Assembly: GCF_012641395.1 (NCBI RefSeq)
Contig: NZ_JABAIH010000002.1
Span: 806,001 to 870,000 of the forward strand
Reading direction: 5' to 3'
Length of the DNA stretch: 64,000 nt
Source: Rhizobium sp. P32RR-XVIII
GTDB lineage: Bacteria > Pseudomonadota > Alphaproteobacteria > Rhizobiales > Rhizobiaceae
In this document: in pieces, positions 1 through 64,000 of the stretch
Layout: each line of letters starts with the position of its first letter
How positions within the stretch are numbered: the first letter of the stretch is position 1
The notes under the pieces: generated by a model
Told to the model about the DNA's origin: nothing
What the model saw: the letters and a program-made list of their open reading frames with translations, nothing else
The model's database searches: none
Program-made: the position numbers and the translations under genes

Positions 1-757
1 GGACGGCGATGCCGAGCGGCTTGGCCGTTTCCACGATCAGCTTCGTCATGTCGATGTCGGCACGCGATGGCGTCGGATCCCCGGAGGGATGATTGTGGAC
101 GAGGATGATGGCCGTCGCCGAGAGTTCGAGGGCACGTTTGACGACCTCGCGCGGATAGACCGGCGTATGGTCGATCGTGCCGCGGCCCTGAACTTCGTCG
201 GCAATGAGTGCGTTGCGCTTGTCGAGGAACAGGATGCGGAACTGCTCGCGCGCCTCATGCGCCATGGCGGCATGGCAGTATTGGATCACCGAGGACCAGG
301 AGCCCAGCACCTGCTTGCCCTTGAGTTCGCTTTTCAAGGTGCGATGGGCGACGGCGGAAATCAGCTTGATGTCCAGCGCGACGGCCTCGCCGACGCCTTT
401 GACCTCTTGCAGAAGCGACGCCGGAGCACCGAAGACGCCAGCGAGCGAACCGAAGCGATCGAGCAGCGCCTTGGCGATCGGCTTCGTGTCGCGCCGCGGG
501 ATCAGCCGGAACAGCAGCAGCTCGAGCACTTCGTAATCGGCAAGCGCGGTATCGCCATGATCGCGGAAGCGACCGCGCAGCCGCTCGCGATGGCCGTGAT
601 AGTGCTCTTCCTTCGACAGTGCCGCAGGAAGCGCCTGCTTCCCGAGCGCGGAGGGCTTGACCGGCTGATCGGCAAAGAGCTGCCGCTCGTCGGCAGGTGA
701 GGGGTCCAGGTCGAAAGGCAGTTCGTCGTTCGTGTGAGAAACAGGACCTTTCGCCAT
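1..757 (-). CDS. radC: DNA repair protein RadC (JAMM/MPN domain), 3' end off window
   Basis: Reading leftward from the ATG at 757, 252 codons are visible and the C-terminus lies beyond base 1. Residues ~50-125 form the UPF0758 N-terminal helix-hairpin-helix part ([13 protein letters not shown], then a GVGEAVA hairpin). The JAMM metal motif HxH(x)10D is complete: H221, H223 and D234 within [11 protein letters not shown]. RadC proteins are predicted Zn-binding MPN proteins; the role in DNA repair is historical and the biochemical function is unsettled. The start lies 6 bp from the stop of map, so the two genes probably form one leftward operon. About 25 residues are probably missing, judging by the usual family length. 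Confidence 0.93.
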
Positions 758-763
758 CTACAC

Positions 764-1597
764 TTACCCGTTCAGCGGCAGGCCCGGCCGGTCGAGGCCG
801 CCGGGCGAAAGCGTGAAGATTTCGCAGCCATTGGCCGTGACCCCGACCGTGTGTTCATATTGCGCCGAGAGCGACCGGTCGCGGGTCACCGCCGTCCAGC
901 CGTCGGCGAGGACCTTCACATGCGGCCGGCCGAGATTGATCATCGGCTCGATGGTGAAGATCATGCCTTCCCTGAGTTCCGGGCCTTCGTTGGCGCGGCC
1001 ATAATGCAGGATGTTTGGCGAATCGTGGAAGAGGCGGCCGACGCCATGGCCGCAGAAATCGCGAACGACCGAGCAGCGCTGCGCTTCGGCATAGGTCTGG
1101 ATCGCTTCGCCGATCGCACCGGTACGCGCACCCGGACGGACGGCGGCAATGCCGCGCATCAGCGCTTCATGGGTGACTTCGAGGAGCCGTTCGGCGGCAC
1201 GCTTGATCTGCCCGACCGGATACATGCGGCTGGAATCGCCATGCCAGCCGTCGAGCACATAGGTGACGTCAATATTGACGATGTCGCCCTCGCGCAGCGG
1301 CTTTGCGTCCGGAATCCCGTGGCAGACAACATGGTTGATCGAGGTGCAGGTGGATTTGGTATAGCCGCGATAATTCAGCGTCGCCGGATAGGCGCCGTTG
1401 TCCATGCCGAATTCGAAGACAAACCGATCGATCGCGTCGGTCGGAAGACCTGGCTCGACGACCGCGGCGAGTTCATCGAGGCAGCGGGCTGCAAGCTGGC
1501 ACGCCTTGCGCATGCCTTCGAAGGCCTCGGGGCCGTAGAGCCTGATGGCGCCGGTATTCTTCGGCGGCGCGGAGGAGGCTTCGATATAGTTCACCAT
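764..1597 (-). CDS. map: Methionine aminopeptidase, type I
   Basis: 277 aa, a normal length for bacterial type I MetAP, which removes the initiator Met from nascent proteins in the cytoplasm. All five dinuclear metal ligands are visible: D110 (NID), D121 (HGDSS), H184 (CGHGVG), E217 (IEPM) and E248 (QYEHT). The catalytic His follows CHG near residue 93. The N-terminal extension of about 20 residues (EASSAPPKNTG) is not part of the fold. It lies directly upstream of radC with a 6-bp spacer. Its own promoter should lie in the gene-free stretch to the right. Confidence 0.97.
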   Translation of the reverse strand: MVNYIEASSAPPKNTGAIRLYGPEAFEGMRKACQLAARCLDELAAVVEPGLPTDAIDRFVFEFGMDNGAYPATLNYRGYTKSTCTSINHVVCHGIPDAKPLREGDIVNIDVTYVLDGWHGDSSRMYPVGQIKRAAERLLEVTHEALMRGIAAVRPGARTGAIGEAIQTYAEAQRCSVVRDFCGHGVGRLFHDSPNILHYGRANEGPELREGMIFTIEPMINLGRPHVKVLADGWTAVTRDRSLSAQYEHTVGVTANGCEIFTLSPGGLDRPGLPLNG

Positions 1598-2368
1598 TGA
1601 CGGGCCTTAGCGGAGATTGTCTTAACGTACATAATGCAGCTATGCCGCGTTCGTCCATCGCGATCAACTGCAAGCACGAGATTTGTGTCATCTCGATACG
1701 GTACACCGACACGGCTTTCCGTTCACGCGATGAATCCACCCGTGCCTTGCATCTGCATTTCAACTCGGACGGGGCGCTGGAAATTGCCGCGTTGAGTAGA
1801 AGTATATGGCGCTTCCCAGCGCCCCGTTCGGCGGTTTTTATCCGCAACTCCGGCCTCTCTGCTCGGATCCCAGCACCGCCGGTCCGTCTGTGTGCCCCAC
1901 AGGCACGTCCGAAATCACCCGGCCGGCATTTTCGCCCGACCGCCGCCCCGGAGGGAGACAATTTTCTGCGGACCCCGGCGGCGGGAGCTTACGTCCTTCT
2001 TCCGCAACCGGCGCCGGTCCCGTCTCGCCGCGACGCCTCGCGGTGTATCCGTGACGGAACGGAAGGATGATGTCACAGGTTCGGTGGGCGCCGATGAAAT
2101 GGCAGGGTGGCGATTGATTTTGTTGGGTTTTCGGCGTTTGTCATGCACGGAAGCGATCTTCCCCCACGAGGGCGTGGCAAGTTCGCTCTCCACTTTGGGA
2201 GCTCTCTCAACAGTTAGCCGAAGGCTAAGTTAGAAATTGCGGACTGCTTCCGGCCCCTAAGCGGCCTTGCGGCTCCAGTGCAATAAGCCGTGGTTTCTTC
2301 TTGTTACCCGTTGACTTTTGGAGCAACCGAAGATTGCTCTATCCTTCAACACGCGCACGGAAAGCAAG
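1598..2368. other. Gene-free stretch, no supported gene
   Basis: About 770 bp between the start of map and the next credible start. Several open frames cross it (for example 1597-2070 plus and 1915-2193 minus), but they are Pro/Arg-rich, overlap one another and have no recognisable family. The left end must carry the map promoter. The right end (from about 2230) drops in GC, like the gene that follows. I see no tRNA, rRNA or clear terminator here. A structured RNA in the GC-rich part (1800-2100) cannot be excluded by eye. Confidence 0.5.
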
Positions 2369-3142
2369 ATGGCCTCAAACTGGCTCGATTACTTCACCTT
2401 GAACAATATTGGTTTTGTGATTGGTGTCCTTGGTTTTCTATTCTCAATTTACACTTACCTGCGAACCCGTGAACGTCGGGCGATGCTCTATGAGAAAATG
2501 GAAACGAGGATCGTCGGCGGGAACGGATCTAAAATACTGGACGGGAAGATCGAGATACGTTTTTCTGGGCGGACGATAGAACGGGTTACCAAAACAACGT
2601 TCTGGGTGTGGAACGGCGGGAACAGAACAATCTCGGCCGAAGACATCGCTAAAGGCGATCCATTGCGCTTCGCAGTGCCTAAGCAGTGCGAGGTTCTAGA
2701 AGTGTCGATTGTTTCGATGTCGTCCCCCAGTAACAATGCTTCACTGAAGGCCATCACCGCTAATGCCATCGTGCCCGAATTTGAGTTCCTCGACTCAAAT
2801 CAGGGGTTTAAGTGCGAGGTGTTGCATACTGCACCGACGGGACTTTTTGAGATAGAAGGAACGATTAAGGGAATAGGGCAGCCGAGAGAAGCAGATAATT
2901 CCTCATTCCTTACTATTCCGCTTATTTTACTACAGATGCTTCTGCGCTCTGTTTTTATAATTTCCATCGGTATCGCGACAGGTCTACTTATAGCTTTGCC
3001 CATTCCACTAGACTATAAATTTGTCCGTGGCCTGATCATAGCTGTCTCCCTAGTGGCATTTAGTATTGCCGGTTTCGTCATCCAAGATAAGTTAGATGAT
3101 TATTTCTCAAAGCGTCGGCCACCCGGGTCGCTTGATGCTTAA
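2369..3142 (+). CDS. Hypothetical membrane protein, low GC, probable acquired gene
   Basis: 257 aa from the ATG at 2369 (MASNWLDYF); an upstream in-frame ATG at 2318 would add 17 unlikely residues. One N-terminal membrane segment (about residues 13-30, FVIGVLGFLFSIYTYL) is followed by a soluble middle domain of about 140 residues (WVWNGGNRTI, later TGLFEIEGTI). Two or three C-terminal membrane segments and a charged tail come last. Codon use and GC are clearly lower than in all neighbours, which suggests transfer. I do not recognise a family. The layout (membrane, beta-rich soluble domain, membrane) occurs in accessory-region proteins, but no function can be given. Confidence 0.7.
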   Translation: MASNWLDYFTLNNIGFVIGVLGFLFSIYTYLRTRERRAMLYEKMETRIVGGNGSKILDGKIEIRFSGRTIERVTKTTFWVWNGGNRTISAEDIAKGDPLRFAVPKQCEVLEVSIVSMSSPSNNASLKAITANAIVPEFEFLDSNQGFKCEVLHTAPTGLFEIEGTIKGIGQPREADNSSFLTIPLILLQMLLRSVFIISIGIATGLLIALPIPLDYKFVRGLIIAVSLVAFSIAGFVIQDKLDDYFSKRRPPGSLDA

Positions 3143-3336
3143 GCCGCTGGTGACCGAGCTGTGGACGTCCGCCTCTGGCGGCCCGAAGGTGCCATCGCCT
3201 TACCAGTGAGCTACGGAGAATATTGTCCATGATATACATCTGTTCCACGTCAGGCTCAGAGGGCGGTTTGATGACAGACTGGAATTAGCGGTCCTGCGTG
3301 CCAAACGAAGCGGACTGATAGGGGTGATCTCAGACG

Positions 3337-3807
3337 ATGCTGTTCAATCTGCTCAATGCTCCATCGCCGGACCAGATTTCCCAGGTCATCTCGCATTCGA
3401 TTGCCCCGTCCTTTCTGCTGGGCGCTGTGGCGGCCTTCGTTTCGCTGCTGTATTCACGGCTGAATGACATTCTGCACCGCGTGCGCGACCTGAACGCGCT
3501 TCCGGAAGCCGAAAACGCGCGGAGCCATCTAAGGGAGGATCTACCCCGGCTCCGGAGGCGCGCTCGGCTGCTCAACAGTGCCATCTACTACGCGGTTCTC
3601 AGCGGGATCGTGGCCACATTTCTGATGATCTTCTCGTTCGCCAGCGCCTTTGTTGGCACGCAGCATATCTTCGGGGCCGGCATCCTCTTTTCAGTCTCGC
3701 TTTCCCTGCTTGCGGTCGCGCTTATCATGCTGGCTCTCGAAGTCAGAATTGCGCTCAACGAATACGACCACCACTACGCCAGCGGCGGTCATGGCGGACT
3801 CGACTGA
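3337..3807 (+). CDS. DUF2721-type small membrane protein
   Basis: 156 aa. It has an N-terminal membrane helix (SFLLGAVAAFVSLLYSRL), a basic, highly charged linker carrying arginine runs (RVRDLNAL to PRLRRRARLL), and two C-terminal membrane helices (YYAVLSGIVATFLMIF and FGAGILFSVSLSLLAVALI). This helix, Arg-rich loop, two-helix pattern ending in an EVR-type motif fits DUF2721 proteins, which are of unknown function. It stands alone between the low-GC orphan and the convergent marC-like gene. The family call is from pattern only. Confidence 0.75.
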   Translation: MLFNLLNAPSPDQISQVISHSIAPSFLLGAVAAFVSLLYSRLNDILHRVRDLNALPEAENARSHLREDLPRLRRRARLLNSAIYYAVLSGIVATFLMIFSFASAFVGTQHIFGAGILFSVSLSLLAVALIMLALEVRIALNEYDHHYASGGHGGLD

Positions 3808-3866
3808 GGAGTGGATCACGTTGGCTTGGTGCAAACGCGGTGGGAGACGTCGATCGCGCCTGCACC

Positions 3867-4514
3867 TCAATGGTCGGCGATGTCGAGGATCCCGAGGGTG
3901 TCCAACCCAAAAAGCATGAGTTGGACGGCAACGGCTGCCAGCAGTACCCCGAACACGACCTCTGAAATAATGAGACTGACCGGATTCAAGCGCTTCGATA
4001 GCTTGTCGATGTTGGAAAAGACCAAATAATCGAAGGCTCCCACCACCAAGACCATCCCAAGCACCAGCCCAGCGCTTGCGATGGTCCTTATCTCGGCGGA
4101 CGTAATGATCAGCAAGGTGATCCCGACCGGGTTCAACAAGTAGGGTATGGCGAGGGGATAGACGGCAATCTTTTTCGGGTCCGGCAGGATGTCGGTTTCC
4201 TCGGATTCGGGCTTCTTTCCCGGAGCCGAAACCATTTCAATCGCGAGAATTGCCAATATGATCGAACCGGCGACCGCAACGGCACCTCCGGTCACGTGAA
4301 GAAGACGCATGAGGAACCACCCGGTTGCGAAAAGCACGATCGCCGTGGTGACCGCGATCAATACCATCTGGCGGCCAATGGTTCGCTGCGTCGCCGTATC
4401 GAAATTTTTCGTCTTCTCAAGAAACGGGACGAGTGCAATCTTTGGACCCATCCCGATCAGCAGGAGGAGTAGAACCTTCAAGACAAGATCGAGGTCGATG
4501 ACCGTGAAATCCAT
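3867..4514 (-). CDS. MarC family integral membrane protein
   Basis: 215 aa with about six membrane segments. Features of the MarC/UPF0056 family are the N-terminal KVLLLLLIGMGPKIALVPFL segment and the central PLAIPYLLNPVGI segment, matching the conserved proline-rich helix of the family. MarC proteins are inner-membrane proteins without a proven transport substrate; the old link to antibiotic resistance has been withdrawn. The acidic cytoplasmic loop (KKPESEETD) between helices 3 and 4 is longer than usual. It is monocistronic and convergent with the DUF2721 gene. Confidence 0.85.
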   Translation of the reverse strand: MDFTVIDLDLVLKVLLLLLIGMGPKIALVPFLEKTKNFDTATQRTIGRQMVLIAVTTAIVLFATGWFLMRLLHVTGGAVAVAGSIILAILAIEMVSAPGKKPESEETDILPDPKKIAVYPLAIPYLLNPVGITLLIITSAEIRTIASAGLVLGMVLVVGAFDYLVFSNIDKLSKRLNPVSLIISEVVFGVLLAAVAVQLMLFGLDTLGILDIADH

Positions 4515-4700
4515 GGCAAACCGCTCCCTCCGCTGCCACGCAAAATCAGTCGGTTGCCACAGTGTGTAGAAGGATCAGAGAACGTTGAGAGATACCCCAC
4601 TCCGCATCCTTGACGCGTAGCTCCGATCCTTCGATATTAGCTATTACTAAATCGTTGGCAAGTTGAATGCATCGGCCTTCCGTTTTGAGGGGGTGCCGCC

Positions 4701-5828
4701 ATGGCGGACGAAGATGCTGTATCGGAGCGCTCGACCGGCGCGCCGTCGACTCATAAAGCTCGACCATCGGCCAACCCGGTGCTTCGCGTGACGCTGATCG
4801 TGATCGCGATTTGCCTCGCGCTGTTTATCTATGGTGTCGCAGCGGACCGCTACACGCCCTACACCGTGCAGGGATTGGTCCAGGCATATCTCGTCAGGAT
4901 CGCCCCGGAGGTTTCTGGCCGCGTGAGCGAAGTGAATGTCTCGACAGATCAGCGGGTAGCACCCGGAGCGACACTCTTCCAGATCGATCCTGAACAATAT
5001 GAGATCGCTGTCCGTCGCGCGGAGGCATATCTTCAGACGGTGGGGCAATCGATTGGCGCCTCGACCGCAGCAATCGCAACGGCTCAGGCAAAAGTAGCCG
5101 AGGCTCTTGCCCAGCGGGAGAATGCCCTCGATCAGGCGGCCCGCACCGTCGTACTCGTCGGCAAAGGCGTACTCGCCAGGGCACGACAGACAGAGGCGCA
5201 GGCTAACCTGGACGCCGCCGAGGCGATCGTCAGGCAGGCCGAGGCCGAGCTCGAGCGAGCCACGCAGGCTCTTGGCCCCGTGGGCGACGACAATCCCCAA
5301 ATCCGCGAGGCCATGGCGGCATTGGCCCAGGCCAATCTGGACTTGCAAAACACCACTGTCGTGGCTCCCTCAGAGGGCGGCGCTACCAGTCTCGCCCTTG
5401 CCGCCGGACAGATGTTGGGAAAGGGTGAGACCGCAATGAGCTACCTCGACCTGAGGGAAGTTTGGATCGAGGCCGCATTCAAGGAGAACAACCTGGAGAA
5501 CATAACTGTCGGCGACCCCGCCGAGATCGTTCTTGATATTCTGCCGGGCCGCGTCTTCTCCGGCCGCGTCTCGGCAATCGGCTACGCAGTCGGAAACCGC
5601 AGTGTCGACGTCCGAACCGGCCTGCCAAGCCCAAGGACCCAGAGCGGCTGGATTCGGTCGCCGCAGTTGATGCCGGTTCGCATCGAGTTCGACGTCGAAA
5701 CCAAGCCGAATGTTCTGCGATTCGGCTCCCAGGCCAATGTCATGATCTATACCAGCGGCAATTCCTTTATGAACGCGATTGCCTATCTCAGGATGAGGCT
5801 GGGCGCGCTGTTGGCCTATGTCCAGTAG
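4701..5828 (+). CDS. HlyD/EmrA-type membrane fusion protein
   Basis: 375 aa. A short cytoplasmic N-terminus and one membrane anchor (VTLIVIAICLALFIYGVA, about residues 30-50) precede the first biotinyl-lipoyl half (RIAPEVSGRVSEV). A long coiled coil (about 85-190, rich in AQA and EAE repeats), the second lipoyl half (VVAPSEGG) and the beta-barrel follow. As a periplasmic adaptor it would join the inner-membrane partner encoded next to an outer-membrane channel. The downstream gene overlaps by 11 bp, showing translational coupling. The substrate is unknown; the partner suggests efflux of aromatic or organic acids. Confidence 0.9.
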   Translation: MADEDAVSERSTGAPSTHKARPSANPVLRVTLIVIAICLALFIYGVAADRYTPYTVQGLVQAYLVRIAPEVSGRVSEVNVSTDQRVAPGATLFQIDPEQYEIAVRRAEAYLQTVGQSIGASTAAIATAQAKVAEALAQRENALDQAARTVVLVGKGVLARARQTEAQANLDAAEAIVRQAEAELERATQALGPVGDDNPQIREAMAALAQANLDLQNTTVVAPSEGGATSLALAAGQMLGKGETAMSYLDLREVWIEAAFKENNLENITVGDPAEIVLDILPGRVFSGRVSAIGYAVGNRSVDVRTGLPSPRTQSGWIRSPQLMPVRIEFDVETKPNVLRFGSQANVMIYTSGNSFMNAIAYLRMRLGALLAYVQ

Positions 5829-6876
5829 CTCTACCCACGCCGCGACCGCGGCCGGAAAACGAGCCGCTCTTCGCCTCGCATTCGGCGTGACGGTCTGTTT
5901 CGCATTGGTCGAGGCATTTGACTGGGACGCGACCTTCCTCGCGCCACTCCTGGCTGCGAACATGCTCGTCAGGTTGGAACGTTACCCGAGCCTCGCCCAG
6001 GGCGTCCTGTTCGTCGTCCTGATCGCGTTATCGAGTGGCGCTGTACTACTACTCACCAACGTCCTTTCCTCATCCCCGGCGGTCCTGATCCTCGCGCTTG
6101 CGCTCTTGATGTATCTCACCTTCTACGCCCACCGGCGGGGCGCACCGGACCTGGCTACGTTTCTGCCCCAGCTTTCGGTGGTTACGATTCCGGTCATCGC
6201 GGTTCTCTCGCCTCAATTGTCCGGCCAGTTTGCGTCAACCCTTGTATCGGCCGGAATCGCCGCGCTCCTCGTCGTCTGGCTAGCCTACGCGGCGTTTCCG
6301 CCGCTGTCCGACGGCCCCGCTTCGTCCAGCGTTGCCCGACCGGCCCAACCGCCCCGGACCGCCTCCTCGAATGCGCTTCTTGACACACTCGTCCTGGCTC
6401 CGGCCCTTGCCTGGTTTATCCTCGATGCCACCGAGGTCGCCGTCGTGGCGCTAATCATCATCGTGACCTTGCTTCGCATGCGTGATGCCGAACAGTCGCT
6501 GCGGGCCGCGTTCGGCCTGATCCTTGCGAACCTGATCGGCGGCGTGGCGGCCGCGATCGTCTACAGTCTCGTAATTCTGGCGAACACCTTTCTATTTTTC
6601 GTCACCGCATGCCTTGCCGCGAGCCTCATCTTCGCGGGACGGATCGCCACGGCAGGGGACAGAGCACCCGTCTACGCGATAGCCCTTGCAACCTTCATCC
6701 TCCTCCTGGGATTGGGGATGACGCCCCTGCCGGGCGGCAGCAGCGAGTTTTTCGTCGCTCGGCTGCAAAACGTGCTCCTCGCCTCGGCCTACACGATCGG
6801 TGGCATATCGCTGACGTCCCGCTGGCGGCACGCTCACACGAGCGGTACCGAGGAGCTGAGCGGATCACGCGTCTGA
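5818..6876 (+). CDS. DUF2955 / FUSC-like inner-membrane transporter subunit
   Basis: 352 aa, almost wholly hydrophobic, with two blocks of about five membrane helices split by a Pro/Ser-rich cytoplasmic linker (about residues 165-185). This two-block layout, and pairing with an upstream HlyD protein, is typical of DUF2955 proteins related to the aromatic-acid exporter (FUSC/AaeB) group. The ATG at 5818 lies inside the end of the HlyD gene, so the two are translated together. The family's full-length FUSC cytoplasmic domain is absent, as is normal for DUF2955. The substrate cannot be told from sequence. Confidence 0.85.
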   Translation: MSSSSTHAATAAGKRAALRLAFGVTVCFALVEAFDWDATFLAPLLAANMLVRLERYPSLAQGVLFVVLIALSSGAVLLLTNVLSSSPAVLILALALLMYLTFYAHRRGAPDLATFLPQLSVVTIPVIAVLSPQLSGQFASTLVSAGIAALLVVWLAYAAFPPLSDGPASSSVARPAQPPRTASSNALLDTLVLAPALAWFILDATEVAVVALIIIVTLLRMRDAEQSLRAAFGLILANLIGGVAAAIVYSLVILANTFLFFVTACLAASLIFAGRIATAGDRAPVYAIALATFILLLGLGMTPLPGGSSEFFVARLQNVLLASAYTIGGISLTSRWRHAHTSGTEELSGSRV

Positions 6877-6965
6877 AGAAGCAATTCGAAGGACGGTCTT
6901 GAAGGAACGCCAGTCGACCCAGGATACACTCGGTGGAAGCCTTCACAGCTCTCAGCCGCCGAGGC

Positions 6966-8063
6966 TCATGGTGCGACCGCAAAGAACAAGAACACCGCGA
7001 AGACAACCAAATGGACAATGCCCTGAAGCACCGTGGTCCGCCCCGTCCCCAAGGTGATCACGCTGAGGATGAGCGTTAGCCCCAGCAGGACCCGGTCCTT
7101 GTCGTCCAGGCCGAGTTCGAGGGGCTGGTGGAGCATGATCGAAACGAGAACAACTGCAGGAATCGTCAAGCCGATCGCCGCAAGGACCGATCCCAATGCC
7201 AGGTTCAGGCTGGTCTGCAATCGATTGGCTTGGGCGGCTCTGCCTGCGGCGAGGCATTCAGGAAGCAATACGATGGCCGCAATAATGATCCCGACGACCG
7301 CCTTCGGCACCCCAAGCCAATTTATTCCTGCCTCCACCACCGGCGTCAGTGATTTCGCAAGCCCCACGACGGCGACCAGCGAGACGAGCAACAATGCTGC
7401 GCTGGCGGCGGTCGTCCTGCTTGAGGGTAATGACGCATGCGCATCCTCGTCATCGGCTTCAACCGGAAGGAAGTAGTCGCGATGCCGAACGGTCTGGACG
7501 AAGACAAATGACACGTAGAGGACCAGCGAGACGATACCCGCGAATATAAGCTGCGCCGTACTGAACATCGGACCGACTGACGTCGCGACGACGTTTGGCA
7601 CAAGCATGGTAAGGGTGGTCAGAGCAGCCAGGACGGCCAAGGCGGCACTTGCTCCCTGGACCTGAAATCCCTGCTCATGATGGCGCATTCCACCCAACAG
7701 CAAGCATAGACCGACGATGCCGTTCATCACGATCATGACTGCGGCGAATACCGTGTCGCGTGCCAGCCCCGCCTTTTCAGCTGGGGCTGAGATCATTACC
7801 GAGACGATCAGCGCAACTTCGATTATCGTGACGGCAAGTGCCAGAACGAGCGTGCCGAAGGGTTCTCCGATACGGTGAGCGACGACCTCGGCATGATAGA
7901 CGGCAACGAAAACGGTCGCGACCAGGGCTATTCCTGCAACGACGAGGATCCCAATTCCCTGGCCAAAGAATGGCGCGGCGAAGAGTACGATCCACGCGGC
8001 TAGAGGCCACGTCCATGCCCATCTCGGCGTTCTTTGAGCTGCCATAGCCGGGAAATCCCCCAT
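6966..8063 (-). CDS. Cation/proton antiporter, y4hA/ChaA type
   Basis: About 365 aa from the ATG at 8063. A second ATG at 8045 (MAAQRTPRW) is equally possible and an upstream one at 8189 is less likely. Eleven hydrophobic segments are visible. The two CaCA-type alpha repeats are clear: first IGEPFGTLVLALAVTIIEVAL, second AAIVLLPECLAAGRAAQANR with SLNLALGSVLAAIGLTIP. The acidic residues in TIIEVAL and LLPECLAA are the expected ion-binding glutamates. ChaA-type proteins exchange Na+, K+ or Ca2+ for protons across the inner membrane. An acidic loop (ADDEDAH) sits between the two halves. It is convergent with the DUF2955 gene. Confidence 0.88.
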   Translation of the reverse strand: MGDFPAMAAQRTPRWAWTWPLAAWIVLFAAPFFGQGIGILVVAGIALVATVFVAVYHAEVVAHRIGEPFGTLVLALAVTIIEVALIVSVMISAPAEKAGLARDTVFAAVMIVMNGIVGLCLLLGGMRHHEQGFQVQGASAALAVLAALTTLTMLVPNVVATSVGPMFSTAQLIFAGIVSLVLYVSFVFVQTVRHRDYFLPVEADDEDAHASLPSSRTTAASAALLLVSLVAVVGLAKSLTPVVEAGINWLGVPKAVVGIIIAAIVLLPECLAAGRAAQANRLQTSLNLALGSVLAAIGLTIPAVVLVSIMLHQPLELGLDDKDRVLLGLTLILSVITLGTGRTTVLQGIVHLVVFAVFLFFAVAP

Positions 8064-8314
8064 TCCGTCGGCCGGCGCAGTATACGGAGCGCGAGCCTGC
8101 GTGGTCAACCAGTCCCACCGCGCGGCATTCGGCGGGAAGGCGGTTTCGCAATCTGCCTGGATCGCTTCCGAACGAAGCGGGAAAGCCACGAAGGTGGTCG
8201 ATCACAACGACGGTTGGGCGCCGGCTGCGCCTTTCCGTTCACATTCGGCGCAATCCCGCCTATTGATGAGTGCAGGCAGCTTCACTGGGTGAGCCCAGGG
8301 GAGGGGGAGGCATC

Positions 8315-9220
8315 ATGACCGAGACGCGACGCAAGCTGACGACCATCTTCTGCGCCGACGTGCAGGACTACACCCGCCTGATGGGCGCGGACGAGGAAGG
8401 CACGCTGGCAATGCTGAAACGGCATCGCGATGCGATGTCGCGCCTCATCGGCTTGCACGGAGGGCGGGTGATCAATACCTGGGGTGACGGGCTGATCGCC
8501 GAATTTCCGAGCGTGGTCGAGGCTGTGCGCGCGGCGGTGGACGTTCAGAACGAACTCGCCGGCATGAACGCGACGCGGCCGGCGGACGGGCGCATGCTGT
8601 TCCGCATCGGTATCAATCTTGGCGATGTGATTGCCGACGGCGAGGATATCTATGGTGACGGGGTCAATATCGCCGCACGGCTGCAGGCGTCGGCGGCTGC
8701 CGGCGGTGTCGTCATCTCGAATACTGTCTACGAACAGGTCCGCAACAAGGTGGCCGTCGGTTTCGATTTCCTCGGGCCGCTGACGGTGAAGAATGTTTCG
8801 GAGCCGGTGCCGAGCTATGCCGTGCGCATCGGGGAGGACGCCGGCGACGCCCCGCCGCCGCAAGCCGCAACGACCCGTCCGGAGGCCATTCCGGCGAAGT
8901 CCACGCAGCAGCCGAACCGGAGAGTCCGGAAGATCTTTGCCGTGTTCGCATTGGCGGCAGCTGCCTTGGTGGCAATCAACCTCCTGTCCTGGCAGGGGGG
9001 TTTCTGGGCCGCCTGGCCGCTCCTCGGCCTTGCCTTCGTTTCGGCACTAATCTGGATTCGGAGCCAAGATCGTATCGACCGGCGGATGGCCACGCTGGCG
9101 GCCATTGCGCTCGGCATCGTCGCAATCAACCTGCTTTCGTGGCACGGGATATTTTGGGCAGTCTGGCCGCTTCTGGGCTTAGCCGTCGCTGCCGGCCTTC
9201 AGTGGGCGACGCGCGGCTGA
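8315..9220 (+). CDS. Class III adenylate/guanylate cyclase with duplicated C-terminal membrane module
   Basis: 301 aa from the ATG at 8315, preceded by a strong GGGGGAGG ribosome site at 8303-8310. Residues 5-180 form a class III cyclase domain. It shows the first metal-binding Asp in CADVQDY, the second in WGDGLIAEF, and the transition-state Asn/Arg in GDGVNIAARLQ. After a Pro/Ala-rich linker come two near-identical membrane modules, each NLLSW-x-G-x-FWA-x-WPLLGLA, separated by a short basic loop (RSQDRIDRR). This tandem duplication ends the protein. The cyclase is thus N-terminal and cytoplasmic with a C-terminal anchor. It probably makes cAMP; no sensor domain is seen other than the membrane module. 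Confidence 0.9.
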   Translation: MTETRRKLTTIFCADVQDYTRLMGADEEGTLAMLKRHRDAMSRLIGLHGGRVINTWGDGLIAEFPSVVEAVRAAVDVQNELAGMNATRPADGRMLFRIGINLGDVIADGEDIYGDGVNIAARLQASAAAGGVVISNTVYEQVRNKVAVGFDFLGPLTVKNVSEPVPSYAVRIGEDAGDAPPPQAATTRPEAIPAKSTQQPNRRVRKIFAVFALAAAALVAINLLSWQGGFWAAWPLLGLAFVSALIWIRSQDRIDRRMATLAAIALGIVAINLLSWHGIFWAVWPLLGLAVAAGLQWATRG

Positions 9221-9228
9221 TTGGAGGA

Positions 9229-9247
9229 CAGCTGGCAAAGCCAGCTG
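9229..9247. terminator. Bidirectional hairpin between convergent genes
   Basis: A perfect 8-bp stem CAGCTGGC / GCCAGCTG with a 3-base loop lies between the cyclase stop (9220) and the stop of the convergent gene (9250). There is no T-run, so it may be a weak or Rho-assisted terminator for both directions. Confidence 0.5.
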
Positions 9248-9249
9248 CG

Positions 9250-10485
9250 CTAGCTCCGCGTTGAAAACAGCGACGCAAGCGTCGGGCGCGACGAGGGCGC
9301 ATTTTTCAGGCTCGGCACGACCACGAGGCGCTTGACGTCGCCGCGCTTGAAGGCGGCGAGGAAGCGGCGGTAATCCTTGAAGGATATGCAGCCGTTGGAA
9401 TCGCCACGCTTGCCGAGCATGTAGGTATGGGCGAGCAAGCCGACCCGGCCGTGGATCTGCTGCGGGCCGCCGACGGGATGAAGGCGGATCGCCGCGACGC
9501 CGTGAAACAGGCTTTCGCGCATGGTGAGGTCATAGGTGTGCGGCGGCGTCGGCCCGCGCATTTTCACGTTAACATACCGCGGGTTGTCGCGCATGGCGCC
9601 AAGGCCGGAATGGGCTTCGAGCCGTTCGCCGCTGGGCAGATAGACGGTGCCGGCTGCGATATCATAGATCGCCACGCCGGCGCGGGCACCGGGCATCAGC
9701 GTCGGCTTGGCGTATGCCGGCATGTCCTCGCCGTCATCTTCCGTTCGCGCATAGGCAAGCGCGGGTTCGGCGGCCGGTTCACCCTTCGGCATGGCCGGCC
9801 GCGACATCGGCAGCGGAATGTCGGTGCCGGGCGCGAGAACGAGGCCGAAAGGCGCATCGGATGCCGCCGTCTCGGCGGAGGCGGTTTCGACCGGGGCTGC
9901 GGCCGGCGCAGGTTGGGCGGAAGCCGCGTCGGCGGCCGCCGTTGGGCCGGAGGCTGGCTCGATCGGCTTGGCGGCGGCGATCTCGGTCGGATGAGCGGGT
10001 TCCGGGAGTGGCACCGGAGCCGTGAAAGCCGCAGCGCTCGCGAGCACCTGCGCCTGCTGCCTCAATGCCGAAGCCATTTCGGCGCCGTTGTTGCGCTTGG
10101 CGAGCAGTGACAGGCCGCGGCGCTGCATGAGCGCGACCATATCCTTGGAGCTTTTCGGCGTGCTCTCGGCAACCATGCGGTCTGAAATCGTCGTCTTGCC
10201 GGGGAGGCGTGAGAACTTATCGACACGGATCAGCGGGTGTGCGCCGGTAGCCGCAGAGTGAGCCGGCTGCGGCGCGATCGCGACATCGGCGATCAAATTC
10301 GCCGCCGGCGCGCGCGGCATTGCAGAGGTGTGCATTGTTGCAACCGACGCGATCATCCAGGCGGATGCCGAGACGGCAATACCAATTGCAATAGTCCCCG
10401 GGATGACCCGGAGAAGTCTGGCTGGTCGAAAAAAAGCCCAGCCGAAAGGGTTGACGCTTTCACACGTCTCAATAGCAAACGCCAT
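9250..10485 (-). CDS. DUF2778 L,D-transpeptidase-like envelope protein
   Basis: 411 aa from the ATG at 10485 (a GTG at 10509 would add 8 residues). One membrane anchor near residues 25-50 (IPGTIAIGIAVSASAWMIA) is followed by a long Ala/Pro-rich periplasmic linker (about residues 60-250). The C-terminal DUF2778 domain carries the catalytic-type motif HTYMLGKRGDSNGCISFKDY. Its His...SNGC pattern is that of YkuD-like L,D-transpeptidases (HxxxxxxxxxxxS-x-G-C). DUF2778 proteins are thought to act on peptidoglycan or to cap it; the exact reaction is unproven. It is common in Rhizobiaceae. No operon partner. Confidence 0.85.
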   Translation of the reverse strand: MAFAIETCESVNPFGWAFFRPARLLRVIPGTIAIGIAVSASAWMIASVATMHTSAMPRAPAANLIADVAIAPQPAHSAATGAHPLIRVDKFSRLPGKTTISDRMVAESTPKSSKDMVALMQRRGLSLLAKRNNGAEMASALRQQAQVLASAAAFTAPVPLPEPAHPTEIAAAKPIEPASGPTAAADAASAQPAPAAAPVETASAETAASDAPFGLVLAPGTDIPLPMSRPAMPKGEPAAEPALAYARTEDDGEDMPAYAKPTLMPGARAGVAIYDIAAGTVYLPSGERLEAHSGLGAMRDNPRYVNVKMRGPTPPHTYDLTMRESLFHGVAAIRLHPVGGPQQIHGRVGLLAHTYMLGKRGDSNGCISFKDYRRFLAAFKRGDVKRLVVVPSLKNAPSSRPTLASLFSTRS

Positions 10486-10769
10486 ATTACTCGGTTTCCT
10501 ACGCGTCACACCGGCGCTACGAGGGACGCTTCGCCGGAGCCGCTAATGAAGCAAGAGGGCAGAAATGAGGCCCAATCACCTTAGCGGCTGTCAGGGAGCA
10601 TGACGCACTATGGTAACTAATTCCTTTACGCAATTCGCTATGTGTTCAAGAAACGGAGCCAGGTTGAGCGGATGCCTTTCTTTCTGCTTTAATATTAGCG
10701 AGACGTGTAATTCGTTCCCCCGTCTGTTATCGTCGCAAAGTGACGAATGGCTAAAAAAGGGGGAACCGA

Positions 10770-11792
10770 ATGTCTGCTGCAGTTGAATTGGGCGAAAGCG
10801 AGGTCTCACCATCCTTGCTGGTCGACGCGATGATCGCATACGGCAAGACGGCTGCGATCAAGGCTGCCATCGAACTCGATCTCTTCACGATGATCGGCAG
10901 CGGGGATCGAACGGCGGAGGCGCTCGCGGCTACGGCCGGCGGTTCCGAGCGCGGATTCCGCACCCTCTGCGACTATCTCGTCGTCAAAGGCTTCCTGACG
11001 AAGAGCGGACAAATTTACGCCCTGACACCGTCGAGCGAGGTCTTTCTCGACCGCCGTTCGCCCGCCTATATGGGGGCCGCAATTGAGTTCATGGCGGCGC
11101 CAGAAATGGTTTCGCTGTTTCTGGACGATCCGGTGGCCTATGTCCGCAACGGCGGAGCGCTGGGGCTCGCGAATATCGCGGCAGACAATCCCGTCTGGGT
11201 GAAGTTTGCCCGCGGCATGGGCGCCTTCACGGGTGGAAGTGCTGCCAGCGTTGCGGCGGAGATCAAGGCCTGGCCCTCGCCGCCGAAGAAGGTGCTGGAT
11301 ATCGCCGCCGGCCCGGGCGGCTTCGGGATCGAGATCGCCAAGGCCGTCCCTTCCGCACGGATCGTGGCCTTGGATTGGGCCTCGGTGCTGGCCTTGACCA
11401 AGGAGAACGCATCGAAGGCGGGCGTCGTGGATCGGTTCAGCTTTATTTCCGGAAGCGCCTTCGAGGTGGATTGGGGCGCGGACTACGATCTCATCCTGCT
11501 CCCGAACTTCCTGCACCATTTCGATGCCGAAACCTGCGTGGACCTCCTGAAGAAGGCTCGTGCCAGTCTCGGTGCCGGAGGCAAGGTCCTCGCCGTCGAG
11601 TTCGTGCCGAACGAGGACCGCGTTTCTCCCGATTTTCCGGCAGGATTCTCCTGGGTGATGCTGGCAACCACGCCGAAGGGTGATGCCTACACCAAGAGCG
11701 AACTGGCGGAGATGGGGCGGCAGGCCGGGTTCGGCGACATGGTCACGAAGGAACTGCTGCCGTCGCCGGCAACCATGATCACCTTTGAATAG
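10770..11792 (+). CDS. SAM-dependent O-methyltransferase, family 2 type
   Basis: 340 aa with ribosome site GGGGGAA 4 bp before the ATG. The N-terminal winged-helix dimerisation domain (residues about 15-90: AIELDLFTMI, TAEALAATAGGSERGFRTLCDYL) is typical of acetylserotonin/caffeate O-methyltransferase-like proteins. The Rossmann methyltransferase domain follows, with motif I VLDIAAGPGGFGIEIAK, the acidic ribose-binding residue in VALDW, and motif NFLHHFDAETC. The substrate is unknown; small aromatic or polyketide hydroxyls are usual for the family. It is monocistronic and convergent with phaC, leaving only 25 bp between stops. Confidence 0.88.
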   Translation: MSAAVELGESEVSPSLLVDAMIAYGKTAAIKAAIELDLFTMIGSGDRTAEALAATAGGSERGFRTLCDYLVVKGFLTKSGQIYALTPSSEVFLDRRSPAYMGAAIEFMAAPEMVSLFLDDPVAYVRNGGALGLANIAADNPVWVKFARGMGAFTGGSAASVAAEIKAWPSPPKKVLDIAAGPGGFGIEIAKAVPSARIVALDWASVLALTKENASKAGVVDRFSFISGSAFEVDWGADYDLILLPNFLHHFDAETCVDLLKKARASLGAGGKVLAVEFVPNEDRVSPDFPAGFSWVMLATTPKGDAYTKSELAEMGRQAGFGDMVTKELLPSPATMITFE

Positions 11793-11817
11793 TGGCTCTT
11801 CCGGCGAACGGTCGGCG

Positions 11818-13644
11818 CTATGCCCGCTCCATGACATAGCTGCCGGGGGCTTCCTCGATGGCGTTGAGTGCTGTGCCGCCAGGTTTGCGCCCAGGGACGC
11901 GCTTTGCGTCCTTCGCTTCGATCCAGGCCTGCCAGTGGGGCCACCAGGAGCCGCGGGTTTCTTCGGCCTTGGCGAGCCAGGCGTCGTATTCGCCCTTGGC
12001 GGGGCCGCCGGTCCAATACTGGTATTTGTTCTTGGCGGGCGGATTGACGACGCCGGCGATATGGCCCGAGCCGGCGAGCACGAAATCGACCTTGCCGCCG
12101 AAAAACCGGCTGCCGAGGAAGACCGATTTTGGGGGCGCGATATGATCTTCACGCGTCGCGATATTGTAGATCGGGATCTTCACGTCCTTGAGCGACACCG
12201 CCTTGCCGTCGAGGATCATCTCGTCGGCGGTGAGCGCATTCCTGAGATAGCAGTTGCGCAGGTAGAAGGCGTGGTTGGCGGCTGCCATGCGGGTGGAATC
12301 GGCGTTCCAGAACAAAAGGTCGAAGGGCAGCGGCATCTCGCCCTTCAGGTAGTTGTTGACGAAATACGGCCAGATCAATTCCGAGGCGCGCAGCATGTTG
12401 AAGGCGGTCGCCATCTTCGAGCCATCGAGATAGCCGGTGGCCGTCATATGGTCCTCTAGCGCTTTCAGCTGCTCCTCGTCGACGAAGACCTTGAGGTCGC
12501 CCGCATGGGTGAAATCGACCTGCGTGGTGAAAAGCGTCGCGGTTTTGATGCGCTTGTTCTTTTCCTTGGCATGGAGCGCCAGCGTCGCCGCGAGCAGCGT
12601 GCCGCCGACGCAATAGCCGATGGCGTTGACATCCTTCTCGCCGGTCGCCTTTTCGATCGTTTCCAATGCGAAATCGATGCCTTCACGGGCATAGGCCGTC
12701 CAATCCTTGGCGGCATGGCGGGCGTCGGGATTGACCCAGGAAATGACGAACACTGTCTGGCCCTGGTCGACGCACCATTTGATGAAGGATTTCTCGGGGT
12801 TGAGGTCGAGAATGTAGAATTTGTTGATCCAGGGTGGGCAGATGAGGAGAGGGCGCTTCAGCACCGTCTCCGTGGCCGGCTCATACTGGATGACCTGGCA
12901 GATCTCGTTCTGGGCGATGACCTTACCCGGTGTCAGCGCCATGTCGCGGCCGACCGCGAACTTGGTCATGTCGGTCTGGCGCAGTTTCAGGTCGCCGCCG
13001 CCTGCCACGATGTCCTCCGCCAGCATTTGCATGCCGCGCACCAGGTTTTCGCCGCTGGTTGCGACCGTTTCGCGGTAGAGCTGCGGATTGGTGGCGACGA
13101 AGTTGCTCGGCGACAGGGCGGCGGTGATCTGCTTCACGTAGAAGCCGGCCTTGTGCTTCGTGTGCTCGTCAAGTCCTTCGGTTTCTGCGACGATCTTCTC
13201 CGCCCAGTCGGCGGTGATGAGATAGATCTGGCGCAGGAAATCGAAGAAGGGGTTCTTCTGCCAATCGGGATCGGCAAAGCGCCTGTCGGGGCGTTGCGGC
13301 TCCGGCTCGGGAGACTCGCCATGCATGCGCTGCATCGAACGCATCCAAACGCCGAAATAGCTGCTCATCAACTGCGTCTGCGCCTCGAAGGTGCGGCGCG
13401 GATCGGACATCCAGTATTCGGTGACCTTGGAGAGCGTCTTGACCATGTCGGTCATCGGCGCGGCAAGCCTCTCATTGATCTCGCCGCTCTCGCGCGGGGC
13501 AAGCCAGGCGGAGGCCGCCTTGCCGAGATTCTCCAAGGCGCGGGCGATGTTCTTCGCCATCGCCTCGGGATCCTTCACGAGGTAGGGATCGAGGCTTGGT
13601 GCCTCGAAGCCTGGAGCCTTCGCCTTGTTGTCGCTGTCGGTCAC
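11818..13644 (-). CDS. phaC: Class I poly(3-hydroxyalkanoate) synthase
   Basis: 608 aa from the GTG at 13644, chosen because GGGGGAA stands 5-11 bases upstream; an ATG at 13701 has no such site. The enzyme polymerises (R)-3-hydroxyacyl-CoA into PHA granules. The N-terminal ~200 residues are the PhaC N domain. The catalytic triad is visible: Cys about 345 in the lipase-like box GYCVGG, Asp about 500 in REDHIAP, and His about 528 in GSGHIAGV. Length and the WWPHWQAW C-terminus fit class I enzymes, which act without PhaE or PhaR subunits. phaA and phaB are not nearby, as is common in rhizobia. Confidence 0.97.
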
Positions 13645-13795
13645 GCTTTTCCCCCGCGGCAGCAATCGTCTCTTAATCAGTTGTACATCGTCCGCGATCA
13701 AGAAAACAAGTTCAACGCAAGCCCGCCCGTGCTATTGCTTTGTCGCTGCAACGAATTTAACAGTCGCTAAGGCTTCAGGATTTGAAAGATCTGGC

Positions 13796-14212
13796 ATGAC
13801 GACGAACCGCATCACTGGCATTGCAATCGCAACCGGCATGGCACTCGTCGCCGCGGCCGCGGCGGCGATGCTTGCCGGATGCACGTCGACGCCGGAACAG
13901 AAGGCGGCCGCCGCGGCGCGGCGAGCGCCGCCGACAGCTGTCGTCATGACGGCGACGAAGGGCGAGGAGCCGACGCAAAGCAGCCTGTCCCATTATCCGG
14001 ACGGATATCCGGGCTTTGGCGCGCCGCTGACGGCCGCAAACACGCAGATGAGCAACGAGGAAGCCGCAGGCCTTCAAAAGCAGCTTTCAGCGCTCGTCGC
14101 CCAGCGCAAGGCGGGCACCATTTCGGAAGCCGAGTATCAGCGGCGCGTGGCGGAATTCAGAAAGCTTGCCGCCGAGCACGGCGCCGACGCGCTTTCTGCA
14201 ATCGGCAATTAA
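13796..14212 (+). CDS. Small lipoprotein with SHOCT-like C-terminus
   Basis: 138 aa from the ATG at 13796. The signal sequence ends in a lipobox (AMLAGC, Cys about 29), so a lipid-anchored envelope protein is expected. After an Ala-rich stretch and a Pro/Tyr/Gly-rich segment (HYPDGYPGFGAPL), the last 45 residues (LQKQLSALVAQRKAGTISEA) resemble the SHOCT motif, a short helical pair found at the ends of unrelated proteins. Function unknown. It is divergent from phaC across a 150-bp shared promoter region. Confidence 0.75.
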   Translation: MTTNRITGIAIATGMALVAAAAAAMLAGCTSTPEQKAAAAARRAPPTAVVMTATKGEEPTQSSLSHYPDGYPGFGAPLTAANTQMSNEEAAGLQKQLSALVAQRKAGTISEAEYQRRVAEFRKLAAEHGADALSAIGN

Positions 14213-14434
14213 GGCTTGCCTGCCAGGCGATTTGGACGCAAAGCCTTCCGCAGCCGGCGGGAGAGATGAATTTCCCGATAAAATGCGTCTGTTGCGGCTG
14301 TTCGTCAAAGAATCGCCGCGTCACGAAAGTCTGATGAATACGGCCCTTGCGATTCTGAAGTTCGTGTCGCAAGCAGCCGGGAACAAACGAACTTCGAGCG
14401 CGGCCATGGTGGCCGCATTTCCATGGGGAAAGAG

Positions 14435-15652
14435 ATGGAAGAGTTTCACAAAGTCCGGCGTTTGCCGCCTTACGTTTTCGAACAGGTCAACCGTTTGAAA
14501 GCGAGCGCGCGAGCGGGCGGCGCCGATATCATCGATCTCGGCATGGGAAACCCTGATCTCCCGACACCCCAGGCGATCGTCGACAAGCTGTGCGAAGTGG
14601 TCCAGGACCCGCGCACGCATCGTTATTCTTCCTCCAAGGGTATTCCGGGCCTTCGCCGCGCGCAGGCCGCCTACTACGCCCGCCGCTTCGGCGTAAAGCT
14701 CAATCCGGATACGCAGGTCGTTGCCACGCTCGGCTCCAAGGAAGGCTTCGCCAACATGGCGCAGGCCATCACCGCGCCGGGCGACGTCGTGCTCTGCCCG
14801 AACCCGACCTATCCGATCCATGCCTTCGGCTTCCTGATGGCAGGCGGCGTGATCCGCTCGATCCCGGTCGAACCAGACGAAAGCTTCTTCCCGCCGCTGG
14901 AGCGGGCGGTTCGCCATTCGATCCCGAAGCCGCTGGCACTGGTCCTCAACTATCCGTCCAACCCGACGGCCTTCGTCGCGACGCTCGATTTCTACAAGGA
15001 CGTCATCGCCTTCGCGAAGAAGCACGACATCATCGTGCTGTCTGACCTTGCCTATTCGGAAATCTATTTCGATGGCGAGCCGCCTCCGTCGGTTCTGCAG
15101 GTGCCGGGCGCAATCGATGTCACCGTCGAGTTCACGTCGATGTCGAAGACCTTCTCCATGCCCGGCTGGCGCATGGGCTTTGCTGTCGGCAACGAGCGCC
15201 TCATCGCGGCACTGACGCGCGTGAAGTCCTATCTCGATTACGGCGCCTTCACGCCGATCCAGGTTGCCGCGACCCATGCGCTGAATGGCGACGGCTCCGA
15301 CATCGCGGAAGTGCGCAACGTCTATAAGCGCCGCCGTGACGTCATGGTCGAGAGCTTCGGCAAAGCCGGTTTCCAGGTGCCGCCTCCGGCTGCGACGATG
15401 TTTGCCTGGGCGAAGATCCCGGAAAAATTCCGTCATCTTGGCTCGCTGGAGTTTTCCAAGCTCCTCGTCGAGAAGGCGGATGTCGCGGTCGCGCCAGGTA
15501 TCGGCTTCGGCGAGCAGGGCGATGATTATGTGCGTCTCGCACTCGTGGAGAACGAGCATCGCATCCGTCAGGCCGCCCGCAACATCAAGAAGTTCCTATC
15601 GACGGCCGACGAGACGATGCATAACGTCATCTCGCTCAACGCACACCGCTGA
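14435..15652 (+). CDS. PLP-dependent class I/II aminotransferase (AlaC / LL-DAP-aminotransferase-like)
   Basis: 405 aa from the ATG at 14435 (MEEFHKVRRLPPYVF), which is preceded by GGGGAAAGAG; another ATG lies 12 bp upstream. Fold-type I signatures are the N-terminal DIIDLGMGNPDLPTP, the NYPSNPTA segment, the D-x-AYSE motif contacting PLP, and the Schiff-base lysine in SMSKTFSMPGWRMGF. An Arg in the C-terminal VRLALVENEHRIRQA binds the substrate carboxylate. It lies just upstream of hom in the same direction, which suggests amino-acid metabolism around aspartate or alanine. The substrate is not fixed; glutamate-pyruvate transamination (AlaC-like) is the leading option. Confidence 0.9.
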   Translation: MEEFHKVRRLPPYVFEQVNRLKASARAGGADIIDLGMGNPDLPTPQAIVDKLCEVVQDPRTHRYSSSKGIPGLRRAQAAYYARRFGVKLNPDTQVVATLGSKEGFANMAQAITAPGDVVLCPNPTYPIHAFGFLMAGGVIRSIPVEPDESFFPPLERAVRHSIPKPLALVLNYPSNPTAFVATLDFYKDVIAFAKKHDIIVLSDLAYSEIYFDGEPPPSVLQVPGAIDVTVEFTSMSKTFSMPGWRMGFAVGNERLIAALTRVKSYLDYGAFTPIQVAATHALNGDGSDIAEVRNVYKRRRDVMVESFGKAGFQVPPPAATMFAWAKIPEKFRHLGSLEFSKLLVEKADVAVAPGIGFGEQGDDYVRLALVENEHRIRQAARNIKKFLSTADETMHNVISLNAHR

Positions 15653-15667
15653 TACCATCACCGCAAC

Positions 15668-15691
15668 GGCAGCCGCTTTCCGGCGGCTGCC
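15668..15691 (+). promoter_or_regulatory. Intercistronic hairpin upstream of hom
   Basis: A perfect 9-bp stem GGCAGCCGC / GCGGCTGCC with a 6-base loop (TTTCCG) lies between the aminotransferase stop and hom. No T-run follows, and hom starts 27 bp downstream. It may act as an attenuator-like or mRNA-stability element rather than a full terminator. Confidence 0.4.
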
Positions 15692-15717
15692 CCTCGTAAG
15701 ACACTCAGGATCTCTCC

Positions 15718-17040
15718 ATGGCAGACGCCCTCAAAATCGGCATTGCGGGCCTTGGCACCGTTGGTGCCTCGCTCGTCCGTATCATTCAAAACCGCAGCAA
15801 CGAGCTTGCTGCAACGTGCGGACGGCCGATCGTGATTACCGGCGTTTCGGCCCGCGACAAGACGAAGGACCGTGGCCTTCACCTGACCGGCATCGAGTGG
15901 TTCGACCGGCCGGAAGAGCTGGCCGAAAAGGGCGATATCGACGTTTTCGTCGAACTGATCGGCGGCGTGAACGGCGCGGCGAACAGCTCCGTGCGCGCCG
16001 CACTCGAACGCGGTCTCCACGTGGTGACAGCCAACAAGGCGCTGCTTGCCTATCACGGCGTCGAACTGGCGAAGATCGCGGAAGAAAAAGGGACGCTGCT
16101 GAATTTCGAAGCCGCTGTGGCAGGCGGCATTCCGGTGATCAAGGCGCTGCGTGAATCGCTGACGGGTAACACGATCTCGCGCATCTACGGCATCATGAAT
16201 GGTACCTGCAATTACATCCTGACCAAGATGGAGAAGGAGGGCCTCTCCTTTGCGGACTGCCTGAAGGAAGCCCAGCGTCTCGGCTACGCCGAGGCCGATC
16301 CCGCCTTCGACATCGAGGGCAACGATACCGCGCACAAGCTCTCGATCCTGACGACGCTTGCCTTCGGCAACCAGATCGCCGCCGACGACATCTATCTCGA
16401 AGGCATCACCAACATCTCGATCGATGATATCCATGCGGCGGCCGACCTTGGCTATCGCATCAAACTGCTCGGGGTGGCGCAGCGCACCGAGACCGGTATC
16501 GAACAGCGCGTGCATCCGACCATGGTGCCGGTCGATTCCGTCATTGCTCAGGTGGACGGCGTCACCAATGCCGTGGCGATCGAATCCGACATTCTCGGCG
16601 AACTGCTAATGGTTGGCCCCGGTGCAGGCGGCAATGCGACCGCATCCGCCGTGCTCGGCGATATCGCCGATATCGCAAAGAGCCAGCCGGGCGCACAGCG
16701 CGTGCCGGTGCTCGGCCATCCGGCAAAGTCGCTCGAGCCCTACCGCAAGGCGCGGATGCAGAGCCACGAAGGAGGCTATTTCATCCGCCTCACCGTGCTC
16801 GACCGCACCGGCGTATTCGCGAGCGTCGCCACGCATATGGCGGAAAACCATATCTCGCTGGAATCGATCGTACAGCGTTCGCAGCAGCATCTGGCACCGT
16901 CGCACCACCAGACGATCATCCTGGTCACGCATGCGACCATGGAGGATTCCGTGCGCAACGCGGTCGCCGCCATCAAGGGCGAGGAGTATCTCGTCGGCGA
17001 ACCGCAGGTGATTCGCATCGAGCGCCCCAAGGAAGACTGA
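15718..17040 (+). CDS. hom: Homoserine dehydrogenase
   Basis: 440 aa. It reduces aspartate semialdehyde to homoserine with NAD(P)H, on the path to Thr, Met and Ile. The Rossmann start GIAGLGTVGASLVRII is at residues 8-23. The catalytic domain has GIMNGTCNYILTKME, and the substrate/catalytic lysine and acidic region are in AEADPAFDIEGNDTAHKL. A C-terminal ACT domain (about residues 355-440, YFIRLTVLDRTGVFA) suggests threonine feedback control. Length and order match monofunctional bacterial Hom. It is downstream of the aminotransferase. In many rhizobia glpX follows hom; here recJ follows directly. Confidence 0.97.
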   Translation: MADALKIGIAGLGTVGASLVRIIQNRSNELAATCGRPIVITGVSARDKTKDRGLHLTGIEWFDRPEELAEKGDIDVFVELIGGVNGAANSSVRAALERGLHVVTANKALLAYHGVELAKIAEEKGTLLNFEAAVAGGIPVIKALRESLTGNTISRIYGIMNGTCNYILTKMEKEGLSFADCLKEAQRLGYAEADPAFDIEGNDTAHKLSILTTLAFGNQIAADDIYLEGITNISIDDIHAAADLGYRIKLLGVAQRTETGIEQRVHPTMVPVDSVIAQVDGVTNAVAIESDILGELLMVGPGAGGNATASAVLGDIADIAKSQPGAQRVPVLGHPAKSLEPYRKARMQSHEGGYFIRLTVLDRTGVFASVATHMAENHISLESIVQRSQQHLAPSHHQTIILVTHATMEDSVRNAVAAIKGEEYLVGEPQVIRIERPKED

Positions 17041-17070
17041 GTCTCTGGAGAGCGACTTGCCCGAGCGAGG

Positions 17071-17093
17071 CGGACGCGGTGCTTTCGCGTCCG
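17071..17093 (+). terminator. Hairpin between hom and recJ
   Basis: A perfect 8-bp GC-rich stem CGGACGCG / CGCGTCCG with a 7-base loop lies 30 bp after the hom stop. The usual T-run is missing, so termination is likely weak or Rho-aided. Confidence 0.5.
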
Positions 17094-17193
17094 TCCACAG
17101 CTAAGGCGAGCCCCCATGCCCAAAACCGTTGTGTGCTCCTCCAAAGCCGCATAAATCTGCCCGTACCGTCCAGTCCCGGAGCGGTGACAAGCG

Positions 17194-19017
17194 ATGGCGA
17201 TCAGTGAGGGCATGGTGGACATAGCCGCCGATCCGGTGCAACGGGCGTTTCTGGGGGTGGAGAAATCCGCGCTCGATAATCGCTGGGTATCGCGCCTGGA
17301 TCAGGCCGCCCAGAACCGCGCGCTGGCGATGTCCCAGATGCACGGTTTGCCAGACCTCATTGCGCGAGTGCTTGCTGGCCGGGGTGTCGGGGTCGACGAG
17401 GCCGTCGAGTTTCTCGATCCGACGATCCGCAGCCTGATGCCCGATCCCTATACGCTGACGGATTGCGAGAAGGCGGCAAAGCGCCTTGTCGAGGCGATTA
17501 GGCGCGGCGAGAACGTCGCGATCTTCGGCGACTATGATGTCGACGGTGCGGCCTCCTCAGCGCTGATGTACCGCTTCCTCACGCATTTCGGCGTGAAGGC
17601 CAATATCTACATTCCCGATCGCATCTTCGAAGGCTACGGACCCAACCCGGCGGCAATCAACCAGCTGATCGACAACGGTGCCCAGCTGATCGTGACCGTC
17701 GATTGCGGGTCGACCAGCATCGAGGCTCTGGCGGCCGCCGAAAAGCGGAATATCGACGTCGTCGTCATCGATCACCACCAGGTGACGCATGAGCTGCCGC
17801 ATTGCCACGCGCTGGTGAACCCCAACCGCGAAGACGATCTTTCGGGGCAGGGGCATCTCTGCGCCGCGGGCGTCGTGTTCCTTGTCCTTGTCGCGACGCT
17901 GAGGCTGCTGCGGGAAGCCGGCGACAAGCGCATTCTGGCGATCGACCTGCTGAAATGGCTGGATATCGTGGCGCTGGCGACGGTCTGCGATGTCGTGCCG
18001 CTCAAAGGATTGAACCGGGCCTATGTCGTGAAGGGACTGGTTGCCGCGCGCCACCAGACCAATCCAGGGCTTGCGGCGCTCTTCCGCAAGGCCGGGCTTT
18101 CCGGGCCGGTGAGCCCCTATCATTTCGGCTTCCTCATTGGCCCGCGCATCAATGCCGGCGGCCGTATCGGCGATGCCGCGCTCGGCAGCAGGCTGCTGAC
18201 GCTCGATGATGCCGGCGAGGCGGAGGTGATCGCCCAGCGGCTGGACGAGCTCAATCGCGAACGCCAGGCCATGGAAGCGGCGATGCTGCAGGAAGCCGAG
18301 GCAGAGGCGCATGCCGAATACGGTGATGGCGAGGGCGCTTCCGTGATCGTCACCGCCGGAGACAAGTGGCATCCGGGCATCGTCGGGCTGCTGGCGGCAC
18401 GTCTGAAGGAGAAATTCAAGCGCCCGGCCTTTGCCATCGCCTTCGATCCGTCCGGCCGTGGAACAGGCTCCGGCCGCTCGATCAACGGTTTCGACATGGG
18501 CAGGATGGTGCGCGCGGCGGTCGATGAGGGTCTGCTTCTCAAGGGAGGCGGCCATGCGATGGCCGCAGGCTTGACGGTCGAGCGGGAAAAACTCGGAGCG
18601 CTGCGCAATTTCTTTACCGAGCGGGCCGAGAAAACCGTATCCGCACTGGTCGCCAACGAGACCCTGAAGATCGACGGTGCGATCGGCGCCAGCGGCGCCA
18701 CCATCGACCTGATCGACCGGCTGGAAACGGCCGGACCCTATGGCTCAGGGCATTCGCAGCCGGTCTTCGCCGTGCCGGCGCACCGGCTGCGCGACGCGCG
18801 GATGGTCGGCGAGAGGCATGTGAAGGTGACGCTCGAGGCTATGGACGGCGCCCGCCTCGACGGCATCGCCTTCCGGGCGGTGGACACCTCGCTCGGCAAC
18901 CTGCTGCTCAATTCCCGCGGAGCAAATCTCCACGTCGCGGGAATGCTCGGCGCTGACCACTATCAGGGAGCGCGCCGCATCCAGCTGCGCGTCTGCGACG
19001 CGGCGCCGGCGCGATAG
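17194..19017 (+). CDS. recJ: Single-stranded-DNA-specific exonuclease RecJ
   Basis: 607 aa from the ATG at 17194; an ATG at 17212 (MVDIAADP) with GAGG just before it is an alternative. RecJ degrades ssDNA 5' to 3' in recombination and mismatch repair. DHH-family motifs are visible: I/II IFGDYDVDGAASSAL, III VIDHHQVTH (DHH), and IV in WLDIVALATVCDVVPL. The DHHA1 part has GGRIGDAALGSRLL and the GGGHAMAAGL motif (SGGHAxAAG type). The C-terminal OB region (about residues 500-607) is complete. Its stop abuts the stop of the convergent rfbA with no spacer. Confidence 0.96.
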   Translation: MAISEGMVDIAADPVQRAFLGVEKSALDNRWVSRLDQAAQNRALAMSQMHGLPDLIARVLAGRGVGVDEAVEFLDPTIRSLMPDPYTLTDCEKAAKRLVEAIRRGENVAIFGDYDVDGAASSALMYRFLTHFGVKANIYIPDRIFEGYGPNPAAINQLIDNGAQLIVTVDCGSTSIEALAAAEKRNIDVVVIDHHQVTHELPHCHALVNPNREDDLSGQGHLCAAGVVFLVLVATLRLLREAGDKRILAIDLLKWLDIVALATVCDVVPLKGLNRAYVVKGLVAARHQTNPGLAALFRKAGLSGPVSPYHFGFLIGPRINAGGRIGDAALGSRLLTLDDAGEAEVIAQRLDELNRERQAMEAAMLQEAEAEAHAEYGDGEGASVIVTAGDKWHPGIVGLLAARLKEKFKRPAFAIAFDPSGRGTGSGRSINGFDMGRMVRAAVDEGLLLKGGGHAMAAGLTVEREKLGALRNFFTERAEKTVSALVANETLKIDGAIGASGATIDLIDRLETAGPYGSGHSQPVFAVPAHRLRDARMVGERHVKVTLEAMDGARLDGIAFRAVDTSLGNLLLNSRGANLHVAGMLGADHYQGARRIQLRVCDAAPAR

Positions 19018-19886
19018 TCAGCGCTCCGACGCCAGCTTCGACAGATACTGTCCGTAAGCGCTCTTGCCGAGCTTTTCAGCGAGCTTCACGAGGTCGTCCT
19101 GTGAGATGTAACCCATGCGCCAGGCGACTTCCTCGGGGCAGGCGACCTTGAAGCCCTGCCGCTTTTCGAGCGTGCTGACGAAACCCGCAGCGTCGAGCAG
19201 GCTGTCCGGGTGCCGGTATCGAGCCAGGCAAAGCCCCGGCCCATCAGTTCCACGAAGAGCTGCCCGCGCTCGAGATAGGCGCGATTGATATCGGTGATCT
19301 CCAGCTCACCGCGCGGTGACGGCTTGAGATTGGCCGCGATATCGACCACCTGCTGGTCGTAGAAATAGAGGCCGGTTACCGCCCAGTTGGATTTCGGCTG
19401 CCTGGGCTTTTCCTCGATCGAGAGCGCATTCATGTTCGCGTCGAAGCCGACGACGCCGTAGCGTTCCGGGTCGGTGACGTGGTAGGCGAACACGGTTGCG
19501 CCTTCCTTTCGGCTCGTCCCCGATTTCATGATTTCGGGCAGCCCGTGCCCGTAAAAGATGTTGTCTCCGAGGACCAGCGCGGAGCTGTCGCCATGCACGA
19601 AATCGGCGCCGATGATGAAGGCCTGGGCAAGGCCGTCGGGGCTCGGCTGTACGGCATAGGTCAGCGAAATGCCCCACTGCGAGCCATCACCAAGCAGCCG
19701 CTTGAGGGCTTCGGCATCATGCGGCGTGGTGATGATCAGGATGTCCCTGATGTCGGCAAGCATGAGTGTCGTTAGCGGATAATAGATCATCGGCTTGTCG
19801 TAGACGGGCATCAACTGCTTCGAGACAGCCTGGGTGATCGGATGCAAGCGCGATCCCGTGCCGCCGGCGAGAATAATTCCCTTCAT
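19018..19886 (-). pseudogene. rfbA: Glucose-1-phosphate thymidylyltransferase RfbA/RmlA, frameshifted near C-terminus
   Basis: The first ~225 residues are an intact Rml[19 protein letters not shown] (nucleotide motif), [30 protein letters not shown], and [11 protein letters not shown]. After WLDTGT the frame is lost: at about 19204-19212 one base is missing relative to the expected THDSLLDA reading. The in-frame continuation is out-of-family and stops at 19086. In the other frame the normal RmlA C-terminus is fully readable ([16 protein letters not shown] to SKLASER), ending at 19018. The break removes the C-terminal helices, which help dimer packing and may or may not abolish activity. RmlA makes dTDP-glucose for dTDP-rhamnose; no other rml gene is near. 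A sequencing error is the main alternative. Confidence 0.8.
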
Positions 19887-19923
19887 GCTCTCTTTCTAAA
19901 TTGCTTTGTTAAAAGGCTCTTGC

Positions 19924-20676
19924 GTGACAATCTTCATAGACGCCGAATTTCAGAAGCCGACCGCGAAGGTTCGCGACAAATGCCCCCACTGTCAGTCGGC
20001 GCTCTACTGCGAGAAATGCGAAAAGCATCCAGAACATAGGCCCTATGCGAAACAGGCCATTCGGGCGTTGATGATGGCAGCAGATGGGGAGTGTGAAGAA
20101 GCGACCGCGGCTTTGCTCGACCAGACCCGGAATAGCCTTATGCACGGGGCTACACTTAGGGAAATTGAAAGCACGCTACCTGATCCGCACGAAAGCGTGG
20201 TCGACATCTTGGGACGAATCCTGCTGAACGCCCTCGTCACGCAGTTCCCGAAAGAGGTGGTCGAGGGCGCATACATGGGTCTTCCTTCGACTTATTTGCA
20301 CTACAAAGTCAATGCGTCTGCCCATCTGCAGACGGTTGTCCCTTTGGATCAGGAGGGGCATTTTGATCTTGAGTTCAAAGGTTTTTCGATGACGATGGTG
20401 CCGCCCGGGCCAACGCAGAGCGCTTTGCCATCAGTGCTTAGATTGACACATGAGCAATACGACCGACTACGGTATCTAAGCTATTCGACCGGCGACCATC
20501 AAGAAATGCTCAAACGCATCCAGGCCCGGGAGCAGGGCGGCTATATCTACGTGCGCGTACTGGCAACGGACATGACTAGAATCCGGGAGGCTGTGGAAAA
20601 GAAGGAGGAAGGGGCATGGCAGGACCTGTTCCGCGAGATTTTCGAGCATGCCGAAGAGCCCCCGGCGTCGGAATAA
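19924..20676 (+). CDS. Hypothetical protein with zinc-knuckle-like N-terminus and HEPN-type RX4H motif
   Basis: 250 aa from the GTG at 19924 (a TTG at 19906 is possible). The N-terminus has CPHCQSALYCEKC, a compact four-Cys zinc-ribbon-like motif. Residues 60-100 are helical and include TRNSLMHG, an R-x4-H motif as in HEPN-domain RNases and related proteins sometimes annotated as MauJ-like. The rest is soluble with mixed beta and helix (FDLEFKGFSMTMVPPG) and no membrane segment. It lies between a broken rfbA and a recombinase remnant next to tRNA-Glu, which marks it as accessory, possibly defence-related. Function is not known; the HEPN reading is from one motif only. Confidence 0.65.
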   Translation: MTIFIDAEFQKPTAKVRDKCPHCQSALYCEKCEKHPEHRPYAKQAIRALMMAADGECEEATAALLDQTRNSLMHGATLREIESTLPDPHESVVDILGRILLNALVTQFPKEVVEGAYMGLPSTYLHYKVNASAHLQTVVPLDQEGHFDLEFKGFSMTMVPPGPTQSALPSVLRLTHEQYDRLRYLSYSTGDHQEMLKRIQAREQGGYIYVRVLATDMTRIREAVEKKEEGAWQDLFREIFEHAEEPPASE

Positions 20677-20692
20677 GGCTGCTTAGGCGCTT

Positions 20693-20898
20693 CACGGACT
20701 CAGAAGGACTTTTGCTAGCCGAATCGCCGAGAGCGGGGCGGACCTGTTCGCCGTGCAAAAGAGCTTCGGGCACGCGAGCCTACCACTACGGTTGCATACC
20801 TCAACGAACTGAATGCCGAACCAATGGCGCAACGCGCCGCCGCCGCTGCAAGCAAGCGCAACGCCGAAGTGAAGAGACTTCGCGCCGCCGAAAACTGA
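20693..20898 (+). pseudogene. C-terminal remnant of a tyrosine recombinase (integrase), frameshifted
   Basis: Plus-strand reading from 20693 gives HGLRRTFASRIAESGADLF, then AVQKSFGHASL. This matches the box II H-x-x-R motif and the following GHxS motif of phage-type tyrosine recombinases. At about 20790 the frame shifts by one and TTTVAYLNELNAEP continues, supplying the expected nucleophile Tyr (TVAY), down to a TGA at 20896-20898. No start and no N-terminal half remain. It ends 53 bp from the 3' end of a tRNA-Glu gene, the normal position for an integrase of an element inserted there. This is a relic of an integrated element. Confidence 0.75.
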
Positions 20899-20951
20899 AT
20901 CACTTATCGATTTGCGACTAGGCAATATAAATGATTGATTTTGCTCACGAA

Positions 20952-21026
20952 TGGCACGCCCTAGGGGAGTCGAACCCCTCTTCCCAGAATGAAAATCTGG
21001 TGTCCTAACCGATAGACGAAGGGCGC
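20952..21026 (-). tRNA. tRNA-Glu (anticodon TTC), copy 1
   Basis: 75 nt with encoded CCA. Acceptor stem GCGCCCT / AGGGCGT (G-U at 1:72). Anticodon stem CCAGA / TCTGG with loop TTTTCAT gives anticodon TTC. T arm GAGGGGTTCGACTCCCC. Identical to the copy at 21400-21474. Confidence 0.95.
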
Positions 21027-21077
21027 TTCCTTCGTGGTGGCGCCCTTATAGTCAGCACCTTTGTGCACCGCAAGCGG
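20952..21077. repeat. 126-bp direct repeat, copy 1 (tRNA-Glu plus 5' flank)
   Basis: The segment matches 21400-21525 with only two mismatches, both in the upstream flank. It contains the whole tRNA-Glu(TTC) gene and about 50 bp of upstream DNA, including a hairpin-prone GGCGCCC segment. The offset between copies is 448 bp, and the tRNA-Glu(CTC) gene lies between them. Confidence 0.9.
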
Positions 21078-21250
21078 CAAAATACGAAAATATTGCGATT
21101 GCGCAGATTTTTTCGAGGCTTGTGGAAAATGGATGTCGGCGAGGTAAGCGGCCGCCTCGTGCGGACGAGGGGCATCATGGCCATAGGGACGTGGTCAACC
21201 GTCGCGCATGCGTGGCTTGTCGATCCGCAGCCGCTAGCCTTCATGCAGGG

Positions 21251-21327
21251 TGGTACGCCCGACGGGATTCGAACCCGTGATCTACGCCGTGAGAGGGCGT
21301 TGTCCTGGACCGCTAGACGACGGGCGC
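21251..21327 (-). tRNA. tRNA-Glu (anticodon CTC)
   Basis: 77 nt with encoded CCA. Acceptor GCGCCCG / CGGGCGT. Anticodon stem ACGCC / GGCGT with loop CTCTCAC gives CTC. T arm ACGGGTTCGAATCCCGT. It lies between the two tRNA-Glu(TTC) copies. Confidence 0.95.
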
Positions 21328-21399
21328 GGTCGCACAGACATCAGATAATAACGCTGAGCGCTTTGACAAGCACGCGCAATCGGGGATCGATGAGAAAAG

Positions 21400-21474
21400 T
21401 GGCACGCCCTAGGGGAGTCGAACCCCTCTTCCCAGAATGAAAATCTGGTGTCCTAACCGATAGACGAAGGGCGC
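21400..21474 (-). tRNA. tRNA-Glu (anticodon TTC), copy 2
   Basis: Identical over its full 75 nt to the copy at 20952-21026: same acceptor (GCGCCCT / AGGGCGT), anticodon loop TTTTCAT and CCA end. This copy is the farther one from the recombinase remnant. Confidence 0.95.
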
Positions 21475-21525
21475 TTCCTTCGTGGTGGCGCCCTTATAGT
21501 CAGCGCTTTTGTGCACCGCAAGCGG
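21400..21525. repeat. 126-bp direct repeat, copy 2
   Basis: Second copy of the tRNA-Glu(TTC) segment at 20952-21077. Beyond 21525 the two flanks diverge completely, so the unit ends sharply. Confidence 0.9.
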
Positions 21526-21672
21526 GAATTTTGCTTTTCTTCAAAAAAGTGACATGAAAATCCACGCTAGCGCAAAAAGCTGAATATCCGATGTGAATCA
21601 ATGGGCTGCTGGCCATCCTTCGTGCGGACATACCCGTCCTGCCGTTAGGCGAAGTAACAGATCGCGGTCTTG

Positions 21673-22740
21673 TCAGATCGCCGGTCCGCGCAGCGTTCGC
21701 CTCTGTCCCGCACCGCAGCCCCAGTTCCAATCACGGTTTTTGCCGGTATCCACATGGACGGATTCGGTGTCGCAATAGGTCCCCACGCCGCCACGGTCGG
21801 GCAGCGAGCGAACATAGGCGGCAATGTCCCATTTGGAGACGCCGGCGACCTGGATGTCGGCGGCATCGCACGTCTTGTGCATCGATTCTTCGGCGCCGCC
21901 GACCATGCGGTTGTGCTCGGGATCGCGATATCCGGACGTCACCATGACCGGCTTTCCGAAATGGCTTTCGATCGTTTTGATGACATGCAGCAGATTGGGT
22001 TTGAAGCAACTGACCTCCACATCGCCGTTCTGGATATTGAGACCGTTCGGCGCAACGCGGGTCATGCCCGGCAGGGACGCCTTCTGGAGAAGGCCGGAAA
22101 GGCTGTCGAGGAGGTTCTGTTTCGGCGCGGCATAGAGCGCATTCATCGATCCGGCCTTGAGGCTGCCTGCGATAGCTGCCGTCTCGACGGAGGGGGCCAG
22201 CTTCGTGCTGGTGTTCTGGGATGATTGCTGCGGTAGCGGAAATTCGCCGGACTGCGGTGCCGGGGCAGGCTGGGACGGGGCGCTGAAGACGCTGCTGCGC
22301 GTCGCGTCGACACCGGGAGAGGGTGCATAGGCGGTGGCATCGGACGGCTGAACGATCGTCGAGCTGCTGTTGTTCTGCGGAATCGCCGGCGGGGCCGAAA
22401 AGATGCTCATGGCGTTGGCGTTGATCCGGGTCTGCTGCATCACCATGCCGCCGATATTGGCGGGCTGCATGGCGGCCGCGGAGGCCGGCATGGATTGAGG
22501 CGAGTTCTGGGCTGCCGTCGCAGGCCGCGCGCCGGAGACATTGGTGACCGTCGGATCGCGATAGGTGCCCTTGGCCTTGCCCGGCGTCTTTGCGGCAAGC
22601 TGCTCCGCCGCGGGATCGGTAGGCGCGGCGGCAGCGGAATCGAGCGCCTTCTGATTCGATACGCAGCCGGAAAGCGCAAGGGCCGCGGCGGCGATCAGAA
22701 GCACGCCCTGAGCGCGTATCCGCTTTTCGATAATGAGCAA
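21673..22740 (-). CDS. Peptidase M15A-type lipoprotein (D-Ala-D-Ala carboxypeptidase-like)
   Basis: 355 aa from a TTG at 22740, preceded by AAGGAG; no better ATG exists upstream of the signal sequence. The lipobox LALSGC places Cys26 at the lipid-attachment site, and a low-complexity Pro/Ala/Ser linker fills residues 30-190. The C-terminal domain carries the M15 zinc motif: H288 and D295 in SMHKTCDAAD (S-x-H-x-x-x-x-x-x-D) and H329 in ESVHVD. Such proteins trim peptidoglycan peptides in the periplasm. The DRGGVGTYCDT segment is typical of the M15A/DUF882 group. It stands alone next to the tRNA-Glu cluster. Confidence 0.87.
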   Translation of the reverse strand: MLIIEKRIRAQGVLLIAAAALALSGCVSNQKALDSAAAAPTDPAAEQLAAKTPGKAKGTYRDPTVTNVSGARPATAAQNSPQSMPASAAAMQPANIGGMVMQQTRINANAMSIFSAPPAIPQNNSSSTIVQPSDATAYAPSPGVDATRSSVFSAPSQPAPAPQSGEFPLPQQSSQNTSTKLAPSVETAAIAGSLKAGSMNALYAAPKQNLLDSLSGLLQKASLPGMTRVAPNGLNIQNGDVEVSCFKPNLLHVIKTIESHFGKPVMVTSGYRDPEHNRMVGGAEESMHKTCDAADIQVAGVSKWDIAAYVRSLPDRGGVGTYCDTESVHVDTGKNRDWNWGCGAGQRRTLRGPAI

Positions 22741-22896
22741 CCGACCGGTCTCCTTGGATGCCGAAGACGCGGCGAATGGGGCCGTCTTCTGCTTCGAGTC
22801 GGCCGGAGAGTGCCTGTGGAGCAGGCTTGCAGCAAGCGCGAACCGGGCGCCGGGACCTGAAATCGCAAAAGCTGCAAGCCTCGCTAAAGCCTCGGC

Positions 22897-23337
22897 TTAC
22901 CAGACGCCGGTATTGCCCATCGAGAGCCAGGGCTCGGCTGCAGGAAGGCTGGCGTCCTTCTGAAGAATTTCGATAGAGATGCCGTCAGGCGAACGCACGA
23001 AGGCCATGCGGCCGTCGCGCGGCGGACGGTTGATGGTGATTCCCTTATCCATCAGGTGCTGGCAGGTGGCATAAATGTCGTCCACCTCATACGCCAGATG
23101 GCCGAAGTTGCGTCCACCGGTGTAATCCTCGATGTCCCAGTTGTAGGTGAGTTCGAGACACGGGGCGCCATTTCGCTCCGCATTCGTGCTATCCTCGTCC
23201 GCAGCGAGGAAAACCAGCGTGTAGCGGCCTTTCTCGTTTTCGGAGCGGCGAATTTCCTTCAAACCGAATAGCGTGCAATAGAAATGAAGCGACGCATCGA
23301 GATCCTTCACGCGGACCATGGTGTGGAGATAACGCAT
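22897..23337 (-). CDS. gloA: Lactoylglutathione lyase (glyoxalase I)
   Basis: 146 aa, one vicinal-oxygen-chelate domain pair. It converts the methylglyoxal-glutathione hemithioacetal to S-lactoylglutathione. Metal and family motifs are visible: [16 protein letters not shown] (metal His5), [26 protein letters not shown] and IEILQKD (C-terminal metal Glu). Length and motif spacing fit bacterial GloA, probably of the Ni-dependent short type. About 20 residues follow the domain. Confidence 0.93.
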
Positions 23338-23471
23338 TCTATTTCCTTTCTAAATGCGGGGTGTCCCGTTATGCGGCAGAACGTAAGCTTCGGGCAAGTC
23401 ACACGGTTAAGATGAGCAACTGGGAATAATTGAAAAGTAGGGCTTGCGCTGATCCGTTACCAAGATGTTAA

Positions 23472-23485
23472 TCTTGATATCAAGA
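23472..23485. promoter_or_regulatory. Perfect 14-bp palindrome TCTTGATATCAAGA upstream of cold-shock gene
   Basis: A fully symmetric 14-mer sits 46 bp before the ATG of the double cold-shock protein, in an AT-rich promoter-like stretch flanked by TTAA-containing sequence. Its place and symmetry fit an operator for a dimeric regulator; which one is unknown. Confidence 0.45.
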
Positions 23486-23530
23486 ATCAGTTAACCGTAA
23501 CAGTGTGACGCGTATTGAGGGACTGGCGAC

Positions 23531-24109
23531 ATGGCTGACAGGATTTCATCGAAGGAATTCACGCATATCGACGAGTTGTCCGGAGATGCCGTCGATCTCG
23601 TTGAAATCACCGGCGTCGTCAAATGGTTCGATGTGGCCAAAGGCTTCGGCTTCATCGTCCCGGACAACGGAATGCAGGACGTTCTCCTGCACGTCACATG
23701 CCTCCGCCGCGACGGTTACCAGACAATTCTCGAAGGCACGCGCATCGTCGCACTGATCCAGCGCCGCGAGCGGGGCTATCAGGCCTTCAAGATTCTCTCG
23801 ATGGATCAGTCGACCGCCGTCCATCCGTCGCAGCTGCCGCCGGTGCGCACCCATGTGCAGGTCACCGCGACGAGCGGTCTCGAGCGTGCACTGGTGAAGT
23901 GGTTCAACCGGACGAAGGGCTTCGGCTTCCTGACGCGCGGCGAGGGAACGGAAGATATCTTCGTGCACATGGAAACGCTGCGCCGTTTCGGCTTGACGGA
24001 GCTTCGCCCCGGCCAGGTGGTGCTCGTTCGCTATGGCGACGGCGACAAGGGGCTGATGGCGGCGGAAATCCACCCCGACATGCCGAGCCCGGCTAGCCGG
24101 TCGCACTGA
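23531..24109 (+). CDS. Double cold-shock-domain protein
   Basis: 192 aa with two CSD units, a form frequent in alphaproteobacteria. Domain 1 (residues about 25-95) has [18 protein letters not shown] (RNP1 KGFGFI) and [10 protein letters not shown] (a degenerate RNP2, normally VFVH). Domain 2 (about 115-185) has [18 protein letters not shown] and [11 protein letters not shown], a fuller RNP1/RNP2 pair. It should bind ssRNA or ssDNA in the cytoplasm and act in stress or stationary-phase gene control. The stop overlaps the ATG of the next gene (TGATG), so DUF192 is coupled. Confidence 0.93.
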
Positions 24110-24594
24110 TGTCACGCGGCTCTGCAATGAACATCGTCAAAAGCGCCTTGTTGGCGCTTTTTTTCATGATCGCGGCACCGGCGCTCGCCCAGCAAGAGAT
24201 GCATTTCGACAAGGAGCCGCTGGTGATCCAGACGGCCACCGGCAAGATGCTGAATTTCACGGTCGAGATCGCCACCACCAACGAGCAGCGCGAATACGGG
24301 CTGATGTTCCGCAAGGAAATGCCCGAGAATGCCGGAATGATCTTCGACTTCGGCGAGTCACGGCGGGTGTCCATGTGGATGGAGAATACCATCCTGCCGC
24401 TGGACATGCTCTTCATCGATAGCGGCGGCACGATCCGTCACATCAAGGAGAATGCCACTCCCTATTCGCGGGACATCATCGATTCGATAGGCGAGGTGAA
24501 ATACGTCGTCGAGCTGAATGCCGGTGTCGTCAAGAAGCTCGGGATCAAGGTCGGTGATAAGGTTGCGAGCCCTACGACCACGAGAAAGAAGTAG
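24109..24594 (+). CDS. DUF192 secreted protein
   Basis: 161 aa from the ATG at 24109, which overlaps the cold-shock stop; an in-frame ATG at 24127 would still give a full signal peptide (LLALFFMIAAPALAQQ). The mature DUF192 domain has EIATTNEQREYGLMFRKEMP, SMWMENTILPLDMLFID and VKYVVELNAG, the three hallmark blocks. DUF192 proteins are small exported beta-barrels of unknown biochemical role, found in the periplasm. Coupling to the cold-shock gene suggests joint expression rather than shared function. Confidence 0.88.
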   Translation: MSRGSAMNIVKSALLALFFMIAAPALAQQEMHFDKEPLVIQTATGKMLNFTVEIATTNEQREYGLMFRKEMPENAGMIFDFGESRRVSMWMENTILPLDMLFIDSGGTIRHIKENATPYSRDIIDSIGEVKYVVELNAGVVKKLGIKVGDKVASPTTTRKK

Positions 24595-24627
24595 GCAGCA
24601 AGCCGAAGCGCCGCGCCCCTCTCCGAA

Positions 24628-24825
24628 TTACTGCTTTTTCGCCGCCTTGGCATCCGCCTGCATCAGCCGCTCCATGAAGAGTGCCATCTTGCGCTTGATG
24701 CTGCCGTAGGTGCCAAGCTCGAAGTCGCAGTGATAGCAGGTGATGATGTCGCTATCGACAGGCTGCGGGCGCGGAAAGTTCATGCGTGTCTTGCCGCACT
24801 TGGGGCAGGGTACTTCAACTTGCAT
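24628..24825 (-). CDS. Small zinc-ribbon protein
   Basis: 65 aa from the ATG at 24825, with GAGGAG six bases upstream. Two CxxC pairs, CPKC near residue 7 and CYHC near residue 31, form a zinc ribbon. A basic helical tail (KRKMALFMERLMQ) ends the protein. No named family; such ribbons often bind nucleic acid or other proteins. Convergent with DUF192. Confidence 0.7.
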   Translation of the reverse strand: MQVEVPCPKCGKTRMNFPRPQPVDSDIITCYHCDFELGTYGSIKRKMALFMERLMQADAKAAKKQ

Positions 24826-25465
24826 TACGGCTCCTCTGTGGGGCCAATGGCCGCCTTGGAAAAACAAACAATTCTGGAAGGATCATCGGCGGGAAGAGAT
24901 TTGACCTCCCGACCGGGTCCCAAACCAACCTTTTCAAGACCCATTACCGATGATTCCCAGTGAATGCCAGCAGAAGACCTGAGAAGAGCCCAGGAAACTT
25001 TGGGATTGCTCTCAAGATTCCCCCATTCATGTCACACTGAACTGCACGGCCGTCGTTGGACGTAGGTCTTTGACTAACTGCCGTCACTCTACCGCCAGAC
25101 GAACAGGCAATACATCGGAAGTTTTACTTGCAGGCGCAGGCGGCCTCATCCACAATGCCGCGCCCGGCGCACTTGTGCCGGAGGACAGACGCAATCGCAT
25201 GAACTGACCATTCGAAGATGCCGCAGACGCCATGCCCACGGCGCTCAAGGGGGGAATTCGAAATGATGTTGAGCAGTTCTCTGAGAACGCTGTTTCCTAC
25301 GGCAATTCTCGTTTCGATCATTCCTCTCCCAGTTGGCGCAAAGCACCCCATTGCGTAGCAGGCCGGCAAGTTCCCTCACCAACTGAGGAACGCACGGCAA
25401 CTTGCGTCATGGGAAAACAGCCTTCGGCCCTGTCGGCATGGCTTGTCCAAACAAGGAGGAATGAC
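24826..25465. other. Gene-sparse stretch with one possible 31-aa signal-peptide ORF
   Basis: 640 bp without a confident gene. A short plus-strand ORF at 25263-25358 (start AGGGGGG-N8-ATG, product MMLSSSLRTLFPTAILVSII then PLPVGAKHPIA) reads like a signal peptide followed by an early stop, so it may be a small secreted peptide or the front of a decayed gene. A minus-strand frame (25124-25369) with many Cys near its end is less convincing. The promoter for the secreted protein at 25466 must lie near the right end. Confidence 0.4.
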
Positions 25466-25981
25466 ATGCAAATAGGAGCAAAATCGCGCGTCGCAGCAGT
25501 GATGATTCTGGGTTTTCTCGGCAGTACGGCGATGGTGCAGGCTCAAGACCAGCCCGGCATCAAGAAATACGGCTCGGAAGCAGGCTGGGACATCGTCGTG
25601 CGGCAGGACATGGGCCCCGGCTGCTTGATCGCGAAAAAACTGACCGATGACGTGCAGCTTCAGATGGGGATCGACACGAGGACCACCAGGCGTGGCTATC
25701 TGGCACTTTACACCAAGGCCGATGCCAACGTTACCAGTGGCGCGAAGCGCACCGTGATATTCGATGTTGATGGCCAGCAGTTCAGCGGAGAGGCGACCGG
25801 TCAAAAAGTCGAGGGATTTGAAGGAGCTTACACCTGGGTCAACAACCTCGACTTCATCTATGATCTTGCCAAGAAGAAGATGCTGACGATCACGCCGCAG
25901 GGGCGTCAGCCGTTCGCCGTGAGCCTTGCCGGGACCGACGCCGCCTTCAAGGCCCTGCGCACCTGCCAGGACGCTCAGTAA
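25466..25981 (+). CDS. Secreted hypothetical protein
   Basis: 171 aa from the ATG at 25466, chosen for the AAGGAGGA ribosome site. Residues 1-26 are a clear Sec signal (VAAVMILGFLGSTAMVQAQ). The mature part starts GIKKYGSEAGWDIVVRQDM, has two Cys (GPGCLIAK and a Cys four residues before the end) that could pair, and is mostly beta (YLALYTKADANVTSG, VIFDVDGQQFSGEA). I do not recognise a family; the layout recalls small IalB-like periplasmic proteins but the match is weak. It is followed by a strong terminator, so it is monocistronic. Confidence 0.75.
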   Translation: MQIGAKSRVAAVMILGFLGSTAMVQAQDQPGIKKYGSEAGWDIVVRQDMGPGCLIAKKLTDDVQLQMGIDTRTTRRGYLALYTKADANVTSGAKRTVIFDVDGQQFSGEATGQKVEGFEGAYTWVNNLDFIYDLAKKKMLTITPQGRQPFAVSLAGTDAAFKALRTCQDAQ

Positions 25982-26041
25982 GTCTCGCGTGCGTATTTCC
26001 TGTTAAGTAGATGTATCAACCCACGCGGCATCTAGAGACCA

Positions 26042-26093
26042 GCCAGCAGCGGTGGACCGTATCGAGGTCCACCGCTGCTGGCGCGTTTGTTTT
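26042..26093 (+). terminator. Strong intrinsic terminator
   Basis: A perfect 17-bp stem (26042-26058 with 26066-26082, GCCAGCAGCGGTGGACC and its complement) with a 7-base loop is followed by GCGTTTGTTTTT. It ends the transcript of the secreted protein and insulates the regulon region to its right. Confidence 0.9.
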
Positions 26094-26178
26094 TGATGAC
26101 GCCATGTTTTCTGCGTGCGTCTGTACGCGAGGTAAATGCCGGCGTAAGCGGCCGCGCGTGAGGCGTAAAGAGGCGGGC

Positions 26179-26196
26179 GTTTACAGTAACGTACTT
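26179..26196 (+). promoter_or_regulatory. Regulon operator/promoter element, site A
   Basis: GTTTACAGTAACGTACTT on the plus strand, 59 bp before the GTG of the 96-aa gene. It is one of four near-identical copies in the window (see 28405, 31433, 39591). The core TTACAGTAA is a 9-bp inverted repeat. Partial CGTAAA and CGTAAG half sites lie 15-45 bp upstream. Confidence 0.75.
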
Positions 26197-26255
26197 ACCT
26201 TTTCCGCGCAGGAGGACATACTTCCGCGACGACCCTGACAGGAGGATCGACGTCC

Positions 26256-26546
26256 GTGAGCAGGCAAGGCGGAGCTGCGGGAAACGCAATCGATGCCGCG
26301 CAGCTGGGGCTGTGGCGGCTGATGCTCAAGTTGCCTGCAATCCGCGGCCGGCTGCAAATGCTTGCTGCGAGATCGAGGCGTCTTGACGATCTCTTCGAAG
26401 CATACGAGGAGGCCAGCCGCACACTCGAACGGCTCCGGAAGGAGAGTAATCTCGCCCTGGCCAACGAATACGACACCGTCTGCTCGGACATCGAGGCGGA
26501 CGTCATCCGTTATGTCCTGCAGGGCTCCGCGGGCGCTCCTGATTGA
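26256..26546 (+). CDS. Small helical protein at head of regulator unit
   Basis: 96 aa from a GTG at 26256; AGGAGG stands about 10 bases upstream. The product is fully soluble and helical: Leu-rich LGLWRLMLKLPAIRGRLQML, then a charged coiled-coil-like part (RRLDDLFEAYEEASRTLERL) and ANEYDTVCSDIEADV. No recognised family. It is the first gene after operator site A and ends 124 bp before the membrane regulator, so both may be on one transcript. The place suggests an accessory role, for example as a partner of the regulator; this is inference. Confidence 0.6.
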   Translation: MSRQGGAAGNAIDAAQLGLWRLMLKLPAIRGRLQMLAARSRRLDDLFEAYEEASRTLERLRKESNLALANEYDTVCSDIEADVIRYVLQGSAGAPD

Positions 26547-26670
26547 CACGCGCATTTCCGAGATTGATCGCGCGTTGGTTTTTATTAGCGTTTCCGGTTG
26601 CAACTCGGTGTCAAGTCGGCGATATATGTTCGCGTTCTACTTTAGTGGCCAATGGGTACGGGCGCGGACC

Positions 26671-28380
26671 ATGAGTGCTGAAGTACACGACGTGGGGACC
26701 CGCGAAGTATCCCTCGAGGAGGCCGGAGCGGAACTGGAGAGGCTTCTTGCCGACGGAAGGTTCCGTGTCTCGGACCGGCAGCGGGAGATCCTGCTATATC
26801 TCGCCGAGCGAAGGCTAGCGGGCTACCAGAAGGGCGTGAAGGCCTATTCGATCGCGCTCGACGTGCTGGGAAGAACCAGCGCCTTCGACGCCGCCAACGA
26901 TCCGATTGTCCGGATAGAGATTAGCCGGCTGAGGACCGCTCTCGACAACTACTACGCCGTTTTCGCCGAAGAGCTCGGAGTCTCGATCCATATTCCCAAG
27001 GGCAGCTACGTGACGCTGTTCCCGAAGACCTCCATCCGGCACGAGCCGGACGACCAGCACCTCGACGACGATGTCGCTGCTGTGTTCGAGGCGGCGCCTG
27101 CGTATCCTTCGGAAATCCGCTCGCCGGTGCAATGGCGGCGCCTGGCGGCACTTGGCGGCATCGGGCTCGTCGTTTGCTTAGCAGCTGCCGCCCTCTACTT
27201 CCGTCCGATCACACCTACAGCTACGGCCAAGCCCACCCTGCTCGTGGCGATGACTGCGGCGTCTGCGGACATGGAGGGCGAGGCGAGCCTGACCCGAGAC
27301 ATGCTGCTGAGCGCCCTGACACAGTTCCAGACCGTGATCGTGGCACGGCCCGGTTCGGTCGCGGGCGGAGCGGGCCGCTCGGACCCGAGCTACGATATCG
27401 AGATGAAATACTACGGGGACGGCGACGACCGCAGCGTATGGTGGCAGGTCGTGGACGGTGTCTCGGGAAATCTCCTGCGTTCCGGCCTCGAGCGGGTGGA
27501 ACTCAGCGGTAAAAGCGCGGCCGCAGTCAGGGAGGAGATGGCGGGAGCGCTCGCGACGCGGGTTGCCTCCTCGCGCGGCGTCATCAACACGATCGAGATG
27601 CAGGACGCCCCGAGAGACGCTCTCGGCAATGGCTGCGTCCTGAGAGCCGAGTATGCGCTCGAGGCCGGTGACGCGGACGACGTCTCCGAGGCGTCCCGCT
27701 GCCTGGAGCGCACTCTCGCCCGGTCGCCGGACGATCCTGACGCCAGCGCGCTGCTTTCCCGCGTCCTCGTCGCCCCACGCGGCCGGCAAGTGAGTCCCGA
27801 AATCGAGGCACGCGCCCTGGATTTCGCGAAGCGGGCCGCCTCGCTTGCGCCGCTGTCGGACAGGGCTCAGACGGCGTTGATGGCCGCGCAGTTCGCAGCC
27901 GGCCGGACGGAGGCGGCCATACAGGCCGGCAACCGGGCGATCGCACTTAACCCTAACAACCCGGAGGCGGCGGCTGCCCTCGGTTTCGTACTCTTCTCGT
28001 CGGGATACTGGGAGGCGGGCGTCGACCTGGCGCGGGACGCCAGTCGCGACCGCGACACCGTGCCCCGCGACGCGATGCTGGTGCTGGCCCTCGACGCCTA
28101 CAGAAACAGCCGGTGGTCGGAAGCCTCGCTTCTCGCGGAACAGGTGAACGGCACCGACTTCCTGGTATGTGCGCTGCGCGTTGCGGCCCTCGGACAGCTT
28201 GGAGCAGAGGACGCGGAGGAAAAGCTGCCGCAGCCGAAGGCCCTGGACCGCGAGTTCGAGCAGGCGTTCCGCCAGCAGATGGCCACCGCCCGGATGCGGC
28301 CGGAGATCGTCGCGGGAATCGAGGCCGGCCTCGCCAAGGCCGGCGCCGACTTTGATGGAGTCGCCAGCATCCGGCCCTAG
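26671..28380 (+). CDS. Membrane-anchored winged-helix regulator with periplasmic TPR-like domain
   Basis: 569 aa from the ATG at 26671 (an in-frame ATG at 26626 is possible). Residues ~30-118 match the winged-helix-like domain seen in rhizobial regulators: VSDRQREILLYLAERRLAG, IVRIEISRLRTALDNYY, then IPKGSYVTLF. A single membrane helix (about 158-177) follows a His/Asp-rich linker. The periplasmic part has a beta-rich section (residues 185-320) and then TPR-like repeats (SDRAQTALMAAQFAAGRTEA; AIALNPNNPEAAAALGFVLF). The layout is like CadC-type one-component regulators: it would sense in the periplasm and bind DNA in the cytoplasm. It lies inside the regulon marked by four shared operators, making it the natural candidate to bind them. 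Confidence 0.8.
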   Translation: MSAEVHDVGTREVSLEEAGAELERLLADGRFRVSDRQREILLYLAERRLAGYQKGVKAYSIALDVLGRTSAFDAANDPIVRIEISRLRTALDNYYAVFAEELGVSIHIPKGSYVTLFPKTSIRHEPDDQHLDDDVAAVFEAAPAYPSEIRSPVQWRRLAALGGIGLVVCLAAAALYFRPITPTATAKPTLLVAMTAASADMEGEASLTRDMLLSALTQFQTVIVARPGSVAGGAGRSDPSYDIEMKYYGDGDDRSVWWQVVDGVSGNLLRSGLERVELSGKSAAAVREEMAGALATRVASSRGVINTIEMQDAPRDALGNGCVLRAEYALEAGDADDVSEASRCLERTLARSPDDPDASALLSRVLVAPRGRQVSPEIEARALDFAKRAASLAPLSDRAQTALMAAQFAAGRTEAAIQAGNRAIALNPNNPEAAAALGFVLFSSGYWEAGVDLARDASRDRDTVPRDAMLVLALDAYRNSRWSEASLLAEQVNGTDFLVCALRVAALGQLGAEDAEEKLPQPKALDREFEQAFRQQMATARMRPEIVAGIEAGLAKAGADFDGVASIRP

Positions 28381-28404
28381 AGTCTGACCCTAATTTACGA
28401 AGGC

Positions 28405-28422
28405 ATTTACAGTTGCGTACTT
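28405..28422 (+). promoter_or_regulatory. Regulon operator/promoter element, site B
   Basis: ATTTACAGTTGCGTACTT, 70 bp before the ATG of the outer-membrane protein. It differs from the other copies at two adjacent core positions (TTG instead of TAA). A TTTACG half site lies exactly 12 bp upstream (28394-28399). Confidence 0.7.
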
Positions 28423-28492
28423 CACGAGAGCACGAATCATGTTTCTATCGTCGTGACAGGCGTTCTTCACGACCTCACAAGGGGAATCTTTG

Positions 28493-29275
28493 ATGCGAAC
28501 TGTTGTCATTGTCCTTTCGGGAATGCTGCTTGCCGCACCCGGTATCTCGCTGGCGGCCGACCCGGCACCTGCCTTCGCGCCCACTCCTGAAACCACGGTG
28601 CAGGACGAATGGAGCTTCTCTTTTGCTCCGTATTTGTGGACTGCCGGGATCTCCGGCGATACCGCCGTCTTCGGGCTGCCGGAGGTCCACATCAATCAAA
28701 GCTTCGGGGACATTCTGGCTGATATCGACTTCGGATTCATGGCGGCAGGAGACGCACGCTATGGCCCCTTCAGCATCGTGACCGACATCGAATATGTGAG
28801 GATTACCTCGGACGCGGCGACGCCGCGTGGCGTGCTGGCGGACGAAGTGGACCTCAAATCCGTGACCTTCACCGCCCTGGTCGGCGCAGGCTACACCGTG
28901 CTCGAGGATCCAAACGGCAGGCTGGATGTCATCGCAGGCCTCAGGGTCTGGTCGGTCGAGACCACGATATCTTTCAGCGGCGGCCCTCTTGGCGGAATTT
29001 CCCGTAGCGACGACGCCACCTGGGTCGATGGGATGGCGGGCGTCCGAGGCGTCTACTCGATCACGCCTACGGTCTATTTGACCGGATGGGGTCTGATCGG
29101 CGCGGGCGGCGCCGACCTCGACTGGGACGTGATGGGGGGCGTTGGCTACAAATGGAAGGAATGGCTCTCTGCGTTCATCGGATATCGCGCACTCGGTGTG
29201 AACTACAGCAACGACAGCCTGACCCAAGATGTCATCGAGCACGGTCCGATCCTCGGCGCCGTGTTCCGCTTTTAA
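28493..29275 (+). CDS. Outer-membrane beta-barrel protein
   Basis: 260 aa from the ATG at 28493, with AGGGGAA upstream. It has a Sec signal (VVIVLSGMLLAAPGISLAAD), then alternating amphipathic beta strands (WSFSFAPYLWTAGISGD; GVGYKWKEWLSAFIGYRALG). It ends in Phe (GAVFRF), the signature for BAM-dependent insertion. The family resembles rhizobial porin-like or OmpW/OmpA-barrel hypothetical proteins of about 8 strands. It has its own operator copy (site B) and follows the regulator, so it may be the route or receptor for the substrate or product of the sulfatase. Convergent with the HAD gene. Confidence 0.8.
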   Translation: MRTVVIVLSGMLLAAPGISLAADPAPAFAPTPETTVQDEWSFSFAPYLWTAGISGDTAVFGLPEVHINQSFGDILADIDFGFMAAGDARYGPFSIVTDIEYVRITSDAATPRGVLADEVDLKSVTFTALVGAGYTVLEDPNGRLDVIAGLRVWSVETTISFSGGPLGGISRSDDATWVDGMAGVRGVYSITPTVYLTGWGLIGAGGADLDWDVMGGVGYKWKEWLSAFIGYRALGVNYSNDSLTQDVIEHGPILGAVFRF

Positions 29276-29286
29276 TCGACGTTCAA

Positions 29287-29320
29287 CTTTGCGGCGGCTT
29301 CGAAACGTGTCGCCGCAAAG
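29287..29320. terminator. Hairpin between convergent regulon units
   Basis: A perfect 10-bp stem CTTTGCGGCG / CGCCGCAAAG with a 14-base loop lies between the outer-membrane protein stop and the HAD gene stop. A likely shared terminator; no long T-run. Confidence 0.6.
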
Positions 29321-29371
29321 GTCCATCGGTTCGCTAATCTGCCGGGGCTCCGGCAAGCGTTCTGATGCAAG

Positions 29372-30385
29372 TCATTGGTTGAAAGCAAAGATCTTCTTCC
29401 AATCGTTCTTCATGTCGACCACCAGCCAATTCCGGAGTTCCGCCTCGTCCAACGCCTTGTCTAGCTTGCCGAACGACGATTGGCGGTCATAGGCGTATTC
29501 GCGGACGCCGTCGGTGTGATGGACGATCATCGCAAATCCTGGTGGTTTTGCTGCTGCCGCCCAGCGTAGCATCTCGTAATCGCCGTCCGAATTTCCGGCG
29601 ACGAAGATGGGCTTGCGGCCGATGAACTTGTTGATACCCACCGGCTTGCCGGGACCGTCGTCGACGAAGTCGATCTTCGGCAGCCGGTTCAGCACCGGCA
29701 CGTCGTCGACGATCGCAAATTCGGTCGTGATGGTGCTGCCGACGACCTGTTCCGGTGGGATACCGTAGAGCTTCTCGGTGACCGGCCGCATGAATTCGAC
29801 GCCGCCCCCCGACACGATGTAGGTCTTGAAGCCGTTGGCGCGCAGATAGTCCAGGAGCTCCCGCATCGGAAGATAGGTCATCTCGGTGTAGAGCTTGCCG
29901 GTCTCCGGATGCTTCGCAGTCGTGAACCAGTCGGTGACGATCGTGTTGAAATGATCCGTCGTCATGCCGGCATGCGTGGCCATGCCGAGTTCGACGATGC
30001 CCATTTCTCCGCCCTTGGCGAGGCCCTTCAGATCGCCCTCGAGAACGCTCTTGAAAGGCTCCTTCGTCTTCCATTCCGGGTGCTCAGGGGCGAGCGTCTT
30101 CACGCGGTCGAGGATGAAACCGAGCTGGATGTAGTAGGGCTGCTCCGTCCAGAGCGTGCCGTCATTGTCGAAGACGGCGATCCGATCTTCGGGTGCGACG
30201 TAGCGTTCCCCGCCTTCTGTGACGGTCGCCTTGACGAAGTCCATGATGCGGCTCTTGGCTGCCGTGTCGTTCCAGGAGGGCAGCGGCTCTTGCGCCAGCG
30301 CTGGCAGGGCGCCGATCACCATCAGCACGAAAGCGACGATGAAGGAGGCGAGGATCGTGTCGACGTCTCTATAGGAGCTTCTCAT
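29372..30385 (-). CDS. Secreted HAD-superfamily hydrolase
   Basis: 337 aa from the ATG at 30385 (GGGGAG ten bases upstream). The N-terminal signal/anchor (ILASFIVAFVLMVIGALPALA) exports it. HAD motif I is DNDGTLW (nucleophile and acid/base Asp), motif II is YIVSGGG, motif III Lys is in the NKFIGRKP region, and motif IV is GNSDGDYEML. It belongs to the phosphoserine-phosphatase-like group, so a periplasmic phosphatase is likely. It starts 28 bp after the FGE gene stop and shares its transcript from operator site C. A phosphatase partnered with a sulfatase could act in sequence on an anionic substrate. Confidence 0.88.
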   Translation of the reverse strand: MRSSYRDVDTILASFIVAFVLMVIGALPALAQEPLPSWNDTAAKSRIMDFVKATVTEGGERYVAPEDRIAVFDNDGTLWTEQPYYIQLGFILDRVKTLAPEHPEWKTKEPFKSVLEGDLKGLAKGGEMGIVELGMATHAGMTTDHFNTIVTDWFTTAKHPETGKLYTEMTYLPMRELLDYLRANGFKTYIVSGGGVEFMRPVTEKLYGIPPEQVVGSTITTEFAIVDDVPVLNRLPKIDFVDDGPGKPVGINKFIGRKPIFVAGNSDGDYEMLRWAAAAKPPGFAMIVHHTDGVREYAYDRQSSFGKLDKALDEAELRNWLVVDMKNDWKKIFAFNQ

Positions 30386-30413
30386 CGTGTTTCTCCCCAA
30401 ATCATTTGTTTCG

Positions 30414-31379
30414 TTATCGCGGCATTCTTTTCACACAGCGGAAGCCGACATGGCTCGTTGACGTGTCCTCGGGTTCGGCATGGCGGGCGGCGGGGCGGTA
30501 GCGGCGGCAATAGTTCGGGGCGCAGAGATGCGAGCCGCCCTTCAAGACGCGCCGCGGAATCCGGATCGCCGGCTGGTTGGGATCGTAGCTCGCCTCGGCA
30601 TCGCCGCCGCGCGGGTTCTTCGGAATGCAGCAGGCCTTGGCGACGGGTTCGGGATGCCGCGTGCTCCAGTAGTCGCTGGTCCATTCCCAGACGTTGCCGA
30701 TCATGTCGTAGAGCCCGTAGCCGTTCGATGGAAACGACCGCACCGGCGACGTGCGCTCATGGCCCTTCGGCTTCGTTGAGTAGGTCGGGAAGGTACCTTG
30801 CCAGGTATTGGCCATGATCTCGCCGCCGGGTGTCATCTCCTCGCCCCAGGCGAACTCGGTGTCTTCGAGCCCGCCGCGGGCGGCAAACTCCCATTCGGCC
30901 TCCGTCGGCAGGTCAAGCCCGGCCCAATCGGCGTAAGCCCTGGCGTCCGACCAGGCGATGTGGATGACCGGATGGTCGAGCTTGCCGCGCAGGTCGCTCA
31001 AGCCCCCGAGTGGTCGGCGCCAGTTCGCGCCGAATTTGAAGGTCCACCACTGGGAAATGTCCGGTCCGCTGACGCCTTTCGGCTGGACGAAGAGCAGGGA
31101 GCCCGCGCGCAGCATCTCGGGAAGGGCGCCCGGATAGTCCTTGGCGTCCGGCACCTTTTCGGCCATCGTGACGTGGCCGGCGGCCTTGACGAACTCCATG
31201 AATTTGCGGTTCGTCACCGGCGTTTCGTCGATCCAGAACCCGTCGACGGTGACCGGATGGGCAGGCGCCTCCTCCGGATAGTGCCGATCCGAGCCCATCG
31301 TGAAGGTGCCGCCGGGAATCCAGACCATGCCGTCTGGTGCAGCGCCCGAGGTTGGAACGTCGTCGAATGCCGAAGCCAT
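30414..31379 (-). CDS. Formylglycine-generating enzyme (sulfatase-modifying factor)
   Basis: 321 aa, no signal peptide, so cytoplasmic. FGE oxidises the sulfatase-motif Cys to C-alpha-formylglycine before export, using O2 and Cu. Family hallmarks are MVWIPGGTFTMGSD at the N-terminus, LPTEAEWEFAARGG, GLYDMIGNVWEWTSDYW, and the C-terminal active site KGGSHLCAPNYCRRYRPAAR. Both catalytic cysteines, C286 and C291, have the same five-residue spacing as in human SUMF1. This separates it from the many FGE-fold proteins that lack the Cys pair. First gene of the unit under operator site C, upstream of the HAD gene. Confidence 0.92.
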   Translation of the reverse strand: MASAFDDVPTSGAAPDGMVWIPGGTFTMGSDRHYPEEAPAHPVTVDGFWIDETPVTNRKFMEFVKAAGHVTMAEKVPDAKDYPGALPEMLRAGSLLFVQPKGVSGPDISQWWTFKFGANWRRPLGGLSDLRGKLDHPVIHIAWSDARAYADWAGLDLPTEAEWEFAARGGLEDTEFAWGEEMTPGGEIMANTWQGTFPTYSTKPKGHERTSPVRSFPSNGYGLYDMIGNVWEWTSDYWSTRHPEPVAKACCIPKNPRGGDAEASYDPNQPAIRIPRRVLKGGSHLCAPNYCRRYRPAARHAEPEDTSTSHVGFRCVKRMPR

Positions 31380-31432
31380 CGTCGCCTCCGGTTCAAGATG
31401 CTGCCAGCATCGCGCGTGAAGGGAAGGGGCGG

Positions 31433-31450
31433 AAGTACGTTACAGTAAAT
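31433..31450 (-). promoter_or_regulatory. Regulon operator/promoter element, site C
   Basis: Minus strand ATTTACTGTAACGTACTT, 53 bp before the ATG of the FGE gene and just after the stop of the upstream sulfatase operon. Additional ATTTACG and inverted CGTAAA half sites lie within 40 bp upstream. Confidence 0.75.
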
Positions 31451-31492
31451 GCGGGCGTCGTTTACGCAAGCAGGAACGTAAATGAGGGTAGA

Positions 31493-32782
31493 TTACCGCT
31501 GCTGACCGGACGGATTCAACGGCGGCAGAAGCTCGGAATTCATGACGGATACGGCCCTTCGGAAATCTATGGATTTCTGGAGAACGTGCCGATCGACCTT
31601 GGAATCGTCGGATCGGAACAGGCTCCGGGAGAGGAGATCCACCTGCAGCCGGAGATCTCTCGGCCCATCGTTCGCCCAGTCTTCCAGCGAGCGGTATCCC
31701 TGGTCGCGGCTCCACTCCTGCAGTCCGGCATAGACGGCCATCTCGTCGGCCGATCCGATCGTCTTCTTGAGCTGGCGCAGGCGGAAGGCGTGGGAGGCGC
31801 GGTATCGCTGGCGAAGCCGGCGAACGCGTTCGACCAAGAGAGGGGCGAGCCGCCGTCCGAGCCACACGAGCGCGGCAGCTGCGAGCAGCGAGAGCATGCC
31901 TATCGCCAGCCTCTGCCTGTCGACGTGCGCGGGGCGGCCGTCGTCCTGCGCGCCCGCGTCCGGTGCGATGGTCTGGCGTATCGGTGCCGGCGCTACGGTG
32001 ACCGGGACGGCGGGAAGGGAGGCCGTATCCTCCCGATGGCTGTCGACATCGAACCAGTCGTAATCGATCTCGGGAAGCGTATAGGTTCCGACCGCGTCGG
32101 CCGTATATACGACGGTCTCGGTCCTCCGGCTGGCCATCGCCCTTCCGATGGCGATGCCGTCTTCGATCTTGGGCTGCTTCACATATTCGTGGAGCCCAGC
32201 CACCGTTCCGCCTCGCACGGCAGGAATCATCATGGCTTGAGTGTCCTCGGCGGTGATGGTGATCGTCCGGACGAGGGCGTCTCCCGCCTTCAGCGACGCC
32301 GGATCGCGGTCGAACGTCTGTCCTATGGTCAGTTTGCGCGCTGCGAAGGCGACCCGCTCCTGCATGCCGGGGCTTCCCTGGACCACGAAGGAGACCGACG
32401 GCGCTGTGACGACACCGCGGGCGGGCTTGCCATCGGCCGAGTAGCCGAGCTCCATTTCGATCGGCGGGACGACGTAGCGGCCGGGCATTTGGGGCACGAC
32501 CGCGTAACGTCTCCGGATTCCGGAATACTGGACCCCGTCCACCGTCTGGAGGAGGTTTTGCGCGCGTTCGTCTGGAAGCGTAACGAGCGCGTTCGGAAGA
32601 TCAAACAGCGGAAACTGCGGAGGCGAGGTGAAGAAGTCCGGCGCGAAGACGTCCACCGTGACGTACACCTGCCGTCCGGGAACAATGTCGCCGCCGTCGT
32701 CGACCGTCGCCTGCGCGAAGGGTTCTGCCGCCAGCGCCTGCAGCGGCGTCAGGAGAAGGAATAGTAGAAAGGTCAGTCTCAT
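31493..32782 (-). CDS. BatD-like membrane protein
   Basis: 429 aa with a Sec signal (LTFLLFLLLTPLQALA), periplasmic Ig-like beta domains (VTVDVFAPDFFTSPP; RRYAVVPQMPGRYVVPP), one membrane helix near residue 300 (IGMLSLLAAAALVWLG) and a basic cytoplasmic tail of about 115 residues. This is the BatD layout from MoxR-VWA operons, though sequence conservation in BatD is low. It is the last gene of the sulfatase operon, overlapping the VWA/TPR gene by 4 bp (ATGA). It probably forms a membrane complex with the two VWA proteins. Confidence 0.82.
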   Translation of the reverse strand: MRLTFLLFLLLTPLQALAAEPFAQATVDDGGDIVPGRQVYVTVDVFAPDFFTSPPQFPLFDLPNALVTLPDERAQNLLQTVDGVQYSGIRRRYAVVPQMPGRYVVPPIEMELGYSADGKPARGVVTAPSVSFVVQGSPGMQERVAFAARKLTIGQTFDRDPASLKAGDALVRTITITAEDTQAMMIPAVRGGTVAGLHEYVKQPKIEDGIAIGRAMASRRTETVVYTADAVGTYTLPEIDYDWFDVDSHREDTASLPAVPVTVAPAPIRQTIAPDAGAQDDGRPAHVDRQRLAIGMLSLLAAAALVWLGRRLAPLLVERVRRLRQRYRASHAFRLRQLKKTIGSADEMAVYAGLQEWSRDQGYRSLEDWANDGPRDLRLQVDLLSRSLFRSDDSKVDRHVLQKSIDFRRAVSVMNSELLPPLNPSGQQR

Positions 32783-34332
32783 GGCGTCGCCTTCCGATCC
32801 TCAAGCGCGAACTTCCGCGTCATCAGGTCAGCGGGGCTCACCTGGATGTTCTTCATCCACATCTCCGACGTCTGCTCGGCAGCGTTGACCTGCCCCGCCT
32901 TGCCTTGCTTGCCCTTGTCGTCGAACTGGACGCTGTCCGGCTTCTGGTTCGGGTCCTGCTGCTGCTCCTCGTCCTCCTCTTGCTTTTGCTTCAGCAGCTG
33001 CTCGGCAATGCCGAGATTTGCCTCTGCCTCCGTCCAGCCTTTTCGTTTCTGCAGCGCCTTGCCGTAGGCGGTGACGGCTTCTTCGAACTCTCCGAGGTGG
33101 AGGAGGGCATTGCCCTGATCGAACCAGCTTTCGGCGGTGTCGATATTGGCCAAGGAATCGACCGCATCCTGGAACCGGCCGGCCCGGTACAGGGCGACGC
33201 CTTTCCACATCGGGTCCTTGAAATGCATCGAAGCTGACGCGAAGTCTCCGCGCTCGAAGGCGAGGCGGCCTTGCTGGTCGGGCGTCAGCCACATATCCAC
33301 AAGGCTTGCAGCCTCGGCGGGTGCCGGGGAAAGGAGCCTTGCGCAGGCGAGCAGCACCGCGACCTTCACAACCCATCCGCGGCGGAATGAAAGCCCAAGC
33401 AGCAATGCCACGGGAATAAGGAGCCACCATCCGAAATCCCGCCAGCGATCGCCCTCCTTCGCCGCCTGCTGGGCGAAATTCCTTCGCACGTGCTGGGCTA
33501 TCCATCGGACATCGGAATCGTCGTCGGTGATGGTTGCGACGCCGGCTCCCGTCTCGCTTCCGAACTGTTTCAGGCCATCGAGATCGAGTTTCGAGACGAC
33601 CCTGTCTCCGCCGGTGCCGGTCAGGAAGCCGCCGTCCGCCTGCTTGACGAGCCCGCCTTCCGCGGTGCCGACGCCGAGGACGAGGATGCCGCTGCCGATC
33701 TCTTTGGCCGAAGCGTTGGCCGCCTCTTCGACACCGTCGGTCATGAGAAGGATCGTGCCCGAAGAGCCATCCGCCTTCAGGAGGCTATCCGCAAGCCTCA
33801 GAGCAGCCGCGGTGTCCTTGCCGGGCTTGGGCATGATGCCGGTCGCCAGCGCATCGGTGTAGGTTTGGATGAGCGCGTCGTCCTCTGTGAGCGGCACCAC
33901 GAGATGGGCGGTGCCCGAATAGGCGACCACGGCCGTGCGCGCTCCATCCCGGGCCGCCAGAATGTCATGGATCTTCAGCTTCGCACGTTCGATGCGGCTC
34001 GGACTGATATCCACGGCGTCCATCGTGGGCGAGAGGTCGACGGCGATGACGAGCGAGGCTGTGTCCGAGACGAAGGGTGGGGCTTCGCGCTGCCAGGTTG
34101 GCCCGGCCACCCCGAGGACGGCCAATGCCATGAGCGCGGCTATCATCCAGGCCGGTTTCAGCTGATTGCGCCGATCCGGCTCGATGACGAGACTGTCGAG
34201 CAGGTGCGGCGCGAGCATGCCTTTCCATCGGCTTCGGATGTCGCCCGAGTGCGCGGCGAGCCAGACAATCACCGGCGGCACGATCAGCGCGAGAAGCCAC
34301 CAGGGCCGGAGGAAATGGAAGTCGGCGATCAC
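32779..34332 (-). CDS. VWA-TPR membrane protein (BatB/BatC-like fusion)
   Basis: 517 aa from the GTG at 34332, which overlaps the stop of the previous gene (GTGA). Two N-terminal membrane helices (WWLLALIVPPVIVWLA; AWMIAALMALAVLGVAG) precede a VWA domain with a MIDAS motif D99-L-S-P-T, a Thr replacing the usual second Ser, and TDGVEE. A third helix comes near residue 300. TPR repeats follow (FERGDFASASMHF; WFDQGNALLHLGEFEEAVTA), then a Gln/Glu-rich low-complexity tail. In Bacteroides-type operons BatB (VWA) and BatC (TPR) are separate; here they are fused. Function: membrane-linked protein assembly or chaperone work with MoxR, inferred. Confidence 0.85.
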   Translation of the reverse strand: MIADFHFLRPWWLLALIVPPVIVWLAAHSGDIRSRWKGMLAPHLLDSLVIEPDRRNQLKPAWMIAALMALAVLGVAGPTWQREAPPFVSDTASLVIAVDLSPTMDAVDISPSRIERAKLKIHDILAARDGARTAVVAYSGTAHLVVPLTEDDALIQTYTDALATGIMPKPGKDTAAALRLADSLLKADGSSGTILLMTDGVEEAANASAKEIGSGILVLGVGTAEGGLVKQADGGFLTGTGGDRVVSKLDLDGLKQFGSETGAGVATITDDDSDVRWIAQHVRRNFAQQAAKEGDRWRDFGWWLLIPVALLLGLSFRRGWVVKVAVLLACARLLSPAPAEAASLVDMWLTPDQQGRLAFERGDFASASMHFKDPMWKGVALYRAGRFQDAVDSLANIDTAESWFDQGNALLHLGEFEEAVTAYGKALQKRKGWTEAEANLGIAEQLLKQKQEEDEEQQQDPNQKPDSVQFDDKGKQGKAGQVNAAEQTSEMWMKNIQVSPADLMTRKFALEDRKATP

Positions 34333-35318
34333 GCGACGGCCCTCCGTCGAACGAGCCCGATCGCTCCAGCGACGCAGTACCAACCTGCCAGCAAGGTCAC
34401 GGCTGCAGCGAGCGGCCAATGGAAGAGTTCGGTCCGTGGCCGCCAGGAAAGGTTCTTCTGGTCCTCCGGCGTGATGGTATCGAGTTCCGCGTAGATGGCA
34501 GCCAGTTGATCTTGATCGCCGCCGAAGAAGTATCGTCCACCTGTGCCGGCGGCGATTTTCTGCAGCGTCGTCGTATCGAGCTTGTCCTCGCCCGTGGCGG
34601 CAGGATCCCCGATGCCGACAGCGTGGATCACGATGCTTTTTGCCTTGGCCACCTCGGCAGCCTTCAGCGGCGGCATCTTGCTTGCGGTGTCATTGCCGTC
34701 GGTGAGGACGATCAGCACTTTTTCCGGAACGGTTGTCTTGTCGAACATCCGAATGGCCAATCCGAGGGAATCTCCGAGCGCAGTCCTGGGGCCGGCGATG
34801 CCCGGAAGCAGGCCGTCGACCATGGTGCGGACGAGCTCGTGATCCATGGTGAAGGGCGCCAGAGGGTAGGGTGCATCGCCGAAGGCGATCAGTCCGATCC
34901 GGTCACCTGTCCGCCTCTCGATGAAATCGGCGACGACCTGCCGGACCGCGTCGACGCGAGGCTCGAGCGTCCCGCCGGGGGCGCGAAAGTCCTTGGTGTC
35001 CATCGACTGCGACAGGTCGAGCGCCAGCAAGATGTCGCGTTGCGGCTCCGTCTTGTCGATCGGCGGCTCGACGAACTGGGGGCGGGCGAGCGCCAGGACG
35101 ACCAGGCACCAGGCAAGGCCCTCGACGATCGCCTGCGGCCAGGAGCGGCGAGGAACAACCGAGCCCTCGGTCGGACTCATGCCTGCTGCCTTTGCGACGA
35201 GTTCGAAGAACGGCAGGCGGATGGAGGCGGAGGTTTCGCGGTGGGGCGGCAGCAGCCACCAGACAAGCAGCGGCGCCGGCAAGAGAAGAAGCAGCCCTGG
35301 AAGGTCAAGTTGGTACAT
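34329..35318 (-). CDS. VWA-domain membrane protein (BatA-like)
   Basis: 329 aa from the ATG at 35318, overlapping the DUF4381 stop by 14 bp. N-terminal helices (LLLLLPAPLLVWWLL) lead to a VWA domain with a complete MIDAS: D101-L-S-Q-S, a Thr in the GPRTALGDSL loop and TDGND. It ends with a membrane helix (WPLAAAVTLLAGWYCVAGAI). The VWA domain should face the cytoplasm or periplasm next to MoxR and DUF58 partners. The start replaces a longer frame whose first 40 residues are out of family. Confidence 0.88.
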   Translation of the reverse strand: MYQLDLPGLLLLLPAPLLVWWLLPPHRETSASIRLPFFELVAKAAGMSPTEGSVVPRRSWPQAIVEGLAWCLVVLALARPQFVEPPIDKTEPQRDILLALDLSQSMDTKDFRAPGGTLEPRVDAVRQVVADFIERRTGDRIGLIAFGDAPYPLAPFTMDHELVRTMVDGLLPGIAGPRTALGDSLGLAIRMFDKTTVPEKVLIVLTDGNDTASKMPPLKAAEVAKAKSIVIHAVGIGDPAATGEDKLDTTTLQKIAAGTGGRYFFGGDQDQLAAIYAELDTITPEDQKNLSWRPRTELFHWPLAAAVTLLAGWYCVAGAIGLVRRRAVA

Positions 35319-35826
35319 GGTGCTTCTCGATCCAGCGGCGGGCGCCGAGCAGGAGATCGTCGCCCACGCTCGGCGAGAGGGCGGCGAGTGACCCTTCGTC
35401 ACGATACTCGAAGTCGTCGAACAACCGCTCCAATGCATGGCCTTCGCCTACTTCTGCGGAGCCATCCAGGAATTCGTTCCAATGCGGGCCGGCCAGCGAC
35501 GCCACCCGCTCGCGAGGCCAGACGGCAAGCGCCGTCCGTTTCAACACCTCGGCAAGGCCTTGAAGGCCGCGCTTGCGCGTCAGGGGAGTACGGATGTCGC
35601 TGGCGACGGCGTCCAGCAGGCGTAGCGCCTCCCGGCGATAGGCATTGCGGCGGTAGCGTCTCAGCGCGAGGAAAGCTGAGGCGAGCAGAGCCACGAGAAG
35701 GATTGCCGCGAGTGCCGCCCACCCCCAGGTCTGCGGCATCCATGAAACCGGCGGCGGAACCGCGATGTCGTGCAGCGAGCGCAGTGCGGTTTCCGTTATC
35801 GGGTCGAGCTTGGGGTTGGGCTCCAT
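35305..35826 (-). CDS. DUF4381 membrane protein
   Basis: 173 aa from the ATG at 35826, which overlaps the DUF58 stop (TGATG). A short N-terminus ITETALRSLHDIAVPPPVSW (the DUF4381 hallmark ending in PPPVSWWP-type residues) precedes one membrane helix (WGWAALAAILLVALLASAFL) and a helical cytoplasmic domain rich in Arg (RRYRRNAYRREALRLLD). Function unknown; found almost only in MoxR-DUF58-VWA operons, where it is presumed to be a scaffold of the complex. Confidence 0.85.
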   Translation of the reverse strand: MEPNPKLDPITETALRSLHDIAVPPPVSWMPQTWGWAALAAILLVALLASAFLALRRYRRNAYRREALRLLDAVASDIRTPLTRKRGLQGLAEVLKRTALAVWPRERVASLAGPHWNEFLDGSAEVGEGHALERLFDDFEYRDEGSLAALSPSVGDDLLLGARRWIEKHHVPT

Positions 35827-36772
35827 CAGTGCCTCCGTTGCCGCCAAGCCGATTGCTCGAGGAGGCGACGAAGCTGGGGCGCGGTTTCCTCCGCTGCCGA
35901 TACCGGCAGCATCGGAAGGCCGAGATCCTTCTGCCAGGCGCGCAGGTCCCTGCCACGGTTGCGGGCAAACGCATCGACGGAGCCGCGAACGGAACTTCGT
36001 CCGAGCGCAAGCTCCGCCTGCAATGTGCCGCCACTGACGACGATCTCGCCGCTCGTCGGCAGTTCCAGCAGAAAGGGATCGTAGACAAGCAGGCAGATGA
36101 CATCGTTGCGGCCGGAAAGCCTGAGCAGGAGATTTCGCGTGGTCTCGCCATAGCCGTCGAAATCACTGACGACGATCACCAGATGGTCGTGATGGGCGAT
36201 GCTGGCGACCTTATGCAGCGCGTCGTCCAGTGCCGCGGGCGAGGGCGTAACGGCATAGGTGGCGGAGAGCTGCGCATTCTTTTCCGCAATTCGGTTGGCG
36301 AGTGCGATGACGGCATTGCGGCTGCGGTGCGGCTTGACCTCATCGGTGCCGGCATCGCCGAAGACGAAGCCGCCGACCCGGTCGCCGGAACCGAGAATGC
36401 GCCAGGCGCAGAGCACGGCCGCCTCGGCCGCCGTGACGGATTTCATCGACCGGCGGCTGCCGAAGAACATGTTGATCCGCTGATCGACGACGAGGATTGC
36501 CGGGCGCTCCTTCTCCTCGCCGTATACGCGGACGACCGGCCTGCTGGTGCGGGCCGTCACGCGCCAGTCGATCGAGCGGATGTCGTCGCCCGGCAGATAT
36601 TCACGCAGCTCCTCGAATATGAGGCCGCGGCCACGCAGCGACGATTGCATGCGCCCTGCAAGCTGCTGATGGCTGCGGGCCTTCTGGACGAAGCTCAGGT
36701 CGCGGGCGCGGGCTTCGAGAGCGACGAGCTGTTCAGTCGTCACGTAGACACCGCCGCTGACCTTTGCCCCGG

Positions 36773-36776
<4 letters not shown>
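35826..36776 (-). CDS. DUF58 protein (VWA-like)
   Basis: 316 aa, soluble. The hallmark DUF58 block is GRGLIFEELREYLPGDDIRS, then IDWRVTARTSRPVVRVYGEE. A VWA-like half follows (AILVVDQRINMFFGS; LVIVVSDFDGYGETTRNLL), in which MIDAS residues are partly lost, as usual. It overlaps moxR by 4 bp. DUF58 proteins almost always accompany MoxR ATPases and are thought to link the ATPase to the membrane VWA proteins. Confidence 0.9.
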
Positions 36777-37750
<974 letters not shown>

Positions 37751-37819
37751 ATGCGCTCCACGGATTTCCGGATGGCGAACGCGGCGACCGACCGCGCCCG
37801 CTTTTGTCGATACCGCGCG

Positions 37820-39463
37820 TTAGCGCGCCGCGGCCGGGCTCTGTTCCAGCGACCGCATCAGTGCCTCGACCATCTGGTCAACGCTGAAGCTTGCAGGGCG
37901 TTGGCTCGGCGGATAGTCGCGGAAAGTCTGAAGGAACGGGGCCACCCGCCAGACGCCGTACTGAAGGAGGTAGGCGTTCTTGGCCAGCCAGTCGTAGTAC
38001 TGGTCGGATACCACGTCAGCTCGCTCGTAGGGGTCCATCCTCAAGTTGAAGACCTTCGGCGCGCGCAGGCAGACGAAGGGGTTGGCCCACACCACGAAGC
38101 CGCCCGGCTCCCGCTGCTCGCAGAAGACGATCTTCCAGTTGCCGTAGCGGTAAGCGACAAGCTCGCCGTCGTCGTTGAAGTAAAAGAATTCATCACGCGA
38201 CGACTTGCTATCCTGGCCCGTCAGATACGGGAGTTGGTTATAGCCGTCGAGATGGACCTTGAACTGGTTGCCGCCGATCGTCGAGCCTTTCACGAGCTTG
38301 TCCTTGATGTCGGGATCGCCAGCGGCTGCAAGCAAGGTCGGGAACCAGTCCAGTCCGGACATCATCTGGTTCGAGACCTCGCCGGCCTTGATGTGTCCTG
38401 GCCAGCGAACCATTGCCGGAACGCGGAACGCGCCTTCCCAGTTGGTGTCCTTCTCGCTGCGGAACGATGTGGTGGCGGCATCCGGCCATGACCACTGGTT
38501 GGGACCGTTGTCGGTGGTGTAGACGACGATTGTGTTGTCGGTGATACCAAGATCGTCGAGGCTTTTCAGCAGCTTGCCGACGTCGCCGTCATGCTCGACC
38601 ATGCCATCGGCATACTCGTTGCCCGGCATCCCGCTTTGCCCCTTCATCGATTCCCGCACATGCGTGAAGACGTGCATGCGGGTCGTGTTCATCCAGGTGA
38701 AGAAGGGCTTTCCGGCCTTCACCTGCCGGTCCATGAAGTCGATCGCCGCCGCGGTCGTCTCGTCGTCGATCGTCTCCATGCGCTTTGTGGTCAGCGCGCC
38801 GGTATCCTCGATCTTGCCGTCTGCTGACGCTTTCAGGACGCCGCGCGGTGAATTCGTGCGCACGAATTCCTGATCGTCTTTGGGATAGTAAGGCCGCTCC
38901 GGCTCCTCCTCGGCATTCAGATGATAGAGATTGCCGAAGAACTCGTCGAAACCGTGATTGGTCGGCAGGAACTCGTCGCGGTCGCCGAGATGGTTCTTGC
39001 CGAACTGGCCCGTCGCATAGCCAAGCGGCTTGAGGGCTTGGGCGATGGTGATGTCACGCGGCTGGAGACCCACCGTGGCTCCTGGGATGCCGACCTTGCA
39101 GAGGCCGGTGCGCAGGCAGACCTGGCCGGTGATGAAGGTGGAGCGCCCAGCCGTGCAGGAGTTCTCGGCATAGTAATCCGTGAACATCATGCCTTCCTTG
39201 GCGATACGATCGATATTCGGCGTGCGGTAGCCCATCACGCCGAACGAATAGGCGCTGATGTTGGTCTGCCCGATATCGTCGCCGAAGATGACGAGGATGT
39301 TCGGCTTTGACGTGTCCTGGGGCGCCGCGGGTTCGGCGGCGGGCGGCGGTGTTGCAGGCGTTTGCTGCTGAGCCCTTGCCGCCGTGAGGAATGTTGTCGA
39401 TGCCAGCGACATGGCGACGGCGGCCGTTGCGGTGAGAAATCTTCCGGAGAGTTTCGTGCCCAT
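37820..39463 (-). CDS. Secreted arylsulfatase, Cys type
   Basis: 547 aa from the ATG at 39463 (GGGAGGAC upstream; a GTG lies one codon earlier). It has a Sec signal (FLTATAAVAMSLASTTFLTAARA) and a Pro/Ala linker. The alkaline-phosphatase-fold sulfatase domain carries Asp ligands in FGDDIGQTN (residues 62-63), the formylglycine motif C103-T-A-G-R in ENSCTAGRST, and TTDNGPNQ (metal Asp/Asn). The motif is C-x-A-x-R rather than the more common C-x-P-x-R, which FGE also accepts. It cleaves sulfate esters in the periplasm; the substrate is unknown. It is the first gene under operator D, and its maturase is in the unit under site C. Confidence 0.93.
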   Translation of the reverse strand: MGTKLSGRFLTATAAVAMSLASTTFLTAARAQQQTPATPPPAAEPAAPQDTSKPNILVIFGDDIGQTNISAYSFGVMGYRTPNIDRIAKEGMMFTDYYAENSCTAGRSTFITGQVCLRTGLCKVGIPGATVGLQPRDITIAQALKPLGYATGQFGKNHLGDRDEFLPTNHGFDEFFGNLYHLNAEEEPERPYYPKDDQEFVRTNSPRGVLKASADGKIEDTGALTTKRMETIDDETTAAAIDFMDRQVKAGKPFFTWMNTTRMHVFTHVRESMKGQSGMPGNEYADGMVEHDGDVGKLLKSLDDLGITDNTIVVYTTDNGPNQWSWPDAATTSFRSEKDTNWEGAFRVPAMVRWPGHIKAGEVSNQMMSGLDWFPTLLAAAGDPDIKDKLVKGSTIGGNQFKVHLDGYNQLPYLTGQDSKSSRDEFFYFNDDGELVAYRYGNWKIVFCEQREPGGFVVWANPFVCLRAPKVFNLRMDPYERADVVSDQYYDWLAKNAYLLQYGVWRVAPFLQTFRDYPPSQRPASFSVDQMVEALMRSLEQSPAAAR

Positions 39464-39590
39464 CACGTCCTCCCGGCTTTCAGGTCGTCCAACATTACGC
39501 TCTCCCTTATATCCGGCAGGGTACGGCCATGCCTGAACTGGATCGTCGTCATTCGACCTGGAGAGACTTCTCCTTAAACTGCCTTTGCGG

Positions 39591-39608
39591 AAGTACGTTA
39601 CAGTAAAC
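39591..39608 (-). promoter_or_regulatory. Regulon operator/promoter element, site D
   Basis: Minus strand GTTTACTGTAACGTACTT, 127 bp before the ATG of the sulfatase gene. Same core as site C except for the first base. Together with sites A and B it defines the shared control of the region. Confidence 0.75.
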
Positions 39609-39623
39609 GCTGACGTTGCATGC

Positions 39624-39642
39624 CGTAAATCCGGTCGTAAAT
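39624..39642 (-). promoter_or_regulatory. Phased ATTTACG half sites upstream of site D
   Basis: Two copies of ATTTACG (minus strand) at 39624-39630 and 39636-39642, exactly 12 bp apart, lie upstream of site D. The same 12-bp step is seen between the half site and the main motif at site B. Tandem direct repeats of this kind fit a winged-helix regulator binding head to tail. Confidence 0.5.
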
Positions 39643-39696
39643 CGCTTGCCTCCTATTCGTTTGGCGACTTCGATCCCCGGATCTCTCCGCATTGGC

Positions 39697-40599
39697 TTAG
39701 GTCATCCACTTGCGATGTTCGACGAACCGTTCGGCGAGCAGATCGATGAACAGACGGACTTTTGTCGGCAGATGGCTTCTGTTCGGGTACACGGCGTTGA
39801 TCACGAATTCCACGCCCCGGTAGCCGGAGAGCAGGCGGATGAGCCGGCCTTCGGCCAGGTCTTCCGATACGACGAAGCTCGGGGCGAGCCAGACCGCTCG
39901 CCCGCTGATGGCCAGATACCTCAGTGTCTCGGCGCTGTTCGAGACGACCGAGCCGTTGATCTTCACCTGGGTCCGGTCGCCCCTTTCCGTCTCGAAGGTC
40001 CATTCGTCGCCGTACGGATAATACGTGTATTGAAGGCAGTCGTGACCGGAAAGATCGCCGGGAGTTTCCGGAGCCTTATGTGCTTCGAGGTAGGAAGGCG
40101 AGCACACGAGCACATGCCTCCATGGCGTGAGCTTTCTGGCGATCAGGCTGGAGTCGGGTGAGGGAACCGGGCGGATGGCAAGGTCATATCCATCTTCGAT
40201 CATGTCGATCATCCGCTCGCCGGTGATCATGTTGAGTGAGACGGAAGGATAGAGCTCGAGGAACTCGTCGATGACAGGCAGAAGGAAGGGTACGACTGCG
40301 GTTGTTGAATGGAGCTTGAGAACTCCGCGCGGCGTCGTGGTCAGTGCTCCTGCCGCGCGGTCGGCCTCCTCGAGATCGGCAAGGATCTGGGCGGACCGGT
40401 CGTAGTAGAACTTGCCGGTCTCCGTTAGGCTGACCTTGCGCGTTGTCCGGTTCAGAAGTCGGACGCCCAGCCTCTCTTCCAATGACTGCACATGGGTGGC
40501 GACCATCGTCACCGACATGTTCAGGCGGCGCGCCGCCGCGCTGAAACCGCCGCATTCAACGACCTTTCCGAAGACCGAAAGACTTGTCAGCCGGTCCAT
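39697..40599 (-). CDS. LysR-family transcriptional regulator
   Basis: 300 aa from the ATG at 40599, with AGGAGG nine bases upstream. N-terminal winged helix-turn-helix (LTSLSVFGKVVECGGFSAAA, SLEERLGVRLLNRTTRKVSL) and a C-terminal periplasmic-binding-like effector domain (GVLKLHSTTAVVPFLLPVID). It is divergent from the emrA-like gene across 138 bp, the classic position for a LysR regulator of a pump. It also ends 90 bp from regulon site D but is in another unit. Confidence 0.93.
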   Translation of the reverse strand: MDRLTSLSVFGKVVECGGFSAAARRLNMSVTMVATHVQSLEERLGVRLLNRTTRKVSLTETGKFYYDRSAQILADLEEADRAAGALTTTPRGVLKLHSTTAVVPFLLPVIDEFLELYPSVSLNMITGERMIDMIEDGYDLAIRPVPSPDSSLIARKLTPWRHVLVCSPSYLEAHKAPETPGDLSGHDCLQYTYYPYGDEWTFETERGDRTQVKINGSVVSNSAETLRYLAISGRAVWLAPSFVVSEDLAEGRLIRLLSGYRGVEFVINAVYPNRSHLPTKVRLFIDLLAERFVEHRKWMT

Positions 40600-40610
40600 G
40601 CCCACCTCCT

Positions 40611-40658
40611 GATTATCCGCTCTCAGCGTATGATCCTTACCGATATACGCGGATTATC
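40611..40658. promoter_or_regulatory. Candidate LysR operator between lysR and emrA
   Basis: GATTATCCGC (40611-40620) and GCGGATTATC (40649-40658) form a nearly perfect inverted pair around the divergent promoters. The same GGATTATCC/GGATAATCC motif recurs between emrA and emrB at 41913-41941. Confidence 0.5.
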
Positions 40659-40737
40659 AATCGATGAATAGCGGGGCATCTTCACGCCATTCAAGCAAGC
40701 CCGCGCTCGTTGCGCGCGAAACCGCAGGAGAATTGAC

Positions 40738-41913
40738 ATGGTTGAGCTGCCTCGCAAGGAGGTGTTCGAGACTTCCGCCGAAGCCGACACGAAGATCAAA
40801 GACATCCCATCCGTGCCCGAGCAGAAGCCGGTCCCCGCACCGCCGGCGACTGCCAAGTCGCGGAAGGGCGGCGTCAAGAAGGCAGTGATTCTGGCCGTTC
40901 TTCTCGCCGGCGCAGCCTACGGCGTCCATTTCGGCCACCACTACTGGACCGTCGGCCGCTTTATCGAATCCACCGATGACGCCTACGTGAAGGCGGACTA
41001 TACGACAATCGCTCCGAAGGTCGCCGGCTACATCAAGGACGTCCTCGTCAACGACAACGACGTCGTAAAGGCCGGGCAGGTGCTCGCCCGGATCGACGAC
41101 CGCGACTTCCAGGCCGCCCTCAACCAGGCGAAGGCCGACGTGAAGGCCGCGGAGGCAGCGATCACGAACATCGACGCCCAGGTCGACCTGCAGCAATCGA
41201 TCATCGGTCAGGCGAAGGCCTCGCTCGGCGCCTCCCAGGCCTCGCTGGTTTTTGCAAAGTCCGATGCCGCCAGAAACGCCCGCCTCACGACCAATGGCGC
41301 TGGTACGCAATCCCGCGCCGAGCAGAGCCAGTCGCTGATGGATCAGGCTTCCGCCGCAGTCGAACGCGACCAGGCGGCCGTCGTCGCCGCCCAGAACAAG
41401 GTGCCCGTGCTCAAGACGCAGCGCAATCAGGCGGTCGCCCAGAGGGATCGGGCCCTTGCCGTCGCCCATCAGGCCGAGCTCAACCTCTCCTATACGAACA
41501 TCGTCGCCGCTGTGGATGGCACGGTCGGAGCCCGTTCGATCCGCGTCGGACAGTTCGTGACCTCCGGCACGCAGCTGATGGCGATCGTTCCGCTGCATTC
41601 GGTCTACATTGTCGCCAACTTCAAGGAGACGCAGCTCACCTACGTGCAGCCCGGACAGCCGGTCGAGATCAAGGTCGACAGCTTTCCCGATCTCGAAGTC
41701 AAGGGGCACGTCGACAGTGTCTCGCCCGCGAGCGGTCTCGAGTTCTCGCTGCTGCCTCCGGACAATGCGACGGGTAACTTCACGAAGATCGTCCAGCGTA
41801 TTCCGGTCAAGATCGTCATCGACGACGAGGACCTCGCCGGCCGTCTTCGCTCCGGCATGTCCGTCGAACCCGAGGTCGACACCAAGGCCGCGCAGCTATC
41901 GGAAGGGAAGTGA
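40738..41913 (+). CDS. EmrA-type membrane fusion protein
   Basis: 391 aa, ribosome site AGGAGAA. A basic cytoplasmic N-terminus (residues 1-45, Pro/Lys-rich) and one membrane helix (AVILAVLLAGAAYGVHFG) precede ESTDDAYVKADYTTIAPKVA, the diagnostic EmrA lipoyl motif. A long coiled coil (about 110-240), the second lipoyl half (NIVAAVDGTVGARSIRVGQ) and a beta-barrel (IVANFKETQLTYVQPGQPVE) follow. It links the MFS pump encoded next to an outer-membrane channel. Divergent from the LysR gene. Confidence 0.93.
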   Translation: MVELPRKEVFETSAEADTKIKDIPSVPEQKPVPAPPATAKSRKGGVKKAVILAVLLAGAAYGVHFGHHYWTVGRFIESTDDAYVKADYTTIAPKVAGYIKDVLVNDNDVVKAGQVLARIDDRDFQAALNQAKADVKAAEAAITNIDAQVDLQQSIIGQAKASLGASQASLVFAKSDAARNARLTTNGAGTQSRAEQSQSLMDQASAAVERDQAAVVAAQNKVPVLKTQRNQAVAQRDRALAVAHQAELNLSYTNIVAAVDGTVGARSIRVGQFVTSGTQLMAIVPLHSVYIVANFKETQLTYVQPGQPVEIKVDSFPDLEVKGHVDSVSPASGLEFSLLPPDNATGNFTKIVQRIPVKIVIDDEDLAGRLRSGMSVEPEVDTKAAQLSEGK

Positions 41914-41941
41914 GGATTATCCAACCCCACCGGATAATCCT
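41913..41941 (+). promoter_or_regulatory. 10-bp inverted repeat between emrA and emrB
   Basis: AGGATTATCC and GGATAATCCT around a 9-base spacer begin at the last base of the emrA stop codon. It could be a hairpin in the mRNA or a second binding site for the regulator, since the sequence matches the sites at 40611 and 40649. Confidence 0.45.
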
Positions 41942-42012
41942 TCCGTTCCTTTCCCGATTATCGACCACCCAGCGTCATGAGAGATTCCGGACCAGCCGGA
42001 AGGAGAAAAGTC

Positions 42013-43629
42013 ATGGCTACCCTTGAGATTGCAGCCAATAGCAATCCGCGCCCGCAGGCGCCCCCGGCGCAGTCCGCCAAATCCGAGATGAGCGCATTGC
42101 GCATGTGGATCGCCGTCGTCGGCTCTACGCTTGGCGCGTTCATGGCCGTCCTCAACATCCAGATCGTCAACGCATCGCTCGCAGACATCCAGGGCGCGAT
42201 CGGCGCCGGCAAGGACGACGGCGGGTGGATTTCAACGTCCTACCTTGTCGCCGAGATCGTGGTCATCCCGCTGAGCGGCTGGCTGGCCAGGGTCTTCTCG
42301 GTCCGCACCTATCTCCTCGTCAACGCGATCCTGTTCCTGGTCTTCTCGGTCGCCTGCGCCTTCGCCGCGAACCTGCAGCAGATGATCGTGCTGCGCGCGA
42401 TCCAGGGCTTCGCCGGCGGCGTTCTCATTCCGATGGCGTTCACCATCATCATCACGCTGCTGCCGAAGCCGAAGCAGCCGATCGGGCTGGCGCTCTTTGC
42501 GCTCTCGGCAACTTTCGCTCCCGCCATCGGGCCCACCATCGGCGGTTACCTGACCGAGAATTACGGCTGGGAGTTCATCTTCTACGTCAACCTCGTTCCC
42601 GGCTTGGTAATGGTCGGCATGCTTTGGGCGTCGCTCGATCGCGCTCCGATGAACCTCGGCCTGCTCGCCAAGGGCGATTGGCCCGGCATCATCACCATGG
42701 CGATCGGGCTTGCCGCGTTGCAGACGGTGCTGGAAGAAGGCAACAAGGAAGACTGGTTCGGATCGGACTTCATCGTCCGCCTGTCGATTGTCGCTGCGGT
42801 CTCGCTGACGCTCTTTCTGATTATCGAGTTCAAGACCGCGCATCCGCTGCTGAACCTCCGGCTTCTTGTCCGGCGCAACTTCGGCTTCGGCATCGTCGCC
42901 AATGTCCTGCTTGGCATTGCGCTCTACGGATCGGCCTTCGTGCTGCCGATCTATCTGTCGCGCATCCAGGGCTACAATTCCGAACAGATCGGCATGGTTC
43001 TCGCCTGGACCGGCATCCCGCAGCTTCTGCTGATCCCGTTGGTGCCGCGCCTGATGAAGCTCTTCGATGTGCGGATCGTGATCGCAGTGGGCTTCGCTCT
43101 CTTTGCAGCCTCGAACTTCATGAACGTCTATATGACCGGCGACTACGGGAGCGACCAGCTTTTCTGGCCGAATGTCATCCGGGCCGTCGGACAGGCGCTT
43201 GTCTTCGCACCGCTCTCGGCGATCGCCACCGCAGGCATCGAGCAGGAGAACGCAGGCTCGGCCTCCGCACTCTTCAACATGATGCGCAACCTCGGCGGCG
43301 CCGTCGGTATCGCTTCGCTGCAGACCTTCCTCTCGAAGCGCGAGCAGTTCCACTCGAATATCCTGACGAACTCGGTCAGCGTCTTCGAGGAGGCGACCCG
43401 CCTCCGCGTCGCGAAGCTCACGACCTACTTCATGAACCACGGCGTCAGCGACCAGGCCACAGCCACGCACAAGGCCCTCGTCGCCATCGCTTCGAGCGTG
43501 CGCAAGCAGGCCAACGTCATGGCCTTCAGCGACGCGTTCTTCCTGCTCGGCGTCGGGCTGGTCGTCGCGCTCGTCGCAACGCTGCTTCTGAAGAAGCCCG
43601 GCCAGGTCTCCGGCGCTGGCGCTCACTAA
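42013..43629 (+). CDS. EmrB/QacA (DHA2) family MFS drug exporter
   Basis: 538 aa from the ATG at 42013 with AAGGAGAAAAG upstream; a longer frame from 41977 is unlikely. Fourteen membrane helices, typical of DHA2. Motifs: GSTLGAFMAVLNIQIVNASL (helix 1), LSGWLARVFSVRTYL (motif A), and helix 5 motif C SATFAPAIGPTIGGYLTE. It exports hydrophobic drugs or metabolites with protons via EmrA. The cyclase gene follows after 10 bp. Confidence 0.94.
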   Translation: MATLEIAANSNPRPQAPPAQSAKSEMSALRMWIAVVGSTLGAFMAVLNIQIVNASLADIQGAIGAGKDDGGWISTSYLVAEIVVIPLSGWLARVFSVRTYLLVNAILFLVFSVACAFAANLQQMIVLRAIQGFAGGVLIPMAFTIIITLLPKPKQPIGLALFALSATFAPAIGPTIGGYLTENYGWEFIFYVNLVPGLVMVGMLWASLDRAPMNLGLLAKGDWPGIITMAIGLAALQTVLEEGNKEDWFGSDFIVRLSIVAAVSLTLFLIIEFKTAHPLLNLRLLVRRNFGFGIVANVLLGIALYGSAFVLPIYLSRIQGYNSEQIGMVLAWTGIPQLLLIPLVPRLMKLFDVRIVIAVGFALFAASNFMNVYMTGDYGSDQLFWPNVIRAVGQALVFAPLSAIATAGIEQENAGSASALFNMMRNLGGAVGIASLQTFLSKREQFHSNILTNSVSVFEEATRLRVAKLTTYFMNHGVSDQATATHKALVAIASSVRKQANVMAFSDAFFLLGVGLVVALVATLLLKKPGQVSGAGAH

Positions 43630-43639
43630 GGAGATGGAG

Positions 43640-44866
43640 ATGGACATGAATACGATCATTCAGGAGCCCATGTCCCACCGGGATCCGGCCGGTAAGGGGG
43701 GACGCAGCGTCGATCCCGCCTCCATCCTGTCCGTTCTGGAATGGCTTTCCGGTGACGAATGCCATTCCGTCGACGAGGCTGGCCTTGTTGCCGGTCTTGG
43801 TCGCAGGCTGCGTCAGATCGGGCTACCGGTCGACCGGCTGACCCTCCACCTGATGACACTTCATCCGGAAATCCTTGGTCGCACCGTCGCCTGGGCGCCG
43901 TCCGAACCCGTGGAGATCCACGACCGGGAGCATGGCATGAAGATGGCCTTCGCAGCCAGCGCGCTTCGGAAGGTGATGGAGTCGCGGGAACCGATGATCG
44001 TCGATGCCGACGACCAGATGTGGCCCTGGCAGCATATCGACGTCTTCGAGGGGCGGGGACTTGTCCAGCTCGTGATCGCCCCGCTCTGCAACATCGACGG
44101 CCCGGTGAGTGCCGCGGTGTTTGCCACAAAGCGGTCCTCAGGCTTCACGCTCTCCGAGATCCACGTCATCGAGCGCATCCTTCCCGCGCTTCGCAACAGC
44201 TGCGAGATCAGGGTGCTGCGGCAGGCCGAGCTCTCGCTGCTCGATACCTACATCGGCCCGATGACTGCCCAGCGCATCCTTGCCGGCAGGATTCGCCAGG
44301 GCGAGATCGAAACCATGGAGGCCGCGCTTCTTCTCTGCGACCTTCGCGGCTTCACGGAGCTCTCGAACCGGCTGGCCGATGAGAAGGTCCTCGAACTTCT
44401 GAACGCCTACTTCGACATCGTGGTGCCTGCGATCACCAGCCAAGGCGGGGAGGTCTTGAAGTTCATGGGCGACGCCGTGCTCGCGTTCTTCCCGAGTTCC
44501 GACGCCACAATGGCGAGCGAGCAGGCTCTGGCGGCCACCGACCAGATCCTCGACGATCTCGCGAAGCTCGAGCTCGGCGGCGTCCGCATCGGCGCGAGCG
44601 TCGCTCTGCACTACGGAAAGGTCAGCTATGGGAACATCGGCTCCGGCCGGCGGCTCGACTTCACCGTCATCGGATCGGACGTCAACCTCCTCAGCCGGAT
44701 CCAGACCGCCTGCGGCGCACTCGGGAAGTCCGTCCTGATGTCCGATGCCTTCCGTCTCCGCGCCGGCACGAAAAACATCGTCTCCACCAAGCTCCATCAT
44801 CTGAAAGGATTCAAGGATCCGATCGAGCTGTTCACGCTGGCGGAAAGAGGAGGAAGCGCGGGGTAA
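43640..44866 (+). CDS. Adenylate/guanylate cyclase with N-terminal GAF-like domain
   Basis: 408 aa from the third in-frame ATG (43640), six bases after AAGGAG; ATGs at 43634 and 43637-frame neighbours are too close to the site. Residues ~20-190 form a GAF-like sensor region (SEPVEIHDREHG, GLVQLVIAPLCNIDGPVSAA). Residues 225-405 form a class III cyclase: metal Asp in LLLCDLRGFTELSN, second in KFMGDAVLAFFP, and FTVIGSDVNLLSRIQ. It is probably cotranscribed with emrAB, linking cyclic nucleotide output to the pump's inducing signal; inference. Confidence 0.9.
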   Translation: MDMNTIIQEPMSHRDPAGKGGRSVDPASILSVLEWLSGDECHSVDEAGLVAGLGRRLRQIGLPVDRLTLHLMTLHPEILGRTVAWAPSEPVEIHDREHGMKMAFAASALRKVMESREPMIVDADDQMWPWQHIDVFEGRGLVQLVIAPLCNIDGPVSAAVFATKRSSGFTLSEIHVIERILPALRNSCEIRVLRQAELSLLDTYIGPMTAQRILAGRIRQGEIETMEAALLLCDLRGFTELSNRLADEKVLELLNAYFDIVVPAITSQGGEVLKFMGDAVLAFFPSSDATMASEQALAATDQILDDLAKLELGGVRIGASVALHYGKVSYGNIGSGRRLDFTVIGSDVNLLSRIQTACGALGKSVLMSDAFRLRAGTKNIVSTKLHHLKGFKDPIELFTLAERGGSAG

Positions 44867-45103
44867 TACGATGCCAGCCGCAGCGACCGGCTCGCCCTAA
44901 AACGTGGCGTGCCTGACCGGTGGCCCCATGGCTATATCACCGTGGTAGATAGCCGGAGTGGAGAGATTAGAAATAAGCTATATTATTGAATTTCGACGGC
45001 TATTTTGACAAATTTGTAAGCTTGTAATGGACGCGCTTTTGTCCGATGCAGTTATCGGAGCGACTCGAAGTTCAAGGAACAGCGATACTTGGACACGTAG
45101 CGG

Positions 45104-45760
45104 TCATTTCCACCGCCGGGGAAGATCGTTTTTCCGAACCGTGAAACTCTTGAATGCCAATCGAGCCTTGAATGACTCAACGTTGACCAGGGCGCCTATG
45201 GCGTCCGCGACCTGCTGCCGGCTCACGGCGCTTTCAGCGCCGACAATCACTTGCGCGAGCCGCGGGTTGGGCTCGAAGTGATGAAAATAGAGGTCACCCT
45301 CTTTCTCCTCCTGATCTAGCTGAAAGACCATTCTCCGTTCCTCTTCGTAGGCCCACGAAGCGTATTTGATGAACTAGGTCTCGATGAAGTCGGTTACGGT
45401 CAGGTCATCCAACTGTTTTCGTTTGAAGTCCTTTGCCTCAAGCAGATTGCCGGTGTAGCTGATGGGGATAATCGGACGGGTGCCGACGACATCGAACGCC
45501 AAGCATATCCCGTTGTGCCGGTCGGCGTAGTGAGACGACATCATGGGATGTTGCCAGTTGTCGGAGAGGCAGACGATCCCATACTCCTTGTCCGCCAGCT
45601 TCTTCATTTCGCGCATACCGATCCGTGACGCTTTGTCAGGAAGGCGCAGCGGAAGAAACTCGAATGGATCGTTCAAGTCTTTGATGCGGGCGATCTTGAT
45701 CCGCCGTTTCGCAATGTTTTGAAGACCATGATCGGCTTTCGTGAAGTAGTCGAGCCGCAT
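45104..45760 (-). pseudogene. DUF2971 protein gene split by an in-frame amber codon
   Basis: One reading frame runs from the ATG at 45760 to the TGA at 45104, interrupted only by TAG at 45374-45376. Before the stop: MRLDYFTKADHGLQNIAKRR, DLNDPFEF (the DUF2971 hallmark N-D-P-F-E), ADRHNGICLAFDV. After it, in the same frame: KYASWAYEEERRMVFQL, the family's W-x-Y-E-x-E-x-R motif, then FHHFEPNPRLAQVIVG. So a single point mutation truncates a 218-aa protein to 128 aa. DUF2971 is of unknown function and frequent in defence and accessory islands. Stop-codon readthrough or a sequencing error are alternatives. Confidence 0.8.
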
Positions 45761-45769
45761 CGACTGCCT

Positions 45770-46372
45770 TTACTTTGTTAATAGGAAACGTCGGAATGTC
45801 GACAAGACAATGTTTCTGATGGACGAGTTCACCGGCTGATTTGAGTTCTTCGGGGACTTCAGCCTGACAGTCGCGTACCGGAAGCGCTGGCCGTCAGGAT
45901 CATGTTCGGCTACCTGTTCAAGATACGAGTTCACGCCCTCGATATCATCAGCCGGGATCGCACCTTCACCAATTGACTCGCATGCTGGATCAAGCAGCGG
46001 AACAACCAACTCCCAGAGTGGCAAGAGATCGTGCCTGCCAAGTGCTTTCTCCTCGTTATCGGCAATCGGACGATCCAGCAGCATCGCAGTGGTCCTGAAG
46101 ATATCCTTCAGGACAAGCTCGATGTGGTGCCTGTAGAGATAGAGGATCGGATACACGAGCGAGTCCTGGTCCGAATGCGACTCGCAGACTTGTAGCGCTA
46201 GGCGACCGGCCGCCATCCGGAACCCTTTCTTGTAAGGGTAGTTGACGTCGTACCAGTACGAGATGCAGGCGTTAGTCCCCGCATCGGCCGCTCTAAACAG
46301 GACATGATCTTTGCGAGGGGGCGGCGACTGTCCAAAAATTGACTTCTGTTCTTCCACGACTCGTCCCTCCAA
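45770..46372 (-). CDS. Hypothetical protein, accessory islet
   Basis: 200 aa, soluble and mostly helical. Recognisable blocks are YPYKKGFRMAAGRLALQVCE, YPILYLYRHHIELVLKDIF and LGRHDLLPLWELVVPLL. Such a R-H-x-x-E-L helix with a later H-D-L-x-x-L-W block recurs in uncharacterised proteins of accessory regions and resembles HEPN-like helical bundles, but no R-x4-H motif is evident. Its stop is 9 bp from the start of the broken DUF2971 gene, so the two were a pair. It lies between the cyclase and the 3' end of tRNA-Pro, a usual landing spot for islands. Confidence 0.65.
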   Translation of the reverse strand: MEGRVVEEQKSIFGQSPPPRKDHVLFRAADAGTNACISYWYDVNYPYKKGFRMAAGRLALQVCESHSDQDSLVYPILYLYRHHIELVLKDIFRTTAMLLDRPIADNEEKALGRHDLLPLWELVVPLLDPACESIGEGAIPADDIEGVNSYLEQVAEHDPDGQRFRYATVRLKSPKNSNQPVNSSIRNIVLSTFRRFLLTK

Positions 46373-46570
46373 CTCTGCCGGTGGAAGTTGTATCTCGCGT
46401 TTTCTGGGCAGACTAGCGTCCTGTATTCAACGAGACAGGCGGCTTCGGAGGGCTATTTCAATTCCGCAACGCCACCGAATCAAGGTGGCGGCAAACCGTA
46501 TCGGTGGCGGTAAGCTTTTCAGGGAATATTAGCGGGTCTAAAATTCACCAGCAAACTCTGGGCTTGTCGG

Positions 46571-46647
<77 letters not shown>

Positions 46648-46834
46648 TGAGAGGGGCCAATACACGCTTCATACCGGCGCCGCAATATCAAAAACGCGTT
46701 TGCCCCATCCTTCGGCGCTGCTTTGCCGTTCAGGATAGTGTCAGGAAGCCTCACCATAGTCGCGCGGTTTTGAGTCAGGCGGCAACGCGGTGCCAGCCGC
46801 TCTGCGCTGGTGCACACGGAGCAAACCAATCGGC

Positions 46835-48484
46835 ATGGCAACGGAAAAGCAGAAGGCGTGGGTGCGCCCCCAAATCGGCAGCATCACGCTCGCAGTCATC
46901 GTATCGCTCTATATCCTCATCGTCGCCAATTACACGTTCTGGAGCCGGGCATTCGTCTATTTCGACGGCCATCGGCTGGCCTTCGCCGGCTTCGTGGCGG
47001 GCATGATCGCGCTGACGATCGCGATCGCCGTGAGCGTCTCCATGAAATACCTCATCAAGCCGGCGTTGATCTTCCTTGTGCTTGCCGCAGTCGCCGCGGC
47101 CTGGTTCACCGACCGCTTCGGCGTCATCATCGACCGCGAGATGCTTCGCAACGCAGCCGTTACGACGCAATCGGAAGCGCAGCATCTGATCACCGCGAAG
47201 TTCGTTCTCCACATGCTGCTCGCGGGCGTTCTACCCTCCCTGGCGATTGCCGCCGTGCGTGTCGTCCACCGGCCCTTTTGGAGCAAGTTTCTGCATAATA
47301 CGGCGGTGGTGCTGCCTTGCATCGGCGTCGTCGCGGTAACCGGCATGGGGTTTTACTCCACCTACGCCGCCGTCGGGCGCATCCATCGTGACCTGATGAT
47401 GACGATCAATCCGCATTTCCCGATCGGCAGCGCCATCTATTTTGCCGCCACCTATGGAGACAATCTCAATGTCGTGCGCCAGCCGATCGGCACGGATGCG
47501 CGCCAGATACCGGCGGCAGCGCCCGGCAAACCCCGCGTGCTGATCATCGTTGCGGGCGAAACGGCAAGAGGGCAGGAGTTCTCGCTCGGCGGTTACGGCC
47601 GCGACACCAACCCGGAGATGAAAGCGCGCAACGTCACGTTCTTCCCCGATGTCACGAGCTGCGGCACGGAGACCGCCGTTTCCATCCCCTGCATGTTTTC
47701 CGTCTATCCGCGGACGCAGTACAGCCACCGGAAGGGCCTGGCGACCGATAATCTGACCGATGTGCTCGGCCACGCCAAGATCGATGTCGAATGGTGGGAC
47801 AACGACACCGGGACTTACGGTGTCGCGGACCGCATCAAATACAAGTATCTGCCGAATACCCGCGATCCGCGGTTCTGCAAGGACGGCGAATGCCTGGACA
47901 CCATCCTGCTCGACAAGCTCGATGACTGGCTCGCCAATGTGAAGGGCGACAGCGTGCTCGTTCTTCACCAGCTCGGCAGCCACGGCCCGGCCTACTATCA
48001 GCGCTATCCCGATGATAGCAGGCGCTTTACGCCCGACTGCCGCGTTGCCGATTTCGCAAACTGCAAACCGGAAGAGGTGACGAACGCCTACGACAACACG
48101 ATCGTCATGACCGACCACGTGGTCGCCTCCGTCATCGACAAGCTGAAGGCGCATCAGGACAAGCTTGCCGGTTCGATGCTCTATCTCTCGGATCACGGCG
48201 AATCGCTCGGCGAGAACGGGATCTATCTGCATGGCGCGCCGTATTTCATCGCCCCAAGGCAGCAGACCCATGTGCCGATGGCGCTCTGGCTTTCGGATGC
48301 TTTCGCCAGCGAAACCCGCTTGGATAGGGCCTGCATCGCGGCGCAGGCAGAGCGGCCGGCCTCGCACGACAACTTCTTCCATAGCGTGCTCGGGCTGATG
48401 CAGGTGGAGACGAGCGTTCGCAACGCCTCGCTCGACATTATTTCACCTTGCCGCAAGCCCGCCGACAAGCTCGCGTCCAATTAG
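46835..48484 (+). CDS. Phosphoethanolamine transferase (EptA-like)
   Basis: 549 aa from the ATG at 46835. Five N-terminal membrane helices (residues ~10-160) precede a periplasmic alkaline-phosphatase-fold domain. Active-site block: IIVAGETARGQEFSLGGYG, with Thr as phosphoenzyme nucleophile and Glu as metal ligand. Further blocks are SCGTETAVSIPCMFS, HQLGSHGPAYYQRYP and LYLSDHGESLGENGIYLHG (metal Asp-His). Such enzymes move phosphoethanolamine from PE to lipid A or other envelope glycans and give polymyxin resistance. Six or more Cys in the periplasmic domain likely form disulfides. Monocistronic. Confidence 0.92.
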   Translation: MATEKQKAWVRPQIGSITLAVIVSLYILIVANYTFWSRAFVYFDGHRLAFAGFVAGMIALTIAIAVSVSMKYLIKPALIFLVLAAVAAAWFTDRFGVIIDREMLRNAAVTTQSEAQHLITAKFVLHMLLAGVLPSLAIAAVRVVHRPFWSKFLHNTAVVLPCIGVVAVTGMGFYSTYAAVGRIHRDLMMTINPHFPIGSAIYFAATYGDNLNVVRQPIGTDARQIPAAAPGKPRVLIIVAGETARGQEFSLGGYGRDTNPEMKARNVTFFPDVTSCGTETAVSIPCMFSVYPRTQYSHRKGLATDNLTDVLGHAKIDVEWWDNDTGTYGVADRIKYKYLPNTRDPRFCKDGECLDTILLDKLDDWLANVKGDSVLVLHQLGSHGPAYYQRYPDDSRRFTPDCRVADFANCKPEEVTNAYDNTIVMTDHVVASVIDKLKAHQDKLAGSMLYLSDHGESLGENGIYLHGAPYFIAPRQQTHVPMALWLSDAFASETRLDRACIAAQAERPASHDNFFHSVLGLMQVETSVRNASLDIISPCRKPADKLASN

Positions 48485-48651
48485 TCTGCGGCAGTTCGGT
48501 GCGCTTCGGCTTTTTTCTTGAAATCCGGCGGATTCGCGGATAGGCAAAATTCATCTCTTTGCGCTATATGGATCGCAAGGAACCGCTCCAGAACGGGGTG
48601 GAGGTTTGAAATATTCAGCGGGCAGGGCCCGCGTAGCCGGAGGCGCGCAGC

Positions 48652-48957
48652 ATGTCTGCCAAGATCTATCGTCCAGCCAAGACCGCCATGCAGTCCGGCA
48701 AGGCCAAGACGCATCTCTGGGTGCTGGAGTTCGATCAGGAGCAGCCGCGCAAGATTGATCCGATGATGGGCTATACGTCCTCCGGCGACACGCGCCAGCA
48801 GCTGAAGTTGACCTTCGAATCGCAGGAACTGGCCGAAGCTTATGCAAAGCGCAACGGCATCGAATACCGCGTGATCGCGCCGAAGGATCCGGCCCGCCAG
48901 GTGGTCGCCTATCCGGATAATTTCCGCTATACCCGCACTCAACCGTGGACACACTGA
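48652..48957 (+). CDS. ETC complex I subunit (NDUFS4/AQDQ-like accessory subunit)
   Basis: 101 aa. Family features: MSAKIYRPAKTAMQSGKAKT, then HLWVLEFDQEQPRKIDPMMG (the W-x-L-E-F motif), GYTSSGDTRQQLKLTFESQE and YADNFRYTR-like end (YPDNFRYTRTQPW). It is the alphaproteobacterial homologue of the mitochondrial 18-kDa accessory subunit, which stabilises the NADH-binding arm of complex I at the inner membrane. It is encoded away from the nuo operon, as usual. It lies next to tRNA-Arg. Confidence 0.93.
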   Translation: MSAKIYRPAKTAMQSGKAKTHLWVLEFDQEQPRKIDPMMGYTSSGDTRQQLKLTFESQELAEAYAKRNGIEYRVIAPKDPARQVVAYPDNFRYTRTQPWTH

Positions 48958-49002
48958 ACGTTCAGACATGCCGCGTTGCTGCCCTGCGTCGCAGCGCCGG
49001 AC

Positions 49003-49079
<77 letters not shown>

Positions 49080-49139
49080 AACCATATCCCAAGTTATTGA
49101 TTCATTGTAGGTGCGACCGGGCAGGGCCAAAGGTGCGAC

Positions 49140-50168
49140 CTACATCCTGTTCGCCAGACGTTCCGACGCACTCTTCGCGAGCTTTTTTTTGTCTGCTTCT
49201 TTGGTGTAGATTTCAGCCATCGCCAGACGCGACCAGCCGAACATTGCCATCAGCTCATGAGCCGTTGCACCTTCGTCCGCGGCTATCGTCGCTCCCGCCT
49301 TGCGCAGCCCGTGCGCTCTGCATTCGTCCGGCAGCCCGGCTGCCTTGCACTGCTTGGCGAACCAATTCCCAAACGATGCTCCTGAACTGAATGGCTTCCC
49401 GCGCTCTGTCGTGAGGAATGCCAAATCACCTGTCGGCGTGGCCTCCATCGAATCCATGAGCTGCTTGAAGACCGGCAGGTAAACCCACTGCCCTGTCTTC
49501 TCGGTTTTCAGGGATATCACGCCGTCTTTAAGGTGCTGCCTGCCGACGACCACAGCGTCACCACGGCGCAATCCCAGGAAGAGCAGGATATCGATCGCCA
49601 GCCGTGACTTGGTCCCGAGCTTGTGATGAGCGCGGTACTTTTCGACCTGCTCAACGGTCCATGTGTGGAAGCCGTCCGATTTAACGTTGACCTTGCTTAC
49701 GCCAGTCACCGGGTTGATTTCGACGTGTTCGGCCTCGATTGCCCACTTGAACAGGTGGCTCATTGTCTTCAGGAAGTTGTTCGCGGCATTTGGGGTGGCG
49801 GCGCGCTTGTCGATCCCGGCCTTGATATCGGCCTTCGTCATGCGGCCGAATGGCAGGTCGCCGTTCTTTTCCAGAACCTGCTTCAGGATATTGTCCCGCG
49901 CTCGTCGCGTTCCCTGTGCCAGCTCGGCAAAGGCTGCGCTGCGCTTGTATTGATCAACCAGCCACTTTAGAGAGCCGGTACGAGACTTTGGTGCCTCGAC
50001 CGTCGGGATAGATCCCGTCAGCGCCTTTTCATAGGCCGAGTTGAACTCGTCGCTGCCATATTCCCCCTTCAGCCGGACGCGCTTTCCCTTCCGCTTGAAA
50101 TACCAAACAAGCTTTCCGTGGCGGGTCGTTTCATGGGACAAGAATGGCTTGCGCGGCATGTCCTCCAT
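49140..50168 (-). CDS. int: Prophage tyrosine integrase
   Basis: 342 aa from the ATG at 50168, which overlaps the preceding stop (TGATG); an ATG at 50159 is possible. N-terminal SAM-like core-binding domain (residues ~65-150), then the catalytic domain: Arg I in LFLGLRRGDAV (about 201), box II HGLR (H286, R289), W312 in FGWSRLAM replacing the second His as in many phage integrases, and nucleophile Y321 in MAEIYTKEA. It integrates and, with an excisionase, excises the phage at tRNA-Arg. It is the last gene of the leftward operon. Confidence 0.95.
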   Translation of the reverse strand: MEDMPRKPFLSHETTRHGKLVWYFKRKGKRVRLKGEYGSDEFNSAYEKALTGSIPTVEAPKSRTGSLKWLVDQYKRSAAFAELAQGTRRARDNILKQVLEKNGDLPFGRMTKADIKAGIDKRAATPNAANNFLKTMSHLFKWAIEAEHVEINPVTGVSKVNVKSDGFHTWTVEQVEKYRAHHKLGTKSRLAIDILLFLGLRRGDAVVVGRQHLKDGVISLKTEKTGQWVYLPVFKQLMDSMEATPTGDLAFLTTERGKPFSSGASFGNWFAKQCKAAGLPDECRAHGLRKAGATIAADEGATAHELMAMFGWSRLAMAEIYTKEADKKKLAKSASERLANRM

Positions 50169-50344
50169 CAGAGGTCAAATCCTCGGAATTTTTCAACGTC
50201 CTTGCCGCTGTGATTATCGGGGATATCGGGGGAAACCCTAATGATTTTCCCGTCGACTACGATCTCAACACGCACGCCATCGCGCTTGGCGATCTTTGCC
50301 ATGCGGTGCAAATCCGATTCTTTGATGAGGGCAGATGCCGTCAT
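50168..50344 (-). CDS. Small prophage protein upstream of integrase
   Basis: 58 aa: MTASALIKESDLHRMAKIAK begins it and RVEIVVDGKIIRVSPDIP follows. Both ends overlap neighbours (ATGA with the gene before, TGATG with int), which supports translation. The pattern of an N-terminal helix and a short beta hairpin is common in tiny phage proteins encoded next to integrases; an excisionase role is possible by position only. Confidence 0.7.
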   Translation of the reverse strand: MTASALIKESDLHRMAKIAKRDGVRVEIVVDGKIIRVSPDIPDNHSGKDVEKFRGFDL

Positions 50345-50562
50345 TCCTCACCTCCCTTGATCTCTGGGGGTGGTGGGTAGTCGGGTTCTTCGAAGGGAAC
50401 GCCGAAATCGTCGTCGTAGGTCGGGTCTATCAACCCTTCACCTTCGCACTCCCAGCAGGTGTCTTCGTCCTGGCCGCAGATGCAATCACCGGGCCAGCAG
50501 TCGCAGCGAAAGTAACCGAGCCCGCCACAAGCTGGGCATTTAGTGAGCCTGTCAGCCATCAT
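50341..50562 (-). CDS. Cys-rich zinc-finger-like small protein
   Basis: 73 aa. Eight Cys: CPACGGLGYFRCDC then CICGQDEDTCWECEGEG, with the CxxCxGxG-like spacing of DnaJ-type zinc fingers. The C-terminus is acidic and Pro-rich. Overlaps both neighbours by 4 bp. Function unknown; probably a small zinc protein of the phage early operon. Confidence 0.75.
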   Translation of the reverse strand: MMADRLTKCPACGGLGYFRCDCWPGDCICGQDEDTCWECEGEGLIDPTYDDDFGVPFEEPDYPPPPEIKGGEE

Positions 50563-50939
50563 CTCCCGCCCTCCGTTGCAGGGGCGCCCTTCTTATCGGT
50601 GAGGGCGGCAAGGGAAGCCTCGGTGCGGGTCATATCTGCGAACATGAGCGCTATGCGCTCGTGGATTTCAGCGACCGGCGTGTTTTGCGCGACGAAGGGA
50701 CGATCTAGCCACGAGGCAGCAACGAGCAAATCGTTTACCGCCTTCACCAAGCCATCTCGTTCAGCCCGCAATGCCTCCACCTCCGCCACCAGGGCGGCGT
50801 TATCGGAGGAGAAGGCGGCAATGTCCTTCTTCGCGTCCTGCACGAAATGCATCATCTGCGCTTTGGAGCCGCTGGCGATGGCGTTGGCATCGCATCCAGC
50901 CCATTGCTCGACCGAGCGCTCAAGTTTGATAGAGGTCAT
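50559..50939 (-). CDS. Hypothetical coiled-coil phage protein
   Basis: 126 aa. The central part (AAFSSDNAALVAEVEALRAE) is a clear coiled coil. No other motif is seen. Overlaps the genes on both sides by 4 bp, so it is translated as part of the leftward operon. Confidence 0.7.
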   Translation of the reverse strand: MTSIKLERSVEQWAGCDANAIASGSKAQMMHFVQDAKKDIAAFSSDNAALVAEVEALRAERDGLVKAVNDLLVAASWLDRPFVAQNTPVAEIHERIALMFADMTRTEASLAALTDKKGAPATEGGR

Positions 50940-51385
50940 GGCTTTTGCTCCGGAGCCGGAAGGAGGCCTTGCGAGGTGATGCGCTGATGGACGGTTTCGC
51001 CGGTCGGCAAGAGGATCTGACCGAGGAACGCTGCTTCGAACGACAGGATGCCTGTCTCGATTGCCGTGAGCTGCCCCTTGATCCAGTCGCGCAAAATTGA
51101 CCAGACGGCGACCTGACCCTTCTCAAGGGCGCGGCGCTCGTGCTCGACCTTCGTCATGCGCATGCGCGACGAATAAGGGTTCTGACGCAACCAAGCCGCC
51201 GCGTATCCCTTGGCGCTCGCTTCGATCTGCACCATGCGACCGCGGTATTCGAACTGGATGATGACCTTGCCGGCCTCGAAATCCTCCATCGGGGCAAATT
51301 TCGAGCAGCCGAACGCCTGGATGGTCTTGCGAATATCGTCCATGGCAGAGCGGCCGGACGTGCTATTTGCATACGGGAGGCTCAT
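50936..51385 (-). CDS. Hypothetical phage protein
   Basis: 149 aa from the ATG at 51385, with GGAGGGG upstream and overlapping the HNH stop. Blocks are MDDIRKTIQAFGCSKFAPME, VIIQFEYRGRMVQIEASAKG (a five-stranded-looking start), and AVWSILRDWIKGQLTAIETG. This is a frequent conserved protein in alphaproteobacterial phages without known role; it may bind nucleic acid. Confidence 0.75.
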   Translation of the reverse strand: MSLPYANSTSGRSAMDDIRKTIQAFGCSKFAPMEDFEAGKVIIQFEYRGRMVQIEASAKGYAAAWLRQNPYSSRMRMTKVEHERRALEKGQVAVWSILRDWIKGQLTAIETGILSFEAAFLGQILLPTGETVHQRITSQGLLPAPEQKP

Positions 51386-51813
51386 CTCCGCCCCTCCTGA
51401 GGGTCTATGGTGCGGTAAAGCTGGCGCGGTGGCAAGGAAGGCTTGGGCTGGCGTTTGGCCGATTTCTCGGTCGCCGGGAAACCTGGGGAGCGGATGGGCT
51501 GCTTCTGCGCCTTGATCCCATTGGCCTTGTTGTATTGGCGCTTGGCCCTGGCGATCTGGGAAACGTCCTTGTTCGTTTTCCCGTCGGCGCCGCGGTGGCA
51601 GCATTCCTTACCGAGCAGTTGGCCTTCGGCAATCGTGATCTTGGCCTTCCTGTCGGCTTCAGGGCGCAGCGCCTCAGGGATGATGTGATCGATCTCCCAC
51701 GCGCCTTTCTTCAGGAACATGCCGCAACGCTCGCAGGCGACCATTCCCTCCGCGTTGCGAGCGCGCTCGACGATCTGCTCTTTCTGGTTTCGGGTGAACT
51801 CACGGCGAGCCAT
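51382..51813 (-). CDS. HNH endonuclease
   Basis: 143 aa. The zinc-binding and active core is ACERCGMFLKKGAWEIDHII with PEAL (CxxC, then the D-H of the HNH motif), and LLGKECCHRGADGKTNKDVSQ (third Cys, Asn, His-like). A basic tail follows. In phages, small HNH enzymes work in DNA packaging or as homing nucleases; here it lies in the early left operon, so a packaging role is less likely. Confidence 0.85.
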   Translation of the reverse strand: MARREFTRNQKEQIVERARNAEGMVACERCGMFLKKGAWEIDHIIPEALRPEADRKAKITIAEGQLLGKECCHRGADGKTNKDVSQIARAKRQYNKANGIKAQKQPIRSPGFPATEKSAKRQPKPSLPPRQLYRTIDPQEGRR

Positions 51814-51901
51814 CAGACGCCTCCCGCTTCACGCGTTCGGTCTCGGCTTGCAGCTTCGCCATCCAGCGGACGAGGGCGATAAGGCGTTCACGTTCGCTCA
51901 T
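51800..51901 (-). CDS. Possible 33-aa overlapped ORF
   Basis: ATG at 51901 overlaps the stop of the DUF5131 gene (ATGA), and its TGA at 51800 lies 14 bp inside the HNH gene. Product: MSERERLIALVRWMAKLQAE followed by a basic tail. The tight coupling on both sides favours a real tiny gene, but there is no homology evidence. Confidence 0.5.
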   Translation of the reverse strand: MSERERLIALVRWMAKLQAETERVKREASDGSP

Positions 51902-52872
51902 GCGCGCCTCACTTCCGGAAATGCGTCATGCGTCACGCCATCGATCATCCGGCCGGTGTGCTTCTTCCCGACTTTTTGCATCGGCCAGCCGGTATCGACA
52001 CGCTCGCCTGCTTCGTTGATCCTGCAGAATCCCGGTAGATCGGTCGGCCAATCGCCATCATTGGCTTGAAGTGGCGCCCACTCGCCGTTCTGCTTGTGGT
52101 GATAGGCAAGGCCGTGCGCAAGCGCCTGATCGCGAATGCCGCGGAACCAGGCTGGATGCGTCGGCCGCGCCTTGTGGGTGCCCTGATCTGTTTCTCCGCC
52201 GGTGATCCACCAGCCGACCGCCGTAAGCTTCGGCCATCCATCCGCGCCGATCTTGATGCCGCTCTCGTAACGCTCGCCAACAGCAAGGCGCTGCGGGAGG
52301 GGATCACCGGTCATCCAAGGCGACAAATCACCGAGATCACCAATCAAGGGCTCGCAGCTGGCAAAGAGGAAGAGCGGCCGCAATCCGGATGCTACGATGA
52401 GGTGTGGCAGGTTCTTCTTTGCCCGCTCTCGGTCCTCGATCGTCGTGCCGAATGCAATGTTGCTCGGCATGAAGCCGATTTCCTTGACCATCTTGACGAT
52501 GTTCTGCGGACGCTTGGTCAGCAGCAGCCAGATGAGATTGGGCGTCTTCTTGATCAGCTCGAACAGATCGGCGCGCCATTCGGTCGGAACCTCGTTGTCG
52601 AAGACGTCGGCCAAGCTCGAGCAGAAGACGAACGGGCGCTTGCCTTCCTTGGCTGCCTTCCGATCCCATGAGAGGGGCTTGCGCCGATTTGCTTCGGAGG
52701 TGAGGGAGCGCGTACCGCTCCCCTTGCCAGGCCCGCCCCATTCGACGCGGCCCATGCGAGTTTCCATAAGGTGTGCAGCATAGCAACCGTCGCACGCGGG
52801 AGAGATGCGGGTACAGCCAATCCAGTGGTTGTGCGTGTGGTCGGCCCAGGAGATGAGGGTTTCGTCAGCCAT
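51898..52872 (-). CDS. DUF5131 / phage Gp37-Gp68 family (three-Cys-motif) protein
   Basis: 324 aa. The N-terminus WADHTHNHWIGCTRISPACD with GCYA has the family's C-x6-C-x2-C pattern, like a radical-SAM-type metal site. Further blocks are FVFCSSLADVFDNEVP, LIWLLLTKRPQNIVKMV, FGTTIEDRERA and WWITGGETDQG. The structure resembles a TIM-barrel radical-SAM-like protein of unknown activity. In many genomes it pairs with a partner protein called TcmP, which I do not see in this window. Overlaps neighbours on both sides. Confidence 0.87.
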   Translation of the reverse strand: MADETLISWADHTHNHWIGCTRISPACDGCYAAHLMETRMGRVEWGGPGKGSGTRSLTSEANRRKPLSWDRKAAKEGKRPFVFCSSLADVFDNEVPTEWRADLFELIKKTPNLIWLLLTKRPQNIVKMVKEIGFMPSNIAFGTTIEDRERAKKNLPHLIVASGLRPLFLFASCEPLIGDLGDLSPWMTGDPLPQRLAVGERYESGIKIGADGWPKLTAVGWWITGGETDQGTHKARPTHPAWFRGIRDQALAHGLAYHHKQNGEWAPLQANDGDWPTDLPGFCRINEAGERVDTGWPMQKVGKKHTGRMIDGVTHDAFPEVRRA

Positions 52873-53098
52873 TGGACGCCTCCATGAGGGGCGTTACCCG
52901 GTCGAGAAGATAACATCCGGAAATGCCATCCAGCCAAATCACAGCCGAGTGGCCCGACAGGACTTCGGCCGTGGACCGGGTGACCGTTACCTTGCCTTCG
53001 CCATTGTCACGGCGAACCGTGACTTTCTGGCCAACAGGGTATTTGGCGTTGAAGGCGTCGCACTGAGCCTGCAGCTTCGCGGTATTGGGGCGATTCAT
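52865..53098 (-). CDS. Small beta-rich phage protein
   Basis: 77 aa. VGQKVTVRRDNGEGKVTVTR, SGHSAVIWLDGISGCYLLDR: a small beta-barrel-like domain, perhaps a KOW/SH3-type fold. It overlaps the DUF5131 gene by 8 bp and the preceding gene by 4 bp. No function known. Confidence 0.7.
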   Translation of the reverse strand: MNRPNTAKLQAQCDAFNAKYPVGQKVTVRRDNGEGKVTVTRSTAEVLSGHSAVIWLDGISGCYLLDRVTPLMEASNG

Positions 53099-54405
53099 GC
53101 TTCACCGCCGATCTCTACCGGCTCGCAGCCGAGCACTTCCGAGAAATATTCGATCGCCATATCCAGCGTCGTCTTCCCGTTCGCAATCGACCGCATGGAC
53201 ATGCTGATCGTTCGTGCCTTCTCCTGGCCGTCTTCCGAAAGCTTCTTCAGCTCGTCGCCTGCCCATTGCTTTTCGACTTCCTTGAGAGCAGCCGGCGAGA
53301 TGTTCGTATCCGCCGCCATGGGCAGAACATCGCGCGCATACCGGATCAGGATATCGCGCTCGGTGTCGCCGGCTGCTTCGGAATTGGTGGAGGGAGACGA
53401 CGGGGGATCGGACCGCTCGCCTCCCTCAGCAGACGCGGAGGACGGGGCGTCTGCGGCTTCCGGCGAGAGCGGCACGCCGGATTCGGTGTTGGTGTCCTTG
53501 TCGACGAGTTCGGCGTCTGCAGCCGCTTCGGTCTTGGCCCGGTTCTCGGTAGCAGGCGCCATTTCGTCGCTGCCAGCGGCCTCCTGTGGCTTGATCGGCT
53601 CGTCGGAAAGAGGGTCGGCAACCTTCTCGTGTTGGGATGCAGCCTTGACCGTTCCGAAGAACATTTCCTCAACGGTCGCTTCGCCGTTCTTCAGGGCAGA
53701 ATACATGCCGCGTAGCGTGCCGATATCGTCGACATTGACGTCCTCGATACCTTCCCGGCCAAGTGCGCTGAATATCTGCTCCGGCTTCACTCCGAACGCA
53801 GCGAGAGCCTTCAACGCCTTTTCGCGGTTTTCGGAGAGTGTTGTAACGTCGCCGGTGATGGTTGCCTGGACTGTTTCATAGGCTCGACGCCACAAAGGTT
53901 TCGGAACGCCGGCCAGGATTGCGTTACGCATCGCGATCGAGCAGGCCGCATTGCCTGTGACAATGATCATGTCATCTTTGAAGAGCTTACCGTGCTTGTC
54001 GCTGATCCGACGACGGACGCGCGCCGTGGTCGACGAGTTCGTTTCAAGATCATGGAAAACGCCCTCGGCTTCGACAAACATCTCGACCCGGTCGACGTCC
54101 ACGACCCGAGCACCCGCCCGGCAGTTGCCGAACGACTGCTTCAGGATCTCGGCAAAGCGGATCGATGGACCCTTGATGGGTTTTCCACCGCGAGGAAGGG
54201 CGTACATGCATTCCTCGGCGCTCTCCTCGTCCAAGGTCGCCATGCTCATGATTGCGTTCTGGACGCGCTTCATGGAACGCGGATAGGCACGCGCCGTGGT
54301 GATGAGCTGATCGATCTCGGCTTTCTGAAGCTGGACAGCAACAGACGATGAAATGCCGATGCTCTCGATGATTTCGCCGTCCTGAGTGATGATTTCGTGA
54401 TCCAT
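53095..54405 (-). CDS. Candidate phage single-strand annealing protein
   Basis: 436 aa. The N-terminal ~200 residues are well ordered: TTARAYPRSMKRVQNAIMSM, ECMYALPRGGKPIKGPSIRF, ARVRRRISDKHGKLFKDDMI, IAMRNAILAGVPKPLWRRAY. A low-complexity acidic linker (about 255-345) and a small helical C-terminal part follow. It lies directly after a PD-(D/E)XK exonuclease gene, the place of RecT or Beta in phage recombination pairs. Its sequence is not plainly RecT, Erf, Sak or Beta, so I call it an annealing protein by context and general layout only. An alternative is a DNA-binding replication protein. Confidence 0.65.
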   Translation of the reverse strand: MDHEIITQDGEIIESIGISSSVAVQLQKAEIDQLITTARAYPRSMKRVQNAIMSMATLDEESAEECMYALPRGGKPIKGPSIRFAEILKQSFGNCRAGARVVDVDRVEMFVEAEGVFHDLETNSSTTARVRRRISDKHGKLFKDDMIIVTGNAACSIAMRNAILAGVPKPLWRRAYETVQATITGDVTTLSENREKALKALAAFGVKPEQIFSALGREGIEDVNVDDIGTLRGMYSALKNGEATVEEMFFGTVKAASQHEKVADPLSDEPIKPQEAAGSDEMAPATENRAKTEAAADAELVDKDTNTESGVPLSPEAADAPSSASAEGGERSDPPSSPSTNSEAAGDTERDILIRYARDVLPMAADTNISPAALKEVEKQWAGDELKKLSEDGQEKARTISMSMRSIANGKTTLDMAIEYFSEVLGCEPVEIGGEA

Positions 54406-54408
54406 GGA

Positions 54409-55398
54409 TTATGCTCCGGTCGTGAGGCGCTGCTGGTACCAGACCGGCAGATCGGTTTCGTCGAGTTCTTCGAGAGGGGTGGAGGGGACCCATGCCGTGT
54501 CGGTTCCGAACTCGGCCATGTAGCGGTTGTAGTTGTCGATCGCCTTGACGATCATCTGCCTGGCGTACCCAAACAGAGGGTTCCCCGGCGAAAGCATGAT
54601 TGCATGCGAGATCGGCGCGCCGTCCTTCTGGTAGAAGACGAAGACGAAGGCGAACTGGCCATTGCCGGCTATCTGGATGAGCCACGGCATGAACTTCGGA
54701 TCATCAGGGGCATTGTAGACCTTGCCCTCCTTGATGAGCCGCGCCATCTGCATCCGGCCATGCCGGTAATGCTCGGCCGAGACGATATAGTCATAACCAG
54801 CGACGGCATCGCGGCAGGCCTTGCCGAACTCCTTGCCGTACATATTCGCCAGCGACTTCAAGTCGGTGATGGCGTTCATCTTGAGGTAGTCGAACCGGAC
54901 CTTGTAGCGGATGCCGTTCTCGGTCCAGAAGACCGAGACTTCCGGAACTCCGCCCTCGAAAGCATTGGCGAGGGTCTTGTTCGCCTTGATGAAGGCCGAC
55001 GCTGCAAGGATCTTCGCATAATCCTTGAACTTGACCGGAACCTTCCCCGCTTCCTTGATCTTGGCAATCTCGTCGATGCCGTCTTTCCGGTTGCCGGGAT
55101 TGTATTGCGGCGCGTGACCGGCCTTGAATTTCTCCGGACCTTCCAAAACGCATTGATGGAACTGTCGACCGAATACCTTTGCCGGGGTGTCGTCGTCTTC
55201 GGGCCGCGCCGGGTTAAGCGGCGAATCCCACCAGTAGTCCGGAGCGTTGTCGACAAGCTTCTTGATGCCGGTCGACCCGAGCGCCGGGTCGCCGTGGTAG
55301 ACGCTTTCCGGCATTCCGAAATAGATCCCGTCCGGAATGAACTTCGACTGCTCTTTTAGAGCTTCGACATGCGTGTTGACGGTAACGGTGTCAGCCAT
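54409..55398 (-). CDS. RecE-like / DUF3799 PD-(D/E)XK exonuclease
   Basis: 329 aa, ribosome site GAGGA. N-terminal IYFGMPESVYHGDPALGSTG (the Y-H-x-x-x-x-x-S hallmark) precedes the nuclease core: the Asp in KVRFDYLK and the D-x-K in AITDLKSLA. A helical C-terminal half comes next (YRHGRMQMARLIKEG). DUF3799/RecE-type enzymes resect dsDNA 5' to 3' to give ssDNA for an annealing partner. It sits 4 bp upstream of that candidate partner. Confidence 0.87.
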   Translation of the reverse strand: MADTVTVNTHVEALKEQSKFIPDGIYFGMPESVYHGDPALGSTGIKKLVDNAPDYWWDSPLNPARPEDDDTPAKVFGRQFHQCVLEGPEKFKAGHAPQYNPGNRKDGIDEIAKIKEAGKVPVKFKDYAKILAASAFIKANKTLANAFEGGVPEVSVFWTENGIRYKVRFDYLKMNAITDLKSLANMYGKEFGKACRDAVAGYDYIVSAEHYRHGRMQMARLIKEGKVYNAPDDPKFMPWLIQIAGNGQFAFVFVFYQKDGAPISHAIMLSPGNPLFGYARQMIVKAIDNYNRYMAEFGTDTAWVPSTPLEELDETDLPVWYQQRLTTGA

Positions 55399-55408
55399 GG
55401 TCTGATCC

Positions 55409-56524
55409 TCAGTATTTCAGGGTGACGTTCGGAACCAAACCGCTGACCAAATGGACAACGATCTTCTGCGCCTGGTCGGCCGTGATGCCGGAGCACTTGA
55501 CGAGTTCCTTGACGATGGAATTGTTGATCGTCTTGCGGTGCGCGATGTTGGCTTCGCGGCGGCGCTGTTCGGCTGCCTCAGCTTCCTGTGCATCAGCGAT
55601 TCGCTTGCGCTCGGCAGCCGCTTCCCGTTCCGCTTGGACCTTCGCAGCGGCAATAGCCTCATCCGCACGGCGCTGGGCGTCCTCTGCCTCACGCTTCGCC
55701 CGGTCGGCGGCGTCCTTCGCTGCTTGTTCCGCGGCGGCGACACGAGCGGCATTCTCTCGCTCGACACGTTCGGCGGCTTCGGCTGCTGCCTTCTCCAGAT
55801 CGGCCTTTCGCTTTTCTTCGGCGATACGCTCGCGCTCGACGCGATCGGCCTCAGCCTGCTTGGCTTCTTCGGCCGCAAGGCGTTCCGCCTCCTGCCGGTC
55901 CCGCTCGGCCTTCTCGGCGCGAAGCTGTTCCAGTTCCGCCGCTTCCCGTTCCTGCTTTTCAGCAGTCGCCAAAAGGCGCGTGAGTGTGTCGATGGCGTCT
56001 TCGCGGGCAACGCTCGCCTGTGGGGCGAACTCTTCCCAGTGTTCCTTGCCCATCGGCTGGTTTTGGACATCGGCAAGCAGTTCGCGCAATTCCGATGACG
56101 GGCGACCGAAACCGACCTTCGACAGATTGATCAGAGCTTCCAAACAAGCCTTGTGACCGTCGACCCGCTCGGCCTCAGCAACTTCCCACTCGGTAAGCGG
56201 CTTGCGAACGCTGTCCTTCAACGCGTCGAGGCGTTCCTCGATCGTGTTGCAGGCGGCATTGACTTTCTTGGTCTGGTCGCGCCAGCTCTCGGTCAGCTTC
56301 TTGCCCTGGCCGACAAGCGCCGTCTTCGTGCGAGCGACCTTGTAGGCGAGGGAAGCGATCGCCTGGCGACCGACAGTCGTCGAAACGTCGGGCGTGTGCT
56401 TCGATACCTCTTCCTGGACCTTGGCAAAGAGCTTTTCAAACTCCCTGTCATCGGTGAATGCCTCAGCCGTCATCACAGCCGGCAGTTTGATAATCAGATC
56501 GGTAGACGTGACTTGATCAGCCAT
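55409..56524 (-). CDS. Long coiled-coil phage protein (DUF1351-like)
   Basis: 371 aa. N-terminal helical domain (DVSTTVGRQAIASLAYKVAR, TKTALVGQGKKLTESWRDQT) typical of DUF1351-type recombination-associated proteins, then a Glu/Arg/Ala-rich coiled coil of about 150 residues (179-330). A small C-terminal domain ends it (NNSIVKELVKCSGITADQAQ). It is just upstream of the exonuclease and annealing genes, where lambda-like phages carry accessory recombination proteins. Role unproven. Confidence 0.8.
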   Translation of the reverse strand: MADQVTSTDLIIKLPAVMTAEAFTDDREFEKLFAKVQEEVSKHTPDVSTTVGRQAIASLAYKVARTKTALVGQGKKLTESWRDQTKKVNAACNTIEERLDALKDSVRKPLTEWEVAEAERVDGHKACLEALINLSKVGFGRPSSELRELLADVQNQPMGKEHWEEFAPQASVAREDAIDTLTRLLATAEKQEREAAELEQLRAEKAERDRQEAERLAAEEAKQAEADRVERERIAEEKRKADLEKAAAEAAERVERENAARVAAAEQAAKDAADRAKREAEDAQRRADEAIAAAKVQAEREAAAERKRIADAQEAEAAEQRRREANIAHRKTINNSIVKELVKCSGITADQAQKIVVHLVSGLVPNVTLKY

Positions 56525-56723
56525 GATGCATGGACTCCTGTGCGATTAGGTTTTGATCTTTGAAATGCTGGTCAGCCTGTGCGAGCGCCTGGTACATGGC
56601 GAAAAGGACGGCTAATCCGATGATGGCGACCGAGAGCGAGACGACGAAGGCGCAATCCAAGAGCCGGTGCTTCGCGTCGACTGCCTTCTTGTAATCGGCG
56701 TCGATTTGATCGAGGGGGCGCAT
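56517..56723 (-). CDS. Small membrane protein of the phage operon
   Basis: 68 aa with one membrane helix (AFVVSLSVAIIGLAVLFAMY). Start overlaps the previous stop (TAATG), end overlaps the next start by 8 bp. Small single-helix phage proteins may act in exclusion or host takeover; no specific evidence here. Confidence 0.7.
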   Translation of the reverse strand: MRPLDQIDADYKKAVDAKHRLLDCAFVVSLSVAIIGLAVLFAMYQALAQADQHFKDQNLIAQESMHHG

Positions 56724-56926
56724 TACTCACCCCTCAGGCGCTTGTTGATGACCGAACTGATCGCTTCCCGGCATTCATCGTTGCACTTGAGGAACCGCTC
56801 GGCCGGGTTCTCCTGAAAGTGCTGCCAGGAGCCGTCCGGCATGTCGTAACCGGCTTCCTCGATCTCGTGCCGGTCGATGCTGTGCATCACGGCTATGATG
56901 TTGCGGAGTTCGCGGGCGGTGATCAT
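56723..56926 (-). CDS. Hypothetical small phage protein
   Basis: 67 aa from the ATG at 56926; an in-frame TTG lies two codons upstream. Helical: ELRNIIAVMHSIDRHEIEEA, then NPAERFLKCNDECREAISSV. Chained to both neighbours. No family recognised. Confidence 0.65.
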   Translation of the reverse strand: MITARELRNIIAVMHSIDRHEIEEAGYDMPDGSWQHFQENPAERFLKCNDECREAISSVINKRLRGE

Positions 56927-56928
56927 GA

Positions 56929-57351
56929 TCAATCACCGCTGTCGACGGTCATATCGAGACCGCAATGTCTGCAGGATCCGGGATGCCAGCCACGCGAATG
57001 GTTAGCGCCGGGTGCATCGACCTCTTCGTGCTTGCAGATAGCGAAGCGGACGACGAGCGGGCGATGCATCGTTTTCTTGGCTTCCTGATCGAAGATGCCG
57101 TTGCGCCAGACGACCGCGTAGCCTCCGCCATCGAAGCGGCCGCCCATTCCTGCGGGAGTAAGGAAGAACTGAGCCCAATTCTTCTGACCGTTAACGCGGC
57201 CCCATCCCCACTTCGGGACCCAGCTATGCCCGCCGGATGCGAGATTGCTCAGGAAGAGCATTGGATCGACGTCCTCGGCATTCGGGATGTCAATATCGCC
57301 CTTGAGAATTGGCGCGAAATCTTCCTCCAGCGTGTATGTCTTCTGCATCAT
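56929..57351 (-). CDS. Hypothetical phage protein with Cys/His C-terminus
   Basis: 140 aa (two adjacent ATGs at 57351 and 57348). A middle part WGWGRVNGQKNWAQFFLTP, GGRFDGGGYAVVWRNGIF suggests a beta sandwich. The C-terminal FAICKHEEVDAPGANHSRGW and SCRHCG supply a possible C-H-C-C zinc site. Overlaps neighbours by 4-6 bp. Confidence 0.68.
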   Translation of the reverse strand: MMQKTYTLEEDFAPILKGDIDIPNAEDVDPMLFLSNLASGGHSWVPKWGWGRVNGQKNWAQFFLTPAGMGGRFDGGGYAVVWRNGIFDQEAKKTMHRPLVVRFAICKHEEVDAPGANHSRGWHPGSCRHCGLDMTVDSGD

Positions 57352-57659
57352 GCCGCCTTCCTTTCGGAGACTGCATCAGCCCATTCGCTATCGGCTTGGT
57401 TGCCGGAGGTAGAGACCGGCTTGCCATCCTCGTCGTAGACAACGCGGTTGTCGTAGAGGACTTCCGTGATCGCCTTGAACATCTCCCGATCGAGAACCGT
57501 CGGGCTGCGCTGGTGGATGACGTGGCCGTTCTGGAACACGATCTCGTCGACGTAAAAGCCGCCGGAGCTGTCGGCCTTGAGCAGCGCATGGCCGTAGAGC
57601 AGGGCGCCTTCGCCGAACTCGGCGATCTTCAGTTCTTCAAAGAAGAAGGTAACTTCCAT
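57348..57659 (-). CDS. Hypothetical phage protein
   Basis: 103 aa from the ATG at 57659, chosen because AAGGAGG stands six bases upstream; a GTG immediately before overlaps the Arc-like stop. Beta-rich: EVTFFFEELKIAEFGEGALL, GGFYVDEIVFQNGHVI. No family recognised. Confidence 0.68.
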   Translation of the reverse strand: MEVTFFFEELKIAEFGEGALLYGHALLKADSSGGFYVDEIVFQNGHVIHQRSPTVLDREMFKAITEVLYDNRVVYDEDGKPVSTSGNQADSEWADAVSERKAA

Positions 57660-57952
57660 CACGCACCTCCTTTCCGAGCGGCGAGCATGGCGTCGGCGGA
57701 GCGGTAGGCGCTCACAGCCGCAACCTCAGGGGAAAGCGCGCGTTTCTCATCGGCTGCGAGCATTCCCGAGAGAGCCTGACCGGCGAACTGGTCGCGGAGC
57801 GTCTTGGGATCGCCAGAGAGCCGGGCGACGATCTCGGTGTTCATCGAACGACCGTTTTCCTTGGCCGCGGCCTTGATCTCTTCTCGGAGACCATCTGGAA
57901 GGCGGATGACGAACTTATCCGATCCGCGTCCTGTCTGAATGCTTTCTGCCAT
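57659..57952 (-). CDS. Arc-like ribbon-helix-helix regulator, first leftward gene
   Basis: 97 aa with GAGGA upstream. FVIRLPDGLREEIKAAAKEN with GRSMNTEIVARL is a classic ribbon-helix-helix DNA-binding domain (beta strand, two helices, S/T-E-I-V). A helical tail follows. First gene of the leftward operon after the left operators, so it is an early regulator, perhaps of the operon itself. Confidence 0.88.
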   Translation of the reverse strand: MAESIQTGRGSDKFVIRLPDGLREEIKAAAKENGRSMNTEIVARLSGDPKTLRDQFAGQALSGMLAADEKRALSPEVAAVSAYRSADAMLAARKGGA

Positions 57953-58047
57953 CGTCCCGTCCTCTGATCGAATGATCCAAGCCGGTCCCGTTTCGCGATC
58001 TTCGCCGTGGCGGGCTCAATCGGTAGCGGCTTGTTAATGAGAGGATA

Positions 58048-58118
58048 TTATGCGCAAACGGATAAATAGCAACAAAGAAAATGCGCAAACGGATAAAAAT
58101 AATTGCGCAGACGGATAA
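58048..58118. promoter_or_regulatory. Left operator cluster (three 18-bp sites) and divergent early promoters
   Basis: Three sites: 58048-58065 (TTATGCGCAAACGGATAA), 58079-58096 and 58101-58118. Each is an imperfect palindrome of half sites TTATSCG around four central bases. Steps are 31 and 22 bp. A leftward -10 (CATAAT) lies in the first site. A rightward TTGCGC / TAAATC pair (58103-58108 and 58126-58131, 17-bp spacer) points to the gene at 58138. The repressor bound here would shut both directions. Confidence 0.75.
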
Positions 58119-58137
58119 TCGCGCATAAATCTAGGGC

Positions 58138-58467
58138 ATGCAAAATGATCAAGAGCTATCTGAAGCGGGCTACTGGTACCGCGAGCGCGACGAATGGATA
58201 CGCCACGTCCTGGGGCGTCCCTACCTCTCTTCCGACTGCCAACGTGTGGCGATCTTCATTGCCATGCACATGAACCGGAAAGACAACCACACAAAGCATC
58301 AGCAGAAGACCATCGCGAAGGATCTGAATTTGAACCCTTCGACGGTGAAGCGAGCTGTGGCGAAATTGATCGATGAAACGTTGATCGCGAAGGATCAAGT
58401 GCAGCGCGGGCTACGGAATCGAGCCGTCAATCGCTACCGGCTGATTTTCGCTTGGGAAGCCCTCTAG
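58138..58467 (+). CDS. Winged-helix phage protein (possible replication initiator part)
   Basis: 109 aa. SEAGYWYRERDEWIRHVLGR, then a helix-turn-helix HQQKTIAKDLNLNPSTVKRA with VAKLIDETLIAKDQ, as in the N-terminal DNA-binding part of phage and plasmid replication proteins. It is shorter than usual initiators. It lies directly right of the left operators, with its ATG about 7 bp past a -10 element, so the message may be leaderless. Iteron-like repeats follow its stop. Confidence 0.75.
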   Translation: MQNDQELSEAGYWYRERDEWIRHVLGRPYLSSDCQRVAIFIAMHMNRKDNHTKHQQKTIAKDLNLNPSTVKRAVAKLIDETLIAKDQVQRGLRNRAVNRYRLIFAWEAL

Positions 58468-58468
58468 G

Positions 58469-58509
58469 GTGCACTAGCGCCCCCTTGGCAAAAGTGCACC
58501 AGCGCCCCC
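58469..58509. repeat. Two iteron-like 16-bp direct repeats plus AT-rich tract
   Basis: GTGCACTAGCGCCCCC (58469-58484) and GTGCACCAGCGCCCCC (58494-58509) differ at one base and are 25 bp apart. An AT-rich stretch follows (58511-58556). Repeats next to an AT-rich segment and behind a winged-helix gene fit a phage replication origin; direct proof is lacking. Confidence 0.55.
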
Positions 58510-58590
58510 CCTAATAACGATAGGCATAATAACATTAGTTTATTTGTTTTTAGGTTCTTGCTCTGAGGGGAGTAAGTAGAAGGGTGACGA

Positions 58591-59016
58591 TCAGGGCGAT
58601 ATCGCCGAACATTGCCCACCGGTGACAAACGGCGTGTTTCCTCCAGATCTATCGTCTTCGATATACCCGAAAGTGTAGATCTCCACGAACCTGAGCGCAT
58701 TAAAGTTGATAAGCATGCCGTATCCAAGGCCACCACAAGCCATTTGCTCGCTGGGTTGACCGTCGACGACTTTTCTCTCGCACGTAAAATCAGGATAGGA
58801 CTTGCCGAGTTGCTTTACCTCGTAAGTGTTCGGTTCACCATTTTTCGGTGAAACCACATACTGGGGATTGGACAATCTGAAGGTGGTGCTGCGCCATTCT
58901 CCGTCGAGAAACTTGAGGCCACCGGAAATTTGTTCGACGCAAAGAAGCGTTTCCGCCTTCGCCGGAAAGACAGAGAGCGACCCGACGATGGCGCCAAGCA
59001 CGACGACGTTTTTCAT
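58591..59016 (-). CDS. Secreted protein coupled to the repressor (candidate lysogenic-conversion gene)
   Basis: 141 aa from the ATG at 59016, which overlaps the repressor stop (ATGA). It has a clear signal peptide (VVVLGAIVGSLSVFPAKAE), then a small beta-rich mature domain with four Cys (CVEQISGGLKFLDGEWRSTT; FTCERK; MACGGLGYGML; QCSAISP). It is made whenever the repressor is, so it is expressed in the lysogen. Exported proteins encoded this way often exclude other phages or alter the host surface. No family name known to me. Confidence 0.75.
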   Translation of the reverse strand: MKNVVVLGAIVGSLSVFPAKAETLLCVEQISGGLKFLDGEWRSTTFRLSNPQYVVSPKNGEPNTYEVKQLGKSYPDFTCERKVVDGQPSEQMACGGLGYGMLINFNALRFVEIYTFGYIEDDRSGGNTPFVTGGQCSAISP

Positions 59017-59654
59017 CCCAGCCTCAATTTCCCCTGCAGCCCGCCGGCGCGGTCCACCTTCCGAAGCTGCGAACGCGGCAGAACAGCAAATATCTCTCCG
59101 ATCCAATCGAGGTTGACGTTCTCGATCGGTGCCGCGTTGAACGACATCAGTGTGACGCCGCCACTGCCTTTCATGATCGTCTTCAGGAAGCGCCTGCCCT
59201 CGGAAGTTCGAACAGCAGCGTCTTCGCCATAGAAGGACGTCACCGGCTTTTTCTGATCACGATAGACGATGACTACGTGCCCATCTTTGTAGACCGGCAG
59301 CATCGAATCTCCCTTGACTTCAAGAGCGATCATTTCCTCCGGCAGATGGAAAGGGACGTGAACTTGATCCAGGCCCTCCGGAGGAACCTGCTCGAAATCT
59401 GGCAAGATCTCCGCACCAGCGCCGATGTAGCCCATGATCGAGACTGGATGCCAGCCGCCGTTATCGGATGGCACTTCATCAGTGAGTCGCTCGTAGGCAT
59501 CATTGATTGCGTCGCGCCGTTGTCCTTCAGGTTCGGCGCCTGATAGCCAGCGATTGACCGTGGATTGCGACACTTCAAATTTCTCGGCGAGCTGCATCTG
59601 CTTCCAGCCGGTCGCTTTCATGATCGCGCGAAGTTTTTCAGGGATCGTAGCCAT
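59013..59654 (-). CDS. Phage repressor, XRE HTH plus S24 peptidase domain
   Basis: 213 aa. The N-terminal XRE helix-turn-helix is MQLAEKFEVSQSTVNRWLSG (residues 20-39). The C-terminal LexA/CI-like S24 domain has a cleavage-site-like A79-G80 in YIGAGAE, Ser117 in VKGDSMLP and Lys158 in RRFLKTIM. RecA-stimulated self-cleavage would induce the phage. It binds, by inference, the six operators at 58048-58118 and 59666-59737. No ribosome site precedes its ATG. Confidence 0.93.
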   Translation of the reverse strand: MATIPEKLRAIMKATGWKQMQLAEKFEVSQSTVNRWLSGAEPEGQRRDAINDAYERLTDEVPSDNGGWHPVSIMGYIGAGAEILPDFEQVPPEGLDQVHVPFHLPEEMIALEVKGDSMLPVYKDGHVVIVYRDQKKPVTSFYGEDAAVRTSEGRRFLKTIMKGSGGVTLMSFNAAPIENVNLDWIGEIFAVLPRSQLRKVDRAGGLQGKLRLG

Positions 59655-59665
59655 AGACGGACGCT

Positions 59666-59737
59666 AGTTCCGAACGCGGATAAACAAAAATGCGTTCGCG
59701 GATAAAATGCGCTTGCAAATAATCCGTTTGCGCATAA
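59666..59737. promoter_or_regulatory. Right operator cluster (three 18-bp sites)
   Basis: Sites at 59666-59683 (first half weak), 59688-59705 and 59720-59737 (opposite orientation), steps 22 and 32 bp. The outermost site continues into a 23-bp block that matches the left cluster (58043-58065) in reverse complement with one mismatch. It controls the repressor and the Cro-like gene. Confidence 0.75.
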
Positions 59738-59740
59738 TAT
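59713..59740 (+). promoter_or_regulatory. Rightward early promoter, overlapping operator
   Basis: TTGCAA (59713-59718) and TAATAT (59735-59740) with a 16-bp spacer. The predicted start is near 59747-59749, at the ATG of the Cro-like gene, so the transcript is probably leaderless. The -10 overlaps the right-most operator, which explains repression. Confidence 0.55.
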
Positions 59741-59748
59741 CCGTTCCC

Positions 59749-59970
59749 ATGAACGCGCTGAAGCACATCCGAAAGAACGTATTCGCTGTCACCCAGGCTG
59801 AGTTTGCCGCGGTGGCCGGTGTAACGCAGGCCACGGTCTCGCGATGGGAGAACGGTGTCGCCCCTTCGCTAGAAGAAATGCAGGCGATCCGCTCGGCCGC
59901 AGCAGAACGTGCGATCGACTGGAGTGACGCTCTCTTTTTCGACGTCCCCGCTGCGGAGACCGCAGCATGA
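59749..59970 (+). CDS. Cro-like helix-turn-helix regulator
   Basis: 73 aa from the ATG at 59749 (the longer frame from 59707 crosses the promoter). KNVFAVTQAEFAAVAGVTQA with TVSRWENGVAPSLEEM is a Cro/CI-type HTH. It stands first in the rightward operon, opposite the repressor, as in lambda. No Shine-Dalgarno sequence precedes it. The next gene overlaps by 4 bp. Confidence 0.88.
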   Translation: MNALKHIRKNVFAVTQAEFAAVAGVTQATVSRWENGVAPSLEEMQAIRSAAAERAIDWSDALFFDVPAAETAA

Positions 59971-60275
59971 GCGCCGCCGACGTTCTCAAAGACGCGCTGG
60001 CGATGATCAGCGCCCCGCACAAGTGGGCGAAAGGCGCCATCGCCTTCGATCGCCACGGCAATCAGGTGAAGCCCCTTGACGAAAAGGCTTGTCGCTTCTG
60101 CATGGTCGGAGCCATTCAGCGCCTGCAGCCGAACGCCGACGACTACGGCCAGGCGATCATGATCCTGCGCAAGGCGTGCGGCAGCCAGTCCATTTTCGAA
60201 TTCAACGATCAGTGCGGTCACAAGGCCATGACGAAAGTCATGCGGCGCGCGATTAGCTACGCGGAGGCTGCGTAA
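59967..60275 (+). CDS. DUF6197-type phage protein
   Basis: 102 aa. DVLKDALAMISAPHKWAKGA, EKACRFCMVGAIQRLQPNAD, FNDQCGHKAMTKVMRRAISY: the W-x-x-G, C-x-x-G-A and F-N-D blocks match the DUF6197 pattern common in actinobacterial and alphaproteobacterial phages. Role unknown. ATGA overlap with the Cro-like gene. Confidence 0.82.
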   Translation: MSAADVLKDALAMISAPHKWAKGAIAFDRHGNQVKPLDEKACRFCMVGAIQRLQPNADDYGQAIMILRKACGSQSIFEFNDQCGHKAMTKVMRRAISYAEAA

Positions 60276-60662
60276 ATGTGGAACCACGACATCTCCAGCG
60301 CACCGCGCGGCAAGATGGTGCAGACGACCGTCAGAACGAAGGACGGCATCAAGCGTATCGAGCAGTACCGAAAGGAATACATCCTCGCGGTTCACTCCGA
60401 TGGAACGGTCGTCCAGTCCTACTGGATACCGCCTCGCTACACGCAAAACGGCGCTGTCCTCGATGGCAACCGCTGGTCTGGCTTCAACGTCGGCAAGGAG
60501 CCGATCGCTTGGGCGCCGTGGCCCGAATTCAATTCCCAATCGGACGGCGGCGAATTCGCTGCAGTGAAGGCGCAAGGCCGACTGGCGGACCCTGTTGAGG
60601 TCGAACCGTCGCCGTCCGGCCTCGATCATCTCATCATCGACGACTGCGGCGGAGGCGTTTGA
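60276..60662 (+). CDS. Hypothetical phage protein
   Basis: 128 aa; ATG right after the previous TAA, with GGAGG eight bases upstream. MWNHDISSAPRGKMVQTTVR, SYWIPPRY, RWSGFNVGKEPIAWAPWPEF: the N-terminal and W-A-P-W-P blocks occur in many small phage proteins that accompany DUF551-like domains. Function unknown. Confidence 0.75.
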   Translation: MWNHDISSAPRGKMVQTTVRTKDGIKRIEQYRKEYILAVHSDGTVVQSYWIPPRYTQNGAVLDGNRWSGFNVGKEPIAWAPWPEFNSQSDGGEFAAVKAQGRLADPVEVEPSPSGLDHLIIDDCGGGV

Positions 60663-60665
60663 GCC

Positions 60666-60950
60666 ATGGAATGCAAGTTTCAGGTTGGACAGAAGGTCGC
60701 GGCGATCGAAGACCTCGAATGCGGAGTCGCAAAGGGACGGATTCTGACCGTATCCTGCATTGAGGGCGGCGATTTCGATGCTTTTGACGGAACGAAGCAG
60801 CACGTCGCCTTGAGCTTCTATGAAGTGCGAACCCGGAGTGGATACTGCGGATTTGACGCCCGTTTCTTCCGCCCCGTTGTCTCTCGCAAGACCGATATCT
60901 CGATCTTCACGGCAATGCTGACGCCGAAGACTGAGCAGGTTCCGGCATGA
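60666..60950 (+). CDS. Hypothetical phage protein
   Basis: 94 aa, GGAGG ten bases upstream. FQVGQKVAAIEDLECGVAKG, YEVRTRSGYCGFDARFFRPV: a small beta-barrel type, as in other short phage proteins. Overlaps the next gene by 4 bp. Confidence 0.72.
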   Translation: MECKFQVGQKVAAIEDLECGVAKGRILTVSCIEGGDFDAFDGTKQHVALSFYEVRTRSGYCGFDARFFRPVVSRKTDISIFTAMLTPKTEQVPA

Positions 60951-61111
60951 CCAGCACTCTCGCAACGGCTGTCCGCCAGACCAAACGCCAGATGACGTTC
61001 CACTGCTGCGATGCATGCGAGCGCGTCCTCTCCATTGAAGAAATCATTGAGCGGCACTGCGAGCGCTGCAACGCGCTGACGCGGCCTACAGAGGTGAGGG
61101 AAGCGGCATGA
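60947..61111 (+). CDS. Small zinc-finger-like phage protein
   Basis: 54 aa. FHCCDACERVLSIEEIIERH with CERC gives a C-x2-C...C-x2-C zinc finger. ATGA overlaps at both ends, which supports translation. No family name. Confidence 0.68.
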   Translation: MTSTLATAVRQTKRQMTFHCCDACERVLSIEEIIERHCERCNALTRPTEVREAA

Positions 61112-61212
61112 TCGCGACGTTTCTCGGATACGCCTTCTTGGCGATGATCATCGGCGGCTTCGTGCTCTGCGCGATGGCAGCCATTCTCGACGGCATCCCA
61201 GGAGTTCGGTGA
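61108..61212 (+). CDS. 34-aa single-helix membrane peptide
   Basis: MIATFLGYAFLAMIIGGFVL then CAMAAILDG: one membrane segment. Overlaps the previous stop (ATGA) and its own stop overlaps the next start (TGATG). Likely a real tiny phage membrane protein. Confidence 0.6.
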   Translation: MIATFLGYAFLAMIIGGFVLCAMAAILDGIPGVR

Positions 61213-61355
61213 TGCGCTCGATGTCCAATTCCTTCGAAGCAGCTGATGACGCGACCGGACACAAGTTCCACCGAGTTCCCGTCGCGTCATTTTCACAGCT
61301 CTTCATCGTACACCCCGTTCTCAATCACCGGCTTTCGCCAGTTGGCAGAAGCTGA
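61212..61355 (+). CDS. Possible 47-aa phage ORF
   Basis: Begins at the TGATG overlap with the previous gene: MRSMSNSFEAADDATGHKFH, then RVPVASFSQLF. No motif; weaker than its neighbours because it is not followed by an overlapping gene. Confidence 0.4.
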   Translation: MRSMSNSFEAADDATGHKFHRVPVASFSQLFIVHPVLNHRLSPVGRS

Positions 61356-61411
61356 ACTCAAACCAATCAAGCCCTGGCCACGTCGGATTAGTGGCACAGG
61401 GGAATTCGTAA

Positions 61412-61828
61412 ATGTCCGAAAAACAGTTGGAGAAATCCGAAATGTCCAGCGTCGATTTCGCATCAACCGCATTGAAAAAGCACGTCGCGCCGAAGGGTAG
61501 CGGCGAAAACGTGAAGGATCGCATCCGGATTGCGGCAAGGCGTCTCGGCTGGTCTTTCACCCGAACCAAGGATGTTTGGTACGCCGACCCGCGCGTGTCG
61601 ATCTCTGCCGAAGAATTGCGGGTCATCGAGGAAAAGGCAGGCATCACCTATGCACGCGCAGAACTCAGAGAAGTCGATGAACTCATCGCAAGAGCAAACG
61701 AATTCATTGCCCGGGCGGACGCTCTCTTGGCACGCCCCGATGCGGATCGCTTTCGCCCGCTGGTTAATGGCTGCAAGCCTCTCGTTGATGGAATACGCGC
61801 GTTTATTGGCGCTATGGATCGCGCATGA
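61412..61828 (+). CDS. Hypothetical phage protein
   Basis: 138 aa, GGGGAA upstream. GENVKDRIRIAARRLGWSFT and TRTKDVWYADPRVSISAEEL suggest a helical DNA-binding-like N-terminal part; a helical tail (DELIARANEFIARADALLAR) follows. Followed by an intrinsic terminator. Confidence 0.72.
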   Translation: MSEKQLEKSEMSSVDFASTALKKHVAPKGSGENVKDRIRIAARRLGWSFTRTKDVWYADPRVSISAEELRVIEEKAGITYARAELREVDELIARANEFIARADALLARPDADRFRPLVNGCKPLVDGIRAFIGAMDRA

Positions 61829-61838
61829 AATGAGAGAT

Positions 61839-61866
61839 GAGGCCTAGTCCGGCCTCTCTTTTTTTG
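61839..61866 (+). terminator. Intrinsic terminator in the rightward operon
   Basis: GAGGCC / GGCCTC stem (61839-61844 with 61851-61856), 6-base loop TAGTCC, then TCTTTTTTT. It lies between two rightward early genes, so later genes need antitermination or a new promoter. Confidence 0.8.
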
Positions 61867-61912
61867 TCCGAAACCTTCGGATTTTTCCGACAACATAGGA
61901 GCAGCTACGGCA

Positions 61913-62449
61913 ATGACAGCGATCGGTGACAACAGCAGCAAGGCGGAGACGGATCACCGTCTCCTGGTGGCCTACTACCACCGCAAGGATCTCGCCAATC
62001 ACTTCGAGGCGAAGCGGATCGCCGACGAGCGGAAGGCAAACCGCAAGAATGCAAACTCCCACGGGATCTCATCCCAGAAGCTCGACCACTACCTCAAGAG
62101 CGTCGTCGCCGACGATAAGCAGAAGGTCGTCGATAAGCATTTGAGCGATCGACAGAACCTCGAATGGATGGGACTGATCGCCAAGACGAGCGGCGGTGAC
62201 CTTCTCGACCAGGCAGAACGCGTCACCGGCGAGACTCTCGTCCGAGCCAAGGGTTTCCAGGCTGGTCTGCTCGGCAACGATCGCGTGTCCGGCTACATGG
62301 CCGGATCTGACGAGGATCACTGGTGGCTCACCTCGTACGACGAGGGCCGCAAGGAATACGACACGAAGCTTCCAGATCTCCTGGCCCGTATCAACGAGCA
62401 AGCGGACATCGAAGCACCCCCCGAAGATGAAGACGACGACGAAGGCTGA
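61913..62449 (+). CDS. Hypothetical phage protein with RMF-like C-terminus
   Basis: 178 aa. N-terminal helical part KANRKNANSHGISSQKLDHY, LKSVVADDKQKV, then GFQAGLLGNDRVSGYMAGSD with WWLTSYDEGRKE, resembling the ribosome-modulation-factor-like repeat seen in phage proteins (G-x-x-A-G and W-x-x-x-Y-x-E-G). Acidic C-terminus. The function is inferred only at the level of this resemblance. Confidence 0.72.
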   Translation: MTAIGDNSSKAETDHRLLVAYYHRKDLANHFEAKRIADERKANRKNANSHGISSQKLDHYLKSVVADDKQKVVDKHLSDRQNLEWMGLIAKTSGGDLLDQAERVTGETLVRAKGFQAGLLGNDRVSGYMAGSDEDHWWLTSYDEGRKEYDTKLPDLLARINEQADIEAPPEDEDDDEG

Positions 62450-62459
62450 TGCTCCCTGG

Positions 62460-62519
62460 GGCGGCTCGCTTCCTCCCAGCTTGAGCCGCCTTCACTGTCC
62501 CGGTCGCGAATGACCGGGA
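62460..62519 (+). terminator. Two tandem hairpins upstream of the winged-helix gene
   Basis: GGCGGCTC / GAGCCGCC (62460-62467, 62483-62490) and TCCCGGTC / GACCGGGA (62498-62505, 62512-62519), each a perfect 8-bp stem. The second is followed by a pyrimidine-rich tract. A terminator/attenuator pair or an antitermination target. Confidence 0.5.
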
Positions 62520-62543
62520 ACTTTCTCTCCCCCGAGGTTCCCC

Positions 62544-62900
62544 ATGAACGTTGTAGCTCGCGTCCAGACATATACATGCCCATGCTGCGGCGGCTTCATT
62601 GGTGAGGCAGCGCCAATTCAGGCCGTCATAGACTCCGAAAAGTCGTGGGTCTCCAAAGCTATCCTTGAAGCCCTGTCAAAGCCGGTCGGCAAGCGCATGC
62701 GGCGCGATGCCTTGATAGAGGCCATCTATCAATTGGACGATGAGCCCGACGGGGCGGCAAATTCCTTCCGGGTAACGCTTAGCCACCTCAGGCGCCGTGT
62801 GCAGCAATATGGCTGGCTTATCCAAACCGAAGGATCGAAGGGCAGCGTGCAGGGGCTCGGCGCCGTCTACCGGCTTATCCCAGTGGAGGCCGGCCAATGA
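62544..62900 (+). CDS. Zinc-knuckle plus winged-helix phage protein
   Basis: 118 aa. N-terminal YTCPCCGGFIGE supplies a C-P-C-C zinc knuckle. C-terminal FRVTLSHLRRRVQQYGWLIQ plus GAVYRL is an OmpR-type winged helix (recognition helix and wing). An early or middle gene regulator by type. ATGA overlap with the RuvC-like gene. Confidence 0.82.
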   Translation: MNVVARVQTYTCPCCGGFIGEAAPIQAVIDSEKSWVSKAILEALSKPVGKRMRRDALIEAIYQLDDEPDGAANSFRVTLSHLRRRVQQYGWLIQTEGSKGSVQGLGAVYRLIPVEAGQ

Positions 62901-63535
62901 TCATCATGGGCCTCGACCTTGCAACAAGGTCCGGTTGGGCTGTCCGCGACAGCGCCCGCCACCGTTCCTCAATCCTATGCGGAACCTTCTCTGTTGCCGA
63001 AAACAACAACGGCGACAAGCTTCAATGGGAATCCAAATATCCGGTCGCCGCCAATCTCTTTTACCGCCTGATCAAAGAGCACCAGCCTGATTTCGTTGCG
63101 ATCGAGCGGCCAGAACATGGCGTCCGACAGTTCAAGAAGAAGGGCAAGGCAGACCTGACCGGCAAGGAGGAGACGATCTCCACCATCAACCCGGCGGCGC
63201 TGCAGTTGACCGGCATCTTCGGCGCCATCAGCGCGATTTGCCAGATCAAGGCTATTCCCTTCGGCACGATCGCCGCGACGTCATGGCGCCCGGTCTACTT
63301 CGGCAAGGGCATCAAGCCTCCCGAGGGCAAGGACTGGAAGGATCTGGCGATTGAGTATGCCGGTCGTGAGGGTATCGCGCTCCCTTCTACCAAGGCCGAG
63401 CAGCGTGACGCGGCCGAGGCGATCGGCGTCTGCACATGCTGGCATAACTGCGCAATCCCCGAAATCAAATGGATGCAGCAGCGGTTCATGGAACTGCGCA
63501 CCGGCGCCTACGAGCAGAAGCGGAGCGCGGCATGA
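62897..63535 (+). CDS. RuvC-like Holliday-junction endonuclease
   Basis: 212 aa. RNase H-fold start IMGLDLATRSGWAV (catalytic Asp), AIERPEHGVRQF (Glu), and late AEQRDAAEAIGVCTC (D-x-A-x-A). Phage RuvC-like enzymes resolve branched DNA before packaging. ATGA overlaps at both ends. Confidence 0.9.
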   Translation: MIIMGLDLATRSGWAVRDSARHRSSILCGTFSVAENNNGDKLQWESKYPVAANLFYRLIKEHQPDFVAIERPEHGVRQFKKKGKADLTGKEETISTINPAALQLTGIFGAISAICQIKAIPFGTIAATSWRPVYFGKGIKPPEGKDWKDLAIEYAGREGIALPSTKAEQRDAAEAIGVCTCWHNCAIPEIKWMQQRFMELRTGAYEQKRSAA

Positions 63536-64000
63536 ACCAGCTGGTGACACAACGAACCGTCCTCGATCTGGTCGACGAGTACGAAGAGAAGAACGCGGCG
63601 ATCGAAGAAGCAATTGCCTCATTCGAGGCTGCTTTCAGCCAGCTGGAATTGGCTGCCAGCGTTCAAGGAAAGTATGTGGCGCCGGTTACAAGGCATCGTC
63701 CGCACCTGTCCGCTCGTGATCTGCGGTCGAATCTCCTCAAATCTGGCTGGAAAGCCATCTATGACCGGCTGCAGATCGATCGCATTGCCAGCGCTAAGGA
63801 CAAGAAGCTTTTCGAGCAGACCATGGCGGATCCGCCGGAACTGACCTTCGACAATGCGAAGGCGACCTTCGGTGATTACCTGATGCGCCCGCGCTATCAC
63901 ATCTTGCGCGGCCTGGCGGAAGTCTTCGCCGATCTGGACCCGGCCTATAAGTCACACTCCAAGGTCAAGATCGGCGTCAAGGGCCTGCCGAAGCGCGTCA
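63532..64000 (+). CDS. DUF4942 phage protein, 3' end off window
   Basis: 156 codons visible. Blocks RHRPHLSARDLRSNLLKSGW, KDKKLFEQTMADPPELTFDN, ATFGDYLMRPRYHILRGLAE and PAYKSHSKVKIGVKGLPKRV match the N-terminal DUF4942 domain, often joined to a C-terminal methyltransferase. That C-terminal part would lie beyond the window. Confidence 0.87.
   Translation, partial: MNQLVTQRTVLDLVDEYEEKNAAIEEAIASFEAAFSQLELAASVQGKYVAPVTRHRPHLSARDLRSNLLKSGWKAIYDRLQIDRIASAKDKKLFEQTMADPPELTFDNAKATFGDYLMRPRYHILRGLAEVFADLDPAYKSHSKVKIGVKGLPKRV

Follow-up and report, generated by a model that had tools for sequence, protein, structure and literature searches.

The window analysed here, a 64,000-nt stretch of the 7.19-Mb genome of Rhizobium sp. 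P32RR-XVIII, raises the question of whether four copies of an 18-bp element, each preceding a separate unit (Table 1), mark a single regulon and which protein controls it. The first-pass annotation, made from the letters alone, had claimed four directed copies, no further full copy and an origin beyond chance, and all three points held. RTTTACWGTAACGTACTT had exactly four matches in the window at up to three mismatches, all of them oriented toward the unit that they precede and separated from its start codon by 53 to 124 nt, and 100 dinucleotide shuffles of the window yielded no match. In the core of copy 2, GTTGC replaces GTAAC, a variant that is tolerated in relatives; at the second changed position, G was found in 28% of 123 sites from relatives.

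Table 1. Elements and genes of the four units and of the adjoining cluster (window coordinates)
Feature	Position	Strand	Remarks
Element copy 1, GTTTACAGTAACGTACTT	26179..26196	+	59 nt upstream of the small gene/regulator unit (start codon at 26256)
Small protein, 96 aa	26256..26546	+	Conserved; first gene of the regulator unit; GTG start
Membrane regulator, 569 aa	26671..28380	+	Second gene of the unit
Element copy 2, ATTTACAGTTGCGTACTT	28405..28422	+	GTTGC variant, two mismatches; 70 nt upstream of the exported-protein gene (start codon at 28493)
Exported barrel-like protein, 260 aa	28493..29275	+	Named by eye
HAD hydrolase	29372..30400	-	3' of the FGE gene
FGE-like protein	30414..31379	-	PF03781, E 1.6e-82
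Element copy 3, ATTTACTGTAACGTACTT	31433..31450	-	53 nt upstream of FGE (start codon at 31379)
BatD-like protein	31493..32782	-	Last gene of the sulfatase operon; BatD, 2.9e-7
VWA-TPR protein	32779..34419	-	
VWA-domain protein	34329..35438	-	
DUF58 protein	35826..36776	-	DUF58, 2.9e-35
MoxR-family AAA ATPase	36773..37750	-	AAA_3, 1.9e-63
Type I sulfatase	37820..39466	-	PF00884, E 1.6e-47
Element copy 4, GTTTACTGTAACGTACTT	39591..39608	-	124 nt upstream of the sulfatase (start codon at 39466)
LysR / HlyD / DHA2 MFS cluster	39697..43629	- / + / +	Adjoins the sulfatase unit

The genome-wide search did not refute the reading of the copies as one regulon, because the relaxed form DTTTACNGTWRCGTACTT had seven exact matches and its reversed control none; many unrelated copies were absent. 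At up to three mismatches, RTTTACWGTAACGTACTT gave nine matches genome-wide and the reversed control also gave five, so a single three-mismatch match says little. Each of the seven DTTTACNGTWRCGTACTT copies precedes a gene or unit. Outside the window, one copy lies 76 nt upstream of a second sulfatase gene, another precedes a DUF1254/DUF1214 gene, and a third precedes a membrane-protein-like gene, behind which lies a gene with a transglycosylase domain. Two matches outside the DTTTACNGTWRCGTACTT form, at C22:689588 and C77:141284 (within an ORF), look like chance matches and were set aside. In the assembly, the DUF1254/DUF1214 gene (C22:543263; L011 7264-8748) seems to be split across two frames, and the membrane-protein-like gene (C55:209370; L010 6034-7388) across two overlapping frames.

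The sulfatase carries the signature CTAGR at residue 104, which fits the formylglycine motif C-x-[PA]-x-R. Behind it, genes for a MoxR AAA ATPase, a DUF58 protein, two VWA proteins (VWA 3.5e-18 and VWA_2 3.8e-15) and BatD follow one another in the order known from Bat/MoxR-DUF58-VWA-BatD operons; unlike those operons, this one has a sulfatase gene at its head and is associated with both FGE and a membrane regulator. The protein resembling formylglycine-generating enzyme (FGE) contains the FGE-sulfatase domain, which is shared with other enzymes, and its FGE activity is predicted from this domain. The exported 260-aa protein showed a weak DUF481 match (E 0.059) in Pfam.

The first unit had been described as opening with a membrane regulator. 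The regulator is indeed present, but it is the second gene, and the unit opens with the 96-aa small gene, whose product had no match in the Pfam search. The small gene lies directly 5' of the close regulator in 44 of 48 loci (some of which overlap), and the space at one more locus was insufficient for a call. The four exceptions come from two genomes (G077 and G008), in which the small gene is found elsewhere. It also lies directly 5' of regulators with 35-43% identity in 11 of 11 loci, compared with 0 of 18 paralog loci.

In the structure model of the regulator, a winged helix of the OmpR/PhoB type is predicted at about residues 15-119, a hydrophobic, predicted membrane helix at 159-176, and a periplasmic half with a CadC-like alpha/beta part and a TPR part. 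In Foldseek searches, the CadC periplasmic domain 3ly7 ranked second for the regulator (E 1.5e-6, TMt 0.41), with an alignment rmsd of 18 over 294 columns and many other TPR proteins matching too; in a VIA-align search, TPR proteins filled the matches of the full model. For the N-terminal domain, the ToxR/TcpP complex 9gds appeared at rank 20 (E 1.6), and a sequence search of the PDB returned two matches (E 0.3 and 0.89). Residues 1-125 had no match to Pfam Trans_reg_C (PF00486) in a search whose E limit was 10 and whose HMMER filters discard most matches above about 0.1. No receiver domain was found in the regulator. Its predicted architecture is like that of CadC of E. coli and ToxR of Vibrio, with a predicted cytoplasmic OmpR-type winged helix, one putative membrane helix and a putative periplasmic half. 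Unlike CadC and ToxR, it lacks the Trans_reg_C match, has other targets and another site, and is preceded by the conserved small gene. OmpR and CadC DNA-binding domains have an N-terminal beta sheet, which is absent from the model of its DNA-binding domain. It also differs from OmpR/PhoB response regulators in its predicted membrane anchor, in the undetected receiver domain and in its core site, an 11-bp inverted repeat; in the OmpR/PhoB family, tandem direct repeats are the usual site. A contig scan with the single regulator protein identified one locus (L051). In their source records, members of the family are mostly named 'hypothetical', 'tetratricopeptide repeat' or 'adenylate cyclase' protein.

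Among 148 Rhizobium genomes, exact DTTTACNGTWRCGTACTT was found in 58 and its reversed control in none, and on this control and the empty shuffles a chance origin of the element was rejected. With one mismatch, the element was found in 15 of 41 genomes (own genome included), and the reversed control gave 10 matches in the same 41. A close regulator ortholog, defined by at least 44% identity, is present in 50 of the 148 genomes (in G135 as two pieces). When the two genome lists were crossed by hand, the exact element was present in all 50 genomes with a close regulator and in 8 of the 98 others (Fisher p 2e-31, with relatedness ignored). Because of this co-occurrence, the regulator likely binds the element. 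Three regulator-carrying genomes (G057, G108 and G155) contain a single copy. The eight genomes with the element and no close regulator are G071, G109 and G152 (one copy each), G123, G160 and G016 (two each), G149 (four) and G114 (eight). In G071, a split regulator relative of 40% identity lies near the element copy.

Two of these eight genomes showed further features. A stretch of G114 between element copies (C3; L072 8827-10873) resembles, by eye, a degenerate N-domain of the regulator, and a MoxR fragment also lies near these intact elements; tblastn at 1e-4 found no regulator relic in this stretch, which is perhaps a decaying module. In G016 (L037 / L076), the sulfatase frame after an element copy stops early.

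FGE of at least 77% identity is present in all 50 close-regulator genomes, although interrupted in G060 and incomplete in G003, and in 14 that lack a close regulator. Among these FGE-bearing genomes, the exact element occurred in 50 of 50 with the regulator versus 2 of 14 without it (G071 and G160; p 3e-11), and the element therefore tracks the regulator more closely than it tracks the FGE target. In G011, a one-mismatch copy lies upstream of FGE.

Beyond Rhizobium, plasmids of Sinorhizobium, Neorhizobium, two Agrobacterium and Phyllobacterium carry the same or a one-mismatch element next to the regulator; the putative regulon was found in several Rhizobiaceae genera and in Phyllobacterium. 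The genes directly 3' of the copies in relatives, as named by eye, include both sulfatase types, FGE and MoxR, and Pfam identified DUF1254/DUF1214, DUF900 alpha/beta hydrolase, alkyl-sulfatase-type and transglycosylase-domain proteins among them. In Neorhizobium, a one-mismatch copy lies upstream of an annotated mechanosensitive channel gene; a similar channel-like gene at L041 had no Pfam match over 461 residues. These neighbourhoods support a predicted regulon that is wider than the window, with the second sulfatase and the DUF1254/DUF1214 gene in the own genome and more gene types in relatives.

The element keeps a constant distance to a -10-like box, as the site of a promoter-proximal activator would. 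We collected 129 unique sites (97 exact and 32 with one mismatch, including a few chance matches from distant genomes), and 123 of them were non-redundant. Conservation extends from the element start to about +19. Measured from that start, a -10-like.A...T had offset 39 in 51 of the 123 sites, offset 38 in 29 and offset 40 in 15, whereas the mean per offset was 5.8 (overlaps are possible among the peak offsets). In the window, such boxes are CATACT for copy 1 (26217-26222), GATGCT for copy 3 and AAGTCT for copy 4, and copy 2 fits the spacing less well. A TTTAC direct repeat 11-12 nt upstream of the element is weakly conserved over the 123 sites and is not claimed as part of it. Were transcription to begin about 7 nt beyond the -10 box, the middle of the element would fall at about -42, where class II activators bind. 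In that position it would overlap a -35 region of poor quality (TTCCGC), so the regulator would presumably be an activator of class II.

We consider it probable that the four elements are one site, likely bound by the CadC-like regulator at 26671-28380, which is predicted to activate all four units. The core of this site would be GTTACnGTAAC, contacted by helix 78-98 of the N-terminal domain as the predicted recognition helix. Once bound there, the regulator would recruit RNA polymerase and thereby turn on its own operon together with the exported-protein, FGE-HAD and sulfatase-MoxR-VWA units. Its periplasmic TPR half may sense the envelope or a compound, and FGE may activate the sulfatases.

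A repressor operator, bound by the same or another regulator and leaving the units de-repressed by a signal, is an unlikely alternative, although a palindromic GTTACnGTAAC core over the -35 region would fit it as well. The poor -35 hexamer and the constant distance to the -10-like box are what an activator leads one to expect, and CadC, an architectural relative, is an activator (PMC5430869).

Regulators more distant from that of the window carry related sites. Loci of regulators with 35-41% identity contain GTWACnGTWAC palindromes. At thirteen loci grouped beforehand as divergent (L055-L057, L100, L110-L117 and L121), the strict palindrome G[TA][TA]ACnGT[AT]AC occurred 2 to 6 times per locus, with 0-0.15 expected; these are at most twelve distinct loci, since one plasmid seems to account for both L113 and L057. 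The strict palindrome was absent from seven of nine paralog loci (L122-L129 and L077), with one each at L123 and L077. L118, L119 and L120, considered as loci of intermediate regulators, were dropped, having 0, 1 and 1 palindromes and paralog-type helices. The predicted recognition helix varied in parallel: all 36 close regulators have S at position 85 (EISRLR in the window protein), ten divergent regulators have EATRLR or EANRLR, and twenty paralogs have mostly EAGRIR or EAGRLR. Exceptions are L121 and L149, which have paralog-type helices yet nearby palindromes. Overall, these comparisons support the view that the site changes along with the regulator subfamily, as far as sequences can tell.

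The divergent sites also bear on whether the element might instead be the -35 region for an ECF-type alternative sigma factor, with the regulator merely a neighbour. The high conservation of CGTACTTCC, about 17-18 nt upstream of the -10-like box, would suit such a promoter. However, the divergent loci keep GTWACnGTWAC with similar -10 spacing (of 84 oriented windows, 16 had the box at offset 38 and 13 at offset 39, counted from the palindrome; the next highest count was 11, at offset 51, and the mean 3.7), and CGTACTT follows the palindrome in only some of their copies. Moreover, no ECF sigma gene was found among the 20 ORFs scanned in part of the window, and element presence follows the winged-helix regulator, which makes this explanation highly improbable. 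A TetR-type operator was rejected, as the same 20 ORFs contain no TetR gene.

An ORF start was found within 200 nt downstream of 112 of 151 non-redundant sites and in the reverse direction of 50 of 151, counts that come from a crude ORF caller and include divergent pairs; 30 of the 151 sites fall within an ORF of 150 aa or more. That the copies are repeats spread by a mobile element with no regulatory role can practically be dismissed: relatives of the regulator occur on 267 plasmid records and the system is patchy among species, but only about 20 bp are conserved, the flanks do not resemble one another (similarity below 75% among 123 contexts), and the downstream bias and constant -10-like spacing would be unexpected.

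We return to activation by the membrane regulator and ask what might induce it. One genome of the set, G041, was identified as R. johnstonii 3841 by two 6-kb stretches that match the plasmid records NC_008379.1 and NC_008382.1 of this strain with 100% identity and in identical positions. Its homologous regulator is encoded at C1:2021924-2023606. In this genome, TGTWACNGTWACA occurs at nine places and its reversed control at one. Seven of the nine sites lie within a 20-kb module with two arylsulfatase genes, and sites are located 75 and 112 nt upstream of the longest ORFs of these two genes. The eighth lies 181 nt upstream of a DUF3300 gene and the ninth between an HlyD gene and another family regulator. 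At this last locus (L149 1501-3013; C1:3034924), the palindrome is found beside a family regulator with a paralog-type helix, and cross-regulation is possible.

Strain 3841, formerly R. leguminosarum bv. viciae and now R. johnstonii, is the subject of a salicylate response study, Table 1 of which reports the effect of 0.72 mM salicylate (PMC4136779; array data under E-MTAB-2187). According to this table, RL1911 (arylsulfatase) was 7.7-fold up (p 0.0312), RL1918 (exported arylsulfatase) 4.3-fold (p 0.0859), RL1910 2.2-fold (p 0.0549), RL1917 2.7-fold (p 0.0718), RL1924 3.4-fold (p 0.1454) and RL1925 4.1-fold (p 0.1013), RL1911 being the only one of the six at p<=0.05. A table line in the section on praR mutation of another report gives RL1924 and RL1925 as -3.2 (PMC4149787). 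The RL numbers were assigned to the G041 module genes by gene order and are putative. At the sister locus L057, the arylsulfatase gene is followed by MoxR, DUF58, DUF4381, VWA, VWA and BatD genes, and these six genes agree with the spacing of RL1911 and RL1918, which are separated by six genes. The up-regulated arylsulfatases and their neighbours would thus correspond to the homologous module, which suggests that salicylate induces it in R. johnstonii 3841.

The salicylate efflux system of strain 3841 is salRAB (PMC4136779), and the best G041 match of the window HlyD (80%) lies in the salRAB locus (LysR 73%, HlyD 77-80%, MFS 91% over 420 residues). Of five published primers, four were found in the matching stretch. 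In the window scan, no element copy was found in the LysR/HlyD/MFS cluster. The linkage of the regulon to this salRAB-like cluster is suggestive of salicylate as the signal in strain P32RR-XVIII, and the units perhaps respond to plant compounds such as salicylic acid. In the window, the MFS gene is immediately followed by one for an adenylate/guanylate cyclase-domain protein (43634-44866); the compared salRAB stretch ends inside MFS.

The first-pass view of one inducible system accordingly fared differently in its two parts. One regulon with the membrane regulator as likely controller is borne out by the genome counts, the predicted winged-helix fold and the joint change of site and regulator, whereas 'inducible' gains only indirect support from the salicylate array on the homologous 3841 module, with one of six genes at p<=0.05.

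Membrane-anchored winged-helix regulators are a known kind, and within the literature searched the subfamily, its site and its target set look new. No description of the element or the regulator was found in that literature, whose coverage leaves out most subscription journals, and the 3841 study, in the portion used here, characterises salRAB and names no motif or regulator for RL1910-RL1925 (PMC4136779). A broader reading, for which we see the balance as even, is that uncharacterised membrane-anchored one-component activators, with a DNA-binding domain that lacks a Pfam model, read GTTACnGTAAC across Rhizobiaceae and command a patchily inherited, plant-phenolic-responsive envelope regulon (sulfatases and their activating enzyme, MoxR-VWA, DUF1254/DUF1214 proteins and others), regulator and box having diverged in step. 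If true, a recognition code might be readable from few helix residues (S85 to T/N to G), and sulfatase maturation, MoxR-VWA complexes and DUF1254/DUF1214 proteins would be joined in one envelope response of plant-associated bacteria. This regulator family acquires a likely DNA site, a set of predicted targets and a candidate inducer, all open to direct test in R. johnstonii 3841, where mutants have already been made.

At four loci (L122, L125, L104 and L105) from several genomes, two family regulators, one short and one long, lie near each other in opposite directions; these pairs are another uncharacterised system.
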